Below are positions 1-64,000 of a stretch of DNA of 64,000 bases, piece after piece. How positions within the stretch are numbered: the first letter of the stretch is position 1; every line of letters starts with the position of its first letter. The position numbers and the translations under genes were made by a program. The notes under the pieces are model-generated. The model did no database searches and had not been told where the DNA came from. It saw only the letters and a program-made list of their open reading frames with translations. The stretch comes from Actinobacteria bacterium OK074 (lineage in GTDB: Bacteria; Actinomycetota; Actinomycetes; Streptomycetales; Streptomycetaceae): positions 30,228-94,227 of the forward strand of contig LJCV01000033.1 in NCBI GenBank assembly GCA_001298575.1, given 5' to 3'.

Positions 1-59
1 GTCTCGATGCGGACGACCTCACCCGCAGGGAGGTCCTCTACGCGGCAGACGGGTATCAC
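1..59 (-). CDS. Rieske-type [2Fe-2S] ferredoxin, N-terminal fragment (cut by window edge)
   Basis: Only the first 19 codons lie in the window. They begin at a GTG at 59, behind a purine-rich GAGAGGGGGG ribosome site, and read VIPVCRVEDLPAGEVVRIE. Such a start (xxPVCxVEDLPxGExxRI) is typical of the small Rieske ferredoxins that feed electrons to ring-hydroxylating-type oxygenases. None of the cluster ligands are visible because they lie outside the window. The gene diverges from the IclR regulator and so probably belongs to the same regulon. It would be a natural electron carrier for the Rieske betaine monooxygenase at 7055-8242, which has no reductase or ferredoxin next to it. The identity rests on a short fragment and is an inference. 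Confidence 0.5.
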   Translation of the reverse strand, partial: MIPVCRVEDLPAGEVVRIE

Positions 60-396
60 AGGCCCCCCTCTCGGTCCGGGACTCGGGGTCCGGGACCGAC
101 TCGGTCCAGGCAGTCAGGGAGTATCGGACCGTCGTTGGTCCGGAACTGTTCCGGTCATCGACCGTCGGTCGCCGATGGGCGGCGACCGGTCGACGACCGG
201 GCCGTCCGGTCCGGTCGGGGAGGATCCGACGAGGATTCGTCCCCTTCCGGGATCCGGACGCTTCGGTAACATGCTGTTTCACATGGCGCACGTGATGGCG
301 CTATGCGCAACAGAATCCGGGCGGGGCGACCGTCACGTCAAGGGGTTCCCGCAGATGCGGCCCAAACAAGGGCCCTCAGGTGGTGAGAGTTGAACT
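60..396. other. Divergent intergenic region between ferredoxin fragment and iclR
   Basis: The 337-bp spacer is rich in GGTCCG/CGGTCC words, including the direct repeat GGTCCGGGAC at 73-82 and 87-96. The short ORFs that cross it in both directions lack family character. It must hold the promoters of both divergent genes. The only element I can support is the 39-bp operator-like sequence at 275-313. Confidence 0.6.
275..313 (+). promoter_or_regulatory. Operator-like element A (candidate IclR site upstream of iclR)
   Basis: This 39-bp stretch begins TGTTTCACATGGCGCA and ends ATGCGCAACAG. It aligns without gaps to a second 39-bp stretch at 1512-1550, with 28 identical positions including the last ten, TGCGCAACAG. 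Both copies start with TGTT and end with AACAG, giving a weak outer dyad. One copy precedes the regulator gene and the other the mscR operon, the usual layout for an autoregulated local regulator. Binding by the IclR protein is inferred. Confidence 0.5.
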
Positions 397-1218
397 ATGA
401 CCCGCACGCAGAGGCAGTCCGACAGCGGCGAGGATCACCAGGAGAAGAGCAGCGGAAAGGGCACACCCAGCGCCGTCCAGTCGGTGGACCGCGCGGTCAG
501 CGTGCTGGAGATCCTCGCGCGGCTCGGTGAGGCGGGGGTCACCGAGATCGCCGACGAGCTGGACGTGCACAAGTCCACCGCGTTCCGGCTGCTCGGCGTG
601 CTGGAGAACCGCGGTCTGGTCGCCCAGGCCAAGGACCGGGGCAAGTACTACCTGGGCGCCGGCGTGCTGCGCCTGGCCGGAGCTGCGGCGGTACGGCTGG
701 ACATCTCGCAGGAGGGTGTCCCCATCTGCCGCGAACTGGCCGACGAACTCGGCGAGACCGTCAACATCGCGGTCCTGGACGACGACGCGGCCGTCAACAT
801 CATGCAGGCCCGCGGCACCGCGTCCGTCACGGCGCAGAACTGGCTGGGCCGGCGCACCCCGCTGCACGCCACGTCCAGCGGAAAGGTGCTGCTCGCGCAC
901 ATGACGCCCACCCTGCGCGAGGGGTTCCTCGCCCGCACGCTGCCCCGGTTCACGGACCGGACGATCACCGGCGCGGTCACGCTGCGCGCCGAACTGGAGG
1001 CGGTGGTCGGGGAGGGGTACGGGGTCACCGTCGAGGAGCTGGAGCTGGGCCTGGCCGCCGTGGCCGCGCCGGTGCGGGCGCACGACGGCAAGGTGATCGC
1101 GGCGATCAGCGTCTCGGGCCCGGTGTACCGGCTCAACACCGACCGGCTCCCGGAACTGACGAAACGCACGGTGGCGGCGGGGGCGGAGCTGTCCCGCCGC
1201 ATGGGCTACGGCTTCTGA
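397..1218 (+). CDS. IclR-family transcriptional regulator
   Basis: The protein has 273 residues, the usual IclR length. Residues 1-28 are a polar tail. A winged helix-turn-helix follows at about 29-90 (AVQSVDRAVSVLEIL, then VTEIADELDVHKSTAFRLL), and an IclR effector domain at about 100-268, with the TPLHATSSGKVLLA segment typical of the ligand pocket. The ATG at 397 follows a GGTGGTGAGAG ribosome site. The gene heads the choline/betaine catabolic island and diverges from a ferredoxin-like gene, so it is the obvious local regulator. Two copies of a 39-bp element, before this gene and before mscR, are candidate binding sites. The effector is unknown; choline, betaine or a demethylation product are the natural guesses. 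Family assignment is secure and regulon assignment is inferred. Confidence 0.93.
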   Translation: MTRTQRQSDSGEDHQEKSSGKGTPSAVQSVDRAVSVLEILARLGEAGVTEIADELDVHKSTAFRLLGVLENRGLVAQAKDRGKYYLGAGVLRLAGAAAVRLDISQEGVPICRELADELGETVNIAVLDDDAAVNIMQARGTASVTAQNWLGRRTPLHATSSGKVLLAHMTPTLREGFLARTLPRFTDRTITGAVTLRAELEAVVGEGYGVTVEELELGLAAVAAPVRAHDGKVIAAISVSGPVYRLNTDRLPELTKRTVAAGAELSRRMGYGF

Positions 1219-1383
1219 GCCGCCGCCCGGCGGGCCGCGGTCGCTGAGCCGCCGCCCGCCGAAACCACCCGCAGAAGCCACCCCCCGAAGCCGCCGCCGA
1301 AGACACCCCGGGCCCCACGAGCCCCGCCCCTACGCCATCCGGCGTACCTCCCACCAGACACACCGCAGTCGGCCCCGTCCCCC

Positions 1384-1426
1384 ACAACGGCGCGGGACCA
1401 GGAATCCCCTGGTCCCGCGCCGTTGT
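1384..1426. terminator. Strong hairpin terminator after iclR
   Basis: Two perfectly complementary 19-base arms (ACAACGGCGCGGGACCAGG at 1384-1402 and its complement at 1408-1426) enclose a 5-base loop. There is no T-run, as is common for high-GC terminators. The hairpin separates iclR from the mscR promoter. Confidence 0.8.
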
Positions 1427-1511
1427 GTGTCCAGGAGGTTTCGCCCGCCCCGTTCCTTTTGCCAAGGGTTAACCCGTACCTCTTGACGGCCCGGCGGCGC
1501 CATTCTCAATA

Positions 1512-1550
1512 TGTTCCTCATCGCGCAACCCATCGTGCATTGCGCAACAG
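1512..1550 (+). promoter_or_regulatory. Operator-like element B (candidate IclR site upstream of mscR)
   Basis: This is the second copy of the 39-bp element at 275-313, 28 of 39 bases identical. It contains the palindrome TTGCGCAA and ends directly before the ribosome site of mscR (AGAGGAG, 1552-1558). That position would suit repression, or a promoter overlapping the site. A regulator contact is inferred and was not seen. Confidence 0.5.
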
Positions 1551-1564
1551 CAGAGGAGCTTGTC

Positions 1565-2646
1565 GTGCCACACGAGGTCCGTGCCGTAGTCGCCGTCAAG
1601 AAAGGCGCACCCGTCGAGGTGCAGACCATCGTGGTGCCCGATCCGGGTCCGGGCGAGGTGCTCGTCAACGTCCAGGCGTGCGGGGTCTGCCACACGGACC
1701 TGCACTACCGGGAGGGCGCGATCAACGACGAGTTCCCGTTCCTGCTCGGCCATGAGGCCGCCGGCACGATCGAGGCGGTCGGCCCGGGCGTCGGCGACCT
1801 GAAGCCCGGCGACTACGTGGTGCTGGCCTGGCGGGCGCCCTGCGGCAGCTGCCGTTCCTGCCGCCGCGGCCGCCCCTGGTACTGCTTCGACTCGCGCAAC
1901 GCCACCCAGCCGATGACCCTGCTGGACGGCACCCCGCTGAGCAACGCCCTGGGCATCGGCGCGTTCGCCGAGAAGACCCTGGTCGCGGCGGGCCAGGCGG
2001 TGAAGATCGACCCGGCCGCCCGCCCGGAGGCCGCGGGCCTGATCGGCTGCGGTGTGATGGCCGGTTACGGCGCCGCCGTCAACACCGGCAAGGTCGGCCG
2101 CGGCGACTCGGTCGCCGTCATCGGCTGCGGCGGGGTCGGCAACGCGGCCATCGCGGGGGCCTGTCTGAACGGCGCCATGAAGGTCATCGCCGTCGACATC
2201 GACGACAAGAAGCTCGACCAGGCCGAGAAGTTCGGCGCCACCCACACCGTCAACTCCCGTGGCACGGACCCGGTCGAGGCGGTGCGGGCGCTCACGGACG
2301 GCTTCGGCGTGGACATCGCGATCGACGCGGTGGGCCGCCCGGAGACCTTCAAACAAGCCTTCTACATGCGCGACCACGCCGGTCTGCTCGTCCAAGTGGG
2401 CGTCCCCTCGCCGGAGTTGAAGGTGGAACTCCCGCTGATCGACGTGTTCTCACGCGGCGGCGCCATCAAGTCCTCCTGGTACGGCGACTGTCTGCCGAGC
2501 CGCGACTTCCCGTTCCTGATCGACCAGTACCTCTACGGCCTGCTCGACCTGAACGCGTTCGTCAGCGAGACCATCGCCCTCGACCAGGTCGAGGAGGCGT
2601 TCGCCAAGATGCAGCGGGGCGAGGTCCTGCGCTCGGTGGTGGTCCT

Positions 2647-2650
<4 letters not shown>
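1565..2650 (+). CDS. mscR: S-(hydroxymethyl)mycothiol dehydrogenase (formaldehyde dehydrogenase)
   Basis: This zinc-dependent medium-chain dehydrogenase has 361 residues from a GTG at 1565; the ribosome site AGAGGAG at 1552-1558 argues against the in-frame ATG at 1511. Visible features are the catalytic zinc motif CGVCHTD (Cys42) with GHE at 62-64, the structural zinc cysteines Cys93, 96, 99 and 107, and a Rossmann motif [13 protein letters not shown]. The sequence matches the actinobacterial MscR/AdhE2 type, which oxidises the adduct of formaldehyde with mycothiol to S-formyl-mycothiol using NAD. Its stop overlaps the start of the MBL-fold hydrolase by 4 bp. Just downstream are demethylating oxidases that release formaldehyde, so its role here is detoxification and recovery of C1 units from betaine breakdown. 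Confidence 0.9.
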
Positions 2651-5878
<3,228 letters not shown>

Positions 5879-5888
5879 GAGGCCCCGC

Positions 5889-7043
5889 GTGTCCCCCAGT
5901 TACGACGTGATCGTCATCGGCCTCGGCGGCATGGGCAGCGCCGCCGCCCACCATCTGTCCGCGCGCGGCGCCCGCGTGCTGGGCCTGGAGAAGTTCAGCC
6001 CGGTGCACAACCGCGGCTCCAGCCACGGCGGTTCACGCATCACCCGGCAGTCGTACTTCGAGGACCCGGCGTACGTACCGCTGCTGCTGCGCGCCTACGA
6101 GCTGTACGAGGACATCGAGCGGGCCACCGGCCGGGAGATCGCCACGCTGTGCGGCGGGGTGATGATGGGCCGCCCCGACTCGCTGACCGTCTCCGGTTCG
6201 CTGCGGGCCGCCCAGCAGTGGGACCTGCCCTACGAGATGCTGGACGCGGCCGGGATCCGCCGCCGTTTCCCCACGCTCGCCCCGCAGGACGACGAGGTCG
6301 CGCTGTACGAGCGCAAGGCCGGTCTGGTCCGCCCCGAGAACATGGTCGCCGCCCATCTCCAGCTGGCCACCCGGCAGGGCGCCGACCTGCGCTTCGAGGA
6401 ACCGGTGCTGCGCTGGGAGCCGTACGGGGGCGGGGTGCGCGTCCACACCGCCCAGGACACGTACACGGCGGGCCAGTTGGTGATCTGTCCGGGGGCGTGG
6501 GCGCCGCGGCTGCTCACCGATCTCGGGGTGCCGTTCACCATCGAGCGGCAGGTCATGTACTGGTTCCAGCCGAAGAACGGCGTCGAGCCGTTCCTGCCGG
6601 AGCGGCACCCGGTCTACATCTGGGAGAACGCCGACGCCGTCCAGATCTACGGCTTCCCCGCCATCGACGGCCCGGACCTCGGCGCCAAGGCGGCCTTCTT
6701 CCGCAAGGGTGTGGTCTGCACCCCGGAGACCATCGACCGCACGGTCCACGAGGACGAGATCCGGGCCATGGCCGAGCACCTGTCCGGGTCCCTCCCGGAC
6801 CTGCCCGGCACCTTCCTGAAGGCCGCCACCTGCATGTACTCCAACACTCCGGACGAGCACTTCGTCCTGGCCCGCCATCCCGCGCACCCGGAGTCGGTCA
6901 CTGTGGCCTGCGGGTTCTCCGGGCACGGCTTCAAGTTCGTGCCGGTGGTCGGCGAGATCGTCGCCGACCTGGCCCTGACCGGCACCACCGCTCACCCGAT
7001 CGGCCTGTTCGACCCTCGCCGACTCGCCGCCGCGTACGCCTGA
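5889..7043 (+). CDS. Monomeric sarcosine oxidase / N-methyl amino acid oxidase
   Basis: The protein has 384 residues, with FAD motif [13 protein letters not shown] near the N-terminus and the motif [11 protein letters not shown]. Its Cys315 is the covalent FAD attachment cysteine of monomeric sarcosine oxidases. The GTG at 5889 follows a perfect AGGAGG that overlaps the stop of the preceding gene. The family oxidises sarcosine (or N-methyl-tryptophan) to glycine with release of formaldehyde and hydrogen peroxide. Position between dimethylglycine oxidase and betaine monooxygenase makes sarcosine the likely substrate. No alpha/beta/gamma/delta heterotetrameric sarcosine oxidase genes are present. 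Confidence 0.9.
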
Positions 7044-7054
7044 GGAGCACGCTC

Positions 7055-8242
7055 GTGACGACGATCCCCGCCCCCGAATCCCCCCTGCCGGTCGCGCCGC
7101 AGCAGCCGTCCCCGCTGCCGGCGGCCCCCGGCGCGCTGCCGCCGAGCCTGCTCGCCACCCTGCCGGGGCACTACTACACCGACCCGGAGATCTTCCGCCA
7201 AGAACAGGAACACCTGTTCGAAGAAATGTGGTTCTGTGCCGTCCGCGGCGCCGACCTCGCCAAACCCGGCGCCTTCCGCACCGTCCAGGTCGGCCGCGAG
7301 AGCGTGCTGATCACCCGCTCGCGCACCGGTGAGCTGCGCGCCTTCCTCAACATCTGCCGCCACCGCGGTGCCCGGCTGTGCGTGGAGGAGGCCGGCGAGG
7401 TCCGGCGCAACCTCCAGTGCCCGTACCACGCCTGGACCTACGACCTGGACGGCAAGCTGGTGGCCGCCCCCAACCTGGTCAAGATGCCCGACGTCGACCG
7501 GGTCGAGTACGGCCTGGTCAAGGTCGCCCTGCGGGAGTGGCTCGGCTACGCCTGGGTCTGCCTGGCCGACGAGCCGCCCTCCTTCGAGGAGACGGTGATG
7601 GGCGCGGCCGTCGAGCGGCTGGGCAACGCGGCCGCGATCGACCACTACGGCACCGAGAACCTCGCGCTCGGCAAGCGGATCGTCTACGACGTCAAGGCGA
7701 ACTGGAAGCTGATCGTCGAGAACTTCATGGAGTGCTACCACTGCGCCACGATCCACCCCGAACTCACCGACGTGCTCCCGGAGTTCGCCGAGGGGTACGC
7801 GGCCCAGTACTACGTGGGCCACGGCGCCGAGTTCGGCGAGGGCATCGAGGGCTTCACGGTCGACGGCAGCGAGGGCTTCGCCAAGCTGCCCGCGGTCTCC
7901 GCGGACCAGGACCGCCGCTACTACGCCATCACGGTGAAACCGACCGTCTTCATCAACCTCGTCCCGGACCACGTGATCCTGCACCGCATGTTCCCGCTGG
8001 CCGAGGACCGCACCATCGTCGAGTGCGACTGGTTGTACGCGCCCGAGGTCGTCGAGTCGGGTGCCGACGTGTCGAAGTCGGTGGAACTGTTCCACCGGGT
8101 GAACGAACAGGACTTCGAAGCCTGTGAACGGACGCAGCCCGCGATGGCCTCGCGGGCGTACCGGAAGGGTGGTGTGCTGGTCCCGACCGAACACCACATC
8201 GGGATCTTCCACGAGTGGCTGTTGCAGAAGCTGAACAGCTGA
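7055..8242 (+). CDS. gbcA: Rieske oxygenase, probable glycine betaine monooxygenase alpha subunit
   Basis: The 395-residue protein starts at the GTG at 7055 behind TGAGGAGCA. The reading frame is open much further upstream, but that part overlaps the sarcosine oxidase gene out of frame. A Pro/Ala-rich tail (1-35) precedes a Rieske [2Fe-2S] domain with Cys101-x-His103 and Cys122-x2-His125. The catalytic domain has NFMECYHCATIHPEL, where His229 and His234 are the expected ferrous-iron ligands. In GbcAB/BmoAB-type systems this subunit demethylates glycine betaine to dimethylglycine and formaldehyde. The neighbours supply the next two steps. No reductase (GbcB) is in the window; the ferredoxin-like fragment at 1-59 may be part of the electron chain. 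Other Rieske substrates (carnitine, stachydrine) cannot be excluded from sequence alone. Confidence 0.85.
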   Translation: MTTIPAPESPLPVAPQQPSPLPAAPGALPPSLLATLPGHYYTDPEIFRQEQEHLFEEMWFCAVRGADLAKPGAFRTVQVGRESVLITRSRTGELRAFLNICRHRGARLCVEEAGEVRRNLQCPYHAWTYDLDGKLVAAPNLVKMPDVDRVEYGLVKVALREWLGYAWVCLADEPPSFEETVMGAAVERLGNAAAIDHYGTENLALGKRIVYDVKANWKLIVENFMECYHCATIHPELTDVLPEFAEGYAAQYYVGHGAEFGEGIEGFTVDGSEGFAKLPAVSADQDRRYYAITVKPTVFINLVPDHVILHRMFPLAEDRTIVECDWLYAPEVVESGADVSKSVELFHRVNEQDFEACERTQPAMASRAYRKGGVLVPTEHHIGIFHEWLLQKLNS

Positions 8243-8411
8243 TCAGAACACCGCACGGGGATCCGGTCCCGAACGGGCGAGCGAGCGTCCGGTCCCGGCT
8301 CCCCGACCGGGCGTGTTGATCATCACATTCGGCATGAACCGCCGCCGGAAGGTTAGGCGCCCAGCCGCGAGAGCGCCCGCCACACGGCGCTGACCAGGAG
8401 GAACGTAGAAC

Positions 8412-9878
8412 ATGCCCGAACTTTTCATCGGCGGAGCATGGCGGTCCGCGCTCGACGGGCGCACCCGCGAGATCCACTGCCCCGCCGACGGCACCCTGGT
8501 CGGCGTCGTCGACGAGGCCGGCGCCAAGGACACCGTCGAGGCAATCGCCGCCGCGCGCCGCGCCTTCGACGAGGGCCCCTGGCCCACCACTCCGGCGGCC
8601 GACCGCGGCGACCTGCTGCTGCGCGTCGCCGACCTCCTCGTCCGCGACAAGGAGGCCCTCGCCCGCGCCGAGTCCCTGAACACCGGCAAGCGGCTGGTCG
8701 AGAGCCTGTACGACATCGACGACATCGTGAACTGCTTCCGCTACTTCGCGAAGGCGGCCACCGCCGAGACCGGCCGGGTGATCGACACCGGCCAGGCCGC
8801 GGTCGACAGCCGGGTCGTGTACGAACCGGTCGGCGTCTGCGCGCTGATCACGCCGTGGAACTACCCGCTGCTCCAGACGGCGTGGAAGGTCGCCCCGGCG
8901 CTGGCCGCCGGCAACACCTTCGTCCTCAAGCCGAGCGAGCTGACCCCGCACACCGCGATCCACCTGCTGCGACTGCTGGACGAGGCCGGGCTCCCGGCGG
9001 GCGTGGCGAACCTGGTCCTGGGCGCGGGCCCGGAGGCGGGCGCCCCGCTCGCCGACCACCCGGACGTGGACCTCCTCTCCTTCACCGGGGGCCTGCTGAC
9101 CGGCCGGAGTCTGATGGCCGCCGCCGCCCCCACGGTCAAGAAGGTCGCCCTGGAGCTGGGCGGCAAGAACCCGAACATCGTCTTCGCCGACGCCGACTTC
9201 GACACGGCCGTCGACATGGCGCTGACCGCGGTCTTCCTGCACTCGGGCCAGGTCTGCTCGGCGGGCGCCCGGCTGCTGGTGGAGGACTCGCTGCACGACC
9301 GGTTCGTCGACGAGGTCGTCCGCCGCGCCTCCGCCATCCGGCTCGGCGGGCCGTTCGACGAGCGGGCGCAGACCGGTCCGCTGATCTCGGCGGCCCACCG
9401 CGAGAAGGTCGAGGCGTACGTCGCCAAGGGCCTGGCGGAGGGTGCGGTGCTGCGCTGCGGCGGCGCCCGGCCGGAGGGCGCCGCCTACGCGGAGGGGTAC
9501 TACTACCCGCCCACCGTGCTGGACGACTGCACGGGCGGAATGTCCGTGGTCCAGGACGAGTCCTTCGGCCCGGTGCTCACCGTCGAGCGCTTCACCGACG
9601 AGGCCGAGGCCGTCCGGCTGGCCAACGACACGATCTACGGCCTGGCCGGCGCCGTCTTCACCACCGACGGGGCGAAGGCGCAGCGGGTCGCGGCCCGGCT
9701 GCGACTCGGCACCGTGTGGATCAACGACTACCACCCCTACGTGCCGCAGGCCGAGTGGGGCGGTTTCAAGCAGTCCGGCTTCGGCCGGGAACTGGGGCCC
9801 TCGGGACTCGCCGAGTACCGGGAGGCCAAGCACATCTGGCGCAACACCGACCCCTCCCCCCAGGGCTGGTTCGACTGA
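8412..9878 (+). CDS. betB: Betaine-aldehyde dehydrogenase (aldehyde dehydrogenase family)
   Basis: The protein has 488 residues and is a full-length ALDH. Features include TPWNYPL in the coenzyme domain, [11 protein letters not shown] with general base Glu248, GQVCSAG with catalytic Cys282, and ESFGPVLTV in the C-terminal part. The start ATG at 8412 is preceded by AGGAGGAACGT. A 169-bp spacer separates it from the Rieske gene, so it may have its own promoter. Placed beside choline oxidase, it would oxidise betaine aldehyde to glycine betaine with NAD(P). Choline oxidase can do that step too, so this enzyme may clear leaked aldehyde or serve other amino aldehydes. Family is certain; the substrate is inferred from context. 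Confidence 0.87.
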
Positions 9879-9915
9879 CCCGCCCGCCCCGGGCACCCCG
9901 GTCATCTCGTTCCGG

Positions 9916-9994
9916 TAACTCCCGCCACCACGACCGGACTTGGCAGCCCCATTCTGCTAACTCTTGCTAACTCCCGCGTAACTCCACGTAACAG
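9916..9994 (+). promoter_or_regulatory. Phased TAACTC repeats upstream of the permease
   Basis: The word TAACTC occurs at 9958, 9968 and 9979, followed by TAACAG at 9989; an earlier TAACTC lies at 9916. The spacing of 10, 11 and 10 bp places the four clustered copies on one face of the helix. They lie about 100-130 bp before the permease ATG, so they may bind a cooperative regulator. Which protein binds is unknown. Confidence 0.45.
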
Positions 9995-10089
9995 AAAGAT
10001 CATTACCCCCACGTATAACTACCCCCCTCACGCACCAGGCACCCGCAGGAGCCGCCGCCTCCCCTCCCCGGCTCATCAGGAGTAAGCCC

Positions 10090-11655
10090 ATGTCGACAAC
10101 CGAGAAACCATCCGCCCCACAGCACGAGGACGACGCCGAACTCGCCGAGTTCGGATACAAGCCCGAACTCAAGCGCAGCCTCGGCAACTTCCACACCTTC
10201 GCCGCCGGCATCAGCTACATCTCCATCCTCACCGGCACCTTCCAGCTGTTCTACTTCGGCTACGGCAGCGGCGGCCCCGCCTACTGGTGGTCGTGGCCGA
10301 TGGTGTTCGTCGGCCAGTTCATGGTCGCCCTCTGCTTCGCCGAGCTGGCCGCGCGCTACCCGGTCGCGGGCTCGGTCTACAACTGGTCCAAGAAAGTGGG
10401 CAATCCGCATCTGGGCTGGCTCGCGGGCTGGATGATGCTGATCGCGTCGATCGTGTCCATCGCGGCGGTGGCCCTCGCCTACCAGCTGACGCTGCCTCAG
10501 ATCTCGTCGTTCTTCCAGTTCGTGGGCGACGGCACCGGCAAGTACGACGTGGCGACCAACGCGGTGATCCTGGCCGCCGTACTGATCCTCTTCACGACGC
10601 TCGTGAACGCCTTCGGCGTCAAGCTGATGGCCACCATCAACACGGCGGGCGTGTTCATCGAGCTGATCGCCACGGTCGTGCTGATCATCCTGTTCGCCGT
10701 GCACATCACGCGCGGCCCGCAGGTCGTCACGGAGACGAACGGTACGGGCGCCGGGCACACGACGGGCTATCTGGGCGCGTTCATGGTGGCGTCGCTGGCG
10801 TCGGCGTACGTCATGTACGGCTTCGACACGGCCGCCTCGCTCGGTGAGGAGTCGGTGAACCCCTCGCGCAACGCGCCGCGCGCCATCATCCGCGCGATCG
10901 TCGCCTCCTTCGTGCTGGGCGGTCTGGTGCTGCTGCTCGGCCTGATGAGCGTCTCCAGCCTCAAGGGCGACAAGCTGTCCACGGACGGCCTCCAGTACAT
11001 CGTGCTCGACGTGCTCGGCTCGACGGCCGGCAAGGCGATGCTGTGGTGCGTGCTGATCGCGGTCACCGTCTGCGCGCTGGCCGTGCACACGGCGGCGATC
11101 CGGCTGGCGTTCGCCATGGCCCGCGACAACAACCTGCCCGCGTCCTCGCTGCTGGCGAAGGTCAGCCCGCGCTTCCAGACGCCGGTGCTCCCGGCCGTGA
11201 TCATCGGCATCCTGGCGCTGGCCATCCTGGTGGTCAACATCCGCCAGCCGCAGATCTTCACCGTGGTCACCAGTATCGGCATCGTGATGATCTACCTCGC
11301 CTACCTCGGTGTCACCGTGCCGATGCTGGTGGCCCGGGTGCGCGGCAAGTGGCAGCCCGCGGGCGACGGCAAGTTCTCGCTCGGCAAGTGGGGGCTGATC
11401 GTCAACGTCGTGGCCGTGGTGTGGGGCGCGGGCATGACCCTCAACCTGCTGTGGCCGCGCGACTCCGTCTACAACGCGACCGCGCCGTTCCACTGGTACC
11501 TCCAGTGGGGCGCGGTGCTCTTCGTCGGCATCATCGCCGGCGGCGGGTTCGCCTACTACTGGTTCATCCAGCGGCACAAGACGGGCGTCCTGGAGTCGCA
11601 CCGCCTCGAAGAGACCGCCCCGCCCGCGTCGCTGGCCGCCCCCGCCACCGACTGA
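10090..11655 (+). CDS. APC-superfamily permease, putative choline/betaine or amino-acid importer
   Basis: This 521-residue integral membrane protein has about 12 hydrophobic segments and the APC features ELAARYPVAGSVYNW (helix 2-3 region) and a TAASLGEES-type segment (helix 6). A polar N-terminus precedes KRSLGNFHTFAAGISYISILTG, the usual first-helix signature. The ATG at 10090 lies behind CAGGAGTAAGCCC. Relatives carry amino acids, GABA, ethanolamine or choline. Lying 49 bp upstream of choline oxidase, it is likely the uptake system for the pathway's substrate. The substrate cannot be read from sequence. Confidence 0.82.
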   Translation: MSTTEKPSAPQHEDDAELAEFGYKPELKRSLGNFHTFAAGISYISILTGTFQLFYFGYGSGGPAYWWSWPMVFVGQFMVALCFAELAARYPVAGSVYNWSKKVGNPHLGWLAGWMMLIASIVSIAAVALAYQLTLPQISSFFQFVGDGTGKYDVATNAVILAAVLILFTTLVNAFGVKLMATINTAGVFIELIATVVLIILFAVHITRGPQVVTETNGTGAGHTTGYLGAFMVASLASAYVMYGFDTAASLGEESVNPSRNAPRAIIRAIVASFVLGGLVLLLGLMSVSSLKGDKLSTDGLQYIVLDVLGSTAGKAMLWCVLIAVTVCALAVHTAAIRLAFAMARDNNLPASSLLAKVSPRFQTPVLPAVIIGILALAILVVNIRQPQIFTVVTSIGIVMIYLAYLGVTVPMLVARVRGKWQPAGDGKFSLGKWGLIVNVVAVVWGAGMTLNLLWPRDSVYNATAPFHWYLQWGAVLFVGIIAGGGFAYYWFIQRHKTGVLESHRLEETAPPASLAAPATD

Positions 11656-11704
11656 ATCCCGCCCGATCCCTGCTGGATTCCCGCTACAAGGAGGTCAACT
11701 CCCC

Positions 11705-13255
11705 ATGAGCATCGATGAGTTCGACTATGTCGTGGTCGGCGGCGGCACCGCGGGCAACGTGGTCGCCGCCCGGCTGTCCGAAGATCCCTCCGTCACCGTC
11801 TGCCTCCTTGAAGCGGGCCCCAGCGACGTCGGCGACGACGACGTCATGAAGCTGGAACGCTGGATGGGCCTGCTGGAGTCCGGCTACGACTGGGACTACC
11901 CGGTCGAGCCGCAGCCCACCGGCAACAGCTTCATGCGGCACGCCCGTGCCCGTGTCCTCGGCGGCTGTTCCTCGCACAACTCCTGTATCGCCTTCTGGGC
12001 CCCCGCCGAGGACCTCGACGACTGGGCGGCGAACGGCTGTACGGGCTGGAGCGCGGCCGACCTGTTCCCGCTCTACCAGCGGCTGGAGAACAACGACGGG
12101 CCCGGCGACCACCACGGCCGCACCGGGCCGGTCAAGTTGCGCACGCTGAAGGGTGAAGACCCCTGTGGCACCGCCCTGTTGGAGGCGTGCGCGCAGGCGG
12201 GCATCCCGACGGTCGGGTTCAACACCGGCACCACGGTGGTCCGGGGCGCCAACTGGTTCCAGATCAACTCCGACGAGAACAACATCCGCCAGTCCTCGTC
12301 GGTGGCCTACCTGCACCCGATCATCGGCAAGCGGCCCAACCTGGAGATCCGCACCGGGGTCCGGGCCAAGAAGCTGGTCCTGGAGGGGCGCAAGTGTGTC
12401 GGCGCCGACTACCTCGACCCGGACCTGATCCACACCCGCACGGTCCGCGCCCGCCGCGAGGTGGTCGTCTCCTGCGGTTCGATCGACACCCCGAAGCTGT
12501 TGATGCTCTCCGGCATCGGCCCGGCGGCCCATCTGCGCGAGGTCGGCGTGGACGTGGTCGTGGACGCGGCGGGCGTCGGCGAGAACCTCCAGGACCACCC
12601 CGAGGGCGTCATCATGTGGGAGGCCAAGCAGCCGATGACCACCACGTCCAGCCAGTGGTGGGAGGCGGGCATCTTCTACGACACCGAACCGGGCCTGGAC
12701 CGGCCCGACTTGATGTTCCACTACGGTTCGGTGCCGTTCGACATGAACACCGCGCGCTGGGGCTACCCGACGTCGGAGAACGCGTTCTGCCTCACGCCGA
12801 ACGTGACCAAGTCGAAGTCGCGCGGCACCGTGCGGCTGCGCACCCGCGACTACCGGGACAAGCCGATGGTCGACCCCCGGTACTTCTCGCACGAGCACGA
12901 CGTGCGGGTGATGACGGAGGGCCTGAAGCTGGCCCGCCGCATCGCCGCGCAGCCCGCGCTGAGCGGCTGGGCGGGCGCGGAGCTGGCCCCCGGGCCCGAC
13001 GTGCGGAGCGACGAGGAACTGCTCGACTACATCCACAAGACCCACAACACCGTCTACCACCCGTCCTGCACGGTGAAGATGGGCGCGGACGACGACGCCT
13101 CGGCGCCCTTGGACGCACGGCTGCGGGTCAAGGGGATCGAGGGGCTGCGGGTGGCCGACGGCTCCGTGATGCCGGATCTGATCGCCGTGAATCCGTGCAT
13201 CACGACGATGATGATCGGCGAGAAGTGTGCGGATCTTTTGAAGGCGGATTCGTAG
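11705..13255 (+). CDS. codA: Choline oxidase (GMC flavoprotein)
   Basis: The protein has 516 residues and resembles Arthrobacter globiformis choline oxidase throughout. The FAD-binding VVGGGTAG lies at 9-17. GGCSSHNSC carries His91, matching the covalently flavinylated His99 of the Arthrobacter enzyme. Glu300 (DHPEG), His339 (MFHYGS), His452 (VYHPSC) and Asn496 (AVNPCIT) match the substrate-binding and catalytic residues Glu312, His351, His466 and Asn510. The enzyme oxidises choline to betaine aldehyde and on to glycine betaine, using oxygen and giving hydrogen peroxide. A GMC oxidase of this type distinguishes the route from the membrane-bound BetA dehydrogenase. The ATG at 11705 follows AAGGAGGTCAA, 49 bp after the permease, so the two form an operon. 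Confidence 0.93.
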   Translation: MSIDEFDYVVVGGGTAGNVVAARLSEDPSVTVCLLEAGPSDVGDDDVMKLERWMGLLESGYDWDYPVEPQPTGNSFMRHARARVLGGCSSHNSCIAFWAPAEDLDDWAANGCTGWSAADLFPLYQRLENNDGPGDHHGRTGPVKLRTLKGEDPCGTALLEACAQAGIPTVGFNTGTTVVRGANWFQINSDENNIRQSSSVAYLHPIIGKRPNLEIRTGVRAKKLVLEGRKCVGADYLDPDLIHTRTVRARREVVVSCGSIDTPKLLMLSGIGPAAHLREVGVDVVVDAAGVGENLQDHPEGVIMWEAKQPMTTTSSQWWEAGIFYDTEPGLDRPDLMFHYGSVPFDMNTARWGYPTSENAFCLTPNVTKSKSRGTVRLRTRDYRDKPMVDPRYFSHEHDVRVMTEGLKLARRIAAQPALSGWAGAELAPGPDVRSDEELLDYIHKTHNTVYHPSCTVKMGADDDASAPLDARLRVKGIEGLRVADGSVMPDLIAVNPCITTMMIGEKCADLLKADS

Positions 13256-13267
13256 GCTGCGGCCGGT

Positions 13268-13309
13268 GGGGAACTGCGGACCGTTTCGTGGCCGGTCGCG
13301 CAGTTCCCC
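13268..13309. terminator. Convergent terminator hairpin between codA and the SMC gene
   Basis: The arms GGGGAACTGCG (13268-13278) and CGCAGTTCCCC (13299-13309) can pair around a 20-base loop. The two genes converge here, so it can serve both. The arm sequence resembles a widespread Streptomyces intergenic element. Confidence 0.65.
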
Positions 13310-13315
13310 CCGCAC

Positions 13316-16300
13316 TCAGGACACGCTGGGTACCGCCGGGCGTTTGTACATCCGTGTCGCCGTGATCTCCGTGTGTGCCACCTCTCCGGCCGGGATCTCC
13401 TTCGGGAGGCCCGGCCGGAGGTGTTCCTCGACGCTGATGTACTTCAGGCCCGCCCGGAGGTCGGCGTCGTTGCGCAGACGGATCACCAGCGGGAACTCCG
13501 CCAGCGCGGTCGTGTCGAACAGGCCCGTGGTGTAGAGGAGTTGGACGCCGAGCGCGTCCGACACCGCCCGCTGGAGCTCCAGCAGGTACGTGGCGTTGGC
13601 GCGGCCGATCGGGTTGTCGAGGAACAGCGTGCCCGCGTGGCGGTGCTTGTCGCTGCGGCCCCGGTCGTTGGAGCGCAGGGCCGCCATCGTGCAGTACAGG
13701 GCGATCGCCGCGGTGAGCAGCTGCCCACCGGAGAACACGTCGCCCATCTGCCCGACCGGCACCCGCTCGGCGCGCAGCACCGCGTCGGGCTTGAGGATCT
13801 CGACGGCGACGCCCTTGGGCTCCAGCGCCGCGCCGACTCCCCGCAGCAGCAGGGACATTCCGTCGCGCCGCAGGTCGGAGTTCTTCTTCACGGCCGCCCG
13901 GGTCGCGTCGTCGATCACCTCGCCGAGCCGCTCGGTGAGGGTGGCCTGGTCGGGCTCCTCGAAGCGGATGCGCAGGAACTCCTGCCCCGACCACTCCCCG
14001 AGCCCCTCCGGCAGCCGCGACAGCCGCTGGGCCGAGCGCAGGGTCGCAAGCGACGACTCGACGAGCCCGCGCAGCCGGTCCACGATCGAGTCCCGGTTCC
14101 GCTCCAGCTGCGCCAACTCGTCGGTGAGCACCCGCAGTCGGGGCGCGAACGCGTCCGCCCACTTCTGCGCGTGCTCGGGCAGCGCGGCCGCGGGCAGCTC
14201 CCGGATCTGCTGCCGCGCGGGCGTCCGCACCTGCTCGTACCGGGTGGAGTTGGCATGCCGTACGAGGATGTCGCCGGCCTCGCGCACCCCGCCCTCGGCA
14301 GCCGACAGGTCGGCGGCGCAGCCGCGCAGCGAGCGGCGGGCCTCGGCGGCGGCCCGGCGGGCCTCCTCCAGCGTGCCGGAGTAGGGCTCGGGCTCCTCCT
14401 GCTCCTCGTCCGTGGTGTGTTCACGCAGCAGGTCGCGCAGCAGTGCCGCGGTCTCGTCGAAGCCGCCGGCCCCGTCCTCGGCGGCCCGGTGCGCGTCGAG
14501 GAGTTCGGCGTGGGCCTCCCGAGCCCCGCTCAACTCGTCGGTGTGGGCGCCGAGTTCGGCGGTGGCGGTGCGCAGCAGGCCCTGGGCGTGCTCGGCGTCG
14601 CGGGGCAGCAGTTCCTCGGGCAGTTCGGTGTGGGCCTCGCCGTCCGCGGGCGCGTGCCGTTCGGCCTCGCCGCGCAGCCGCCCGAGCTGCTCGCTCGCGG
14701 TGGACATGCGGGTCTCCAGCAGCTGCACCAGCTCCTCCGCGCGCGCGGCGGCGGCCTGCCGGGACGGTCCGTCGGAACCGTCCGGCGACTGGAGCAACTG
14801 CTCGGCGCGGGTGCGCACCTTGTTGCTGAGCCGCTCCAACTCCGCGAGCGCGGCGGACTGTTCGCTCTCGGCCCGGGCCTGCTCGGCCCGCAGGTCGGCG
14901 CCGACGCCGACCTTCTCGTACAGCTGGGAGGCGGCCCGGTACGCCTCGCGCAGCGCGGGCAGCGACGCATCCGCGACGTCCGCGTCGGCCGCGGGTACGT
15001 CGTCGGGGGCGCCCGCGATCTCGGCGCGTTCGGCGCGCAGGGCGCGGGCGGTGCGGCGGGCGTCGTCGGCGCCGCGCTGGGCGGCGCGGCGGTCCTCGTC
15101 GGCGGCGCGGGCGCGTTCCAGGCAGGACTGGGCGCGGGCCTCCGACTCGACGGCGTCGTCGGCGAGTTCGCGCAGTTTGACCTGCCAGCCGGCGCGTTCG
15201 CGCAGCCGGTAGGCGAGGCCGGCGAGCGCGTCGGCGGCGCGCCGGGCCTTCTGGGCGGCCTCCTGGCGTTCGTCGCGCACCTGGGCGGCCTCGGCCGCGG
15301 TCTCCTCGGCCTCGGCGCGCGCGGTGCGGGCCTCGGCGAGTTCGGCCTCGCTCTCCTCGGCGAACTCCCGTGCCTCGCGGGCGGTTTCGGCCAGTTCGAC
15401 AAGGCGTCCGGCCGGGCAGCCGGTGCGCCAGGAGGCGAGCCGGGCGGTCAGTTCGCGGTCCTTGCCGAGGCGGGCGGCGAGCGCGCGGATCTCCTCGTCG
15501 CGCGCGGTGGCCCGGGCGCGCAGCGTCTGGCGTTCCTCGTCGGCGGCGTGCTCGTCGTGCATGGCCGGGTTCGGCGGTACGAGGAAGACGCCGGTGTCGC
15601 TGTCGTCGAGGGCCGGGGTGGGCGCGAGCAGGGCGGCGGCGGTGCCCACCGCGACGGCGGACCGCGGCAGCAGCGCGGCGTCGCCGAGCGCCTCGCGCGC
15701 GCGGGTGTGCGAGTCCGGGTCGGTGATGATCACGCCGTCGACGAGTTCGGGCCGGGCGGCGAGCACGCGCGCGTGGTCGGCGGGGTCGACGGCCTGGGCG
15801 AGGTAGCGCCAGCCGGGCAGGGCGGGGATGCCGTGCTCGCCGAGGAACTCCACGGTCGCCAGCACGTCGGGCCCCGGCGGCAGCAGCCCGCCGTCGCCGA
15901 GGGCACCGAGGATGCGGGAGTCGTCGGCGGCGGCCGTGCGCAGCTCGAACAGCTGGCGCTCGGCGGAGCCGACCGCGTCGTCGAGGAGTTCGCGCAACTC
16001 GTCGGCGAACCGGTCGAGTTCCTCGGGCGTGAGGGCGCCCTCGGCGGCTTCGTCGTCCGCGTGCTCGGGCTCGTGCCGGGGCTGAGGCACCTTGCCGCGT
16101 ACGTCGGTGCCGGACAGGCTCAGCAGCTCCGCGAGCCGTTCCTCGGCGGCCAGCGCCTGTGCGGTGCGGCGTTCGCCGTCGTACGCGCGCGTGGCCGCGG
16201 TCGCGGCGTCGGCCGCGCGGGCGGCGGTCAGTTCGGCGCGGCTCTCGGCGGACGCGGTCTCGCGCGCGTGTTCGGCGGCCCGGTGGGACGCCTCGCGCGC

Positions 16301-17953
16301 GGTGTCCCAGGCGGCGACGGTGCTCTTCTCGGCGTCACTGGCGGCGAGCGCGGCCCTGGCGGGGTCGGCGTCGGGCGCGCTGTCGTCGAGCCAGCCCGCG
16401 CGGACGGCCTCGGCGGTCTCCTGCTCGACCTCGGCGAGCCGCTGCTTGAGGTGCCCGACCTCGCTGCGGGCGCGCTGCGCCTCGGTGGCGGCGGCGGTCG
16501 AGTCCCGGTGCGCGGCCTCGCCCGCCTCCTGGAGCGCGACGGACCGCTCCTCCCCCTCGTTGGCGAGGGTCTCGGCGCTCTCCGCGGCGACGTGCAGGGC
16601 CCGTACGAGGTCGACGGCGGCCTTGGCGCGGGCGGCGAGCGCGGGGGCCGCGTCCCGTTCGGCCTCCAGGATCGCGGCGGCCACGCGCGCGGAGCGGTCG
16701 GTGGCGGCGCGGTGGCGCAGGACGGCCTCGGCGGCCTGCCAGGCGGTGAACAGCTGCCGGGCGTCGGCCAGTTCGCGCTTCTGCGCGGCGGCGGTCTTCT
16801 CGGCGCCCGCGAGCGCCAACGAGGCGTGCCGGTAGGCGAGTTCGGCCGCGATCAGGGCACTGCGCCGCCGGGCGCCCTCGGCGTGCGTGACCGCGTACGC
16901 GGCGGCGGTGACCCGCTGGGCGAGGTCGGCGGCCCGGACCCGCTCGCGCACGCCCCGCGCGGACAGCCGCCGGGCGAGGGCCCGGGTGCGGCGCTCGGCC
17001 CCGGCGTGGATGTCACGCGCGCGGGAGCGCCCCTGGGCGGCCTCGACGATCCGCCCGAGCAGGTCGACGGACCCGGCCGTGAAGTCCCGTTCGGCCATCA
17101 GTTCGGCGCGGCGCCCCAGCTTGTTGCCGAACCCGCCGACGAGGTCGGCGAGGCCGTCGGTGTCCCGCGTGTCGGTGACGGCCCGCAGCAGCAGATCGGT
17201 GAAGTCGGAGTCCTTCTTGACGGCGAAGAGCCCGGCGGCCTCACCCTCGTCGGCGTTCATCTCCCTCTGATAGCGGAAGAGTTCGGGGTCCAGTCCGAGA
17301 TCCGTCAGGTGCTCGTTCCACCGGTCGTGGATCTCCTCCCAGTGCACGTCGAGGTGCGGATACGCCTTCCCGGCCTCGGTGATGGCGTCCCGGAACCCCT
17401 TCATGGTCCGCCGCCGCCCCTGCGCCCCCGAGGCCCCCTCGACGGGCACCCGTACGGCGGTGGACTCGGCGACCGGAAGGTTGTCCAGCGCGAGCCCCGG
17501 GCCGGGCCGGAAGGAGTACCAGGCTTCGGCGAACTTCCGCGGGTCGTTGGAGACCTGCCGCCCCCGCCACTCGCTGACCTTACCCACGACCACGCATTCG
17601 CCGGTGAGCGTGTGCTGCCACTCCAGGGCCACGTGCCCGCAGTCCTCGGCGAGCAGGAACTTGCGCAGCACGCCGGAGCTGGCGCCGCCCAGGGTGTTGC
17701 GGTGACCGGGCAGCATCACGGAGAAGATCAGCTTCAGGAGTACGGACTTGCCGCCGCCGTTCTCCAGGAAGAGCACGCCCGCGGGCGCGGGCCGGCGCGG
17801 CGGGCCGACGGGCTCCTCCTCGAAGAACTCCGCCTGGGTGGGCGCGGGGTCGGGCACGGGCTCGCCCACACCCCGCAGGTCGAGCACGGTGTCGGCATAG
17901 CGCGCACCGGCCGGCCCGATGGAGTAGAGGCGGACCCGGGACAGCTCGTACAT
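13316..17953 (-). CDS. SMC/MukB-like ATPase of a condensin-like three-gene system
   Basis: The protein has 1545 residues. The N-terminal head has the P-loop LENGGGKSVLLKL (Lys69, Ser70). About 1000 residues rich in Ala, Glu and Arg follow, with heptad-like patterns (long coiled coils) and an interruption near 620-800 that may be a hinge. The C-terminal head has the ABC signature FSGGQ (SGGQ at about 1408-1411) and a Walker-B-like TLFLDNP (about 1443-1448). Here Asn follows the Asp, not the Glu of classical SMC proteins. Head-coil-coil-head layout is that of SMC/MukB/MksB/JetC proteins. Upstream on the same strand are MukE- and kleisin-sized partners. A loop-extrusion role in chromosome organisation or plasmid defence is inferred; no nuclease subunit is present. 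Confidence 0.8.
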   Translation of the reverse strand: MYELSRVRLYSIGPAGARYADTVLDLRGVGEPVPDPAPTQAEFFEEEPVGPPRRPAPAGVLFLENGGGKSVLLKLIFSVMLPGHRNTLGGASSGVLRKFLLAEDCGHVALEWQHTLTGECVVVGKVSEWRGRQVSNDPRKFAEAWYSFRPGPGLALDNLPVAESTAVRVPVEGASGAQGRRRTMKGFRDAITEAGKAYPHLDVHWEEIHDRWNEHLTDLGLDPELFRYQREMNADEGEAAGLFAVKKDSDFTDLLLRAVTDTRDTDGLADLVGGFGNKLGRRAELMAERDFTAGSVDLLGRIVEAAQGRSRARDIHAGAERRTRALARRLSARGVRERVRAADLAQRVTAAAYAVTHAEGARRRSALIAAELAYRHASLALAGAEKTAAAQKRELADARQLFTAWQAAEAVLRHRAATDRSARVAAAILEAERDAAPALAARAKAAVDLVRALHVAAESAETLANEGEERSVALQEAGEAAHRDSTAAATEAQRARSEVGHLKQRLAEVEQETAEAVRAGWLDDSAPDADPARAALAASDAEKSTVAAWDTAREASHRAAEHARETASAESRAELTAARAADAATAATRAYDGERRTAQALAAEERLAELLSLSGTDVRGKVPQPRHEPEHADDEAAEGALTPEELDRFADELRELLDDAVGSAERQLFELRTAAADDSRILGALGDGGLLPPGPDVLATVEFLGEHGIPALPGWRYLAQAVDPADHARVLAARPELVDGVIITDPDSHTRAREALGDAALLPRSAVAVGTAAALLAPTPALDDSDTGVFLVPPNPAMHDEHAADEERQTLRARATARDEEIRALAARLGKDRELTARLASWRTGCPAGRLVELAETAREAREFAEESEAELAEARTARAEAEETAAEAAQVRDERQEAAQKARRAADALAGLAYRLRERAGWQVKLRELADDAVESEARAQSCLERARAADEDRRAAQRGADDARRTARALRAERAEIAGAPDDVPAADADVADASLPALREAYRAASQLYEKVGVGADLRAEQARAESEQSAALAELERLSNKVRTRAEQLLQSPDGSDGPSRQAAAARAEELVQLLETRMSTASEQLGRLRGEAERHAPADGEAHTELPEELLPRDAEHAQGLLRTATAELGAHTDELSGAREAHAELLDAHRAAEDGAGGFDETAALLRDLLREHTTDEEQEEPEPYSGTLEEARRAAAEARRSLRGCAADLSAAEGGVREAGDILVRHANSTRYEQVRTPARQQIRELPAAALPEHAQKWADAFAPRLRVLTDELAQLERNRDSIVDRLRGLVESSLATLRSAQRLSRLPEGLGEWSGQEFLRIRFEEPDQATLTERLGEVIDDATRAAVKKNSDLRRDGMSLLLRGVGAALEPKGVAVEILKPDAVLRAERVPVGQMGDVFSGGQLLTAAIALYCTMAALRSNDRGRSDKHRHAGTLFLDNPIGRANATYLLELQRAVSDALGVQLLYTTGLFDTTALAEFPLVIRLRNDADLRAGLKYISVEEHLRPGLPKEIPAGEVAHTEITATRMYKRPAVPSVS

Positions 17954-18037
17954 GGGCGGACTCTCGTCGTAAGTCTGTAAGTCTGGGGAAACGTGCGGTG
18001 GTTCGGGGGCTACGGGGCTACGGGGGTCGCAGGGGCA

Positions 18038-18916
18038 TCAGGAGTGGAACGGCAGCCCGGCGTCGGCGACCAGCTCCAGATCGTCGATGTCCTCGCCGGG
18101 CAGCAGGGACGCCGTGCCGTCGGTCACGGGCACCACGCCCAGTTCGAGCAGCTCGGCCATGGCGGCGCTGCCGGCCATGTCCCGCACCTGGAGCTGGTAG
18201 CGGGCCGTGGTGCGGTAGGTACCGCCCCCGTCGTCCCCCGTCCGCTGCAAGAACCCCGAATCGGTCAGAAAGGCAACGGCCTTGCCGATGATCCCGGTGG
18301 TCGAACCGGCCAGCCGGCGCGCGTCCTTGGTGGCACCGGTGGCGGTGCGTCTGGCCCAGATCCGCCAGGCGGCCTCCAGCCCGGGCGCGTCGCTGGCCGG
18401 GTCGGTGTTCTGCCCCAACTCCTCGGCCCGCTCCTCCAGCCGCCGGCACGCCTGCCGGACGAACGCGTCGACGCCGTTGACGCTGACGCGCCCGATGTAC
18501 CCGTCGTCGGCGAGGTCCTCCGGCCGGGGAAACGCGAGCGCGGCGACGGCGAGATGGGCGAGCCCGTGCAGGAACCGGTCCCCGGAGTCGGCGGCGGCCC
18601 GGCGCGCGTAGTCCCCCATCCGCACGGCGAACACGGAGTCCTCGGCGGCGGTCACCGCCATCCCGGCACGCGGGGACACCTCCAGCACGATCAGCCCGAG
18701 CCCGGCGGCAACGGCATCGGCGAGCCGGGCGAAGGGCGGATCCTCCCGGTACCGCCGCAACAACTCGGCGTACTCCTGGTCACGGGCGGGCTGCAACTTG
18801 GGCTGAAGCCCGAACGCGACGAGCCGGGCGGCGTCGGCGGCGTCGCCAGGAGTGACGACGGCGGTGGCGGGCGCGGGAGCGGCCTCCGGTTCGCTCCGTT
18901 CGAGGGCCTCGGTCAC
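18038..18916 (-). CDS. MukE/MksE (KITE)-like accessory subunit, condensin-like system
   Basis: The protein has 292 residues from a GTG at 18916. An Ala/Pro-rich N-terminal tail (1-30) is followed by a soluble mixed alpha/beta protein, without signal peptide or membrane segment. A region near 185-240 (GIIGKAVAFLTDSGFLQRTGDDGGGTYRTTARYQLQVRD) reads as a winged helix, the building block of KITE subunits. It lies 84 bp upstream of the SMC-like gene and downstream of the kleisin-like gene, the MukF-MukE-MukB order. I do not recognise a named family by motif; the assignment rests on size, winged-helix look and position. Confidence 0.55.
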   Translation of the reverse strand: MTEALERSEPEAAPAPATAVVTPGDAADAARLVAFGLQPKLQPARDQEYAELLRRYREDPPFARLADAVAAGLGLIVLEVSPRAGMAVTAAEDSVFAVRMGDYARRAAADSGDRFLHGLAHLAVAALAFPRPEDLADDGYIGRVSVNGVDAFVRQACRRLEERAEELGQNTDPASDAPGLEAAWRIWARRTATGATKDARRLAGSTTGIIGKAVAFLTDSGFLQRTGDDGGGTYRTTARYQLQVRDMAGSAAMAELLELGVVPVTDGTASLLPGEDIDDLELVADAGLPFHS

Positions 18917-18959
18917 GGTTGGGGCTCCTTGCTCTGGTCGACCTTGAAAACGGGACGGG

Positions 18960-19060
18960 GAACAGCCGCCCCTATGGGGGCGCGGGGCTGCGTCTGATAT
19001 GCGGCTGCCGCCGCGTGGGCGCGATCAGCCACAACGGGCCCGCGGTCGGCAAACAACAGG
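18960..19060. repeat. Streptomyces-type dispersed intergenic repeat with hairpins
   Basis: This segment resembles a GC-rich intergenic element that I recall as common in Streptomyces genomes. It contains the hairpin CGCCCC-TATG-GGGCG, the string GGGGCGCGGGGCTGCGTCTG, and the downstream string GCGTGGGCGCGATCAGCCAC. It fills most of the 151-bp gap between the kleisin-like and MukE-like genes and could attenuate transcription between them. Recognition is from memory, not a search. Confidence 0.5.
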
Positions 19061-19067
19061 CACCCCC

Positions 19068-20594
19068 TCACGCCGCCTCCGTCCGCCCCGCAGCCATCCC
19101 CACCGCATCCAGCAGAGCGACCCCCACGATCAAATCCGCCCCACCGAACTCCGGATCGTCCAGCTCGGTCCCGTCGTCCACGGCGAACAACAGCTTCTCC
19201 TCACCCTGCCGATAAGCCGTCCCCACGGCCGGACTGGCCGCGTGCACGGCCAGCAGGGCAACGAGATAGGGAAGTTCGGGATCGAGCCGCCGAGCCTCGG
19301 CAAGCAGCCCCGACAACCGCCGAGGGGCGTCCGCGGGCAGGTCCAGCAACTCCATGGCGGCGGCCAACTGCTCCTCGCTGAACCGGCTGTCGTCGGGCGT
19401 GGCGATCAGGTCCGGCTCGGGCATCTCCGCGCCCAGGTGCTCCCGCTCCACGGGAGGCGTCAACAGGAGGTCGACGAGATCCCCCATCCGTACGGACGCG
19501 CGCGTGCGGAACCCGACCCCGCGGTCGAAGAACGCGCTGGTGACCCGGACGGCGTCCGCGACCGGCAGCGGCAGTACCGGCGCCACGAGATGCCCGTACA
19601 GGTCGATCCCGGAGGTCGTCATCGGCGTGGCGAACGCCTGCCGGTCCTGCTCCGCGCGGAACAACGGCCCCGCTTCGAGCAGCCGGGACTGCAACTGTGT
19701 ATGCCGTCGGATGCAGTCCTTGACGATGTCGACGAGTTCCGCGGCGCGTCGCTTCTGCTCGGCGTCCTCGGACTCGTCGCGCGCGCGGCGGATGTTGGTG
19801 AGGATCGCGTTCTCGTGGCGGTACCGGTCGGCGACGTGGTCCAGGGCCTCGGCGATCATGTCGGGGACCATGCTGAGCCAGTCCACGGCACGGACGTTGC
19901 GCCGCGTCGCGTCCAGGGTGCGGCGCAGGGTCTCGGAGTACTGCACCGTCCGGTACCGGGCCTGCTCCGCGGCGAGCTGGGCGTCGGCGAGGCGGCCGCG
20001 GCTGATCAGGACCTCAAGCTTGACCTCGGCGGCGATCTGCGCGCTGGTGACGTCCGTGTCGAGGGCGCCGACGAGGACGTTGACCGCCTCGTCCGTCGTG
20101 CGGAGGTAGACGCTGCCGCCGTAGCCGGGGACCTCCTCGATGAGCTTGAAGTCGTAGTCGCGGCGGACGTAGGTGCCGTCCGTGGCGAACGTGCCGTACA
20201 CGGCGCGGAAGCCGCGGTCGACGCTGCCGACGTTGATCAGGTTCTCCAGCACCCAGCGGGCCACCCGCTCGTGCTCGGCGACCGGGCGCTGCGGGGCCTG
20301 GGCGGCGATGCGCGGGATGAGACGGGCCACTATCTGGTCGTGGTCGGCGCCCGTGTCGAAGTCCATGTTCAGGGTGACCAGGTCGATGGCGGCGAGGGCG
20401 ACCTCGGCCATGCCGTAGACCGAGTACTCGCCGGCGAGGTTCGCCTTGCGGGCGTCCAGGTCGTGCAGCGGTGCGGTGCAGGCGAGCGCGCGCAGCCGCC
20501 GCGCGAGCCCTTCGTCGGCGGCCGGCGCGGGCGCGGGCCGCGGCCCCGCGCTGAGCTGGGGCGGAACGCTGTCCGTCGATGCAGGCGAAGTCAC
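19068..20594 (-). CDS. Kleisin-like (MukF/MksF/JetA-type) subunit, condensin-like system
   Basis: The protein has 508 residues from a GTG at 20594; a TTG at 20624 is an alternative start, and neither has a strong ribosome site. After a Pro/Ser-rich tail it has an all-alpha N-terminal region (LARRLRALACTAPLHDLDARKANLAGEY) with a winged-helix-like stretch. A central helical part follows (residues about 190-330, with long charged helices), then a C-terminal winged-helix-like domain. This layout fits MukF/MksF kleisins, which join the SMC heads. It is the first gene of the three-gene minus-strand set. No motif proves the family. A structure prediction together with the SMC heads would decide. Confidence 0.55.
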   Translation of the reverse strand: MTSPASTDSVPPQLSAGPRPAPAPAADEGLARRLRALACTAPLHDLDARKANLAGEYSVYGMAEVALAAIDLVTLNMDFDTGADHDQIVARLIPRIAAQAPQRPVAEHERVARWVLENLINVGSVDRGFRAVYGTFATDGTYVRRDYDFKLIEEVPGYGGSVYLRTTDEAVNVLVGALDTDVTSAQIAAEVKLEVLISRGRLADAQLAAEQARYRTVQYSETLRRTLDATRRNVRAVDWLSMVPDMIAEALDHVADRYRHENAILTNIRRARDESEDAEQKRRAAELVDIVKDCIRRHTQLQSRLLEAGPLFRAEQDRQAFATPMTTSGIDLYGHLVAPVLPLPVADAVRVTSAFFDRGVGFRTRASVRMGDLVDLLLTPPVEREHLGAEMPEPDLIATPDDSRFSEEQLAAAMELLDLPADAPRRLSGLLAEARRLDPELPYLVALLAVHAASPAVGTAYRQGEEKLLFAVDDGTELDDPEFGGADLIVGVALLDAVGMAAGRTEAA

Positions 20595-20659
20595 GGTGCA
20601 CAGACTAGGTGCTGGGTCTGACAACGTCCCAAATGGCGGGGCGGGTGCCCGCCGCCCGT

Positions 20660-21355
20660 TCAGCCGACCCCCTGCACCCGCCGCCCGTACACCTCGACCA
20701 GCCCGTGCAGCGAGTCGTCGAGGTAGACCGCGAGGAGTTTTTCCGCCTCGTCGCGGTCACCCGTCTGGAGGGTCTGGAGGATCTGGCGGTTGCGGGCGAG
20801 GTACGGCTCGTGCAGCCGCTTCGGATCGTCCACGACGTGGAAGGCGAGCCGGAGTTCGGCGAAGACGCTGCGCATGAGTTCGTCGGTGCGGACGCTGCCG
20901 GCGAGGGCGACCAGTTCCCGGTGGAAGTGGATGTTGGCCGTGGCCACCCCTTTCCAGTCACCTTCGCGCGCCGCCCGCTGCCCGTTCGCGACCGCTTCGG
21001 CGAGCCCGTCGACGGCGTACGGCGGCTGCCCGAGGCCGCGGACGACGGCGCACTCGACGAGGCTCCGGGTGCGGTAGATGTCCTCGACGTCCTCGACGGT
21101 GAGCACCCGGACGAAGACGCCCCGGTTCAGCTCGTGGACGAGCAGCCGTTCGTGCGTGAGCAGCCGGAACGCCTCGCGGAGGGTGTTGCGGGAGACGCCG
21201 AGCGCGCCGCCGATGCTGTCCTCGGACAGCCGGGTCCCGGGCGGGAAGTACCCCTCCGCGATGCGGCTTCTGAGGATGTCCGAAACCCGCTCGGCGGTGC
21301 TGGTGCGGCCCAACAGGGCGCGGTCGTCGGCCAGTCCCGTCAGATCCTCTGCCAT
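20660..21355 (-). CDS. GntR-family regulator, FCD subfamily
   Basis: The protein has 231 residues. A winged helix lies at about 20-85 ([54 protein letters not shown]). An all-helical FCD ligand domain follows at about 95-225, with the Asp/His positions expected of a metal-binding FCD pocket (for example [13 protein letters not shown]). It diverges from the MFS-DUF1445-pxpABC operon, and a palindrome matching the FCD operator pattern lies in the 231-bp spacer. It is therefore the likely repressor of that operon and of itself, responding to an organic acid such as 5-oxoproline or glutamate. The effector is inferred. Confidence 0.9.
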
Positions 21356-21404
21356 GCCCGGAATTCAATCGCAGATACAAGAACGAAACAACACGGGTAT
21401 TGAG

Positions 21405-21421
21405 GGATCGTTCAACGATCC
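21405..21421. promoter_or_regulatory. FCD/GntR operator palindrome
   Basis: GGATCGTTCAACGATCC is a perfect 17-bp palindrome around a central C. Its core TCGTTCAACGA matches the TNGTNNNACNA pattern typical of FadR/FCD-type GntR regulators. It lies 50 bp before the regulator gene's start on one side and 166 bp before the MFS gene on the other. Confidence 0.75.
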
Positions 21422-21586
21422 TCTACCTTTCTCGACAAGCACCACCGCACCGCCGCTCGGCACCACCGCTCCACCGCACCGCTCCCCGGCGCCCCCGCAC
21501 GGCACCACGGACCACGGACCACCCGGCGTCACCCGCACCGCACGGCTCATTCCCCAGCACCCTCCGTCCCTCTCTGCGAGGTGCAC

Positions 21587-22906
21587 ATGAGTACGACCCC
21601 TCCATCCCGGGCCCTGTCCGCCGAAGCCCCCGCCGGCGCGGGCGAACCCGTCGCCGACGAGGGCGCGTTCGCCTTCCTGCGCGCACTCGGTCCGCGGGGC
21701 CGGCGCGCCTTCGCGGGCGCGTTCGGCGGCTACGCCCTGGACTCGTACGACTACTTCACGCTGCCGCTGACGATGGTCGCGCTGGCCGCGTACTTCGATC
21801 TGGACAGCGGTCAGACGGGCCTGTTCACGACCGTCACCCTGGTGGTCTCGGCGATCGGCGGCGCCGTCGCGGGCGTGGTCGCCGACCGCTTCGGGCGCGT
21901 CAAGGCCCTGCTGATCACGGTGATGACGTACGCCATGTTCACGGTCGCCTGCGGTTTCGCGCCCAACTACGAGACCCTGCTGGTCTTCCGCGCCCTCCAG
22001 GGCCTCGGCTTCGGCGGCGAGTGGGCCGTCGGCGCGGTCCTGGTCGCCGAGTACGCGAGCGCCAGGCACCGCGGCCGTACGCTCGGCGCGATCCAGAGTT
22101 CCTGGGCCGTCGGCTGGGGACTCGCGGTGGCCGTGTCCACGGTCGTGTTCACCCACGTGGGCGACGACCTGGCCTGGCGCGTGGTGTTCTGGACCGGCGC
22201 CCTGCCCGCGCTGCTCGTGCTGTGGGTGCGCGGCCGGGTGCACGACGCCCCGCGCGCGGACGTCGACCGCGCGCAGGGCGACTGGAAGGCGTCCTTCGCG
22301 ACGATCTTCCGGCCGGGCACGGCCCAGGCACCGGGTCTGCTGCGGATCACGCTGTTCGCGAGCCTGCTGTCCACCGGTGTCCAGGGCGGCTACTACACGC
22401 TGGCCACCTGGGTGCCGACGTACCTGAAGACCGAGCGCGGCCTGTCGGTCGTCGGCACCGGCTGGTACCTGACGTTCCTCATCTCCGGCGCCTTCATCGG
22501 CTACCTGACCGGCGGCTATCTCACCGACAAACTCGGCCGCAAACGCAACATCCTGCTCTTCGCCGTCCTGTCCGCGCTCTGCATCCTGGCGTACGCGAAC
22601 ATTCCGCACGGGGCCAACACCGCCCTCCTGGTGCTCGGTTTCCCGCTCGGGTTCTGCATGTCGGCGATCTTCAGCGGCTTCGGTTCGTTCCTGAGCGAGC
22701 TGTACCCGACAGCCGTGCGTGGCACCGGACAGGGCTTCACGTACAACACCGGACGCGCGGTCGGCGCCGTCTTCCCCACCACGGTCGGCTTCCTGGCGGA
22801 CAGCTGGGGCGTGGGCGGGGCGCTGGTCTTCGGCGCGATCGGCTACGGCCTGGCCGCGCTCGCGCTGCTCGGCCTGCCGGAGACCCGTGGAAAGGAACTC
22901 CAGTGA
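21587..22906 (+). CDS. MFS transporter, organic-acid (proton symporter) type
   Basis: The protein has 439 residues from the ATG at 21587; GAGGTG just upstream supports it over the GTG at 21581. About 12 membrane segments are visible. The loop 2-3 motif is [13 protein letters not shown], with a matching [13 protein letters not shown] in the second half. [18 protein letters not shown] resembles the metabolite:H+ symporter family (sialate/shikimate/dicarboxylate type). It is the first gene of a coupled operon ending in 5-oxoprolinase, so pyroglutamate, D-glutamate or a related acid is the likely cargo. The cargo is inferred. Confidence 0.88.
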
Positions 22907-23742
22907 ACCGTGTCACCGAGGACCGTCCCGTGACCGAACTCGACGAGCACGCGCACGCGTGGACCCCCGACGACGCGCGGGCCCGCTTCCGCTCGGGCGT
23001 GTCGGGTCCCACCGCCGGGGTCGCCGCCGGGTACACCCAGGCCAACCTGATCTCGCTGCCCGCCGACTGGGCCTACGACATGCTGCTGTTCGCCCAGCGC
23101 AACCCGCGGTCCTGCCCGGTCCTGGAGGTCACCGACGCGGGCTCCTGGAACACGCCCCAGACCGCTCCCGGCGCGGATCTGCGCACCGATCTGCCGCGCT
23201 ACCGGGTGTGGGAGCACGGCGAGCTGGTGGACGAGCCCACGGACGTCGTGGACCGCTGGCGCGACGACCTGGTGTCGTTCCTCATCGGGTGCAGCTTCAC
23301 CTTCGAGTGGGCGCTGACCGGGGCGGGCGTGCCGATGCGCCACATCGAGCAGGGCCGTAACGTCCCGATGTACGTCACCAGCCGCCCGTGCCGGCCCGCG
23401 GGACGGCTGCACGGTCCCCTGGTGGTCTCGATGCGCCCGGTGCCGCCCCGGTTCCTGGACACCGCGATCACCGAGACCAGCCTCCACCCGGCGGTGCACG
23501 GCGGCCCGGTCCATCTGGGCCCGCCGTCGGCCCTGGGCATCGCCGACCTCGACCGCCCCGACTTCGGCGACCCGGTGGCCGCCGAACCGGACGACATCCC
23601 GGTGTTCTGGGCCTGCGGCGTGACCCCGCAGGCCGCGGTGATGGCCTCGCGCCCGCCGTTCGCCATCACCCACGCACCGGGCCGGATGTTCATCACGGAC
23701 GCGCGCGACGAGCAGTACCGCGTCCTCCCCCGCGGTGCCTGA
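22903..23742 (+). CDS. DUF1445 putative hydro-lyase (D-glutamate cyclase-like)
   Basis: The protein has 279 residues from a GTG overlapping the MFS stop (GTGA). It carries the family segments [48 protein letters not shown] and [32 protein letters not shown]. These are the conserved blocks of the DUF1445 family, to which the mitochondrial D-glutamate cyclase DGLUCY belongs. The cyclase forms 5-oxo-D-proline from D-glutamate. Co-expression with PxpABC, which opens 5-oxoproline, makes a linked function plausible. Bacterial members are often called putative hydro-lyases without a proven reaction. Family is certain; activity is not. Confidence 0.85.
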
Positions 23743-23786
23743 CGGCCAGAACCACGCCACAGGACACCGCCCGACCAGGAGAGAGC

Positions 23787-24539
23787 ATGATCGATCTGAA
23801 CGCCGACCTCGGCGAGGGCTTCGGCCGCTGGCAGCTCACCGACGACGAGCAGCTGCTGACCGTCGTCACCAGCGCCAACGTGGCCTGCGGGTTCCACGCC
23901 GGGGACGCGGCCACCATGCGGCGGGTGTGCGAGCTGGCGGCCACGCGCGGTGTACGGATCGGCGCCCAGGTCTCCTACCGCGACCTGGCCGGTTTCGGGC
24001 GGCGCGCCATGGACGTGCCGCCCGCCGAACTGGCCGCGGAGGTCGCCTACCAGATCGGCGCCCTGGAGGTCTTCGCGCGCGCGGCGGGCACGCGCGTGTC
24101 GTACGTGAAGCCCCACGGCGCGCTCTACAACCGGATCGTGCACGACCAGCAGCAGGCCGAGGCGGTCGTCGAGGGCGTGCTGCTCGCCGACGCCGCCCTG
24201 CCGGTGCTCGGGCTGCCCGGCTCGCGCTTCCTCGAGGTGGCCCGCAAGGCCGGACTCCCGGCCGTCACCGAGGCGTTCGCGGACCGCGCGTACACCGCGG
24301 AGGGCACGCTGGTGCCGCGCGGCCGGGACGGCGCCGTCGTCACCGATCCGGACACGGTCGTGGCACGGGCGGTGGGCCTGGCCCGCTCCGGCGAGGTCGA
24401 GGCGCACACGGGCGGCCGTATCGCCGTCCGCGCGCGTTCTTTGTGCCTGCACGGCGACACGCCCGGCGCGGTGGGTCTGGCCCGCCGGGTGCGGTCCGCC
24501 CTGGAGTCGTCCGGCGTCCGTGTGGCGGCGTTCGTATGA
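23787..24539 (+). CDS. pxpA: 5-oxoprolinase subunit PxpA (LamB/YcsF family)
   Basis: The protein has 250 residues and starts MIDLNADLGEGFGRW, the standard PxpA opening. SANVACGFHAGDA and SYVKPHGALYN are the conserved metal/substrate blocks, and SLCLHGDTPGA lies near the end. PxpA works with PxpB and PxpC to convert 5-oxoproline to glutamate with ATP. The ATG at 23787 follows AGGAGAGAGC. The stop overlaps the start of pxpB by 4 bp (ATGA), so the three subunits are coupled. Confidence 0.93.
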   Translation: MIDLNADLGEGFGRWQLTDDEQLLTVVTSANVACGFHAGDAATMRRVCELAATRGVRIGAQVSYRDLAGFGRRAMDVPPAELAAEVAYQIGALEVFARAAGTRVSYVKPHGALYNRIVHDQQQAEAVVEGVLLADAALPVLGLPGSRFLEVARKAGLPAVTEAFADRAYTAEGTLVPRGRDGAVVTDPDTVVARAVGLARSGEVEAHTGGRIAVRARSLCLHGDTPGAVGLARRVRSALESSGVRVAAFV

Positions 24540-25249
24540 GGGCGCTTCCGGTCGGCGACCGGGCCCTGCTCGTCGAACTGCCCTCCGGCGCCGAGGCCGA
24601 GGCCCTGCACGCCGAGCTGCTGCGCCGCAGGGCCGCCGGGGACCTGATCGTCGGCGAGATCGTCCCTGCGGCCCGTACGGTCCTCCTGGACGGCCTGGCG
24701 GACCCCTCCCGGTGGGCGGCCCGGCTCGCCTCCTGGGACATCCCGCCGGCCGCCCCGCGCACCGAGGCCGCCGTCGAGATCCCCGTCCGGTACGACGGCC
24801 CCGACCTGCCGGACGTGGCCGCGCACTGGGGCGTACCCGTCGACGAGGTGGCCCGCATCCACGCCGCCGCCGAGTTCCGGGTGGCCTTCTGCGGGTTCGC
24901 GCCCGGCTTCGGCTACCTCACGGGTCTGCCCGCCCGCTACGACGTGCCGCGCCGGGCCACCCCGCGCACCGGTGTGCCCGCCGGTTCGGTGGCGCTCGCG
25001 GGGCCGTACACCGGGGTGTATCCGCGCTCGTCCCCGGGCGGCTGGCAGTTGATCGGCACGACGGACGCGGTCCTGTGGGACCACACGCGGGTGCCTGCGG
25101 CGCTGTTGGCGCCGGGCGCCCAGGTGCGTTTTGTTCCGCTCGGAGCGGAAGCCGAATTCGTTCCGCTCCGAGCGGAAAGCGAAATTCCTCTCGGAGCGGA
25201 AAAAACCACCGGCCCGGAAGCCCCCTCCGCACCGGCAGGTACCACGTGA
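24536..25249 (+). CDS. pxpB: 5-oxoprolinase subunit PxpB (allophanate hydrolase subunit 1 family)
   Basis: The protein has 237 residues. The conserved FCGFAPGFGYLTGLP, RRATPRTGVPAGSVALAG and YPRSSPGGWQLIG blocks identify the KipI/PxpB family. The body ends near residue 200. The remaining tail, about 38 residues, is encoded partly by three 17-bp palindromes (25134-25201), giving the in-frame peptide repeat (V)PL(G/R)AEAE. The tail is absent from typical members and looks like a repeat insertion. Start and stop both overlap neighbours by 4 bp. Confidence 0.92.
   Translation: MRALPVGDRALLVELPSGAEAEALHAELLRRRAAGDLIVGEIVPAARTVLLDGLADPSRWAARLASWDIPPAAPRTEAAVEIPVRYDGPDLPDVAAHWGVPVDEVARIHAAAEFRVAFCGFAPGFGYLTGLPARYDVPRRATPRTGVPAGSVALAGPYTGVYPRSSPGGWQLIGTTDAVLWDHTRVPAALLAPGAQVRFVPLGAEAEFVPLRAESEIPLGAEKTTGPEAPSAPAGTT
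25134..25201. repeat. Three near-identical 17-bp palindromes inside the pxpB 3-prime end
   Basis: The copies are TTCCGCTCGGAGCGGAA at 25134-25150, TTCCGCTCCGAGCGGAA at 25161-25177 and TTCCTCTCGGAGCGGAA at 25185-25201. Copy-to-copy steps are 27 and 24 bp, multiples of three, so the reading frame stays open. The linkers are A-rich (GAAATT, AAAAAA), unusual for this genome. Confidence 0.75.
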
Positions 25250-26115
25250 GCGACCGCGCACTCGCCGTCGTCCGGGCCGGAGCGCTGACCACCGTGCAGG
25301 ACCTCGGCCGCCCCGGATACGCGCATCTCGGGGTGCCCCGTTCGGGCGCGCTCGATCCGCCCGCGGCGGCGCTCGTCAACCGGCTGGTCGGCAATCCCCC
25401 GGAGGCGGCCGTCCTGGAGACCACGCTCAACGGGTGTGCCCTGCGACCGCGTTCGGCGGTCACGGTGGCGGTCGGCGGCGCCCCCTGCCCGGTCACCGTG
25501 GACGGGCGCCCCGCACCCTGGGGTGCCCCGTTCCGGGTACCGGCCTGCGCCCTGCTCGACATCGGGCACGCACGCGCGGGGGTGCGCGGTTACGTCGCCG
25601 TCGCGGGCGGAGTGGCCGTCGAGCCGGTGCTCGGCAGCCGCTCCACGGATCTGCTCTCCGGGCTCGGACCCGCCCCCCTCGCGGACGGCACGGTGCTCCC
25701 CCTGGGGCAGCCGTTCGGCCCGCACGCACGCGTGGACGTCGCCGCGCAGCCCGCTCCGCCCGCCGAACTCGTGCTGCGCGTCACGCCCGGCCCGCGCGAC
25801 GACTGGTTCACGGCAGCGGCCGTACGGACGTTCCTCACGCGCGCGTACCGCGTGTCGTCGGCGAGCAACCGCATCGGCCTGCGCACCGAGGGCCCCGTCC
25901 TGGAACGCGCCCGCCCCGGCGAACTCCCCAGCGAGGGCATGGTCCTGGGCGCCGTCCAGGTCCCGCCCGACGGCAGCCCGGTGGTGTTCCTGGCCGACCA
26001 CCCGACCACCGGGGGCTACCCGGTGATCGCGGTGGTCCGCCCGGAGGACCTCCCGGCGGCGGCCCAGGCCGTCCCGGGCACGCCGGTGCGGTTCGTGGGC
26101 GTACGCCGCCGCTGA
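25246..26115 (+). CDS. pxpC: 5-oxoprolinase subunit PxpC (biotin-dependent carboxylase-like, KipA family)
   Basis: The protein has 289 residues from a GTG overlapping the pxpB stop (GTGA). Family blocks include LTTVQDLGRPGYAHLGVPRSGALDPPAAALVNRLVGN at the N-terminus, RGYVAVAGGVAVEPVLGSRSTDL in the middle, SNRIGLRTEGP, and PSEGMVLGAVQVPPDGSPVVFLADHPTTGGYPVIAVV at the end. It completes PxpABC. The operon order MFS-DUF1445-pxpA-pxpB-pxpC has three 4-bp overlaps, which indicates tight co-translation. Confidence 0.93.
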   Translation: MSDRALAVVRAGALTTVQDLGRPGYAHLGVPRSGALDPPAAALVNRLVGNPPEAAVLETTLNGCALRPRSAVTVAVGGAPCPVTVDGRPAPWGAPFRVPACALLDIGHARAGVRGYVAVAGGVAVEPVLGSRSTDLLSGLGPAPLADGTVLPLGQPFGPHARVDVAAQPAPPAELVLRVTPGPRDDWFTAAAVRTFLTRAYRVSSASNRIGLRTEGPVLERARPGELPSEGMVLGAVQVPPDGSPVVFLADHPTTGGYPVIAVVRPEDLPAAAQAVPGTPVRFVGVRRR

Positions 26116-26144
26116 CGGCGCGCCCCCCCTGGACACGGCCGCCC

Positions 26145-27002
26145 TCACGCCACGTCCGGCCCCCGCCCCCGTTCCGCCACCGACAGGGCGGCCAGTGCGG
26201 AGGCCACCGCGTGGGAGGCGCTCAGGTCGAGGCGGCCACTCGTGCCCCGGGCCCGGTGGCGGACCTCGGAGGCGGCGAGCCGGAGCAGTTGCGGGAGCAG
26301 GTCGGTGCACCGCCGGGCCACCCAGGCGGTCCCGGCGGTGACCAGCCACCGCAGGCTCGCCGAGCGGGTGGGATCCACGGCCTCGGGCCGGAGCGAGGGC
26401 ACCGCGCCGGTCGCCAGGCCCGCCTCGGCGAGCAGGGCGTGGCTGTGCGCGGCGAGCCGCCGGTGGCCGCGTTCGCCCGGGTGCAGCCGGTCCGCGCTCC
26501 ACAGGGCGCGGTCGGTGATCCACTCGCCCTCCGCCGCGTGCAGGTGGACCGCGCCGTACCGCTCGGAGAGGGCGTGCACGACGGTGTTGACCGCCCGTTG
26601 GCGCCGGGCGAGCGGATGGGCCAGCGGGCCCGGCAGCCCGAGCATCGCCCCGGGGTCGGGCAGGCAGGCGGTGAACAGGGTCGCGCCCTGCGCGTGGAAG
26701 GCGCCGTACACCTCGTCGAGGCGGGCGGCGACGGTGTGGATGTCGAAGGTGCAGCGGAGGGTGTCGTTGACGCCGACGACGACGGAGACGAGGTCGGGGC
26801 GCAGGGCGAGCCCGGCCGGGGTCTGGCGTTCCAGGACGTCCCTGGTCTGGGCCCCGCTGACCGCGAGTTTGGTGAACTCCACGGGCCCGTCGGACAGCCC
26901 GTCGGCGAGCAGCGCGGCCCAGCCGCGCCACTCCTCGTCGACCCGGTCGCCCACCCCTTCGGTCAGCGAGTCGCCGAGCGCCACGAACCGCAGCGGTCTC
27001 AT
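26145..27002 (-). CDS. SGNH/GDSL-type esterase
   Basis: The protein has 285 residues from an ATG overlapping the stop of the upstream glycosyltransferase (ATGA). GDSLTEGVGD at residues 9-18 gives the nucleophile serine, VVVGVNDTLR is block III with Asn, and SADRLHPGERGHRRLA is the DxxH block V. No signal peptide is visible, so it acts inside the cell. It is coupled to two GT4 glycosyltransferases, so it may trim an acyl or acetyl group from their glycolipid or sugar product. That role is inferred. Confidence 0.85.
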   Translation of the reverse strand: MRPLRFVALGDSLTEGVGDRVDEEWRGWAALLADGLSDGPVEFTKLAVSGAQTRDVLERQTPAGLALRPDLVSVVVGVNDTLRCTFDIHTVAARLDEVYGAFHAQGATLFTACLPDPGAMLGLPGPLAHPLARRQRAVNTVVHALSERYGAVHLHAAEGEWITDRALWSADRLHPGERGHRRLAAHSHALLAEAGLATGAVPSLRPEAVDPTRSASLRWLVTAGTAWVARRCTDLLPQLLRLAASEVRHRARGTSGRLDLSASHAVASALAALSVAERGRGPDVA

Positions 27003-28234
27003 CGGGCACCCTCCGGGACGGTCTCGGACGCCGCGACGGGGACAACCGCCTCGGCGGGACGGCCGCCCCCGTTCTCGTGCTCCCACGCGCGCGTGGGAGC
27101 GACCGGCACAGGTGCCGCGTCGTGCGCCGCCAGGAACGCGGCCACGGCCGTCCCCCACCCGAAGCACTCCGCACGCGCGCGTGCCGTCTCCCGGCGTTCG
27201 TGTTCCGGGCGCTCCAGGAGCCCCTCGATGGCGTCCGCGAAGGCGGCGCCGGAGTCCGCGGCGGTGGCACCGGCCGCGCCGATGACCTCGGGCAGGGCGG
27301 AGGAGGCGCTGGCGACCACGGGCGTGCCGCAGGCCATCGCCTCCAGGGCGGCGAGCCCGAAGGTCTCCGCGGGCCCGGGGGCCAGGCACACGTCGGCGGA
27401 CGCCTGGAGGGCGCCCAGCAGCGCGCGGTCGCCGACGTGCCCGAGGAAGGTCACCGGCAGCCGCCGTTCGCGCGCCCGCTGTTCGAGCCGGGCCTTCAGC
27501 GGCCCGTCCCCGGCGACCACGAGCACCGCGCGCCGCCCGCGCCCCAGGAGCGCCTGGAGGGCGTCCAGGGCCGTGCCGGGCCGCTTCTCGACGGACAGCC
27601 GGGAGCACATCACGAGCAGCGTCGTGTCCCCGCGCGCGTGCCGGGCGCGCAGCGCCGGATCCCGCAGGGCGGGGTGCCGCTGCTCCAGGTCGACGCCCAG
27701 CGGCGCACGGACGACGTTGCGGGCGCCGATGCGGACGAACTCGCGCTCGGCGAACTCCGTCGTGCACACCACGCGCGCGTAGGTGTGCGCCGTACGGACG
27801 TTGAGGGCGTCGGCGGTCCGCCGGGCCGCGCCCTCGGGCAGGCCCCAGGTGCGCAGGACGCCGTCGGCGGTCTCGTGGGAGACCATCACGGCGGGGACCC
27901 GGGCGCGCCGGGCCCAGCGGCCGGTCCAGCGCAGGGTGGTGCGGTCGGAGACCTCCAGGCGGTCGGGGGCGAGTTCCGCCAGGAGGGCGGCCACGCGCCG
28001 TTTGTCGGTCAGGACGCGGTAGCCGCCGGTGCCGGGCAGCAGCGGTCCGGGCAGGGTGATCACGCGGCCCTGTTCGGTGTCGCGGTCGGTGTGCCGCTCG
28101 CCGGGCACGATGAGCACCGGTTGGTGCCCGGCCGCCGCGAAGCCCTTGCCCAGCTCGCGCAGGGCGGTGCGCAGGCCGCCGGAGGAGGGCGCGACGAAGT
28201 TGGCGAGCCGGACGATGCGCAGGGGCCGGTTCAC
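26999..28234 (-). CDS. GT4-family glycosyltransferase
   Basis: The protein has 411 residues from a GTG overlapping the upstream glycosyltransferase stop. The N-terminal donor-independent domain begins RIVRLANFVAPSSGGLRTALRELG. The C-terminal GT-B domain contains SRLSVEKRPG (phosphate-binding Arg/Lys) and PAETFGLAALEAMACGTPVVAS, the E-x7-E motif of retaining GT4 enzymes. A Pro/Ala-rich tail of about 30 residues ends the protein. Sugar and acceptor are unknown. Pairing with an MgtA-like enzyme and an SGNH hydrolase suggests glycolipid assembly. Confidence 0.85.
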   Translation of the reverse strand: MNRPLRIVRLANFVAPSSGGLRTALRELGKGFAAAGHQPVLIVPGERHTDRDTEQGRVITLPGPLLPGTGGYRVLTDKRRVAALLAELAPDRLEVSDRTTLRWTGRWARRARVPAVMVSHETADGVLRTWGLPEGAARRTADALNVRTAHTYARVVCTTEFAEREFVRIGARNVVRAPLGVDLEQRHPALRDPALRARHARGDTTLLVMCSRLSVEKRPGTALDALQALLGRGRRAVLVVAGDGPLKARLEQRARERRLPVTFLGHVGDRALLGALQASADVCLAPGPAETFGLAALEAMACGTPVVASASSALPEVIGAAGATAADSGAAFADAIEGLLERPEHERRETARARAECFGWGTAVAAFLAAHDAAPVPVAPTRAWEHENGGGRPAEAVVPVAASETVPEGAR

Positions 28235-29355
28235 GCGGCCACCGCCGTCCGCGCGGCGAGCACGTCCGTGTAGTGCTCGATCAGCTGGTCGCCGACGGCC
28301 GCCCAGGTGCGCCCCTCGACGGTGGCGCGGGCGGCGGCGCCGTAGGTGAACCGCAGGGCGGGGTCGGCGGCCAGGGTGGCCACGGCGTCCCGTACGGCGT
28401 TCGCGTCGCGCGGCGGGACGAGCAGCCCGGTGCGGCCGTGGTCGACCAGGTCGAGCGGGCCGCCCGCGGCGGGCGCGACCACCGGGACGCCGCTGGCCAT
28501 GGCCTCCTGCACGGTCTGGCAGAAGGTCTCGAACGGGCCGGTGTGCGCGAAGACGTCGAACGAGGCGAAGATCCGGGCGAGTTCATCCCCGGTGCGGCGC
28601 CCGAGGAAGACCGCGCCGGGCAGCGCCTGGCCGAGTCCGGCCCGGCTGGGCCCGTCGCCCACCACGACGACGCGGACACCGGGCAGTTCGCAGGCTCCGG
28701 ACAGGAGTTCGACCTGCTTCTCGGCGGCGAGCCGGCCGACGTAGCCGACGATCACCTCGCCGCCCGGGGCGAGTTCGCGGCGCAGGTCCTCGTCGCGGCG
28801 GTCTGGGCGGAAGCGGACGGTGTCGACGCCGCGCGCCCACAGCCGTACCCGCGGCACCCCGTGGGTCTCCAGGTCGTGTTGGGCGGCCGTGGAGGGGGCG
28901 AGGGTGCGGTCGGCGGCGGCGTGCACGGAGCGGATCCGCCGCCAGGCGGTGGCCTCGCCCGCGCCCATGTACGTACGGGCGTATCCGGCGAGGTCGGTCT
29001 GGTAGACGGCCACGGCGGGGATGCCGAGCCGGGCGGCGGCGGCCATGCCGCGGACGCCGAGGACGAACGGGCTGGCCAGGTGGACGACGTCGGCGCGGTG
29101 TGCGGCGATGGCTGCGGCGACCCGCCGGCTGGGCAGGGCGACGCGGACCTGGGGGTAGCCGGGGAGCGGTAGGGAGGGGACACGGACGACGGGGCACGGC
29201 GCGAGGGCGTCGGCCTCACTCCCGGCGGCGGTGGCCGGGGCGACGACGAGAGGGGCGTGACCGCGATCGACGAGGTGTCGGGCGGTCTGGAGGGCGCAAT
29301 GGGCCACGCCGTTCACGTCGGGGGGAAAGGATTCGGTCACGATGACGACACGCAT
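28231..29355 (-). CDS. GT4-family glycosyltransferase, MgtA/PimB-like (probable mannosyltransferase)
   Basis: The protein has 374 residues. It opens MRVVIVTESFPPDVNGVAH, typical of GDP-mannose-dependent alpha-mannosyltransferases such as MgtA of corynebacteria. YVGRLAAEKQVELL and GPFETFCQTVQEAMASGVPVVAPAAGGPLDLV carry the donor phosphate and E-x7-E motifs. It is the first gene of a three-gene coupled operon on the minus strand (start overlaps at 28231 and 26999). A mannosyl transfer to a lipid or glucuronyl-diacylglycerol is the likely reaction, inferred from family resemblance. Confidence 0.85.
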   Translation of the reverse strand: MRVVIVTESFPPDVNGVAHCALQTARHLVDRGHAPLVVAPATAAGSEADALAPCPVVRVPSLPLPGYPQVRVALPSRRVAAAIAAHRADVVHLASPFVLGVRGMAAAARLGIPAVAVYQTDLAGYARTYMGAGEATAWRRIRSVHAAADRTLAPSTAAQHDLETHGVPRVRLWARGVDTVRFRPDRRDEDLRRELAPGGEVIVGYVGRLAAEKQVELLSGACELPGVRVVVVGDGPSRAGLGQALPGAVFLGRRTGDELARIFASFDVFAHTGPFETFCQTVQEAMASGVPVVAPAAGGPLDLVDHGRTGLLVPPRDANAVRDAVATLAADPALRFTYGAAARATVEGRTWAAVGDQLIEHYTDVLAARTAVAA

Positions 29356-29594
29356 ACGGGTGTTGTCGCCGCACTGGACGTGCCCGCGTCAACGTGGATC
29401 TTTCCGAACGGGAAACGTCCCGTGAGCGTTGACTCGCACCCCCGTGCAGGTCGGCCGCCGTCCATACGACCCCGACCCGCGAGTCACCGAACGTTCATAC
29501 GACGCCACGGACGGCGCATTCCCGGTGGCACCGCGGTGGATGGCCGAGGCGGATATCGGACAGGCCCCCCGTTGCCCGCCGGACGCCCGCGGTC

Positions 29595-31013
29595 CTACTC
29601 GGCGGAGGCGTCCCGCCCGATGCGGCTGCGGACCGCCGTCTGTACTTCGTCCTCCTCCGCCGGATCGGCGGCGAGCCTGCGCAGGCGTTCGACGACGCGC
29701 GCGTCCCCCGTCTCGGCGTGCCGGGCGGCGATCTCCCGGGTGGTCTCCTCGCAGTCCCACAGGCACTCGACGGCGAACCCGGCGGCGAAGGAGGGATCGG
29801 TTGCGGCCAGGGCGCGGGCGGCCCGGCCGCGCAGATGGGAGGAGGCGGTCTCGCGGTAGATGTGCCGCAGGACGGGCGCGGCGCACACGATGCCGAGCCG
29901 TCCGGTGCCGTCGACCAGGGTCCACAGGGTCGGCGCGTCGGGTCCCTCGCCCCGTACGGCCTCGCGCAGCGCGCCGAGCACCAGGTCGCTGTCGCGGGTG
30001 CCGCCCCGGCAGGCGAGCATCCGGCCGGCGGCGGCGCCGAGGGCGTCGGGCCGGCGGGCCCACCCGCGCGCGCGGTCGACGGCGGCGACGCTGCGCATGC
30101 GTTCGAAGGCGTCCACGGCGGCCTCGACGACCAGGGACGATCCGTCGTCGACGGCGGCGGAGACGAGGTCGAGGGCCTCGGGATCATTGCCGTCGGCCAG
30201 GTAGCGCAGGGCGGTGCAGCGGGCGCCGTCGCCGCCGGTGCGGGCCGCGGCGAGGATCTCGGCCCGGTCCTCGGGGCCCGCGACGGCCGTCAGGCAGCGG
30301 GCGGCCGGAACGTGCAGCGGGGCGCCGCGGTCGAGGCCCTGCTGTGCCCATTCGAAGACCGCGCCGACGCTCCAGTCGGGCCGGGGTCCGGAGGGTCGCA
30401 TCTGACGCTGCCATCGGTCGAAGCAGCCGGTCTCCTGGGCGGCACGCACGCGTGCGCCGATGTACGGCCGCGGGTCGTCCGCCCACAGCCGCCAGGGCCG
30501 GGGTTCGAAGGAGTCCCGTACGGCGGCGGCGAGTTCGGCCTCGCCCTCGGGGTCGGCCGGGAAGCGGGCGAGCACGGGCAGGGCGAGCGAGCGCAGGCCC
30601 GAGTCGTCGTCGCGCAGGGCCAGTTCGTCCAGGGCCCAGGCCCAGTTGGCGCCGGTCGCCGCGTACCGGCGCAGCAGCGCGAGCGCGTCCTTCCTGCCGT
30701 ACGAGGCGAGGTGTCCGAGGACGGCGAGGGCGAGTCCGGTGCGGGACTCCTCGTCGTCCAGGACGTCCTCGGCGTCGAAGAGGTGCTCCTGGATGGCGCG
30801 CAGGTCGCCGCCGAGGTCCAGGTACAGGCGGGCGTAGTAGAGGGAGCGGTTCTCCACCTGCCAGTCGTGGCGGGGGTCGCGCAGCACACAGTGGTTCAGG
30901 GCCGCGAGCGCTTCCGCGCGTGGTGCCGTGAGTGCGTGCAGCGTGCCGTCGCCGCGGCCCCGCTGAAGCAGGCCGAGCAGCGTACCGCTGGGCGCTATGA
31001 CCGGATCGAACAT
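29595..31013 (-). CDS. HEAT-like repeat protein of unknown function
   Basis: The protein has 472 residues from the ATG at 31013, which has GTGAGG nine bases upstream; an in-frame GTG at 31028 would add five residues. It is entirely helical, with repeated two-helix units of roughly 30-40 residues, for example LALAVLGHLASYGRKDALALLRRYAATG, LVVEAAVDAFERMRSVAA and LRGRAARALAATDPSFAAGFAVECLW. It has no signal peptide or membrane segment. HEAT repeats form protein-binding scaffolds; no partner is suggested by the neighbours. Such proteins of about this length occur in many streptomycetes. Confidence 0.78.
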   Translation of the reverse strand: MFDPVIAPSGTLLGLLQRGRGDGTLHALTAPRAEALAALNHCVLRDPRHDWQVENRSLYYARLYLDLGGDLRAIQEHLFDAEDVLDDEESRTGLALAVLGHLASYGRKDALALLRRYAATGANWAWALDELALRDDDSGLRSLALPVLARFPADPEGEAELAAAVRDSFEPRPWRLWADDPRPYIGARVRAAQETGCFDRWQRQMRPSGPRPDWSVGAVFEWAQQGLDRGAPLHVPAARCLTAVAGPEDRAEILAAARTGGDGARCTALRYLADGNDPEALDLVSAAVDDGSSLVVEAAVDAFERMRSVAAVDRARGWARRPDALGAAAGRMLACRGGTRDSDLVLGALREAVRGEGPDAPTLWTLVDGTGRLGIVCAAPVLRHIYRETASSHLRGRAARALAATDPSFAAGFAVECLWDCEETTREIAARHAETGDARVVERLRRLAADPAEEDEVQTAVRSRIGRDASAE

Positions 31014-31334
31014 GGGAAACAGCCTCACATCAAGCGTCGACGCAACCGGGGAACACGCACTACCTGGCCGCGTGACTACACGTCGGGGCGCCCAACGTCC
31101 GTTGCTTGTTGTAGACCATCTTCCTCTGCCTCTCGTCGGTGGCCCAGGCGGGCCGCATCACGGCCCGCGCGGTGCGGCAACACCTGCCCAGCCATCACGT
31201 CCGTGAATCACGACGTCATGATGACCCGGCGTCCGACGCTGCCGCGACCGTATTTCCGGCGGCCTTGTCCCGCCTCCCCCGTTATGTGTGCCGTTCCCGG
31301 CCGGACCGGTGTTCCGGCCGACCGAGGTGGTCGA
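31014..31334. other. Intergenic region between HEAT-like and ankyrin genes
   Basis: It holds the promoter of the HEAT-like gene and the 3-prime flank of the ankyrin gene. I see no convincing ORF. One near-perfect 16-bp dyad, ATCACGACGTCATGAT, lies around 31206-31221 and could be a regulator site. Confidence 0.4.
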
Positions 31335-31727
31335 TCAGCGAGCGCCGAACAGGTCGAGCAGCTCCGCCTTGCCGAACATGCGGGCCGTGTCGACGGCCGA
31401 CGGCATGCCCGCGGTCGGATCGGCGCCGCCGTCCAGGAGCGCCCGGATGACCGTGTCCGACCCCTTGAAGACCGCGCCCGCGAGAGGCGTCTGGCCACGG
31501 TCGTTGACGTAGTTGGCCTCGGCGCCGCGCTCCAGGAGGGCGCGTACGGCGTCGGCGTGACCGTGGTAGGCGGCGAGCATCACGAGGGAGTCGCCGCGGT
31601 CGTTGGTGAGGTTGGCCGGCACACCCGCGTCCACATAGGCCACGAGCGCCTCGGTCTCGCCAGTGCGCGCGAGATCGAAGATCTTCGTCGCCAGCTCCAC
31701 GACCTCCGGGTCGGGGGCTTCACTCAT
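31335..31727 (-). CDS. Ankyrin-repeat protein
   Basis: The protein has 130 residues and consists of about three ankyrin repeats after a short acidic start. GETEALVAYVDAGVPANLTNDRGDSLVMLAAYHGHADAVRALLERGAEANYVNDRGQTPLAGAVFKGSDTVIRALLDGGADPTAG shows the repeat consensus (G-x-TPLxxA, LLxxGA). It has no signal or membrane segment. Small stand-alone ankyrin proteins bind partner proteins; in streptomycetes one is often linked to catalase, but no catalase is adjacent here. The partner is unknown. Confidence 0.85.
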   Translation of the reverse strand: MSEAPDPEVVELATKIFDLARTGETEALVAYVDAGVPANLTNDRGDSLVMLAAYHGHADAVRALLERGAEANYVNDRGQTPLAGAVFKGSDTVIRALLDGGADPTAGMPSAVDTARMFGKAELLDLFGAR

Positions 31728-31994
31728 CGGCCGGACCGCCTCTCACTAGTACGGGTGAATCGTCAGCGTACTGGCTTCCGCGGCACATGACGGGCCCCGC
31801 CCGAGGCAAAGCTCCCCACGGATTCTCTCCCTCACCGACCCCGCCCTGACGGACCGTTCCGGCAGGTCCGAAGGGCTCCGCCACCCGAGTGAAAATGCGC
31901 TCCTTACACCCATTTGCACCTTTTGTCGTATGGATACATGCTGTGATCCTGGAACAACTCATGGTGATCGTCCCCATCAACCAGGAGAACCCAC

Positions 31995-32189
31995 ATGATC
32001 CTGTCCATCTCCGGTGTCGTCCTGCTCGGCATCATCGTCTTCCTCTTCTTCCGCAAGGACGGCCTCAAGGCGTCCCACGCGATGGTCTCCGCCCTGTTCG
32101 GCTTCTACCTCGCGAGTACCGCCATCGCCCCGAGCATCAAGGCCGGCGGCGAGAGCCTGGCGAGCCTCCTCGGCGGGATCAAGTTCTGA
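31995..32189 (+). CDS. Small membrane protein (64 aa), partner of the P-loop-like protein
   Basis: The ATG at 31995 lies behind AGGAGAACCCAC. Residues 1-18 form a strongly hydrophobic helix (ILSISGVVLLGIIVFLFF), followed by RKDGLKASHAMVSALFGFYLASTAIAPSIKAGGESLASLLGGIKF, which can form a second, weaker helix. The start of the next gene is 41 bp downstream, so the two are probably one transcript. This resembles small membrane partners in Streptomyces integrative-element and FtsK/Tra-like loci, but no transfer genes are nearby. Function is unknown. Confidence 0.75.
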   Translation: MILSISGVVLLGIIVFLFFRKDGLKASHAMVSALFGFYLASTAIAPSIKAGGESLASLLGGIKF

Positions 32190-32230
32190 GTCCCCTTCCA
32201 GACGTACGTACGCACCTTCAGGAGACCGAA

Positions 32231-33811
32231 GTGGCCCGCCGCCCCCTCCCCCGCATTCTGAGCAACGGCAGCGCACAGCTCGCCCGCAGCCGGGAGCTGG
32301 CCCGGACGGCGGCCGACGGCGCCACCGACGTCCTCCACCCGCTGATCACGGTCACCCGTGGACTGCGCCGGCTGGCGGCCGCCGGCCGGCGCAAGTGGGC
32401 GGACACCCCGAAGGACCGCCGCGGGCCGCTCTTCTTCCTGGCCGCCTCGGTGGTCCTGGTCGTGGCGCTGGTGCCGTACGGACCGCTGCTCGCCGTCATC
32501 GCCCTGATGGCGGCGGCAGCCTGGAAGGGCCACGACCGCCCGGCCCCGGCGCCCACCGGCCCGGACGAGGCACAGGGCAAACGCCTGCGCTCCCTGTACG
32601 ACGCGCTGGTCCCGTACTTCTCCGCCCCCGGCGACCCCACGCCGCTCTACGAGCACGGCGGCGAGTGGGACCGGGCGTTCATCTCCTACGACTTCGACGA
32701 CACCGGCCGCGTGTCCCGGCTGGCGCTGCGTTACCCGGCGTACTTCACGGACGGCGAGCCGGAGTCCCGCGCGCGCATCGAGCAGCTCCTGTACGCGAAG
32801 GCGGGCCGGGGCCGCGAGTACCACTTCGCGTGGGACGAGGAGGGCAACGAACTGGCGGTGACCGTGCTGCCGCCGCTGCCCACCGACATCGCGGCCCAGC
32901 GGTTCGTGACCGCGCCGGGCGAGACGGTGCTCGGATTCACCGACCCGACGGACGTCCAGCGCACGCTTCCCCTCACCTACGGTGAGGAACAGCGCGACGT
33001 GCCGCCGGTGGTGTGGCGCACGGGCGTCCGCTCCACCGAACCCCACCTGCTGGTCCTGGGCGAACCCGGCACCGGCGCCACCACCCTGCTGCGTTCCGTC
33101 GCCCTCCAGGCCCTGCGCCACGGCGACGTCCTCGTCGTCGACGGCGGCGGCACCGGCGAGTACGCCTGCCTGACCGGCCGCGAGGGCGTCCTGGGCGTCG
33201 AGTGCGGCCTGGCCGGTGCGGTCGCGAGCCTGGAGTGGGCGGCCCACGAGACGGAACGGCGGCTGGTCGCGGCGGGCCGCGCGCGGCAGGCCGGCCACCA
33301 GCCGCCGGACGACGTGCAGCGACCGCTGTGGATCCTGCTCGACCGCCCGGGCGCGCTCGGCCACGTGGCACTCGCCGACGGCCATCAGGACCCCCAGTCC
33401 CTGCTCCAGGTACCCCTGCGGCACGGCCGCGCGGCGAACGTCACCGTCGTGGTGGCCGAACACTTCGACGCCGTGGACGGCCTGTCCGACGCGGTGCGCC
33501 AGCACACCCGCGCGCGCGTGGTGCTCGGCCCCGCGGCGACCGACCTCCTGGAGGCGGTCCTCGGCGCCCCGCCGCACACCACCCCGGTCAAGGACCTGCC
33601 CCCGGGCCGCGGTTACGCCCGCCTGGGCTCCGGCCCCGTCCTGCGCCTCCAAGTCCCGGCCACCCCGGACCCGTACGACGACGCCACCAGCGAGGCCCAC
33701 CGTCAGGCGGTACTGGACCTGCTGCCGGAGCGGACCACCGCGGTCGAGACCGCGGTGGACATGGAGAAGAAGGCGACGGAGGTGGGGGCGGAGGCCGTGG
33801 GCGTGGAGTGA
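32231..33811 (+). CDS. Membrane-anchored P-loop-like protein with degenerate Walker A (FtsK/Tra-like)
   Basis: The protein has 526 residues from a GTG at 32231 behind AGGAGACCGAA. A basic, amphipathic N-terminus (1-65) is followed by a hydrophobic hairpin at about 70-102 (GPLFFLAASVVLVVALVPYGPLLAVIALMAAAAW), giving a membrane anchor. The cytosolic part has LVLGEPGTGATTLLRS, a P-loop whose usual Lys is replaced by Ala283. The later PLWILLDRPG sits where Walker B would be but lacks the acidic pair. The C-terminal part is Ala/Val-rich alpha/beta. The layout recalls FtsK/SpoIIIE/Tra proteins that have lost ATPase residues. It is paired with a 64-aa membrane protein. Function is unknown; it may be a structural or regulatory pseudo-ATPase. 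Confidence 0.75.
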   Translation: MARRPLPRILSNGSAQLARSRELARTAADGATDVLHPLITVTRGLRRLAAAGRRKWADTPKDRRGPLFFLAASVVLVVALVPYGPLLAVIALMAAAAWKGHDRPAPAPTGPDEAQGKRLRSLYDALVPYFSAPGDPTPLYEHGGEWDRAFISYDFDDTGRVSRLALRYPAYFTDGEPESRARIEQLLYAKAGRGREYHFAWDEEGNELAVTVLPPLPTDIAAQRFVTAPGETVLGFTDPTDVQRTLPLTYGEEQRDVPPVVWRTGVRSTEPHLLVLGEPGTGATTLLRSVALQALRHGDVLVVDGGGTGEYACLTGREGVLGVECGLAGAVASLEWAAHETERRLVAAGRARQAGHQPPDDVQRPLWILLDRPGALGHVALADGHQDPQSLLQVPLRHGRAANVTVVVAEHFDAVDGLSDAVRQHTRARVVLGPAATDLLEAVLGAPPHTTPVKDLPPGRGYARLGSGPVLRLQVPATPDPYDDATSEAHRQAVLDLLPERTTAVETAVDMEKKATEVGAEAVGVE

Positions 33812-33859
33812 GCTCCGCCGGGGCCGCCGCCCCGGCCCGCCGGACAGGCAGCCCCGGAG

Positions 33860-33914
33860 CGCCGGGCGGGTGGGCACCGACGGACGGACACCGTCCGCGC
33901 CCACGCGCCCGGCG
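33860..33914. terminator. Convergent terminator between the P-loop-like gene and mocR
   Basis: The outer arms CGCCGGGCGGGTGGGC (33860-33875) and GCCCACGCGCCCGGCG (33899-33914) pair with one unpaired base. A second perfect hairpin, CGGACGG-ACA-CCGTCCG, lies inside at 33881-33897. Confidence 0.7.
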
Positions 33915-33917
33915 TTC

Positions 33918-35417
33918 TCACGCCACGAACGTCCGCGGCGACTCCCCCGTCCCGCTGGCCCCCGTCCGCACCAGTTCCGCCGCCGCGGCCAGCCGTACCG
34001 CCGCCTCGTCCGCGACCGCGCCGCCGACCGTGAACGGCAGCCGGACATAGCCCTCGAAGGCCCCGTCCACCCCGAACCGCGGCCCCGACGGCACCCGTAC
34101 CCCGGTCCGCTCCCCGGCCTCCGCCAGCCGGGAGCCGGACAGGCCGCCGGTGCGGACCCACAGGGTCAGACCGCCGTCGGGGACCTCGAACTCCCAGTCG
34201 GGCAGCTCCCGGCGCACAGCGGCGACCAGGGCGTCGCGGCAGTCGCGCGCCTGGGCCCGGCGCAGTTCCCCGGACTGTTCCCAGCCGCCGGTGTTCAACA
34301 GCCAGTTCACGGCGAGCTGTTCGAGCACGGGCGTGCCCATGTCGGCGTAGGCGCGGGCGGCGACCAGGCTGCGGATCACGTCCGGCGCGGCCCGTACCCA
34401 GCCGATCCGCAGGCCCGCCCAGAACGCCTTGCTGGCGGAGCCGACCGTGACCACCGTCGAGCCGCCCGGGTCGAAGCCGCACACCGGGCGCGGCATCCGC
34501 AGGTCGTCGTCCAGGTACAGCTCGCTCATCGTCTCGTCCACGACCAGGACCGTCCCGGCCGAGCGGGCCGCGTCCACCAGGCGGCGGCGCTGGTCCTCGT
34601 CGGCGAGCGCGCCGGTCGGGTTGTGGAAGTCGGCCACCACGTACGCGAGCCGGGGCGCCGCCTCGCGCAGCACCTGCCGCCAGCGGTCCAGGTCCCAGCC
34701 CGCGAGCCCGTCGGCCATCGCCACCGGCACCAGCCGGGCGCCCGCCTCCCGCATCAGCTGGAGGATGTTGGCGTAGGACGGCGACTCGACCGCGATGCGT
34801 TCGCCGCGGCCCCCGAAGAGGTGGCAGATCGCGTCGATCGCGCCCATGGCGCCGGTCGTCACCATGATCTGCTCGGGCATGGTCGGGATCCCGCGCGCGG
34901 TGTACCGCTCGGCGAGCATCGAGCGCAGCACCGGCAGCCCCGCCGGGTAGTCGCCGTGGGTGTGCGCGTACGGCGGCAGTTCCTCCAGGGCGCCCTGCAC
35001 CGCGCGCGTGAGCCACGGTTCGGGCGCGGGCAGGGCGGCGGTGCCCAGGTCGATCATCGAGCCGAGCGCCTCGGGCGGCAGCGGTTCCAGCCCCCGCGCG
35101 GGCAGCGGGTTGCCCGCCGGTACGGAGGTCCAGCTGCCCGCGCCCCGGCGCGACTCCAGGAACCCCTCGGTGCGCAGCGCCTCGTACGCCGCCGCCACCG
35201 TCGTACGGCTGACGGACAGGGCGAGGGCCAGTTCGCGTTCGGCGGGCAGCCGGGCGGCGACGGGGACGCGGCCCTCCAGGACGAGGAGGCGGACGCCGTC
35301 GGCGAGCGCGCGGTAGGCGGGCGGGCGCCGGGGGGGGGGGCCCGCGGGGCGGTCCTGCTGGGAGGTGAGCAGCCGGGCGAGCTGAGCGGCACCCACCGCC
35401 GAAGTCCACTGCGCCAT
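33918..35417 (-). CDS. MocR-type regulator (GntR winged helix fused to aminotransferase fold)
   Basis: The protein has 499 residues from the ATG at 35417. A GntR-type winged helix lies at about 30-95 (YRALADGVRLLVLEGRVPVAARLPAERELALALSVSRTTVAAAYEALRTEGF). A linker leads into a type-I aminotransferase domain with LVVDETMSELYLDD and SASKAFWAGLRIGW, where the Lys is the expected PLP-binding lysine. MocR proteins sense PLP or amino acids through this domain. It diverges from a YczE-type membrane protein 99 bp away, a recurrent MocR-YczE arrangement, and probably regulates it. The linker before the winged helix (PAGPPPRRPP) is encoded across an 11-G run at 35330-35340, with the frame intact. Confidence 0.9.
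   Translation of the reverse strand: MAQWTSAVGAAQLARLLTSQQDRPAGPPPRRPPAYRALADGVRLLVLEGRVPVAARLPAERELALALSVSRTTVAAAYEALRTEGFLESRRGAGSWTSVPAGNPLPARGLEPLPPEALGSMIDLGTAALPAPEPWLTRAVQGALEELPPYAHTHGDYPAGLPVLRSMLAERYTARGIPTMPEQIMVTTGAMGAIDAICHLFGGRGERIAVESPSYANILQLMREAGARLVPVAMADGLAGWDLDRWRQVLREAAPRLAYVVADFHNPTGALADEDQRRRLVDAARSAGTVLVVDETMSELYLDDDLRMPRPVCGFDPGGSTVVTVGSASKAFWAGLRIGWVRAAPDVIRSLVAARAYADMGTPVLEQLAVNWLLNTGGWEQSGELRRAQARDCRDALVAAVRRELPDWEFEVPDGGLTLWVRTGGLSGSRLAEAGERTGVRVPSGPRFGVDGAFEGYVRLPFTVGGAVADEAAVRLAAAAELVRTGASGTGESPRTFVA
35330..35340. repeat. Homopolymeric tract of 11 G in mocR
   Basis: Eleven consecutive G on the plus strand (C in the coding sense) lie near the 5-prime end of mocR, about codons 26-29. 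Any slip of one or two bases would truncate the protein early. Confidence 0.85.
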
Positions 35418-35516
35418 GATCTCAGTCCACCTTCCCCGAATTGGCCATGGATGCGTTCCGCTTCCACGCCACAGAGTGGCACGCGCCAGGCCACTACCAC
35501 CACAGGGGGGCACCAC

Positions 35517-36203
35517 TTGTCCGCGCCGAGCAGTCCATTGCCCGACCCCGGCGTCCCGCCGCGGCGCCTCGTACGCCGTCTCGTCCACCTCTACGCCGGG
35601 CTCGCCCTCTACGGCGCCAGTTCGGCGCTGCTGGTGGAGGCGGGGCTCGGGCTGGAGCCGTGGGGCGTGCTGCACCAGGGGCTGGCCGACCGGTCCGGGG
35701 TGAGCATCGGGGTGGTGTCGATCTTCGTGGGCGCGGCCGTGCTGCTGCTGTGGATCCCGCTGCGCCAGCGGCCGGGGCTGGGCACGGTCTCCAACGTGTT
35801 CGTCGTCGGCCTGGCCATCGACGCCACGCTCGGTCTCGTGCCGACCGTGCACTCCCTGGCCGTCCGCGTCCCGCTGCTACTGGCGGGCATCCTGCTCAAC
35901 GGCGCGGCCACCGGCCTCTACATCTCCGCCCGGTTCGGCCCCGGCCCGCGCGACGGCCTGATGACCGGTCTGCACCGGCGCACGGGCCGCTCGCTCAGGC
36001 TCATGCGCACGGCCGTCGAGATCGCCGTCGTCGGCACCGGATTCCTGCTCGGCGGCACGGTCGGCGTCGGCACGATCCTGTACGCGGTGACCATCGGACC
36101 GCTCGCGCAGTACTTCCTGCGGGTGTTCGCCGTCCCGGCGGCATCGGGCCGCAGCACGGTCGTTGCCACCGGGTCACCCGAGCGGGCGATACTGCGTCGG
36201 TGA
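35517..36203 (+). CDS. YczE/YitT-type membrane protein
   Basis: The protein has 228 residues from a TTG at 35517; AGGGGGG at 35504-35510 is the matching ribosome site, and no ATG/GTG lies suitably. About five to six hydrophobic helices are visible, with the family segments LYGASSALLVEAGLGLEPWGVLHQGLADRSGVSIGVVSIFVGAAVLLLWIPL and GPGPRDGLMTGLHRRTGRSLRLMRTAVEIAVVGTGFLLGG. It is a predicted inner-membrane transporter-like protein of unknown cargo. The gene diverges from mocR and overlaps the next gene by 4 bp. Confidence 0.85.
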   Translation: MSAPSSPLPDPGVPPRRLVRRLVHLYAGLALYGASSALLVEAGLGLEPWGVLHQGLADRSGVSIGVVSIFVGAAVLLLWIPLRQRPGLGTVSNVFVVGLAIDATLGLVPTVHSLAVRVPLLLAGILLNGAATGLYISARFGPGPRDGLMTGLHRRTGRSLRLMRTAVEIAVVGTGFLLGGTVGVGTILYAVTIGPLAQYFLRVFAVPAASGRSTVVATGSPERAILRR

Positions 36204-36967
36204 CCCCGACCGTTCGCCATCCCTACCTCGACCATCCGGGCCCGATCGCCTTCGCCCACCGGGGCGGTTCGGCGGACGGCCTGGAGAACACCGCGGCCCA
36301 GTTCCGGCGCGCCGTGGCGGCCGGCTACCGCTACCTGGAGACGGACGTGCACGCCACGGCCGACGGCAGGCTCGTCGCCCTGCACGACGCGACCCTCGAC
36401 CGGGTCACCGACGGCGCGGGCCGCATCGCCGACCTGCCCTGGGCGGACGTGCGGCACGCGCGCGTGGCGGGCAGCGAACCGGTGCCCCTCTTCGAGGAGC
36501 TGCTCGAAGAGTTCCCCGAGGCCCGCTGGAACGTCGACTGCAAGGCCGCACCCGCCCTGGACCCGCTGCTCGACCTGCTGGAACGCGCCGACGCCTGGGA
36601 CCGCGTCTGCCTGGGCTCGTTCTCCGAGGCCCGCGTCGTGCTCGCCCAGCGCCTGGCCGGGCCGCGGCTGGCGACCTCGTACGGCACCCGGGGCGTTCTC
36701 GACCTGCGGCTGCGGTCCTGGGGGCTGCCCGCGCCGGTGCGCCGGTCGGCGGTGGCCGCGCAGGTGCCCGAGGCGCAGTCGGGGATCCCCGTGGTCGACC
36801 GGCGCTTCGTGCGCACCGCGCACGCGCTGGGGTTGCAGGTCCACGTGTGGACGGTCAACGAGGCCGAGCGGATGCACCGTCTCCTGGACCTGGGAGTCGA
36901 TGGCATCATGACCGATCACATCGACACACTGCGCAAGGTTCTTCAGGAACGGGGCTCCTGGGTCTGA
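36200..36967 (+). CDS. Glycerophosphodiester phosphodiesterase (GDPD family)
   Basis: The protein has 255 residues from a GTG overlapping the YczE stop (GTGA). Catalytic signatures are AHRGG (His20, Arg21), ENT (Glu29), LETDVH (Glu47, Asp49) and LHD (His62). These are the metal and acid-base residues of GDPD enzymes, which hydrolyse glycerophosphodiesters to glycerol-3-phosphate and an alcohol. A WTVNEAERMHRLLDLGVDGIMTD segment near the C-terminus is the usual closing block. It lacks a signal peptide, so it is cytoplasmic. Coupling to the YczE-type protein is notable but unexplained. Confidence 0.92.
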   Translation: MTPTVRHPYLDHPGPIAFAHRGGSADGLENTAAQFRRAVAAGYRYLETDVHATADGRLVALHDATLDRVTDGAGRIADLPWADVRHARVAGSEPVPLFEELLEEFPEARWNVDCKAAPALDPLLDLLERADAWDRVCLGSFSEARVVLAQRLAGPRLATSYGTRGVLDLRLRSWGLPAPVRRSAVAAQVPEAQSGIPVVDRRFVRTAHALGLQVHVWTVNEAERMHRLLDLGVDGIMTDHIDTLRKVLQERGSWV

Positions 36968-37007
36968 CACCCCGCGCGGTCCGTTCCAGGGGAAGGGCAG
37001 ATCGCCG

Positions 37008-38354
37008 ATGGGTACGCAGACGCTGCGGCCGGACGAGGCGGACGACACCGCCGCCCGGCGCCGCGAGCAGCACGGCTGGTACGTCTACGACTGGGCCTGC
37101 TCGGTCTACTCGACGATCGCCCTGACCGTGTTCCTGGGGCCCTATCTGACGTCGGTCGCGAAGTCGGCGGCGGACGCGGACGGGTACGTGCACCCGCTGG
37201 GGATACCCGTGCGGGCCGGTTCCTTCTTCGCGTACTGCGTGTCCCTGTCCGTGATCATCGCGATCGTGGCCATGCCGCTGGCGGGTTCGGCGGCCGACCG
37301 CACGGGCCGCAAGAAGCCGCTGCTGGCGCTCGCCGCGTACGTGGGGGCGGCGGCCACCACGGGCATGTTCTTCCTGGACGGCGACCGCTATCTGCTGGGC
37401 GGCGCGCTGCTGATCGTCGCGAACGCGTCGCTGGCCGTGTCGATGGTCGTCTACAACTCCTACCTGCCGCAGATCGCGCCGCCCGAGGAACGCGACGCGG
37501 TCTCCTCGCGCGGCTGGGCGTTCGGCTACGGCGCCGGTTCGCTGATGCTGATCGTGAGCCTGGTCCTGTACACCGCGCACGACTCCTTCGGCCTGTCCGA
37601 GTCGGCCGCGGTCCGCATCTGCCTGGCCTCGGCGGGCCTGTGGTGGGGCGCCTTCACCCTCGTCCCCCTGAAGCGGCTGCGCGACCGCCGTACGACGATG
37701 GAGCGGGCCCCGGCGCACGGCTGGCGGCAGTTCGCGGCGACCGTCCGGGAGATGCGCCGCACCCCGCTCACGCTCTCCTTCCTGCTGGCGTACCTGATCT
37801 ACAACGACGGCATCCAGACGGTGATCTCGCAGGCGTCGGTGTACGGCTCCGAGGAGCTGGACCTGAGCCAGTCGACGCTCATCACGGCCGTACTGCTGGT
37901 CCAGGTGCTCGCGGTCGGCGGCGCCCTGGGCCTCGGGCGGCTCGCCCGGACCCACGGAGCCAAACGAACGATCCTGGGCTCCCTGGCGGCCTGGACGCTG
38001 ACCCTGGCCGCCGGGTACTTCCTGCCGGCCGGCGCGCCCGGGTGGTTCTTCGCGCTCGCGGCCTGCATCGGGCTGGTCCTGGGCGGCAGCCAGGCCCTGT
38101 CCCGCTCGCTGTTCTCGCACCTCGTGCCGCCGGGCAAGGAGGCCGAGTACTTCTCCGCGTACGAGATGAGCGACCGCGGCATGAGCTGGCTGGGACCGCT
38201 GCTGTTCGGTCTGACCTACCAGCTGACCGGAAGTTATCGTGACGCGATCGTCTCGCTCGTGGTCTTCTTTGCCCTCGGGTTCGCCCTGCTGGCCCGGGTC
38301 CCGGTACGGCAGGCGATCCACGACGCGGGCAACCCGGTTCCGGAGAGGATTTAG
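37008..38354 (+). CDS. MFS transporter, UMF1/Atg22-like family
   Basis: The protein has 448 residues with about 12 membrane helices. It opens with QHGWYVYDWACSVYSTIALTVFLGPYLTSVA, the UMF1 signature (WxxYDWAxSxY), and has GSAADRTGRKKPLLAL in the loop 2-3 position. GGSQALSRSLFSHLVPPGKEAEYFSAYEMSDRGMSWLGPLLFG is the conserved second-half block. Relatives include vacuolar amino-acid effluxers, and bacterial members are uncharacterised. The ATG at 37008 follows GGGGAAGGG. It stands alone, 40 bp after the phosphodiesterase. Confidence 0.88.
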   Translation: MGTQTLRPDEADDTAARRREQHGWYVYDWACSVYSTIALTVFLGPYLTSVAKSAADADGYVHPLGIPVRAGSFFAYCVSLSVIIAIVAMPLAGSAADRTGRKKPLLALAAYVGAAATTGMFFLDGDRYLLGGALLIVANASLAVSMVVYNSYLPQIAPPEERDAVSSRGWAFGYGAGSLMLIVSLVLYTAHDSFGLSESAAVRICLASAGLWWGAFTLVPLKRLRDRRTTMERAPAHGWRQFAATVREMRRTPLTLSFLLAYLIYNDGIQTVISQASVYGSEELDLSQSTLITAVLLVQVLAVGGALGLGRLARTHGAKRTILGSLAAWTLTLAAGYFLPAGAPGWFFALAACIGLVLGGSQALSRSLFSHLVPPGKEAEYFSAYEMSDRGMSWLGPLLFGLTYQLTGSYRDAIVSLVVFFALGFALLARVPVRQAIHDAGNPVPERI

Positions 38355-38522
38355 CGCTGGACGGAAAAGAGCGGTAGTGTACGCCGTTGGCCTGCCAGGC
38401 GTACCGTTACTGCGCGTCAAAGATGCCGAAACGGTGGGTTGCATCTGCTGGTAGATGTGACAAACCGGGCGCAGGTGGGTACAACAAGGGGCGGCTACGA
38501 CGGCGACACATGACCCACAACG

Positions 38523-38548
38523 GGAATCTTTACCGCCGACCGGACGTT
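38523..38548 (+). promoter_or_regulatory. Sigma-R-type promoter of rbpA
   Basis: GGAAT at 38523-38527 and GTT at 38546-38548 are separated by exactly 18 bases, the sigma-R consensus (GGAAT-N18-GTT) of the thiol-oxidative stress response. It lies about 60 bp before the rbpA ATG. rbpA is a known sigma-R target in Streptomyces coelicolor. Confidence 0.85.
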
Positions 38549-38609
38549 GACCGGATGACGACGACAGCGACACCTGTCCTGTGGGCGACAAGCCCGGGAG
38601 GCACGATTC

Positions 38610-38984
38610 ATGAGTGAGCGAGCTCTTCGCGGCACGCGCCTCGTGGTGACCAGCTACGAGACGGACCGCGGCATCGACCTGGCCCCGCGCCAGGCCGTGG
38701 AGTACGCATGCGAGAAGGGGCACCGCTTTGAAATGCCCTTCTCGGTCGAGGCGGAGATCCCGCCGGAGTGGGAGTGCAAGGTCTGCGGTGCCCAGGCGCT
38801 CCTGGTGGACGGTGACGGGCCGGAGGAGAAGAAGGCCAAGCCCGCCCGTACGCATTGGGACATGCTGATGGAGCGGCGTACCCGAGAGGAACTCGAAGAG
38901 GTCCTTGAGGAACGGCTGGCCGTGCTTCGCTCCGGGGCGATGAACATCGCGGTCCATCCTCGGGACAGCCGCAAGTCCGCGTAA
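38610..38984 (+). CDS. rbpA: RNA polymerase-binding protein RbpA
   Basis: The protein has 124 residues and matches streptomycete RbpA closely. The core domain opens RGTRLVVTSYETDRGIDLAPRQAVEYACEKGHRFEMPFS. Cys34, His38, Cys56 and Cys59 form the zinc site of the Streptomyces protein. The C-terminal helix ELEEVLEERLAVLRSGAMN is the sigma-interaction domain that contacts HrdB. RbpA stabilises the housekeeping holoenzyme and open complex. The ATG at 38610 follows GGGAGG. Expression from a sigma-R promoter upstream and a strong terminator downstream make it a single-gene unit. Confidence 0.97.
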   Translation: MSERALRGTRLVVTSYETDRGIDLAPRQAVEYACEKGHRFEMPFSVEAEIPPEWECKVCGAQALLVDGDGPEEKKAKPARTHWDMLMERRTREELEEVLEERLAVLRSGAMNIAVHPRDSRKSA

Positions 38985-39025
38985 TCCCTCCGGGGGTTGG
39001 GCGGATCCAGCAGCGTACGACAAGT

Positions 39026-39072
39026 GACCGTAGGCGCCGCACGGGTTGTTCACCCGTGCGGCGCCTACGGTC
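39026..39072. terminator. Very strong terminator after rbpA
   Basis: Perfect 21-base arms (39026-39046 and 39052-39072; core TAGGCGCCGCACGGGT) enclose a 5-base loop, TGTTC. A short T-containing tail (GTTTGCTTT) follows. Confidence 0.9.
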
Positions 39073-39128
39073 GTTTGCTTTGTGCGGGATGTTCTTGGGC
39101 CGAGGTTCGCCGAGGTTCGCCAAAGTTC

Positions 39129-39150
39129 CTGGGGGGGCTGAGCCCCCCAG
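39129..39150. terminator. GC hairpin downstream of fxsA
   Basis: CTGGGGGG (39129-39136) pairs with CCCCCCAG (39143-39150) around GCTGAG. It lies 35 bp past the fxsA stop on the minus strand and can also act for transcription from rbpA. Confidence 0.65.
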
Positions 39151-39184
39151 ACCCCCAGCCCCCCGATCGCCCGAAGGGCTCGTC

Positions 39185-39772
39185 CTAGCTGTCCAGTGAC
39201 GGCCGCGGGCCCCGCGGAGCCTCGCCGGAGCCCGGCGTCTCGTCCCGTATGACCTCGCCCTGGACGACCTTGCCGTCCGGCTGGTGCATCCGGGCCTGCT
39301 GGAACGCGTCGCCCAGTGTGCCGGGGGTCGCCTCGCGGAGCTTGCGCTCGATGGTGCGCTCGGCGTAGGCGCTCAGTGCCTTCTGGAGCGGCGGGAGCAG
39401 GAGCAGCAGGCCCAGTGCGTCCGAGATCAGGCCCGGGAGCATCAGGAGCAGGCCGCCGAGCATCATCCAGCCGTTGCCGTTGCCCCGGCCGGTCGTGGGG
39501 GCGGTGCCGCTCTGCTGGGCCTGGAGGGTCTCGCTCAGGTTGCGGAAGGCCCGGCGCCCGGCCCGTTTGACGACCGCCGAACCGGCCACGAACCCGGCGA
39601 CGAGCAGCAGGAACACCGCGAACCCGCCGGCCGCGCCCGCGACCACCGTGAGCAGCCAGATCTCCAGGACCAGCCACGCGGCGACGCCCAGCGGCAGGAA
39701 GGTGCGCAGCCGGGAGCGCGGCGGGCGGGCGGGGTACGTCGGGGTCGTGGGGGTCGAAGCGCCAGTCGTCAT
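39185..39772 (-). CDS. fxsA: FxsA-family membrane protein
   Basis: The protein has 195 residues. After a polar Thr/Pro-rich start it has the FxsA core: two helices at about 25-65 (FLPLGVAAWLVLEIWLLTVVAGAAGGFAVFLLLVAGFVAGSAVVKRAG) and a third at 100-125 (WMMLGGLLLMLPGLISDALGLLLLLPPL). LMLPGLISDALGLLLLLP is the family hallmark. A polar C-terminal tail of about 60 residues follows. In E. coli FxsA modifies exclusion of phage T7 by F plasmids; its cellular role is unclear. The gene is isolated between rbpA and ppm1. Confidence 0.92.
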   Translation of the reverse strand: MTTGASTPTTPTYPARPPRSRLRTFLPLGVAAWLVLEIWLLTVVAGAAGGFAVFLLLVAGFVAGSAVVKRAGRRAFRNLSETLQAQQSGTAPTTGRGNGNGWMMLGGLLLMLPGLISDALGLLLLLPPLQKALSAYAERTIERKLREATPGTLGDAFQQARMHQPDGKVVQGEVIRDETPGSGEAPRGPRPSLDS

Positions 39773-39904
39773 GTCTCCAGTGTGCCCGGACAGGGCTCAG
39801 CACGGGATAAGGGCATGATCAGCCGGAGCTGTGCATCCCCAGGACTTCCTGTGCGGCGAGGAGGGCGGGGTCGGTCGGCCCGGCCCCGGCCCCGTAGACG
39901 TCCG

Positions 39905-40882
39905 TCAGGAGGACTTCGGCTCCGAGTCCGCCGTCTTCGGTTCCGGAGCCACGGCTTCCGGCTCCGGGACGACGGCCTCCGACTCGGCCGTCTTCGACTC
40001 GATCGGCGTCGTCTCGATCGCCGTCGTCTCGATCGGCGTCGTCTCGGCCGGCTTCGCCTCCGGGGCGGCGCTCCGCGGTTCGCGGGCGGCGATCTTCGAC
40101 TCACGGCCGGTGATCTTGCCCACCCGCTCCCCCACGCCCCACGTGGTGACCCGCCACAGCGCCTCCACGAGGATGTCGCGGCTCATCTTGGAGTCGCCCA
40201 GCTCGCGCTCGACGAAGGTGATGGGCACCTCGACGACGTGGTAGCCCGCCTTGACCGCGCGGCGCGCCAGGTCGACCTGGAAGCAGTACCCCTGGGAGGC
40301 CACCTCGGCGAGACCGAGGCCCTCCAGGGTCCCGCGGCGGAAGGCCCGGTACCCGCCCGTGATGTCACGGAGGGGGAGGTCCAGGGCCAGGCGTGAGTAG
40401 AGGCTGCCGCCCCGGGAGATGAACTCGCGGGACTTGGGCCAGTTGACCACGCGCCCGCCGGGCACCCAACGGGAGCCGAGGACGAGGTCCGCGCCCTTGA
40501 GGGCCTGCAGCAGCCGGGGCAGTTCCTCGGGCTGGTGGGAACCGTCCGCGTCCATCTCGACCAGGACGCCGTAGTCGCGCTCCAGACCCCAGCGGAAGCC
40601 CGCGAGGTAGGCGGCGCCGAGGCCCTCCTTGCCCTTGCGGTGCAGCACCTGGACGTGGTCGTCCTCGACGGCGAGTTCGTCGGCGAGTTTGCCGGTGCCG
40701 TCCGGGCTGTTGTCGTCGGCCACGAGGACATGCGCCTCGGGCACGGCCTTGCGCACCCGGCCGACGATGGCCTTGATGTTCTCCGCCTCGTTGTAGGTCG
40801 GAATGATCACCAGGGCCGTGCCGAGCGGGCCGAACCGCCTCCCCTGGGCCTCTGCCGCGAGGGTCCCGTCGCCGTCGTTCAC
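39905..40882 (-). CDS. ppm1: Polyprenol monophosphomannose synthase (GT2, Ppm1/DPM1-like)
   Basis: The protein has 325 residues from the GTG at 40882, which has AAGGGG upstream on the coding strand; the frame stays open further upstream without a better start. The GT2 catalytic domain is ALVIIPTYNEAENIKAIV, VLVADDNSPDGTG (DDNSPDGT block), VEMDADGSHQPEELPRLL (DxD-like) and GGYRAFRRGTLEGL. It transfers mannose from GDP-mannose to polyprenyl phosphate, giving the donor for protein O-mannosylation and lipoglycans. Mycobacterial Ppm1 is fused to an apolipoprotein acyltransferase; here the domain stands alone. A C-terminal tail of about 65 residues (Glu/Thr/Pro/Ala-rich) contains IETT repeats from a 15-bp tandem repeat. 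Confidence 0.92.
   Translation of the reverse strand: MNDGDGTLAAEAQGRRFGPLGTALVIIPTYNEAENIKAIVGRVRKAVPEAHVLVADDNSPDGTGKLADELAVEDDHVQVLHRKGKEGLGAAYLAGFRWGLERDYGVLVEMDADGSHQPEELPRLLQALKGADLVLGSRWVPGGRVVNWPKSREFISRGGSLYSRLALDLPLRDITGGYRAFRRGTLEGLGLAEVASQGYCFQVDLARRAVKAGYHVVEVPITFVERELGDSKMSRDILVEALWRVTTWGVGERVGKITGRESKIAAREPRSAAPEAKPAETTPIETTAIETTPIESKTAESEAVVPEPEAVAPEPKTADSEPKSS
39981..40055. repeat. 15-bp tandem repeat in the ppm1 3-prime end
   Basis: Units are GACTCGATCGGCGTC (39996-40010), GTCTCGATCGCCGTC (40011-40025) and GTCTCGATCGGCGTC (40026-40040), with degenerate flanking units at 39981-39995 and 40041-40055. The repeat encodes the pentapeptide series (T/A)IETT in the disordered tail. 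Confidence 0.85.
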
Positions 40883-41498
40883 TGCTGCCCCTTCGTGTCC
40901 GTACGCAGGGGACCACCATAGTGGCCACCGCCTGCGAAGACGTGACAGCACGTTCGTATGGGGGTGTCGATTGCACAAGAGTCGGGTAAGAGCGGATCTT
41001 ATGCCCGGAACTCGTTCTGTCTTGGTCGGGATACCCACGAACCGGTGCCTCTACGCCGTACTCCCGCGAACCGGCCTCCACGCGCGCGTGGTGCTGCGGG
41101 ATCGGGGCCCGGTGCCCTTCGGGCCGACCTGGGACCCGCTGGCTGCGGGTCGACCGAAAGCCGTTGTCTACTGAGCGACCGGGCCCCACCCGGGTCACAC
41201 CTGCCGACCGGGCATGAAACGTTCCCTCGCCGTGGCGCGGGCGCTGGGCCTGGCTCCCAGTGGCGGAGCGCCGGTGCGGCACTCCACCCCTGACCCAGCG
41301 GCGCCCCGGCGACTGTACGGAAGTTCCCCGGCCGGACGTCCGGTGGTGGACCCGGCCGAAACTACCCGCCCCCCGCGCCCGGCTGTCAACAGCCGTTTGA
41401 CCTGCGGATCTGTGCCGGGCGTCCGGAGCGGTGCGGAGGATGCGCAGGTCGGGCGACCGGGCGGCGGCCGTGGGGCGGCACCGCGCCGCCCCGGGACA
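40883..41498. other. Long intergenic region upstream of ppm1
   Basis: The 616-bp region must hold the ppm1 promoter on its left side and the 3-prime flank of the amidohydrolase gene on its right. Apart from a doubtful small ORF at 41001-41174, I see no supported gene, repeat or clear hairpin. The dyad CCACGCGCGCGTGG lies at about 41077-41090. Confidence 0.45.
41001..41174 (+). CDS. Possible small ORF (57 aa), uncertain
   Basis: The ATG at 41001 opens a frame to TGA at 41172-41174. The middle and end use codons with high third-position GC, and the sequence (LYAVLPRTGLHARVVLRDRGP) is not low-complexity. The ribosome site (AGCGGA) is weak and the first codons are atypical (TCT, TTG, ATA). I recognise no family. 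It may be a chance frame or a decayed gene. Confidence 0.25.
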   Translation: MPGTRSVLVGIPTNRCLYAVLPRTGLHARVVLRDRGPVPFGPTWDPLAAGRPKAVVY

Positions 41499-43112
41499 TC
41501 ACTCGCCCGGCCGTACGAATACCGTCCGGCCGCCCACCACGGTGCGCAGGCAGACCGGGAGTTCGGTGCCGGGCGTCAGGTCGGGCAGGCCCGGGGTGCC
41601 GGAGCGGGGGTCGGTGGACCAGCGGGCGACGCGGTCGTCGGGTGCCTGGACGACGAGGGCGTCGGTGCGCCACAGGGCGTAGTCGGCCGGTGCGCCCGGT
41701 ACGAGGACGCCGGCGTCGTCGCGTCCCACGGCCCGCCAGCCGCCACGCGTGTGGGCCGTGAACGCGGCGCGCACGGAGACCCGGTGCTCGGGGGTGCGGT
41801 GGAAGGCGGCGGCGCGGACGGTGCCCCACGGGTCGAGCGGGGTGACCGGGCTGTCGGAGCCGAAGGCGAGCGGGACGCCCGCGCGCAGCAGGGCGGCGAA
41901 CGGGTTCAGGGCGCGGGCCCGCCCGGCGCCCAGCCGCTCGGCGTACATGCCGTCCTCGCCGCCCCACAGCGCGTCGAAGGCGGGCTGTACGGACGCGGTC
42001 AGGCCGAGTTCGGCGAAGGCGGCGACGGTCTCGGGGGTGAGCAGTTCGGCGTGTTCGACGCGGTGCCGGGCCGCGCGGATGCGGGCGAGGCCGACCTTGT
42101 CGGCGGCGGCGCGCACACCCTCGGCCACGGCGGCCACGGCGGCGTCGCCGATGGCGTGGAAGCCCGCCTGGAGGCCCGCCTCGGTGCACGCGGCGACATG
42201 GGCGGCGACCCCGGCGGCGTCCAGGTAGGCGGTGCCGGTGTGGGCGGCGTCGGCGTACGGCTCGTGCAGGTGTGCGGTGTGGGAGCCGATGGAGCCGTCC
42301 ACGAAGAGGTCGCCGGCGGCGCCGGCCGCGCCCAGCTCGCGCACCTTGTCGACGTCCGCCTCGGCCCAGTAGCCGACGACGCGGGGCCCCGGTTCCCCGG
42401 CGGCCAGCCGCAGCAGCCCGGTGAAGTCGTCCTCGGAGGAGATGTCCGGGCCCGCGCACTCGTGCACCGAGCCGATGCCCAGCGAGGCGGCGTGGGCGAG
42501 CGCGGCGCGCTGGGCCTCGGTGCGCTGGGCGGGCGTGACGGCGCCCAGGGCGGCGCCGCGGACGGCGTGGTGGGCGTCGCGGGTCAGTGGGCCGTCCGCG
42601 TAACCGGGCAGGTCCCTGACGCCGGGGACGAGGTCGAGCAGGGCGGTGGTCACGACCGCCGAGTGGACGTCGATCCGGGAGAGGTACAGGGGGCGGCCGC
42701 CGGTGGCCGCGTCGAGTTCGGCGCGGGCCGGGGGGCGGCCGCCGGGCCAGCGGGCCGCGTCCCAGCCGTGGCCGAGCAGGACCCGGTCGGCGGGGCGGGC
42801 GGCGGCGAACGCGCGGACGAGGGCGAGGGCGGCGTCCAGGGTGGGGGCGCCGGAGAGGTCGAGGCCGGTGAGGGCCAGGCCGGTGGCGGTGGCGTGCACG
42901 TGCGCGTCGGTGAACGCGGGGGTGACGAGCGCGCCGTCGAGGTCGACCACCTCGTCCACGCCGTCCGCGAAGGCGTCGGCGGCGCCCTCGGAGCCGACCC
43001 AGGCGACCTGCCCGCGTTCCACGACCATCGCGGTGGCGAAGGGGTCGGCGGGGCTGTGCACCTCGCCGCGGCGGAGCAGGACGGTACGGGGCGGGGCGGT
43101 GGGCTCACTCAT
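41499..43112 (-). CDS. Amidohydrolase, YtcJ-like
   Basis: The protein has 537 residues. It belongs to the amidohydrolase-3 group: VTPAFTDAHVHATATGLALTGLDLS gives the HVH metal motif, DLFVDGSIGSHTAHLHEPYADAAHTG is the middle block, VEHAELLTPETVAAFAELGLTASVQPAF carries later metal-site residues, and SDSPVTPLDPW the last Asp. These enzymes hydrolyse amides or deaminate, with unknown natural substrates. There is no signal peptide, so it is cytosolic. The Lrp-type regulator lies 60 bp upstream on the same strand and may control or be co-transcribed with it. Confidence 0.87.
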   Translation of the reverse strand: MSEPTAPPRTVLLRRGEVHSPADPFATAMVVERGQVAWVGSEGAADAFADGVDEVVDLDGALVTPAFTDAHVHATATGLALTGLDLSGAPTLDAALALVRAFAAARPADRVLLGHGWDAARWPGGRPPARAELDAATGGRPLYLSRIDVHSAVVTTALLDLVPGVRDLPGYADGPLTRDAHHAVRGAALGAVTPAQRTEAQRAALAHAASLGIGSVHECAGPDISSEDDFTGLLRLAAGEPGPRVVGYWAEADVDKVRELGAAGAAGDLFVDGSIGSHTAHLHEPYADAAHTGTAYLDAAGVAAHVAACTEAGLQAGFHAIGDAAVAAVAEGVRAAADKVGLARIRAARHRVEHAELLTPETVAAFAELGLTASVQPAFDALWGGEDGMYAERLGAGRARALNPFAALLRAGVPLAFGSDSPVTPLDPWGTVRAAAFHRTPEHRVSVRAAFTAHTRGGWRAVGRDDAGVLVPGAPADYALWRTDALVVQAPDDRVARWSTDPRSGTPGLPDLTPGTELPVCLRTVVGGRTVFVRPGE

Positions 43113-43172
43113 GGGGAACAGTTTCGCGGGTCCCCGCGGCGGCCCGGTATCCGGTACCCCCTCACAACCCCC

Positions 43173-43613
43173 TCAGACCTTCGGCGGCCGGGCCTCGTAC
43201 GGCGTCGAGAGGACCACCGTCGTCCGCGTCGAGACACCCGCGAGGGTACGCAGCCTGGCCAGCAGCTCCTCCAGTTCGTGCGGGGTGGCGACCCGCACCT
43301 TGAGGATGTAGTTCTCGTCGCCCGCGACGCTGTGGCACGCCTCGATCTCGGGGACGCCGGCGAGGCGGTCCGCGATGTCGTCCGGGGCGCTGGGGTCGAA
43401 CGGCTTCACCGAGATGAAGGCGGTCAGGGGCAGCCCCACGGACTCCGGGTCGACGACGGCGGCATACCCGCGGATGACACCCCGCTGCTCCAGTCGGCGC
43501 ACCCGCTGGTGCACGGCCGACGTGGACAGGCCCGTGGCCTTGCCCAGGTCGGTGTAGCTCATCCGCCCGTCCTTGACGAGCAGCTGCACGATTTGTCGGT
43601 CCAGCTCCTCCAT
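43173..43613 (-). CDS. Lrp/AsnC-family regulator
   Basis: The protein has 146 residues from the ATG at 43613. An N-terminal helix-turn-helix (LDRQIVQLLVKDGRMSYTDLGKATGLSTSAVHQRVRRLEQRGVI) is followed by a RAM domain (LTAFISVKPFD ... IEACHSVAGDENYILKVRVATPHELEELLARL) that binds amino acids. The length is standard. It precedes an amidohydrolase and probably regulates it or a remote amino-acid regulon. The GDENYILKV segment is the typical effector-binding loop. Confidence 0.92.
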   Translation of the reverse strand: MEELDRQIVQLLVKDGRMSYTDLGKATGLSTSAVHQRVRRLEQRGVIRGYAAVVDPESVGLPLTAFISVKPFDPSAPDDIADRLAGVPEIEACHSVAGDENYILKVRVATPHELEELLARLRTLAGVSTRTTVVLSTPYEARPPKV

Positions 43614-43883
43614 GGCGCAAGAACCTACAGTGCCGCTGATCTCCTCGGATACCCGAGCGGCGCAGGTCATGCCCGGTTTGTGATGTGGACGGGCGCCGCC
43701 GGTTGCCCGTCCGGGGGACAAAGTCGGCCGCCACGGGGCACAAGCGTGCGGCATGTGACGAACGCCACAGTGCCCGGACAGGCTTCGTGATGGGCTCGTG
43801 ATTACCGCCGAGAGCGGACGGGAAGTGCTTGCTGTGGTCGAGGCCGCAGCGCCTTGTCGGCCCAGCCCGAGGGGGAGAATCCC

Positions 43884-44339
43884 ATGCAGAACGTGAAGCG
43901 CCTTGGTCGTACCCCGTCCAAGCGGCAGCAGCAGGTCGTCGAACTCGTCCCGGAGGGCGTCGATCCGGACCTGACCGAGGACGAGTTCGACGCCTACGAC
44001 ACCTTCGAGATGTTCCGGGTGGTCTGCCCGGACTGCGCGCAGTCCATCGCGCTCCTGGCGGACGAGGAGAGCCTGCCGGAGCACGCGCTGTGCGCCTCGC
44101 CGTGGAACCCGTTCGGGCTCACGGTCTGCGTCGGCACCGGCCGCCCGGCCGCCGAGGCCCGCTCCACCGACGAGGCCGCGGAGCCCCAGGAGCAGGACAC
44201 CGCCCTGCTGTTGACGCTCCCCCAGGGACTCGACTGGCGTACGCAGCCGTTCTCGCACGTCGGCGGCCCGGGCTCGCGCCCGATGCGGATGCCGGAACGC
44301 CCCCTGCGGGTACCGGAGATGCGCCGCCACGCCGCGTAG
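43884..44339 (+). CDS. Conserved actinobacterial hypothetical protein with Cys motif
   Basis: The protein has 151 residues from the ATG at 43884 behind GAGGGGGAGAATCCC. The N-terminus is basic (KRLGRTPSKRQQQ). A central acidic part leads to VVCPDCAQSIALLADEESLPEHALCASPWNPFGLTVC, whose CxxC plus His/Cys could bind zinc. The C-terminal third is Pro/Arg-rich and probably disordered. I do not recognise a named family; the even codon use and good ribosome site make it a real gene. It stands alone, opposite the Lrp regulator. Confidence 0.7.
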   Translation: MQNVKRLGRTPSKRQQQVVELVPEGVDPDLTEDEFDAYDTFEMFRVVCPDCAQSIALLADEESLPEHALCASPWNPFGLTVCVGTGRPAAEARSTDEAAEPQEQDTALLLTLPQGLDWRTQPFSHVGGPGSRPMRMPERPLRVPEMRRHAA

Positions 44340-44677
44340 CACCACGGGCCGCCCGAGCCGCGGCCCCGCAGCACCCACCGACCGTCCGAGCGCGGCCGGA
44401 CCACCACCCCACCGCCCGAGTGCCGTTGAGCCGCCGCGCGGTCCGTTCCGTACGCCACGGGTGTCCACCTGATCCCCAACTCGGCTCCACCGAACGGAAT
44501 ATGACGTTACGTCAGCACCGGCACCGTACGTCGGTCGTGCCCGTCCCGCGTCGGCTAGCACGCCGTACCGCCCCGTCCCCGCCCAAGTCCCGCGATGCCC
44601 TCGTACGGGCTCTTCGTGAACGCACGCGCGAGGCCGTGCGGCGGTGACCCGCGCGTAGGGCCTCGCGTTGCCCCGGT
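44340..44677. other. Intergenic region between two hypothetical genes
   Basis: I see no convincing gene, hairpin or repeat in these 338 bp. The AT-richer stretch around 44490-44520 (CCACCGAACGGAATATGACGTTACG) is the likeliest promoter area for the next gene. Confidence 0.4.
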
Positions 44678-44947
44678 ATGACCCCCATCGCTTCGGAGAC
44701 TTCAGGGACTTCCAGGGCTTCAGGGACCGGACGGCGGCGCCGGGTCCTCGTGCCCCAACCGGAAGTATCGGTTCAGCTGCGCTCGCAGCAGCCCCAGGAT
44801 CCGCCCATCTACCGCGCCCTGATGCGCACTTGGGCCGACCGGGGCCGCACGCTGCCCGGGTGCCAGGACCCGGAGTGGGTCCGGCTGGCGGCGCCGCCGC
44901 AGGTGCGGGGGCGGTTCGGCGGGGGCTGGGACGCCTTCGGTTCGTGA
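44678..44947 (+). CDS. Small hypothetical protein (89 aa)
   Basis: The ATG at 44678 opens 89 codons. The C-terminal half, IYRALMRTWADRGRTLPGCQDPEWVRLAAPP, has the look of a small conserved Streptomyces protein (pattern xxALxxxWxxRGRTxPGxxDPEW). The N-terminal 30 residues are Ser/Thr/Arg-rich. No ribosome site is obvious, so translation may be leaderless. Function is unknown. Confidence 0.55.
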   Translation: MTPIASETSGTSRASGTGRRRRVLVPQPEVSVQLRSQQPQDPPIYRALMRTWADRGRTLPGCQDPEWVRLAAPPQVRGRFGGGWDAFGS

Positions 44948-44965
44948 CGGGATCCGGCTCGTCCG

Positions 44966-45028
44966 GCACGGGACTCGGTCTGTTCCGCACGGGACGCGGT
45001 CTGTTCCACACGGGACTCGGCTTGTTCG
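44966..45028. repeat. 21-bp tandem repeat, three copies
   Basis: The unit is CACGGGACTCGGTCTGTTCC plus a leading G or A: copies at 44966-44986, 44987-45007 and 45008-45028, with a few substitutions. It lies in the convergent spacer between the 89-aa gene and the acyl-CoA dehydrogenase gene. Confidence 0.8.
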
Positions 45029-45103
45029 GCGCGAGGCGGAGCCTCGGGCAGGAGCCCCGGCCCGTTCGCCGTCGGCCGGAGCCCCGGACCCGTTCGGGCC
45101 GCA

Positions 45104-45135
45104 CCCCGGCCGATGTGTGTCAACCGAGGCCGGGG
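45104..45135. terminator. Hairpin downstream of acyl-CoA dehydrogenase
   Basis: CCCCGGCC (45104-45111) and GGCCGGGG (45128-45135) can pair around a 16-base loop, 20 bp past the acyl-CoA dehydrogenase stop on the minus strand. Confidence 0.5.
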
Positions 45136-45155
45136 CACGGGGACTTGGCCGTCGG

Positions 45156-46328
45156 TCAGCGTGTTTCGGGGCCCAGGAGGTGGCGGGCCACGACCATCCG
45201 CTGGATCTGGTTGGTGCCCTCGACGATCTGGAGCACCTTCGCCTCGCGCATGTAGCGCTCGACCGGGAAGTCCGCGGTGTAGCCGTAGCCGCCGAGGACC
45301 TGGACGGCGTCCGTGGTGGCCTTCATCGCCGTGTCCGTGCAGTGGAGTTTGGCCATGGCGGCCTCGCGCGCAAACGGCCGCCCGGCGTCCCGCAGTCGGG
45401 CCGCGGACAGGTACAGCGCCCGGCCCGCCGCGATCTGCGTGGCCATGTCGGCGAGCAGGAAGCGCAGCCCCTGGAAGTCGCCGATCGGCCGCCCGAACTG
45501 GCTGCGCCCGGCGGCGTATTGGACCGCCTCGTCGAGCGCGGCCTGGGCCACGCCGATCGCGCAGGCCGCGATGCCGAGCCGGCCGGAGTCGAGCGCGGAC
45601 AGGGCAATCGCGAAGCCCTGGCCCTCGTCGCCGATGCGCCGCTCGTCCGGGACGCGGACGCCGTCGAAGTGGAGTTGCGCGGTGGGCGAGCCCTTGAGGC
45701 CCATCTTCTTCTCCGGCGGGGCCGCGCTCAGCCCCTCGGCGTCGCCCGGCACGAGGAAGGCCGTGATGCCCTTGGCGCCCGCGCCGCCGGTGCGGGCCAT
45801 GACGGTGTAGAAGTCGGCGATGCCGCCGTGCGTGATCCACGCCTTGGTGCCGCTGATCACCCAACTCCCGTCGTCCCGTACGGCCTTGGTGGTCAGGGAG
45901 GCCGCGTCGGAACCGGCGGACGGTTCGGAGAGGCAGTACGCGCCGAGGAGGCCGTCGCCGAGCAGCGCGGGCAGGTGTTCGGTGCGCTGCTGCTTGGTGC
46001 CGTAGTTCGCGAGGGCGTGGCAGGCCAGCGTGTGCACGCTCAGTCCGAGGCCGACGGTGAGGCGGGCCGCGGCGAGTTCCTCCAGGACCTGGAGGTACAC
46101 CTCGTAGGGCTGGTCGCCGCCGCCGTACTCGCCGTCGTAGGGCAGGCCGAGCAGTCCCGAGCGGGAGAGCAGGGCGAAGATCTCGCGGGGGAAGCGGCCG
46201 GTGTCCTCCTCCTCGGCCGCCTTCGGGGCGATCTCCTGGCGGGCGATGTCCCGGACGAGAGCGATCAGCTCCCGGGCCTCGTCCGTGGGCAGTTGACGGT
46301 CCACCGGCTGCGGGGTGCGGTCGGGCAT
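45156..46328 (-). CDS. Acyl-CoA dehydrogenase
   Basis: The protein has 390 residues, full family length. Typical blocks are [49 protein letters not shown] (FAD/substrate site) and [29 protein letters not shown]. The closing [43 protein letters not shown] contains the adenine-binding and YG-x-T segments. The catalytic base is expected in IVEGTNQIQ (Glu). It oxidises an acyl-CoA to trans-2-enoyl-CoA; chain-length choice cannot be read here. A TetR regulator lies upstream on the same strand, 275 bp away, and may control it. Confidence 0.93.
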
Positions 46329-46603
46329 GACTGCTCTCCTCCCTGTCGGGCACGTCGGCGGACGGGCGCCTGGGGTCGGGCCGGGCCGCCGGGTCTCACA
46401 CGCCTCAGCCGATGCTCCCCGTTCCGGATCACGGAAGTCGCAGGCCAGCGGCTGTGGCGCTGCGAGTATGCCCGATCGGAGGGGGTCGAGTCACGGGTTA
46501 ACGACCGCTTACTCCAGGATGTGGACGCAGGTCACACCGGGGCGGGCCCGGGCGACCGCCAGTGGTCCGGACCAGTGGTCGCGCGATTCCCGCCCCGCGG
46601 GGG

Positions 46604-47260
46604 TCAGTCCCGGCGCGCCGCCGGCGGGGCCAGGTAGGCGGGCTCCAACTCCTCGATCGCCCGCAGGGTTCCGCCGAGCATCTTCACCAGCAGGTCGCGC
46701 ATGCTCTCGCGGGGCAGTTCCGGGCGGGCGATCCACTCCAGGGTCGCGCCCTCGACGCCGCACAGCCAGCCGACCAGCCCCATGCGGGCCAGCGGGGCGA
46801 TCTGTCTGCGGCCGTACGCGCCCTCGGCGATAGCCTGGACCATCGCCTCGCGCACGCCGTCGCGGATGTCCTGCACCTCGGTGTCGAAGCCGACGCCGCC
46901 GTTGATGATGGTGCGGTACGCGGCCTGGTTGTGCTCGGCGTAGCGGAGGTAGCCGTCGATCGTGCGGTGCACGCGCTGTTCGGGCGGCAGTTCGAGTCCC
47001 TCGGCGGCCCGGGTGACCAGCCCGGCCACGGAGTCCTCGATGATCGAGAGGTAGTAGCCGCGCTTCGACTTGAAGTAGTAGTAGATGAGCCCCTTGGCGA
47101 CGTGTGCGTGTCGCGCGATGTCATCCATCGAGAGCGCGTCGTACGACGTGTCGGCGAACAACTTCCGCCCGATGGCGATGAGTTCGGCGCGGCGTGCCAG
47201 GGAGCGCTCGGTTCCGCGCGCCTGCGTGCGCTCGGTTCCACGCTGGTGACTGTTATTCAA
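46604..47260 (-). CDS. TetR-family regulator
   Basis: The protein has 218 residues if started at the TTG at 47260; the frame is open to another TTG at 47392, with no convincing ribosome site for either. The helix-turn-helix is AELIAIGRKLFADTSYDALSMDDIARHAHVAKGLIYYYFKSKRGYYLSIIEDSV. The rest is the helical ligand domain, including WLCGVEGATLEWIARPELPRESMRDLLVKML. It lies upstream of an acyl-CoA dehydrogenase, so a fatty-acyl-CoA ligand is a reasonable guess. Confidence 0.88.
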   Translation of the reverse strand: MNNSHQRGTERTQARGTERSLARRAELIAIGRKLFADTSYDALSMDDIARHAHVAKGLIYYYFKSKRGYYLSIIEDSVAGLVTRAAEGLELPPEQRVHRTIDGYLRYAEHNQAAYRTIINGGVGFDTEVQDIRDGVREAMVQAIAEGAYGRRQIAPLARMGLVGWLCGVEGATLEWIARPELPRESMRDLLVKMLGGTLRAIEELEPAYLAPPAARRD

Positions 47261-47505
47261 TTTCGGCCCAAGTCTCCAACTGCCAGCGGAATATCCGCAG
47301 TATGTCAGAACGGCACCAGCCGCATGTTCGACTCCGGTCGACAGGTCGGACGGTGGCCGGGGGCGCCGCTCCGGCGGTGAAATGGGATCCAATATAGAGC
47401 GACCGCGGATCCACGGCGCCCGAAGAGCCGAAGCTTTCCGGTCACCGGGGGCCGCGGTCGCCGGTCGGGGCGGACGAGTCGGGGTGAACCGCTCGAAAGG
47501 GCCCG

Positions 47506-47655
47506 TCAGACCAGGCCGAGCTGGGTGGCGAGCATCGCGAGGACCACGACGAGGGTCCAGCCGAGCACGTGCTCAAGGATCTTGGGGCCGTCGTCGTCCC
47601 GGGGGCCGCCGGTACGGGCACGGACACGGGCGGCGGTGGCAGAGGTCGCGGTCAT
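47506..47655 (-). CDS. Small single-pass membrane protein (49 aa)
   Basis: The ATG at 47655 opens 49 codons ending in TGA (47506-47508). Residues 1-25 are Thr/Ala/Arg-rich and polar with DDDGPKILEHV. Residues 30-48 (VLGWTLVVVLAMLATQLGLV) form one hydrophobic helix. GAGAAG upstream can serve as ribosome site. Codon use is typical for the genome. Short proteins ending in such a helix after a DDDGPKxLEH-like segment look conserved in streptomycetes. Function is unknown. Confidence 0.7.
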   Translation of the reverse strand: MTATSATAARVRARTGGPRDDDGPKILEHVLGWTLVVVLAMLATQLGLV

Positions 47656-47768
47656 GGCTTCTCACTGAGGTCGGCGGGCGGTGGTCTCTCCCCCTGCGGC
47701 CGACTCCCCCGGCCGCCCTGTCCACCTTGCCACCGAAAGTGGCTTTCGCGGCCGAGACCTTGCTCACA

Positions 47769-47800
47769 GGCCCCCTCCCCGGTCGTCGCGGGAGGGGGCC
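47769..47800. terminator. Terminator after the C39-like peptidase gene
   Basis: Perfect 11-base arms GGCCCCCTCCC (47769-47779) and GGGAGGGGGCC (47790-47800) enclose a 10-base loop, 11 bp past the stop on the minus strand. Confidence 0.8.
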
Positions 47801-47810
47801 GGGGACCGGG

Positions 47811-49169
47811 TCAGCGCACGCCCACCGCCGCCAGCGCGGCCCGCTGGCGCGCGCTCGGGTGTGCCGGGAAGTAGAGGTAGCAGACGCCGCCGGTGCCGGA
47901 GGAGACCCCACCGGAGGCGTTGTACCGCTTGGTCCGCAGCCAGATATTTTCGAATTCGCGCCTCTTGTAGACCCGGCGGACCGCGTCGTCGCTGGGCGAG
48001 TTGGGGTCGTTGGCGATCACGTCGCCGTCGGCCGTGAACCCGATCACGGTCATCAGGTGCCCGGCGGTGCCGTACCCCGCTCCGGTCAGCTCGGTCGCGA
48101 GGAAGGACTGGGACGTTATGGCCGGGATGCCGACGGCGACCAGCGTCTCCAGGTCGGTCAGCGAGGACAGCCGGGTGACCACGCCCTGGAGGCCCTCGTA
48201 GGTGGCCGCGTAGGCCGCGTTGAAGGGCCAGTTGCCACAGCCCGCGTACTGGTAGTCGTAGGTGAACCGGGCCGCGTTGCAGACCTGCGGATCGGCGTAC
48301 GACGGGTCGACCCAGGCCAGCTGTTCCGGGGTGAGCCGGCCGCCCCAGTACTCGATGATCATCTGCGAGGAGGTGGGGCTGCACCACGCCTCGCCGCCGT
48401 TGTCGTACTCCGGGTACTGGCCGATGTGGATCTCCTGCGAGTACCGCGGGACGGACAGTTCCTGGGCGAGACCGGGGGTGGAGGCCGGGACGGTGAAGCG
48501 GTCGGGGATGTCCGAGCCCATGGCGCCGAGCCGCCACACGGTGGGCGTGGCCCGGGTGCCGGGCGTCCGGTAGAGGGTCAGCCGCAGCCGGTACGACACC
48601 AGGCGCAGGCCGGTGGTGGCGTCGTCGATGGCGAAGGTGTCCGTCCAGATCGTCGACTTCCCGTCGGTCTGGTCGTCCACGGAGGTCCGCTTGATGTCGT
48701 CGTCACCGGCGGCCCAGCGGCCCATCACGTACCAGGGGGTGGCGGTGCCGTCGGAGTAGGTGCCCGTCAGCTCGACCTGGAGCCAGGTGCCCGCCGGGGT
48801 GTGCGCGTTCCAGGAGGTGATGACCTCGGTGGCTGGGGTGGACAGCCGGTGCTCCGGGCCGGTCCAGGTGGCGTACTCCCAGGTCGCGGTCTTGCCGGTG
48901 TGCGGGTCGGTGTAGTCGGTGCGGCCCGCGGGGACGGCGACGACCACGCCGGGGCGGACGCCGGCGACGGCACGCACCCCCTGCGCGGTGCCCGCGCGCC
49001 AATCGGTGTACGAGGTCCAGGCGCGGTAGTCCACGAGGCTCGGTGCTGCTTTCGTCGGCCGGGCGGCGGCGGTGGCCGCGACGGCCGGAGCCGTGACACC
49101 GGCCGTTGCCGCCGCGGCGACGGCCGCGGCGATCAGGGTTCTGCGGGACGGTTCGGCAGGTCTGGTCAT
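47811..49169 (-). CDS. Tat-exported C39-like cysteine peptidase
   Basis: The protein has 452 residues from the ATG at 49169; an in-frame ATG at 49211 would add 14. The N-terminus EPSRRTLIAAAVAAAATAGVTAPAVAA is a twin-arginine signal with an AxA cleavage site. The first half looks like a beta-rich domain. The C-terminal C39_2-type domain has GGEAWCSPTSSQMIIEYWG (catalytic Cys), AGHLMTVIGF (catalytic His) and VIANDPNSP (Asp/Asn). It is expected to act outside the cell on peptides or cell-wall proteins. It is unlinked to bacteriocin exporters, so it is not a leader-cleaving C39 transporter. A strong terminator follows. Confidence 0.85.
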   Translation of the reverse strand: MTRPAEPSRRTLIAAAVAAAATAGVTAPAVAATAAARPTKAAPSLVDYRAWTSYTDWRAGTAQGVRAVAGVRPGVVVAVPAGRTDYTDPHTGKTATWEYATWTGPEHRLSTPATEVITSWNAHTPAGTWLQVELTGTYSDGTATPWYVMGRWAAGDDDIKRTSVDDQTDGKSTIWTDTFAIDDATTGLRLVSYRLRLTLYRTPGTRATPTVWRLGAMGSDIPDRFTVPASTPGLAQELSVPRYSQEIHIGQYPEYDNGGEAWCSPTSSQMIIEYWGGRLTPEQLAWVDPSYADPQVCNAARFTYDYQYAGCGNWPFNAAYAATYEGLQGVVTRLSSLTDLETLVAVGIPAITSQSFLATELTGAGYGTAGHLMTVIGFTADGDVIANDPNSPSDDAVRRVYKRREFENIWLRTKRYNASGGVSSGTGGVCYLYFPAHPSARQRAALAAVGVR

Positions 49170-49366
49170 CGGTGGGGACCCCCAGGTGTCCGGAAGCGGC
49201 GACTCAGGCATGGGCGTCCGCCAACTATGGCCGCCGCGGGTTCACTTCTGCCAGCACCTGCGGGGGCGGCGCGCCCTGCAATATTGGTCTCCACCACTGG
49301 CATGAGCTGGGTGGTCGCCGGGCACCGGCCGGGCCGGTACGACACGAACCGGCCGGGTGGCCGAAG

Positions 49367-50092
49367 ATGGTGGACGTGTCCCCGCACCGCCGCCCCGCAG
49401 CCGCCCCGTCGACCGACCCGACCGACCTGGTCGACCCGACCGACCCGACCGGCTTCACCGACATGGCCGAGCTCGCCGGCCTGCTGCGCCGGCTGCCGCC
49501 TTCCTGCGGTCCGGTCCGGCTGGTCGGCGTCGACGGGCACGCGGGCTCCGGCAAGACCACCTTCGCCGGGCGGCTCGCGACCACGCTCGGCGACGCGCCC
49601 GTCCTGCACCTGGACGACATCGCCACCCACGCGGAACTCCTCACCTGGACGGAACGGCTGCTGCGCGAGGTCGTGGAACCGCTGCGCGCGGGCCGGACCG
49701 CCCGCTTTCGCCCCTACGACTGGAACGCGCGCCGCCCGGGCCCGGCCCGCGACCTGCCGCCCGCGCCCGTGGTCCTGATCGAGGGGGTCGGCGCCGGCCG
49801 CCGCGCGCTGCGGCCGTATCTGGCGCGGCTGTTGTGGATGGAGCTGCCGCGCGAGGAGGCGTGGGCGCGCGGGGGGCGGCGGGACGGCGGGGAGAGCGGG
49901 GAAATGGCCACCTTCTGGGCCGGGTGGGTCGAGGCCGAGCGTCGGCATTTCACCGAGGATGCGACGAAACCGTGTGCGGATCTTCTGGTACGGCAGTGTT
50001 CCGAGGGGTACGAGGTGCTTCCGGGACCCCGGATGCGACCTGGACCGGACCAGAATGTCACCGGCCGTGACGACCCATCGGCAATGTGCTGA
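49367..50092 (+). CDS. Uridine-kinase-like P-loop protein
   Basis: The protein has 241 residues from an ATG at 49367; a GTG lies directly after it. A Pro/Thr/Asp-rich stretch with DPTD-like repeats (residues about 15-32) precedes RLVGVDGHAGSGKTTFAGRLATTL, the P-loop. VLHLDDIATHAELLTW and PVVLIEGVGAGRRALRPYLARLLWMEL follow the layout of uridine/pantothenate kinase-like enzymes. The substrate is not determinable. It diverges from the C39-like peptidase. Confidence 0.8.
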   Translation: MVDVSPHRRPAAAPSTDPTDLVDPTDPTGFTDMAELAGLLRRLPPSCGPVRLVGVDGHAGSGKTTFAGRLATTLGDAPVLHLDDIATHAELLTWTERLLREVVEPLRAGRTARFRPYDWNARRPGPARDLPPAPVVLIEGVGAGRRALRPYLARLLWMELPREEAWARGGRRDGGESGEMATFWAGWVEAERRHFTEDATKPCADLLVRQCSEGYEVLPGPRMRPGPDQNVTGRDDPSAMC

Positions 50093-50176
50093 ACTCGTGA
50101 AGGAGCACTGGCCGAGAAGTTGCCTCAGTCGCCCAACTCGGCTTGACCCAGGGGCCGTACAGGACTTACGTTCTGA

Positions 50177-50233
50177 ATGAGCGGTGGCTTGCTGCCGCCC
50201 GCATACGCGAAGCCCCCGGTTGTTCCCCCGTGA
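50177..50233 (+). CDS. Possible 18-residue leader peptide
   Basis: ATG at 50177 reads MSGGLLPPAYAKPPVVPP and stops at 50231-50233, inside the hairpin that follows. Seven of 18 residues are proline, and the C-codons sit in the hairpin's 5-prime arm. The ribosome site (AGGA, 50161-50164) is poorly spaced. It may be a real leader or a by-product of the CCCCCG-rich hairpin. Confidence 0.3.
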   Translation: MSGGLLPPAYAKPPVVPP

Positions 50234-50244
50234 TCGGGGGCTTC
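50209..50244. terminator. Hairpin with two alternative stems
   Basis: GAAGCCCCCG (50209-50218) pairs perfectly with CGGGGGCTTC (50235-50244). An inner CCCCCG (50225-50230) can instead pair with the same CGGGGG (50235-50240) around a TGAT loop. It is either a terminator for the kinase gene or an attenuator of the AAA gene. Confidence 0.65.
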
Positions 50245-50527
50245 GTTCTGCCCGCACTCCGCTTCCGCCGGGTGCCGGACGGCACGATTCGTTCACCCTC
50301 GGTCACCACTTCTCGTGGGCCTTGTCCGCTCCCACCTCGTCAAACGGCCTGTACCACACCCTTCGGCGGGCCCCTGCCCCGCAGGTACGATGCCCTCGGT
50401 GCGGCCTTCGGACGGCGGCTCTGCGCACCGGTGCAACTCCCGTCCGCAGTACGGCGGTTCGGTGAAGGCTGCCGACGGGCACCGGCCCGGCGGTGAACCA
50501 GCGGGGGCACGGTTTGTGGGGGACGTG

Positions 50528-52390
50528 ATGGAATTCGGCACGCAGGGCCCCGAGGCCCCGGCCGACCTCGCCTGGCTGCGAGGTGTGGATGCCTACACGA
50601 TGGGCGCCTATCCGCAGGCGGAGGAGGAGTTCCGCACCGCGGTGCGGATGGATCCGGGGATGGCCGACGGCTGGCTCGGCCTGCACGCGCTGCGCGTCGA
50701 CACGACGACGGCCCTGCTGCGCATGTTCCGGCACCGGGAGCGCTTCGGCGAACAGCGCGCCCGGCACCGCCGTACCCTCAACTCCTGGTACTGGCTGGGC
50801 TGGTGGGTGCAGCCAGTGCTGGAAAGCCCCCGGGACCTGCTGCTCGCCCACGCCTCGCACTGGCTGGACGGCCGTCATGTCCCGGAGCTGGACCGGGCGT
50901 TGGCGAGTCTGCCGCCGGTGGACGCGGATCCGCAGGTGCGCTTCCTGCACGCCTGCCGGGCCTATCTGGTCAAGGACTGGGAGCAGTTGGTGCGGCACAC
51001 CGACCCGCTGCTCGACGACGCCATGCTCGGCATAGAGGCCGGGCTGTTCGGCGGCATGGCCCGGGTCCGGCTGGAGATGTTCGGGCAGGCCGAACCGCTG
51101 CTGGCGACCGCACTGATGCGCTGCCGCAGCGAACAGCCGCAGCGCAAGGAGCTGCGCTACTGGCTGGCCCGGGCCCACGAGGGCACCGGCCGCAGCGCCG
51201 CCGCCCTGCCGCTGTACCGGGCCGTGCACCGCGTCGACCCGGCGTTCATGGACACCTCGGCCCGGCTCGCCGCGATCTCCGAGGGCGACGGGTACGACGA
51301 CGCCGACGGCCTCGCGGCGATCACGCTCGCCGGGGTCGGACAGGACGTCCTGGACGGCGACGGCATCGACCCGCTGTTCGGCACCGAGGGCCGCGACCTC
51401 AAGCTCACCGAGCCCGAACTGCCGCTGCCGGGCGGGCTGGTGCCGCCGTCGGACATACCCCGGGAGCGGGCCGGCGGGCCGTCGGTGGCACCGCTGCCGA
51501 CCGGGCCGACGGACCCGGACCTGCTGGCCGAGGCCCTCGCCGAGCTAGAGCGGATGGTCGGCCTGGAGCCGGTCAAGCGTCAGGTCAAGGCGCTGTCGGC
51601 GCAGTTGAACATGGCCCGGCTGCGCGCCGGGCAGGGGCTGCCGGTCCAGCCCCCCAAGCGGCACTTCGTCTTCTCGGGCCCCTCCGGCACCGGCAAGACG
51701 ACCGTGGCCCGCATCCTCGGCCGGGTCTTCTACGCCCTCGGCCTGCTCGGCGGCGACCACCTCGTGGAGGCGCAGCGGGCGGACCTCGTCGGCGAGTACC
51801 TGGGCCAGACCGCCGTGAAGGCCAACGAGTTGATCGACTCGGCCATCGGCGGCGTCCTCTTCGTGGACGAGGCGTACGCGCTGTCCAACTCCGGCTACGG
51901 CAAGGGGGACGCCTACGGCGACGAGGCGCTCCAGGTGCTGCTGAAGCGGGCCGAGGACAACCGCGACCACCTCGTGGTGATCCTCGCGGGGTACCCGGAG
52001 GGGATGGACCGGCTGCTGACCGCCAATCCCGGGCTGTCCTCGCGGTTCACCACCCGGGTGGACTTTCCGTCGTACCGGCCGCTGGAACTCACCGCGATAG
52101 GCGGGGTGTTGGCGGCGGAGAACGGGGACCGGTGGGACGAGGAGGCGGTGGAGGAGTTGCGGTCCATCGCCGGGCACGTCGTCGATCAGGGGTGGATCGA
52201 CGAGTTGGGCAACGGGCGGTTCCTGCGGACGCTGTACGAGAAGAGCTGTGCCTATCGGGATCTGCGGTTGAGCGGGTATCCGGGGACGCCGGGCCGTGAT
52301 GATCTCTCTACTTTGAGGTTGCCGGATCTCATGCAGGCGTATGGGGAGGTTCTGTCGGGGCGCGGTCCCCAGGATCCGTCCGGGTTGTGA
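50528..52390 (+). CDS. CbxX/EccA-type AAA ATPase with N-terminal TPR-like domain
   Basis: The protein has 620 residues. The N-terminal 300 are helical, TPR-like (YTMGAYPQAEEEFRTAVRMDPGMADGWLGLHALRV). A Pro/Gly-rich linker follows near 310-345. The AAA domain has Walker A GPSGTGKTT (Lys390), VLFVDEAYAL (Asp447, Glu448) and GLSSRFTTRVDFP with the arginine finger. This is the EccA layout of type VII secretion, where the ATPase acts on exported WXG100 substrates. No EccB-E or WXG100 gene is in the window, so its role may be separate. ATG at 50528 is preceded by GTG at 50525 and GGGGGAC. Confidence 0.87.
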   Translation: MEFGTQGPEAPADLAWLRGVDAYTMGAYPQAEEEFRTAVRMDPGMADGWLGLHALRVDTTTALLRMFRHRERFGEQRARHRRTLNSWYWLGWWVQPVLESPRDLLLAHASHWLDGRHVPELDRALASLPPVDADPQVRFLHACRAYLVKDWEQLVRHTDPLLDDAMLGIEAGLFGGMARVRLEMFGQAEPLLATALMRCRSEQPQRKELRYWLARAHEGTGRSAAALPLYRAVHRVDPAFMDTSARLAAISEGDGYDDADGLAAITLAGVGQDVLDGDGIDPLFGTEGRDLKLTEPELPLPGGLVPPSDIPRERAGGPSVAPLPTGPTDPDLLAEALAELERMVGLEPVKRQVKALSAQLNMARLRAGQGLPVQPPKRHFVFSGPSGTGKTTVARILGRVFYALGLLGGDHLVEAQRADLVGEYLGQTAVKANELIDSAIGGVLFVDEAYALSNSGYGKGDAYGDEALQVLLKRAEDNRDHLVVILAGYPEGMDRLLTANPGLSSRFTTRVDFPSYRPLELTAIGGVLAAENGDRWDEEAVEELRSIAGHVVDQGWIDELGNGRFLRTLYEKSCAYRDLRLSGYPGTPGRDDLSTLRLPDLMQAYGEVLSGRGPQDPSGL

Positions 52391-52452
52391 GGCGCCCTCC
52401 GGGGTGGGGGGCTTGTTTACCTTGCGACCGCGGGTTCGTCGTGATTGATCTC

Positions 52453-52488
52453 GCCGTTCCCCGCGCCTCGAAAGGCGCGGGGAACGGC
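52453..52488. terminator. Convergent terminator between AAA ATPase and CNNM genes
   Basis: Perfect 16-base arms GCCGTTCCCCGCGCCT (52453-52468) and its complement (52473-52488) enclose the tetraloop CGAA. Confidence 0.88.
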
Positions 52489-52496
52489 CTCCGCCG

Positions 52497-53603
52497 TCAG
52501 CTCGCCAGTGCTTCCTTCTGTTCCGGTTTCTGTTCCGGTTTCTGTTCCGGTTTCTGTTCCGGTTTTCTCGGCTGGGGTGGGGTCTCCCGGTGGGCCGGGT
52601 CCGTGACCTCGCCGACCAGGAGTTCCAGGACGTCCTCCAGGGCCACCAGGCCGAGTACCCGGCCCGTCGTGTCCGCCACCTGGGCCAGGTGGGAGGCGGC
52701 TCGGCGCATGACCGTGAGGGCGTCGTCCAGGGGGAGTTCGGCCGCCAGGGTCGTCATCGGGCGCCAGACCTGCTGGGGTACCGCCCGTTCGGAGTCCTCC
52801 TGGTCGAGTACGTCCTTGACGTGGAGGTAGCCCATGAAGGCGCCGTTCTCCGCGACCACCGGGAAGCGCGAGTAGCCGGTCCTGGCGGTCAGGCGCAGCA
52901 CCTCGCCGGGGGTGACCGAGGGGCCGACCGTGACCAGGGCGTCGCGCTTGAGGAGGACGTCGGTGACCGGGCGGGAGCCCAGCTCCAGGGCGTCCTCCAG
53001 GCGCTCCTGTTCCTCCGGGTCGAGCAGACCGGCCTGGCCGGAGTCCTCCACCAGCTGGTTGAGCTGTTCGCTGGTGAAGACCGCCTCGACCTCGTCCTTG
53101 GGCTCCACCCGGAACAGCTTCAGGATCACCTGGGCGCAGGCGCTCAGCGCGACCGTGACCGGACGGCACAGGCGGGCGAAGGCGACCAGGCCCGGGCTGA
53201 GCCAGAGCGCGGCCTTCTCGGGCGCGGCCATCGCCAGGTTCTTCGGGACCATCTCGCCGATCACGAGGTGGAAGAACACGACGGCGGCGAGCGCGAGGAC
53301 GTAACCCAGCGGGTGGATCATGCCTTCCGGCAGGTGCGCCGCCTCGAAGGCCGGTTCGAGCAGCTCGGCGACCGTGGGTTCGGCGACCGCGCCGAGCGTC
53401 AACGAGCAGATGGTGATGCCGAACTGGGCCGCGGCCATCATCTGCGGCAGCCGTTCGAGGCCGTAGAGGACCTGGCGGGCGCGGGCGGTGCCGAGCGGTT
53501 CGATCTGGCTGCGGCGTACGGAGACGAGCGCGAACTCGGCGCCGACGAAGAAGCCGTTGGCGAGCACCAGCAGTGCGGCGAACAGGAGTTGGAGCAGGCT
53601 CAT
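52497..53603 (-). CDS. CNNM/HlyC-CorC-type membrane protein with CBS domains (second of pair)
   Basis: The protein has 368 residues. A DUF21/CNNM transmembrane domain occupies about 1-165 (LLVLANGFFVGAEFALVSVRRSQIEPL, HLVIGEMVPKNLAM). CBS domains follow at about 200-320 (SRPVTDVLLKRDALVTV ... TGYSRFPVVAENGAFMGYLHVKDVL). There is no clear CorC-HlyC C-terminal domain; the protein ends in the repeat EQKPEQKPEQK encoded by a 12-bp tandem repeat. Family members move Mg2+ or divalent cations. Its ATG overlaps the stop of the other CNNM gene by 4 bp (ATGA). Confidence 0.9.
   Translation of the reverse strand: MSLLQLLFAALLVLANGFFVGAEFALVSVRRSQIEPLGTARARQVLYGLERLPQMMAAAQFGITICSLTLGAVAEPTVAELLEPAFEAAHLPEGMIHPLGYVLALAAVVFFHLVIGEMVPKNLAMAAPEKAALWLSPGLVAFARLCRPVTVALSACAQVILKLFRVEPKDEVEAVFTSEQLNQLVEDSGQAGLLDPEEQERLEDALELGSRPVTDVLLKRDALVTVGPSVTPGEVLRLTARTGYSRFPVVAENGAFMGYLHVKDVLDQEDSERAVPQQVWRPMTTLAAELPLDDALTVMRRAASHLAQVADTTGRVLGLVALEDVLELLVGEVTDPAHRETPPQPRKPEQKPEQKPEQKPEQKEALAS
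52516..52563. repeat. 12-bp tandem repeat in CNNM gene tail
   Basis: Four perfect copies of TTCTGTTCCGGT (52516-52527, 52528-52539, 52540-52551, 52552-52563) encode, on the minus strand, the repeated tetrapeptide PEQK/KPEQ at the C-terminus. Confidence 0.92.
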
Positions 53604-54934
53604 CGCGCGGCCTCCGGGGTGGCGGGCGCGTCCGCGGTGCGCACCAGGCGGACCCGTTCGGCACGGTAGTGGCCGACCTGGCGCACGGTGAGCCGCCAGC
53701 CGGGCAGTTCGGCGCGGTCGCCCGGGGCCGGGATGCGGCCGAGCAGATCGGCGACGAGTCCGGCGACCGTCTCGTACGGCCCGTCGGGGACTTCGAGGCC
53801 GATGCGGCGCAGTACGTCGACGCGGCAGCTGCCGTCGGCGTCCCAGGCGGGGCGGCCGTCCTCCGGCGGGGCGGCGGCGAGTTCGGGCAGGTCCTGTCCG
53901 TCGTGCTCGTCGCGGACCTCGCCCACCAGCTCCTCCACGATGTCCTCCAGGGTGACCACGCCCGCCGTGCCGCCGTACTCGTCGACGACGACCGCGATGG
54001 GCTGCTCGCTGCGCAGCCGGGCCAGCAGCGGCCGTACCGGGAGGGTCTCCGGGACCAGCAGCGGGGGCTGGGCCAGGGGGCCGACCGGGGTGTGCAGGCG
54101 CTGCGCGGCGGGGACGGCGAGGGCGTCCTTGAGGTGGACCATGCCGACTATTTCGTCGATCCGGTTCTGGTAGACGGGGAACCGGGACAGGCCGGTGGCC
54201 CGGGTCAGGTTGACGACGTCCTCGGCGGTGGCCGAGGACTGGAGCGCGCTGACCCGCACGCGCGGGGTCATCACGTGCTGCGCGGTCAGGTCGCCCAGGG
54301 ACAGCGTTCTGACGAACAGGTCGGCGGTGTCCTGTTCCAGGGCACCGGCCCGGGCCGAGTGGCGGGCCAGGGAGACCAGTTCGCCGGGCGTGCGGGCGGA
54401 GGCCAGCTCCTCGGCGGGTTCGACGCCCAGGGCGCGCACCAGCCGGTTGGCGACCGCGTTCAGCGCGGCGATGACCGGGCGGAACAGGCGCGCGAAGGTG
54501 TGCTGCGGGCCGGCGACGAAGCGGGCGACCTGCAACGGCCGGGACACCGCCCAGTTCTTGGGCACGAGTTCGCCGATCACCATCTGCACGGCCGCGGCGA
54601 GCAGCATGCCGACGACGACCGCGATGCCGGAGGCGACACCCTCGGGGATGCCGAGCGCCCCGAACGGGCCGTCCAGCAGCTCCGCGAGCGCCGGTTCGGC
54701 GAGCATGCCGACGACGAGCGAGGTGATGGTGATGCCGAGCTGGGTGCCGGAGAGCTGGAAGGACAGCTCCTTGAGCGACTCGACGACCGTACGGGCCCGT
54801 CGGTCGCCCTCGGCCGCGGCCTTCTCGGCGTCGGGCCGCTCCACCGTGACGAGGCCGAACTCGGCCGCCACGAAGAAGCCGTTGGCCAGGATGAGCAGGA
54901 ACGCCGCTCCGAGGAGCAGCAGGGACGTGGTCAT
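53600..54934 (-). CDS. CNNM/HlyC-CorC-type membrane protein with CBS and CorC domains (first of pair)
   Basis: The protein has 444 residues. A CNNM transmembrane domain (LLLLGAAFLLILANGFFVAAEFGLVTVERPDA; VIGELVPKNWAVSRPLQVARF) is followed by two CBS repeats (TAQHVMTPRVRVSALQSSATAEDVVNLTRATGLSRFPVY; PIAVVVDEYGGTAGVVTLEDIVEELVGEVRDEHD). A CorC/HlyC domain lies at about 360-435 (WDADGSCRVDVLRRIGLEVPDGPYETVAGLVADLLGRIPAPGD). It is a full-length member; the partner lacks the last domain. Tandem coupled CNNM genes are common in actinobacteria and may form a heteromer for divalent-cation handling. Confidence 0.92.
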   Translation of the reverse strand: MTTSLLLLGAAFLLILANGFFVAAEFGLVTVERPDAEKAAAEGDRRARTVVESLKELSFQLSGTQLGITITSLVVGMLAEPALAELLDGPFGALGIPEGVASGIAVVVGMLLAAAVQMVIGELVPKNWAVSRPLQVARFVAGPQHTFARLFRPVIAALNAVANRLVRALGVEPAEELASARTPGELVSLARHSARAGALEQDTADLFVRTLSLGDLTAQHVMTPRVRVSALQSSATAEDVVNLTRATGLSRFPVYQNRIDEIVGMVHLKDALAVPAAQRLHTPVGPLAQPPLLVPETLPVRPLLARLRSEQPIAVVVDEYGGTAGVVTLEDIVEELVGEVRDEHDGQDLPELAAAPPEDGRPAWDADGSCRVDVLRRIGLEVPDGPYETVAGLVADLLGRIPAPGDRAELPGWRLTVRQVGHYRAERVRLVRTADAPATPEAAR

Positions 54935-55254
54935 GATGCCGCCGCCTCCGCACAGTCGCGGAACGCGTCCGCGCTATGTCGGGTGGGGGCGGCGCAGGTA
55001 CTACAGGACGATCCGTCCATCGCCGGAGGGGGTCACTCCTCGGTTAGGTGGGGGCCCCTGGGCGCGGGGCGGCACAACAGGGGCGGAGGCGCAAGGAGAG
55101 CGTCTCCGCCACCAGATTAATCAAGACACCGGCCCGTGCGTCAGGGTCAACGGCCCTGAGCCGTCCCTGATCTTGCCCGGAGCGACCCCGAGACCTCTCT
55201 CGGGGCCCTCCCGGCCGACGGTCGGCGGCCTCTCGGCAGACGGCCGCGCGCAGG
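54935..55254. other. Region between CNNM pair and PH-domain gene
   Basis: The left half (54935-55110) is the promoter side of the CNNM operon and contains GGCGGAGGCGC and GCGTCTCCGCC, which can pair. The right half holds the terminator at 55186-55205 for the PH-domain gene and CAGGG-CCCTG near 55142. No gene is seen. Confidence 0.5.
55186..55205. terminator. Terminator after the PH-domain gene (end of rib-his operon)
   Basis: CCCCGAGA (55186-55193) pairs with TCTCGGGG (55198-55205), loop CCTC, 50 bp past the PH-domain gene stop. It may end the long rib-his transcript. Confidence 0.6.
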
Positions 55255-55722
55255 TCAGCCCCGGTGTTCCGCGGACCGGGCCGCGGAGCGCTCCTCGACG
55301 AGCGCCCGCAGGGTGTGCGCGTCCGCGATTGCGTGCTGCTTGGCGATGCCCGGCTGGATGCCGAGCGCGGGCAGGCTGGTGCCGTCGCTGAGGTTCAGGT
55401 ACACCCAGGGGTCGCCGGGGCGCAGGTTCACCTGGACGATCTCGGCCCACTCCAGATGGCGTCGGCCCGCGATGTTGACCACGGTGACACCGTCGTCGGC
55501 GGCGACGACCTTGGGCCGGGACAGCGTGACGAGGATCCCGGCGAGCAGCCCGCCCGTGAGGACGAAGCTGAGCTTCTCCCCCGGGCCGAGCGGCTCCAGG
55601 AGCATCCCGACCGTCGAGATGGCCACGAAGACCGCGGCCGCGGCGGTCAGCAGCACGGCGCGGGTGCGGCCGGGCCGGAAGGTCACGGGAAGGGCGGGCG
55701 GGCCGGACAGTGGGGCGGACAT
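55255..55722 (-). CDS. Membrane protein with PH-like domain
   Basis: The protein has 155 residues. Two N-terminal hydrophobic helices (about 22-45 and 50-68) are followed by VVAADDGVTVVNIAGRRHLEWAEIVQVNLRPGDPWVYLNLSDGTSLPALGIQPG, the bacterial PH-like fold of small membrane proteins. The C-terminal helix is charged. It starts 13 bp after hisG and is probably the last gene of the rib-his operon. The function is unknown; no flavin or histidine role is known for this family. Confidence 0.8.
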   Translation of the reverse strand: MSAPLSGPPALPVTFRPGRTRAVLLTAAAAVFVAISTVGMLLEPLGPGEKLSFVLTGGLLAGILVTLSRPKVVAADDGVTVVNIAGRRHLEWAEIVQVNLRPGDPWVYLNLSDGTSLPALGIQPGIAKQHAIADAHTLRALVEERSAARSAEHRG

Positions 55723-55735
55723 CTTCCTGGGCCTC

Positions 55736-56584
55736 TCAGAGCCGGCAGGCGTGGATGGCCGTGGTCAGGATGGCCCGGGCACCCAGCTCGTACAGGTCGT
55801 CCATGATCCGCTGGGCCTCCTTGGTGGGAACCATGGCGCGGACGGCCACCCAGCCCTCGTTGTGCAGCGGGGAGACGGTCGGCGACTCCAGGCCCGGGGT
55901 GAGGGCCACGGCCTTCTCCAGGTGCTCGGCCCGGCAGTCGTAGTCCATCATCACGTAGGTCCGGGCCACCAGGACGCCCTGGAGGCGGCGCAGGAACTGC
56001 TGCACCTTGGGTTCCTCGACGTCCGCGCCGGTGCGGCGGATCACGACGGCCTCGGAGGTCGTGATCGGCTCGCCGAAGACCTCCAGGCCCGCGTTGCGCA
56101 GCGAGGTGCCGGTCTCCACGACGTCCGCGATGACCTCGGCGACGCCGAGTTCGATCGCGGTCTCGACGGCGCCGTCCAGGTGGACGACGGAGGCGTCGAC
56201 GCCGTGGTCGGCGAGGTGCTTGGCGACGATGCCCTCGTAGGAGGTGGCGACCGTGCGGCCGTTCAGGTCCTCGACGCCGGTGGCCGTGCCCGGCTTTCCG
56301 GCGAAGCGGAAGGTGGAGCGGGCGAAGCCGAGCGGGAGGATCTCCTCCGCGTTGGCCCCGGAGTCGACGAGCAGGTCGCGTCCGGTGATGCCGATGTCGA
56401 GGCGGCCGGAGGAGACGTAGATCGCGATGTCGCGGGGGCGGAGGTAGAAGAACTCGACGTCGTTGTCCGGGTCGACGATCCGCAGTTCCTTGGACTCGCG
56501 GCGCTGTTTGTAGCCGGCCTCATGGAGCATCTCCCCCGCAGGTCCGGACAGGGAACCCTTGTTGGGGACGGCGATGCGCAGCAT
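55736..56584 (-). CDS. hisG: ATP phosphoribosyltransferase, long form
   Basis: The protein has 282 residues. It opens MLRIAVPNKGSLSGPAGEMLHEAGY and has DIGITGRDLL, TSYEGIVAKHL and AVIADVVETGTSL (PRPP-binding ETGTS). The C-terminal 70 residues (ARTYVMMDYDC ... LYELGARAILTTAIHACRL) are the regulatory domain of the long form that gives histidine feedback inhibition, so HisZ is not needed. It catalyses the first step of histidine synthesis. It lies 74 bp after hisE on the minus strand. Confidence 0.96.
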   Translation of the reverse strand: MLRIAVPNKGSLSGPAGEMLHEAGYKQRRESKELRIVDPDNDVEFFYLRPRDIAIYVSSGRLDIGITGRDLLVDSGANAEEILPLGFARSTFRFAGKPGTATGVEDLNGRTVATSYEGIVAKHLADHGVDASVVHLDGAVETAIELGVAEVIADVVETGTSLRNAGLEVFGEPITTSEAVVIRRTGADVEEPKVQQFLRRLQGVLVARTYVMMDYDCRAEHLEKAVALTPGLESPTVSPLHNEGWVAVRAMVPTKEAQRIMDDLYELGARAILTTAIHACRL

Positions 56585-56658
56585 GAGGTCGGCTTCCTTC
56601 GGTGAGTGCGTACGGGTGTTCGGTGCGTACGGGGTCGGGTGTGCGGGTTCGGTTCGGC

Positions 56659-56931
56659 TCAGAGGTGGGTGTAGACGTCGTCCAGGGAGATCCCGCGGGC
56701 GACCATCATCACCTGGACGTGGTAGAGCAGCTGCGAGATCTCCTCGGCGGCCGCCTCCTTGCCCTCGTGCTCCGCGGCCATCCAGACCTCGGCGGCCTCT
56801 TCGACGATCTTCTTGCCGATGGCATGGACGCCCTTGCCGACCAGCTCCGCGGTGCGGGAGGTGGCGGGATCGGCGGTGGCGGCTTTGTGCTGGAGCTCGG
56901 TGAAGAGCTCCTCGAAGGTCTTGTTGGACAT
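56659..56931 (-). CDS. hisE: Phosphoribosyl-ATP pyrophosphatase
   Basis: The protein has 90 residues from the ATG at 56931, chosen because AGGGTGAG lies eight bases upstream; an in-frame GTG at 56943 would add four residues. It is the short MazG-like helical form: [61 protein letters not shown], with the EExxE metal motif. It hydrolyses phosphoribosyl-ATP. It is separate from HisI and adjacent to hisG. It follows ribH by 34 bp, so it shares the riboflavin transcript. Confidence 0.95.
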
Positions 56932-56965
56932 GATGGTGCTCACCCTATGCGCAACCGAGCGGCAC

Positions 56966-57451
56966 TTACTTCCAGGGTTCGGATACTGAGCGGAGGGTGG
57001 CCGCCGTCGCCACGGCCGCCGTCACCGCCTCGTGCCCCTTGTCCTCGTTGGAGCCGTCCAGTCCGGCCCGGTCCAGGGCCTGCTCCTCGGTGTCGCAGGT
57101 CAGCACGCCCATGCCGACGGGGACGCCGGTCTCGACCGAGACCTGGGTGAGCCCCTGGGTGACGCCCTGGCAGACGTACTCGAAGTGGGGGGTGCCGCCG
57201 CGGATCACCACGCCGAGGGCGACGACCGCGTCGTATCCGCGGCCGGCCAGCGCCTTGGCGACGACCGGGAGTTCCCAGCTGCCGGGGACGCGGAGCAGGG
57301 TCGACTCCTCGATCCCCAGGTCGTCCAGGGCGCGCCGGGCGCCGTCCACCAGACCGTCCATCACCTTTTCGTGCCACTGCGCCGCGACGACGGCGACCTT
57401 GAGGTCGCTCACCTTGCCGACGGACAGTACGGGTGCGCCCTTGCCGCTCAC
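56966..57451 (-). CDS. ribH: 6,7-dimethyl-8-ribityllumazine synthase
   Basis: The protein has 161 residues. [64 protein letters not shown] and [20 protein letters not shown] are the conserved lumazine synthase blocks, with catalytic His in GGTPHFEYV. It condenses 3,4-dihydroxy-2-butanone-4-phosphate with the ribityl-pyrimidine. The GTG start at 57451 follows AAGGAGAGCA. Between ribBA and this gene a 13-bp tandem repeat occurs. Confidence 0.96.
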
Positions 57452-57484
57452 TGCTCTCCTTGATGCCGATTCGCTGGTCTCGCT

Positions 57485-57523
57485 CAGTACTTACTGGCAG
57501 TACTTACTGGCGGTGCTTACTGG
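57485..57523. repeat. 13-bp tandem repeat at the ribBA-ribH junction
   Basis: Two perfect copies CAGTACTTACTGG (57485-57497, 57498-57510) and a third CGGTGCTTACTGG (57511-57523). The third contains the ribBA stop codon, so the repeats start in the gene's end and run into the spacer. Confidence 0.9.
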
Positions 57524-58815
57524 TTGCCGCAGGCCGACACCGTGGCGGTGTCCAGCCACGGCAGGTCGTGGCCCATCCGGTCCCGCTTGGTGCGCAGGTA
57601 GCGGAGGTTGTGCTCGCCCGCCTGTACGGGCATCGGCTCGCGGCCGGTGACCTTGAGGCCGTGGGCCTGGAGTGCCTCGGTCTTGTCGGGGTTGTTGGTC
57701 ATCAGGCGCAGGCTGCGCACGCCGAGGTCCTCCAGCACCTGCGCGCCGGCGCCGTAGTCGCGGGCGTCGGCGGGCAGGCCCAGCTCCAGGTTGGCGTCCA
57801 GGGTGTCGCGGCCGCGTTCCTGAAGCTCGTAGGCCCTCAGTTTGGAAAGCAGACCGATGCCGCGTCCCTCGTGGCCGCGCAGGTAGACGACCACGCCCCG
57901 GCCCTCGGCCTGGATGCGTTCCAGGGACGCCTCCAGCTGGGGGCCGCAGTCGCAGCGCAGGGAGTGGAAGACGTCTCCGGTGAGGCATTCGGAGTGGACT
58001 CGGACCAGGACGTCCTCGCCGTCGCCGATCTCGCCGTGCACGAGGGCCACGTGTTCGACGCCGTCCACGGTGGAGCGGTAGCCGTACGCGGTGAACTCGC
58101 CGTAGGCGGTGGGCAGGTGGACCTCGGCCTCGCGGCGGACGGTGGGTTCGGCGCCGAGGCGGTGGGCGATCAGGTCCTCGATGGAGATGATCGTCAGGCC
58201 GTGGCGGCGGGCGAAGCGGAGCAGTTCCGGCAGCCGCAGCATGTGGCCGTCCTCACCGGCGATCTCGACGATCGCCCCGGCCGGGCGCAGCCCCGCGAGC
58301 CGGGCGAGGTCGACGGCGGCCTCGGTGTGGCCGTTGCGGGTCAGGACGCCGCCGGGCTTGGCGCGCAGCGGGAAGACGTGCCCGGGGCGGACGAAGTCGG
58401 CGGGACCCGCCCGGCCGCCCGCGAGCAGCCGCAGCGTGGTGGCGCGGTCGGCGGCGGAGATGCCGGTGGTGACGCCGTGGGCGCCGCTCGCGTCGACGGA
58501 GACGGTGAACGCGGTGCGCATGGACTCGGTGTTGTTCTGGACCATCTGCGGCAGGTCCAGGCGGTCGAGTTCGTCGCCCTCCATGGGCGCGCAGATCAGG
58601 CCCCGGCACTCGCTCATCATGAAGGCGACGATCTCGGGGGTGGCCTTCTCGGCGGCGATGACGAGGTCGCCCTCGTTCTCCCGGTCCTCGTCGTCGACGA
58701 CCACGACGGGGCGCCCGGCGGCGATGTCCGCGATGGCCTGCTCGATCGGGTCGAGCGCGAAGTCCTCGATGTTGTCCGTGCTGTACACGCTGTAGACCAT
58801 GGGGTCCGTTGTCAT
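57517..58815 (-). CDS. ribBA: Bifunctional 3,4-dihydroxy-2-butanone-4-phosphate synthase / GTP cyclohydrolase II
   Basis: The protein has 432 residues from the ATG at 58815, which overlaps the ribM stop by 4 bp (ATGA). The N-terminal RibB domain has [35 protein letters not shown] and [30 protein letters not shown]. The C-terminal RibA domain, from about 225, has [28 protein letters not shown] with the three zinc cysteines, and [15 protein letters not shown]. Both GTP-derived and ribulose-5-phosphate-derived precursors of riboflavin come from this enzyme. Translationally coupled to ribM. Confidence 0.96.
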
Positions 58816-59450
58816 GCCGGCGCTCCTTCCAGGACGGGCCGCGCGGTCTTGCGGGAGCGCAGCCACCAGTCGCGCAGGCCCCACAGGACGAGCGCGCCGT
58901 AGACGACGTAGACGAAACCGGAGAAGGCGAAGCCGTTGGCGAAGTTGAGGGGGACGCCGACGGCGTCGACCAGGAGCCAGGCGAGCCAGAACTCGACCAT
59001 GCCGCGGGCCTGGGCGTACATGGCGACGATGGTGCCGACGAAGATGTACGCGTCCGGCCAGGGGTCCCAGGACAGCGACGGGTACGCCTTGAACAGGGCG
59101 GCGACGGCGAGGGTGCCGACGGCGGCGGCGCCGGCCAGGACGGCCCGCTCGCGCCAGGTCGCGAACCGCGGCGACACGTGTCCGTCCTGACCCCGGCCGC
59201 GCTGCCACTGCCACCAGCCGTATCCGGCGACGACCATGACGACGACCTGCTTGCCCGCGCTGCCGGAGAGGTGGGCGGTGGCGAACGCGGCGAAGAGGAT
59301 CAGGCCGGACAGGAACTGGGTCGGCCAGGTCCACAGGGACCGCCGCCAGCCCAGCGCGAGGCCGATCAGACCGATCACGTTGCCGATCATGTCCGACCAC
59401 TTGATCTGCTGGTCCAGGAGCGTGAACGCCTCGGAGTTGAGCCAGTTCAC
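58812..59450 (-). CDS. ribM: PnuC-family transporter, probable riboflavin importer RibM
   Basis: The protein has 212 residues and seven to eight hydrophobic helices. [52 protein letters not shown] and [39 protein letters not shown] are PnuC blocks (WWxW motif). Members of this family within riboflavin operons (RibM of Streptomyces davawensis and corynebacteria) import riboflavin and its analogue roseoflavin. The GTG start overlaps the ribE stop and its own stop overlaps ribBA. The operon position and the FMN riboswitch argue for flavin, not nicotinamide riboside. Confidence 0.9.
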
Positions 59451-60052
59451 CGCGCGCCTCCCTGACCGGCCGCGAGCAGCCGCTCGACGTACTTGGCGAC
59501 GATGTCGACCTCCAGGTTGACCGGGTCGCCGGACTGCTTGTGGCCGAGCGTGGTCAGGGCGAGGGTGGTCGGGATGAGGCTGATGGTGAAGTAGTCCGGG
59601 CCCGCGTCGACGACGGTGAGACTGATGCCGTCGACGGTGATGGAGCCCTTCTCCACGACGTACCGCGCGAGGTCGGCGGGGAGGGAGACCTTGACGATCT
59701 CCCAGTTCTCGGAGGGCTTGCGCTCCAGGATCTCGCCGGTGCCGTCGACATGGCCCTGCACGATGTGCCCGCCGAGGCGGGTACCGACGGCGGTGGGGCG
59801 TTCAAGGTTGACGCGGGAGCCGGCGGCGAGGGCGCCGAGGCTGGAGCGGTTCAGGGTCTCGGCCATGACGTCGGCGGTGAACTCGTCGCCCTCGTGGTCG
59901 ACGACGGTCAGACACACGCCGTTGACGGCGATGGAGTCGCCGTGCTTCGCGCCTTCGGTGACGACGGGACCGCGCAGACGGAAGCGGGCGGAGTCGCCGA
60001 GGTTCTCGACGGCGGTGACTTCACCCAGCTCTTCGACGATTCCGGTGAACAC
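59447..60052 (-). CDS. ribE: Riboflavin synthase
   Basis: The protein has 201 residues from the GTG at 60052, which has GGGAGGACCCGGGAA upstream. It opens [12 protein letters not shown] and has the two-fold repeat of riboflavin synthase: [34 protein letters not shown] and [34 protein letters not shown], plus [13 protein letters not shown]. It makes riboflavin from two lumazine molecules. The reading frame is open without a stop back to an ATG at 60190, but the ribosome site supports 60052. It is the first gene after the FMN riboswitch. Confidence 0.95.
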
Positions 60053-60209
60053 TTCCCGGGTCCTCCCTGCCTCATTCGGGCACGGACTCCGGGGCCTGTC
60101 GAAGACGACAGATGTGAACGAGCGAGAGCACCGGGGCGACGCCGGACAGAACCCGTCCTCGCGGACGAGCCGATACGGCGGCGCGCACATGGAGATGTAC
60201 TCGCCCGCC
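60053..60209 (-). promoter_or_regulatory. ribE leader between riboswitch and start codon
   Basis: This is the 157-nt expression-platform region. It contains the ribosome site GGGAGGACC just before the GTG at 60052. Its frame is open from an ATG at 60190 into ribE. I see no strong T-tailed hairpin. Confidence 0.55.
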
Positions 60210-60336
60210 GCGCACTGCCTCCCATCCGGACTTTAACCGTCGGTCCAGGAATTTCACCTGGTCAACCGGCCGCTGGAAGCGACCGGGTCGCGGACTGTAA
60301 CCGCCGGTTCGGACTTTCACCGACCCCGGAGTGCGC
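60210..60336 (-). ncRNA. FMN riboswitch (RFN element)
   Basis: Read on the minus strand it contains the conserved RFN pieces in order: GGTCGGTGAAAGTCCGAACC, GGCGGTTACAGTCCGCGACC, the TTGACCAGGTGAAATTCCTGG hairpin and CCGACGGTTAAAGTCCGGAT, ending GGGAGGCAG. The closing stem is GCGCACT (60336-60330) with AGTGCGC (60216-60210). It lies 157 bases before the ribE start. In this class FMN binding shuts the rib operon by termination or by hiding the ribosome site; no clear terminator hairpin with T-run is seen, so translational control of ribE is plausible. Confidence 0.95.
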
Positions 60337-60405
60337 TGCTTCTGTTACAGACTCAGTGTGCCACGCACGATCGGGAGCCATACGGGTGAAAGGATGTGCG
60401 GTGGC

Positions 60406-61632
60406 TCACACGTCCACATGTTGGACGTTTTGCTGAGACGGCGGCGCGAACAGTTCGTCCCGGGCCGCGGCTCCGGCGGTCAGCAGGGCGCCGCGCAGGA
60501 CGGCGGCTCCGCCGAGCGGGCTGGCGCGGACCTCCGTCGGCAGCGGCGACATCCGCGCGAGCCGGTCCGAGACCAGCCGTGCGAGCAACTCCCCGCCCGC
60601 CCGGCCGACTTCACCGCCGAGCACCACCAGGCCGGGGTCGAGCAGCGCGACGGCGGAGGCGGCGCCGACGGCCAGCCGGTCGGCCAGGGCGCCGAGGAAC
60701 GCGGCGTCGGCACCCGTCGCGGAGCGGGGCGCACCCTCGACCGCCCGCCGCACCAGCACGGCCGCGTGCGGGCCCGTGGCAGCCGGTTCCGGGGGTGCCG
60801 TGACGCCGTGGTCGGCGGCCAGCCGGGCCACCGCCGTCGCGCCCGCGAGGGAGTGGAAGCCGCCGTGGCAGTCCGTGGCCGACGGCAGGGCGCCCGTGCC
60901 CGGTACCGGCAGGAAGCCGATCTCTCCGGTGCCGCCCGAGGCGCCGCGCCGCAGGGCGCCGTCGAGGACCACGGCCGCGCCGATGCCGTGCCCGAGCCAC
61001 AGCAGCACGAAGGTGTCGCGGTCGGTGGCCGCGCCCTCGCGCCGTTCGGCCAGGGCGGCGAGGTTGGTCTCGTTCTCGACGAGCACGCGCGCGTTCAGCC
61101 GTTCCTGGAGCGCGGCGGCCAGGCGGCGGTGCCACTCGGGCAGCCCGGTGGAGTCGTGCAGGTCGCCGGTGGCGGGGTCGACCAGGCCCGGTGCGCCGAT
61201 GCCCACGGTGTGCAGCCGGTGTGCCCCGGCCTCCTTCACCACCCGTTCGACGGCGGCGACCGCCTGCTCGACCGCCGAACCGGTGCCGGTGTCGCCGCCG
61301 ATCGGCACGGCCGCCTCGGCGAGGGTCGCGCCCAGGAGGTCGGTGACGACCACGGAGACGCCCTCGGTGCGCACGTCCAGCGCGGCCAGGTGCGCCCGGT
61401 CGGCGACGATGCCGTACAGCCGCGCGTTGGGGCCGCGCCGCTGTTCGCCCGCCTCCCCGACGACCGCGATCAGCCCGGCCCGGGCGAGGCGGTCGACCAG
61501 GTCGGCGACGGAGGGGCGGGACAGCCCGGTGAGCTGCTTGAGCTGCCCGGCCGTCAGGGAGCCCTCCCGCTCCAACAGCCCCAGGGCGAGGCGGTCGTTG
61601 AGGGCCCGTGCGGTACTCGGGGTGGCCGGCAT
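60406..61632 (-). CDS. ROK-family transcriptional regulator
   Basis: The protein has 408 residues. The N-terminal helix-turn-helix is ALNDRLALGLLEREGSLTAGQLKQLTGLSRPSVADLVDRLARAGLI (5-60). A sugar-kinase-like ROK domain follows with VGIGAPGLVDPATG and VLVENETNLAALAER. GHGIGAAVVLDGALRRGASGGTGEIGFLP is the glycine-rich block. The zinc motif of active ROK kinases is degenerate (DCHGGFHSLAG, not CxCGxxGCxE), so it is a sugar-sensing repressor, not a kinase. A perfect inverted repeat lies in its divergent spacer with the MFS gene. Confidence 0.9.
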   Translation of the reverse strand: MPATPSTARALNDRLALGLLEREGSLTAGQLKQLTGLSRPSVADLVDRLARAGLIAVVGEAGEQRRGPNARLYGIVADRAHLAALDVRTEGVSVVVTDLLGATLAEAAVPIGGDTGTGSAVEQAVAAVERVVKEAGAHRLHTVGIGAPGLVDPATGDLHDSTGLPEWHRRLAAALQERLNARVLVENETNLAALAERREGAATDRDTFVLLWLGHGIGAAVVLDGALRRGASGGTGEIGFLPVPGTGALPSATDCHGGFHSLAGATAVARLAADHGVTAPPEPAATGPHAAVLVRRAVEGAPRSATGADAAFLGALADRLAVGAASAVALLDPGLVVLGGEVGRAGGELLARLVSDRLARMSPLPTEVRASPLGGAAVLRGALLTAGAAARDELFAPPSQQNVQHVDV

Positions 61633-61697
61633 GCCGGGATCCTTCCAGGTCGGGAACGGCCGACCGCCGACGGGCGGGTGGCCCGTTCCGACGCTAT

Positions 61698-61720
61698 CTA
61701 TCAGGCAGGGTTCCTGATAG
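61698..61720. promoter_or_regulatory. Operator palindrome between ROK regulator and MFS gene
   Basis: CTATCAGG (61698-61705) and CCTGATAG (61713-61720) are perfect inverted 8-bp arms separated by 7 bp. The site is 66 bp from the regulator start and 75 bp from the MFS start. Confidence 0.75.
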
Positions 61721-61794
61721 TTTACGGCGGCGGTGGCCTCGGCAGGGCCGTCGGCGGCGCGGAGCGGGTCGGGGAAGGGCAGGGGGCACACACC

Positions 61795-63024
61795 ATGGGC
61801 GAAGCGGTCGGCGCCGGCGGCGCGGGCGGCGCGGTCCACGACGGGCGGCGGGTGCTGCGCTCGCGGTACGCGCTGGCGGCCGTGTTCGCGGTGCACGGCG
61901 CGGTCACCGGCTCGTTCGCGACACGCGTGCCGTGGATCCAGGACCACGCGTCGCTGAGCGCGGGCGAGTTGGGGCTCGCTCTGTCGTTCACTGCGTTCGG
62001 TGCCGCCGTGGCCATGCCGCTGGCGGGGCGGATCAGCCACCGGTTCGGCAGCCGTACGGCGCTGCGCGGGCTGCTCGCCCTCTGGACGCTCTCCCTGGTC
62101 CTGCCGGCCCTCGCGCCGAACCTGTACACGCTGTGCCTGGCGCTGTTCACGTACGGCGCCAGCTCGGGCATGTGCGACGTCGTCATGAACGCGCTCGGCG
62201 TGGAGATCGAACGCCTGCTCGGCCGCTCGATCATGTCCAGCCTGCACGGCATGTGGAGCACCGGCGCCCTGACGGGTTCGGCGGTCGGCACGCTCGCCGC
62301 CCACCTCGGCACGGACGCCCGGCTGCACTTCGCCCTGGCCTCGGCCACCCTGACCTGTATGGGCGCGCTGGCCTGCCGCTGGGTGCCGGACCTCCAGGCG
62401 GCCGAGGACGCGGAGCCGCCGCCCCGGTTCGCGCTGCCGCCCCGGTCCGCGGTGCTGATCGGCGTGGTGGGCTTCTGCGCGGTGTTCGCGGAGGGCGCCA
62501 ACCTGGACTGGTCGGCGGTGTACCTGCGCGACCGGCTGGACGCCTCGGCCGGGCTCGCGGCGGCCTCGACGACCGGTTTCATGCTCACCATGGCGCTGAC
62601 CCGGCTGGCCGGCGACGCGGTCGTCAACCGCTTCGGCGCGGTGCGCACGGTCCGGGCCGGCGGGGTGTGCGCGGCCCTCGGCGGGGTCCTCGTGGTCCTC
62701 GCGGGTCACCCCGCGGTCGCGATGGCCGGATTCGCGCTGCTCGGCCTCGGCATCGCGGTGGTCGTCCCGCTGTGCTTCGCGGCGGCCGGACACAGCGGCC
62801 CCAACGCCAGCCAGGCCATCGCGGGCGTCGCGACGATCACGTACACCTCGGGTCTCGTCGCCCCGGGCGCGATCGGCACGCTGGCGCAGGCGACGAGCCT
62901 GGTGGTGTCCTTCGCCCTGGTGACAACGCTGGTGTGCGGCCTGGTGGCGTTCGCGGGGGTGCTGCGGCCCGGGGAACGGAACCGGCCGAAGGCGGCTGTG
63001 GCGCCGGGGCGGGCGGGAACGTGA
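61795..63024 (+). CDS. MFS transporter, sugar-efflux type
   Basis: The protein has 409 residues from the ATG at 61795 behind AGGGGGCACACACC. About 12 helices are visible, with the loop motif GRISHRFGSRTALRGLLAL. GANLDWSAVYLRDRLDAS and GMCDVVMNALGVEIERLLGRSIMSSLHGMWSTGALTGSAVG identify the YbjJ-like MFS group. It diverges from a ROK sugar-sensing repressor, with an operator between. This suggests export or import of a sugar that the repressor detects. The cargo is inferred. Confidence 0.87.
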   Translation: MGEAVGAGGAGGAVHDGRRVLRSRYALAAVFAVHGAVTGSFATRVPWIQDHASLSAGELGLALSFTAFGAAVAMPLAGRISHRFGSRTALRGLLALWTLSLVLPALAPNLYTLCLALFTYGASSGMCDVVMNALGVEIERLLGRSIMSSLHGMWSTGALTGSAVGTLAAHLGTDARLHFALASATLTCMGALACRWVPDLQAAEDAEPPPRFALPPRSAVLIGVVGFCAVFAEGANLDWSAVYLRDRLDASAGLAAASTTGFMLTMALTRLAGDAVVNRFGAVRTVRAGGVCAALGGVLVVLAGHPAVAMAGFALLGLGIAVVVPLCFAAAGHSGPNASQAIAGVATITYTSGLVAPGAIGTLAQATSLVVSFALVTTLVCGLVAFAGVLRPGERNRPKAAVAPGRAGT

Positions 63025-63088
63025 CGAGAGGGCCGCGCGGGCGCTCGGCCGAGCCCGCCCATGCCAACCGCCGCACGCGCCCGGCCGC

Positions 63089-64000
63089 TCACCGCGCCAG
63101 TTCGTACGCGTACTCCGCCGAGAACGTGCCCGCGGCGCCCTTGCAGCCGTCCGACTCGCCCGGGAGTTTCACCCACAGGTAGGCGTCGATGCGGTTCTCG
63201 CCCGTGGTCAGGGTGGGCGCCCGGCCGATCTTCCGGCCCGCCGGGTCGCACCAGGTGCCGTCCGCGGGGGCGCCGTTGCCGTTGCGGCTGGTGTCGATGA
63301 CGGCGCCCAGGGTGTCGGGGCCGCCGAGGTCGGCGAGGAGGGCGCGGTCGTAGGCGATCTCGTCCTCGGTGCGCTGGAAGTTGGAGACGTTGCTGAAGAC
63401 GCCGTCGGATCCGGCGGGGTCGGCGGCGCCCGCCCGGTCGAGCAGCGCGGCCTGTTCGGCGGCCGGGTTCCAGCCGGAGTGGCCGCCGTCGTAGTAGACG
63501 CGTGCCTGCGGGTCCGCGGCCTTGAGGACCCGGCCCGCGCGGGCCAACGAGGCGAAGCGGTCCGCCTGTTGGGCCTCGGTGAGACAGTCCGACTGGGCCA
63601 CGGAGTCGGGCTCCAGGACCACGACGGCCGCCGCGGAGCCGAGCCCGGCGGCGAAGCGGTCGATCCAGCTGTCGTAGGCGGCGAGGTCGGGCGCGCCGCC
63701 CTGCGAGGCGCCGCCGCAGTCGCGGTCGGGGATGGCGTACGGGACGAGCACCGGGACGCGGTCGGTACCCGCGGCGGCCGCGGCGACCGCCCGCACGCGC
63801 GCGGTGATGGTGTCCGGCGTGTAGTCGGCGAACCAGACGGCCGCCGGGCGGTCGGCGATGCGGGACTCGATGACCGCGCGCCGGGGATCGCCGGGGTGGT
63901 CCGCGACCCACTCCTGGACCTGGGAACCGGGGTGGAGGTAGAGGGGTACGGCCGTCGGCGGCGCCTTTTGGGGGACGGTCGCGGTGGGGGTGGGGCTCGC
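63089..64000 (-). CDS. GH6 cellulase/endoglucanase (5-prime end beyond the window)
   Basis: 304 codons are in the window, cut at the right edge. The visible N-terminal part, ASPTPTATVPQKAPPTAVPLYLHPGSQVQEWVADHPGDPRRAVIESRIADRPAAVWFADYTPDTI, begins in a Pro/Thr linker typical of secreted cellulases. Catalytic segments are VPVLVPYAIPDRDCGGASQGGA (catalytic-loop DCG), VVLEPDSVAQSDCLTE (acid Asp), NVSNFQRTEDEIAYDRALL, VIDTSRNGNGAP and YLWVKLPGESDGCKG. All belong to GH6 enzymes, which cleave beta-1,4-glucan with inversion. A signal peptide and possibly a binding module must lie outside the window. Confidence 0.92.
   Translation of the reverse strand, partial: ASPTPTATVPQKAPPTAVPLYLHPGSQVQEWVADHPGDPRRAVIESRIADRPAAVWFADYTPDTITARVRAVAAAAAGTDRVPVLVPYAIPDRDCGGASQGGAPDLAAYDSWIDRFAAGLGSAAAVVVLEPDSVAQSDCLTEAQQADRFASLARAGRVLKAADPQARVYYDGGHSGWNPAAEQAALLDRAGAADPAGSDGVFSNVSNFQRTEDEIAYDRALLADLGGPDTLGAVIDTSRNGNGAPADGTWCDPAGRKIGRAPTLTTGENRIDAYLWVKLPGESDGCKGAAGTFSAEYAYELAR

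What the first reader, a model, noticed from the sequence alone, without database searches (positions are those of the whole stretch)
13316..20594. Condensin-like three-gene system without a nuclease subunit
A 1545-aa SMC-like ATPase (P-loop Lys69, SGGQ near 1408, LFLDNP) lies with a MukE-sized and a kleisin-sized gene in MukF-E-B order. In Wadjet/MksBEFG defence systems a TOPRIM nuclease (JetD/MksG) is the fourth gene; here none is adjacent. Streptomyces already has Smc-ScpAB, so this extra complex could organise or segregate chromosomes, or restrict plasmids using a nuclease encoded elsewhere. The Walker-B-like Asp-Asn, in place of Asp-Glu, is unusual. The N-terminal head does not look like the TIGR02680 (type JetC) family I know, so it may be a separate branch.
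Basis: partly seen in the sequence, partly recalled or inferred. Interest (0 to 1): 0.75.

Follow-up and report, generated by a model that had tools for sequence, protein, structure and literature searches.

The report
Nuclease-free Wadjet complex in Streptomyces
Nearly every Streptomyces-family genome examined carries the same three-gene DNA-motor complex, derived from a plasmid-killing defence system that has lost its DNA-cutting part, which suggests that a weapon was turned into a chromosome-handling machine.

Summary
In detail: a kleisin-position (JetA), a KITE-position (JetB) and a 1545-aa SMC-like gene (JetC) lie in tandem without a nuclease gene. PADLOC profiles name JetC and JetA type III Wadjet (1380 and 615 bits). 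JetA orthologs (at least 73% identical) occur in 182 of 184 Streptomycetaceae genomes sampled. JetD was found beside none of 80 Streptomyces loci or 16 loci of 15 other genera, some with short flanks. Divergent copies carry JetD3 next to JetC in 12 of 16 loci; two are contig-cut, two are remnants. In one sample of 111 Streptomyces genomes, core JetB is in 108, JetD3 in 10, any JetD in 19; all 10 JetD3 genomes also hold a divergent JetB. Trees, rooted on a JetD-bearing copy, imply one or two losses of JetD. A second actinobacterial family has orthologs in 19 of 35 genomes, none seen with JetD in the 12 readable ones. Best reading: a Wadjet III motor that shed its nuclease and now works on the chromosome, as MksBEF does. 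Gene content and conservation are shown; function is inferred. The Walker-B Asp-Asn is a type III trait.

The parts
19068..20594 (-). jetA-like (kleisin/MukF-position subunit), 508 aa; an alternative TTG start lies at 20624
   Evidence: PADLOC PDLC00567 JetA3 614.7 bits, E 3.7e-185; ortholog in 182 of 184 Streptomycetaceae genomes; median dN/dS 0.105 over 78 loci
18038..18916 (-). jetB-like (KITE/MukE-position subunit), 292 aa
   Evidence: No direct profile hit. Of 15 aligned JetB rows, 4 hit PADLOC JetB3 PDLC00571 (best E 6.6e-4) and 2 hit PDLC00573 (best E 3.9e-6); 38-52% identical to JetB of JetD-bearing cassettes; in 108 of 111 Streptomyces genomes
13316..17953 (-). jetC-like SMC/coiled-coil ABC ATPase, 1545 aa
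   Evidence: PADLOC PDLC00588 JetC3 1380.3 bits, E 0; motifs conserved; median dN/dS 0.171 over 80 loci
17744..17764 (-). Walker A of JetC, ENGGGKS (residues 64-70)
   Evidence: N65, G66, G67, G68 and K69 are invariant in 13 aligned JetC rows
13721..13732 (-). ABC signature SGGQ of JetC (residues 1408-1411)
   Evidence: invariant in 13 aligned JetC rows; two more distant rows differ (SGGE in L129, SNGQ in L161)
13610..13627 (-). Walker B of JetC, LFLDNP (residues 1443-1448), Asn at the usual Glu place
   Evidence: LDNP in all 26 rows, with and without JetD; type I JetC of the same genome reads 'ideafgr' there in a weak profile alignment
20660..21355 (-). GntR/FCD regulator, its stop 65 nt upstream of jetA; usual neighbour, probably not part of the complex
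   Evidence: Pfam GntR and FCD; a GntR hit in 72 of the 81 sequences (80 loci and window) compared, several flanks being short; displaced from or absent next to jetA in other genera

Best explanation
This is a type III Wadjet core, JetABC, that has lost the JetD nuclease and been kept as a chromosomal housekeeping machine in Streptomycetaceae. The likely mechanism: JetC dimers joined by JetA, with JetB on the kleisin, use ATP to extrude loops of chromosomal DNA. Without JetD, extrusion no longer ends in a cut, so the complex can work on the host chromosome as a second condensin beside Smc-ScpAB, as MksBEF does in Pseudomonas. Shown here: family, absence of JetD, near-universality in the family, purifying selection, intact Walker A and signature motifs, relation to JetD-bearing copies. 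Inferred from related systems: complex formation, ATP-driven extrusion, action on the chromosome.
For: Family: JetC3 and JetA3 profiles. Distribution: 104 of 104 Streptomyces and 78 of 80 genomes of other genera have JetA at 73% identity or more; JetB in 108 of 111. No JetD near 80 Streptomyces loci or 16 loci of 15 other genera, control 4 of 4. The first gene 3' of jetC is on the other strand in 65 of 79 loci with at least 1.5 kb there; in the other 14 it starts 202-1302 nt away. JetD3 is the next gene after the divergent jetC in 12 of 16 loci, 2 being contig-cut and 2 remnants. In one sample JetD3 is in 10 of 111 genomes and all 10 also have a divergent JetB. Trees: core clade 100/99, with JetD-bearing rows branching outside it when rooted on one of them. 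Low dN/dS. None of 72,556 plasmid records has JetC at 60% identity or more; 9 have distant ones. Precedent: a review says P. [quoted passage not shown]
Against: I found no assay, expression datum or phenotype for it. Two of 184 family genomes lack it (G181 none; G127 only a 26% copy in a JetD-bearing cassette), and G129, G180 and G187 show broken frames, so it may be dispensable. In family f20 it is patchy (19 of 35), as a defence system would be. Asn replaces the Walker-B Glu, so ATP hydrolysis is not assured, though the same holds for JetD-bearing copies. The trees disagree on one or two losses, and loss rather than gain rests on my rooting. Chromosome position does not separate it from defence copies: 4 of 7 divergent or JetD places measured lie at 13-21% from an end, like the core copy. 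Structure models failed; profile comparison with the host's type I JetA and JetB found nothing. The steadiest neighbour, GntR, gives no functional hint.
Confidence: 0.6

Rival explanations
1. Immunity without cutting: JetABC still recognises small circular DNA and extrudes, compacts or silences it (as proposed for Smc5/6 on viral DNA), protecting against plasmids and phages without a nuclease.
For: All 12 divergent copies with a readable 3' end carry the JetD of a defence family. A review passage speaks of preventing expression of viral genes on DNA molecules (PMC10586767). Patchy presence in f20.
Against: Near-universal, under purifying selection and with steady 5' neighbours in Streptomycetaceae or Streptomyces, unlike the sporadic Wadjet distribution named in the same review.
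Confidence: 0.17
2. Defence with a nuclease in trans: JetD or another nuclease encoded elsewhere joins the complex.
For: The host has one JetD_C gene, beside type I subunits.
Against: 92 of 111 Streptomyces genomes show no JetD by PDLC00594 or PF09983. All 10 JetD3 genomes have their own divergent JetB. An unrelated nuclease was not excluded.
Confidence: 0.06
3. DNA-repair or replication-linked SMC complex (Rad50- or Smc5/6-like) rather than a bulk chromosome organiser.
For: Same conservation data; motor layout is compatible; a JetD-bearing relative lies next to sbcD and sbcC genes (L123), and L124 looks alike.
Against: No repair gene recurs among the neighbours that I recognised by eye or by Pfam; most neighbours were not scanned.
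Confidence: 0.14
4. Remnant of a dead defence system that persists without function.
For: Loss of JetD; broken frames in G129, G180 and G187.
Against: dN/dS medians 0.105-0.171 within Streptomyces and motifs kept across 16 core rows of 15 genera or more.
Confidence: 0.03

Closest known systems
Wadjet type III (JetA3-JetB3-JetC3-JetD3; PADLOC PDLC00567, PDLC00571/00573, PDLC00588, PDLC00594)
   Same: Gene order A-B-C, JetC3 and JetA3 profiles, same motifs including Walker-B LDNP
   Different: No JetD; near-fixed chromosomal copy in the family, not accessory; JetA 48-55% identical to the nearest JetD-bearing copies in its own family and 61% to one in f20 (L205)
MksBEF of P. aeruginosa and MukBEF
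   Same: Kleisin-KITE-SMC trio without nuclease on the chromosome; a review proposes the same origin by loss of JetD (PMC10586767, passage)
   Different: Derived from type III: no match to any Pfam or NCBIfam model at E up to 1 apart from chance hits of JetA
Smc-ScpAB of Streptomyces
   Same: Coiled-coil ABC ATPase with two partners; known to organise Streptomyces chromosomes (PMC8410768 and PMC13121528, abstract starts and passages)
   Different: No Pfam SMC match; that Smc-ScpAB exists besides this complex is from the literature, not searched for in this genome
Type I Wadjet of the same genome (G000:C268)
   Same: JetABC motor idea
   Different: JetA1-B1-C1 by PADLOC with a JetD_C gene beside it; no profile similarity of A or B to the type III subunits

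Membership tests
Wadjet type III | JetC3 (DUF3584-type) SMC-like ATPase | tested here: met
   PDLC00588 1380 bits
Wadjet type III | JetA3 subunit | tested here: met
   PDLC00567 615 bits
Wadjet type III | JetB3 subunit | tested here: inconclusive
   No direct hit; of 15 aligned rows 4 hit one JetB3 model and 2 another, weakly; homologous to JetB of JetD-bearing operons
Wadjet type III | JetD TOPRIM nuclease as fourth gene | tested here: not met
   0 JetD hits in 80 + 16 core loci and the window's first 34 kb; control 4 of 4
Wadjet type III | Cleaves or restricts circular plasmids | not testable with these tools
   No assay; cleavage expected absent without JetD
MksBEF-like JetD-less condensin | Kleisin-KITE-SMC trio without nuclease, derived from a JetABCD | tested here: met
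   by gene content and by trees whose root is my choice
MksBEF-like JetD-less condensin | MksB/MukB sequence family | tested here: not met
   No Pfam or NCBIfam match at E up to 1 for JetC; that these libraries hold MukB models is recalled
MksBEF-like JetD-less condensin | Role in chromosome organisation or segregation | not testable with these tools
   Needs mutant and Hi-C
SMC complex with kleisin and KITE partners | Winged-helix/kleisin folds contacting SMC heads | tested here: inconclusive
   AlphaFold2 models of JetA and JetB, mean pLDDT 45.7 and 43.5; too poor to use; no complex was modelled
TIGR02680 / Wadjet type II | TIGR02680-type JetC | tested here: not met
   No NCBIfam hit for JetC; all 7 PADLOC families it hits are JetC3

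The most novel reading that the evidence does not exclude
A Wadjet III immune motor was domesticated by shedding its nuclease, once or twice independently (Streptomycetaceae, and a second actinobacterial family), giving a second core condensin that helps to fold, separate or package Streptomyces chromosomes.
Probability: 0.5. Interest if true: 0.87.

Novelty: new variant of a known kind. Interest (0 to 1): 0.74.

Why it matters
A review proposes that MukBEF and MksBEF descend from defence systems by loss of a nuclease, but calls the relationships unresolved (PMC10586767, passages). Here nuclease-free and nuclease-bearing copies of one Wadjet type coexist in the same genus, so the step from immunity to chromosome care can be tested directly by deletion and by swapping parts. 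If it is a condensin, Streptomyces chromosome biology has been missing a core player: in the passages I saw, two papers on Streptomyces Smc do not mention it.

Tried and rejected
Rejected: inactive ATPase inferred from Walker-B Asn, because all 10 divergent JetC3 rows share it. Rejected: part of the oxidase/dehydrogenase cluster 3' of it, because that flank differs between species: the GMC-like gene is near in 15, the ALDH-like in 18 and the permease-like in 21 of 81 sequences, against 72-81 for GntR and JetA-C (the names of these flank genes were read by eye). Rejected: GntR as a fixed fourth gene, because other genera lack it next to jetA. Rejected: the antisense ORFs. Dropped as an argument: chromosome position, because divergent copies can lie in the same zone.

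Led nowhere: Pfam and NCBIfam scans; PDB profile searches of all three subunits, no meaningful hit; AlphaFold2 models of JetA and JetB, too poor for a fold search, so none was run; hhalign of JetA and JetB against the host's type I subunits; a scan for residues that separate JetD-less from JetD-bearing copies, none found; IQ-TREE on concatenated subunits, which failed and then timed out, replaced by FastTree. DUF2399 in the host: nothing, but the control was silent too.

Rows set aside: L120 and L124 (contig ends), L127 (fragment) and L128 (lone JetA) in the JetD count of divergent loci; but L120 and L124 stand among the 'JetD-bearing' rows of the trees though their JetD could not be seen. Seven f20 loci are cut (L191, L192, L193, L196, L197, L201, L203). 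L129 was left out of the site scan. Of the 80 Streptomyces loci the trees used 16, 7 and 6. In one search, G149 (contig edge), G129, G180 and G187 (broken) were counted as having JetA. One search also gave two weak second JetB hits (G237, G298) in genomes without a JetD3 hit.
Full report
What is there. Three genes lie head to tail on the minus strand: jetA-like (508 aa), jetB-like (292 aa) and jetC-like (1545 aa). Codon usage favours them over the long antisense frames (the caller was trained on window genes that include them), and conservation supports them independently. PADLOC models identify JetC as JetC3 (1380 bits; all 7 families listed are JetC3) and JetA as JetA3 (615 bits). Pfam gives nothing and NCBIfam only two chance-level hits of JetA. 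JetB has no direct hit, but of 15 aligned JetB rows 4 match one JetB3 model and 2 another, weakly, and it aligns over its length with JetB of JetD-bearing cassettes, 38-52% identical. That JetA is a kleisin and JetB a KITE rests on the family names and gene order, not on a fold seen here.

The genus. All 80 named loci returned for JetC (a capped list, best 80 of 530 confirmed relatives) are Streptomyces, so I take the window's genus g1 to be Streptomyces and its family Streptomycetaceae; the window itself is unnamed.

How widespread. JetA at 80% identity or more is in 104 of 104 same-genus genomes. Among 80 genomes of 16 other genera of the family, 78 have one at 73% or more; G181 has none and G127 (the only genome of its genus there) only a 26% copy, inside a JetD-bearing cassette (L161). 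That is 182 of 184 genomes. Of the 15 genomes outside the family, 13 have no match and 2 only distant ones (32 and 45%). JetB is in 108 of 111 genomes of a further, partly overlapping Streptomyces sample; of the three misses two are incomplete assemblies (82 and 78%) and one has 1140 contigs. G129, G180 and G187 look broken; in G129 all three genes have several frame shifts, which may be assembly error.

No nuclease. JetD proteins of six divergent cassettes find nothing by tblastn in the 80 Streptomyces loci plus the window's first 34 kb, nor in 16 loci of 15 other genera; the control found 4 of 4. Flanks reach 10 kb only where the contig allows. In 79 loci with at least 1.5 kb 3' of jetC the next called gene is on the opposite strand in 65. 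In the other 14 it starts 202-1302 nt away: nine are 951-1046-aa genes at 866-1302 nt with the same start (MRFRGK/T...), five are short doubtful ORFs at 202-233 nt.

The contrast. I fetched 16 divergent copies. JetD3 is the next gene after jetC in 12: L121, L122, L123, L125, L126, L129, L143, L144, L145, L161, L205, L206. Two are cut by contig ends (L120, L124), one is a fragment (L127) and one a lone JetA (L128). In one 111-genome Streptomyces sample, strong JetD3 hits (E below 1e-40) are in 10 genomes; all 10 have a second, divergent JetB besides the core one, and two more genomes have a weak second JetB without JetD3. Weaker hits of that profile and PF09983 bring the genomes with any JetD to 19; 92 show none. 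The window's genome has one JetD_C gene, next to type I JetA1-B1-C1 genes.

A second family. A class-wide sample of 118 genomes found matches in 12: eight Streptomyces, and four genomes of an unnamed family f20 with JetA at 60-63%. A search of that family with its own JetA found it in 19 of 35 genomes at 71% or more. In 12 loci with readable 3' flank there is no JetD (L167-L170, L194, L195, L198, L199, L200, L202, L204, L207; in L194 jetC is split and in L170 it is called short); seven more are cut. Two divergent second copies there do have JetD3. Which family f20 is I cannot say; large genomes would fit Frankia-like organisms, but that is a guess.

Descent. In a JetA tree of 45 rows the Streptomycetaceae core (32 rows) is one side of a branch, support 100/99 (the tool warned of long branches among the other rows). 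With four f20 rows, the two JetD-less groups fall together with support 89/90, not strong. A quick tree on all three subunits (36 rows) instead joins f20 with JetD-bearing copies, support 0.984. So there were one or two losses of JetD; the trees do not settle it. Rooted on the distant JetD-bearing copy L129 (my choice), other JetD-bearing copies branch outside, so loss is simpler than gain.

Selection and place. Median pairwise dN/dS against the window is 0.105 (JetA, 78 loci), 0.121 (JetB, 79), 0.171 (JetC, 80) and 0.221 (GntR, 71). In the 24 single-contig Streptomyces genomes the copy lies 10-37% of the length from the nearer end, 23 of them within 10-22% (rounded lengths). A survey reports that more than 43% of Lamassu and Wadjet systems in Streptomyces lie in the outer 10% (PMC10482375, abstract and passages). 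But position is no clean mark: of 7 divergent or JetD places that I measured, 3 lie within 5% of an end (two of them the two copies of one genome, one a fragment) and 4 at 13-21%. Of 72,556 plasmid records none has JetC at 60% identity or more; 9 have distant ones.

ATPase. Walker A residues 65-69, SGGQ and DNP are invariant over 13 aligned JetC rows with and without JetD. In the 26 rows LDNP is in all; two distant JetD-bearing rows vary in the signature (L129, L161) and L161 in Walker A. The Asn in place of Glu is thus a type III trait. The host's type I JetC has 'ideafgr' at this place in a weak profile alignment.

How it most likely works. The literature says that a dimeric JetABC motor extrudes the plasmid and JetD then cuts it (PMC12647877, passages), that JetABCD cleaves circular, not linear DNA (PMC10586767, section 5), and that the MksBEF complex of P. 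[quoted passage not shown] By analogy this complex should load on and extrude chromosomal DNA without cutting. Complex formation, ATP hydrolysis and extrusion are inferred. Against: f20 distribution is patchy, a few copies are broken, and I found no phenotype.

Literature. Searches of the open-licence library listed no paper whose title, abstract start or inspected passages describe this complex; I saw listings and the passages or section named, no whole paper, and most subscription papers are missing. Papers on Streptomyces Smc (PMC8410768, 12 of 15 places shown; PMC13121528, 8 of 8) mention no such complex where I looked. In S. coelicolor cvnA4 is SCO1402 (PMC4595836 and PMC9739842, passages). 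That the large gene 3' of jetC in several relatives is cvnA4 is my inference from its reading and setting; so the S. coelicolor copies should lie close by, but their numbers I do not know. A search for SCO1402-SCO1407 listed 3 papers, none on these genes in the passages seen.

Noticed in passing
L123:3669-16238, L124:205-7151: In L123 a JetABCD operon lies directly downstream of sbcD and sbcC genes (Pfam): two coiled-coil systems side by side; L124, cut by the contig, looks alike (not scanned).
   Followed up: no
G000:C268 (L130:6267-12952): The window's own genome also holds type I Wadjet genes (JetA1, JetB1, JetC1) with a JetD_C gene beside them.
   Followed up: partly
window 5889-13255: Genes that read like an oxidase, a Rieske protein, an aldehyde dehydrogenase, a permease and a GMC oxidoreductase (by eye) sit 3' of jetC; four of them were sought properly and are near in 15-21 of 81 sequences, so a variable stretch.
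   Followed up: partly
L163: A 30.9 kb IMG/VR 'viral' contig begins with a JetA 85% identical to the window's; possibly host chromosome taken for virus.
   Followed up: no
L153: In genome G129 jetA, jetB and jetC all have breaks in frame: decay or assembly errors.
   Followed up: partly
window JetA residues 326-350: The JetA stretch where JetD-less copies are least ahead of JetD-bearing ones in conservation (0.51 against 0.45); a possible relaxed JetD contact, but weak.
   Followed up: no
window 21587-26115: An MFS transporter, a D-glutamate cyclase and three further genes on the plus strand, divergent from GntR, are near jetABC in 59-65 of 80 Streptomyces loci.
   Followed up: no
L128:4120-5595: A lone JetA-like gene without a recognisable jetB or jetC beside it in a genome of another family.
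   Followed up: no
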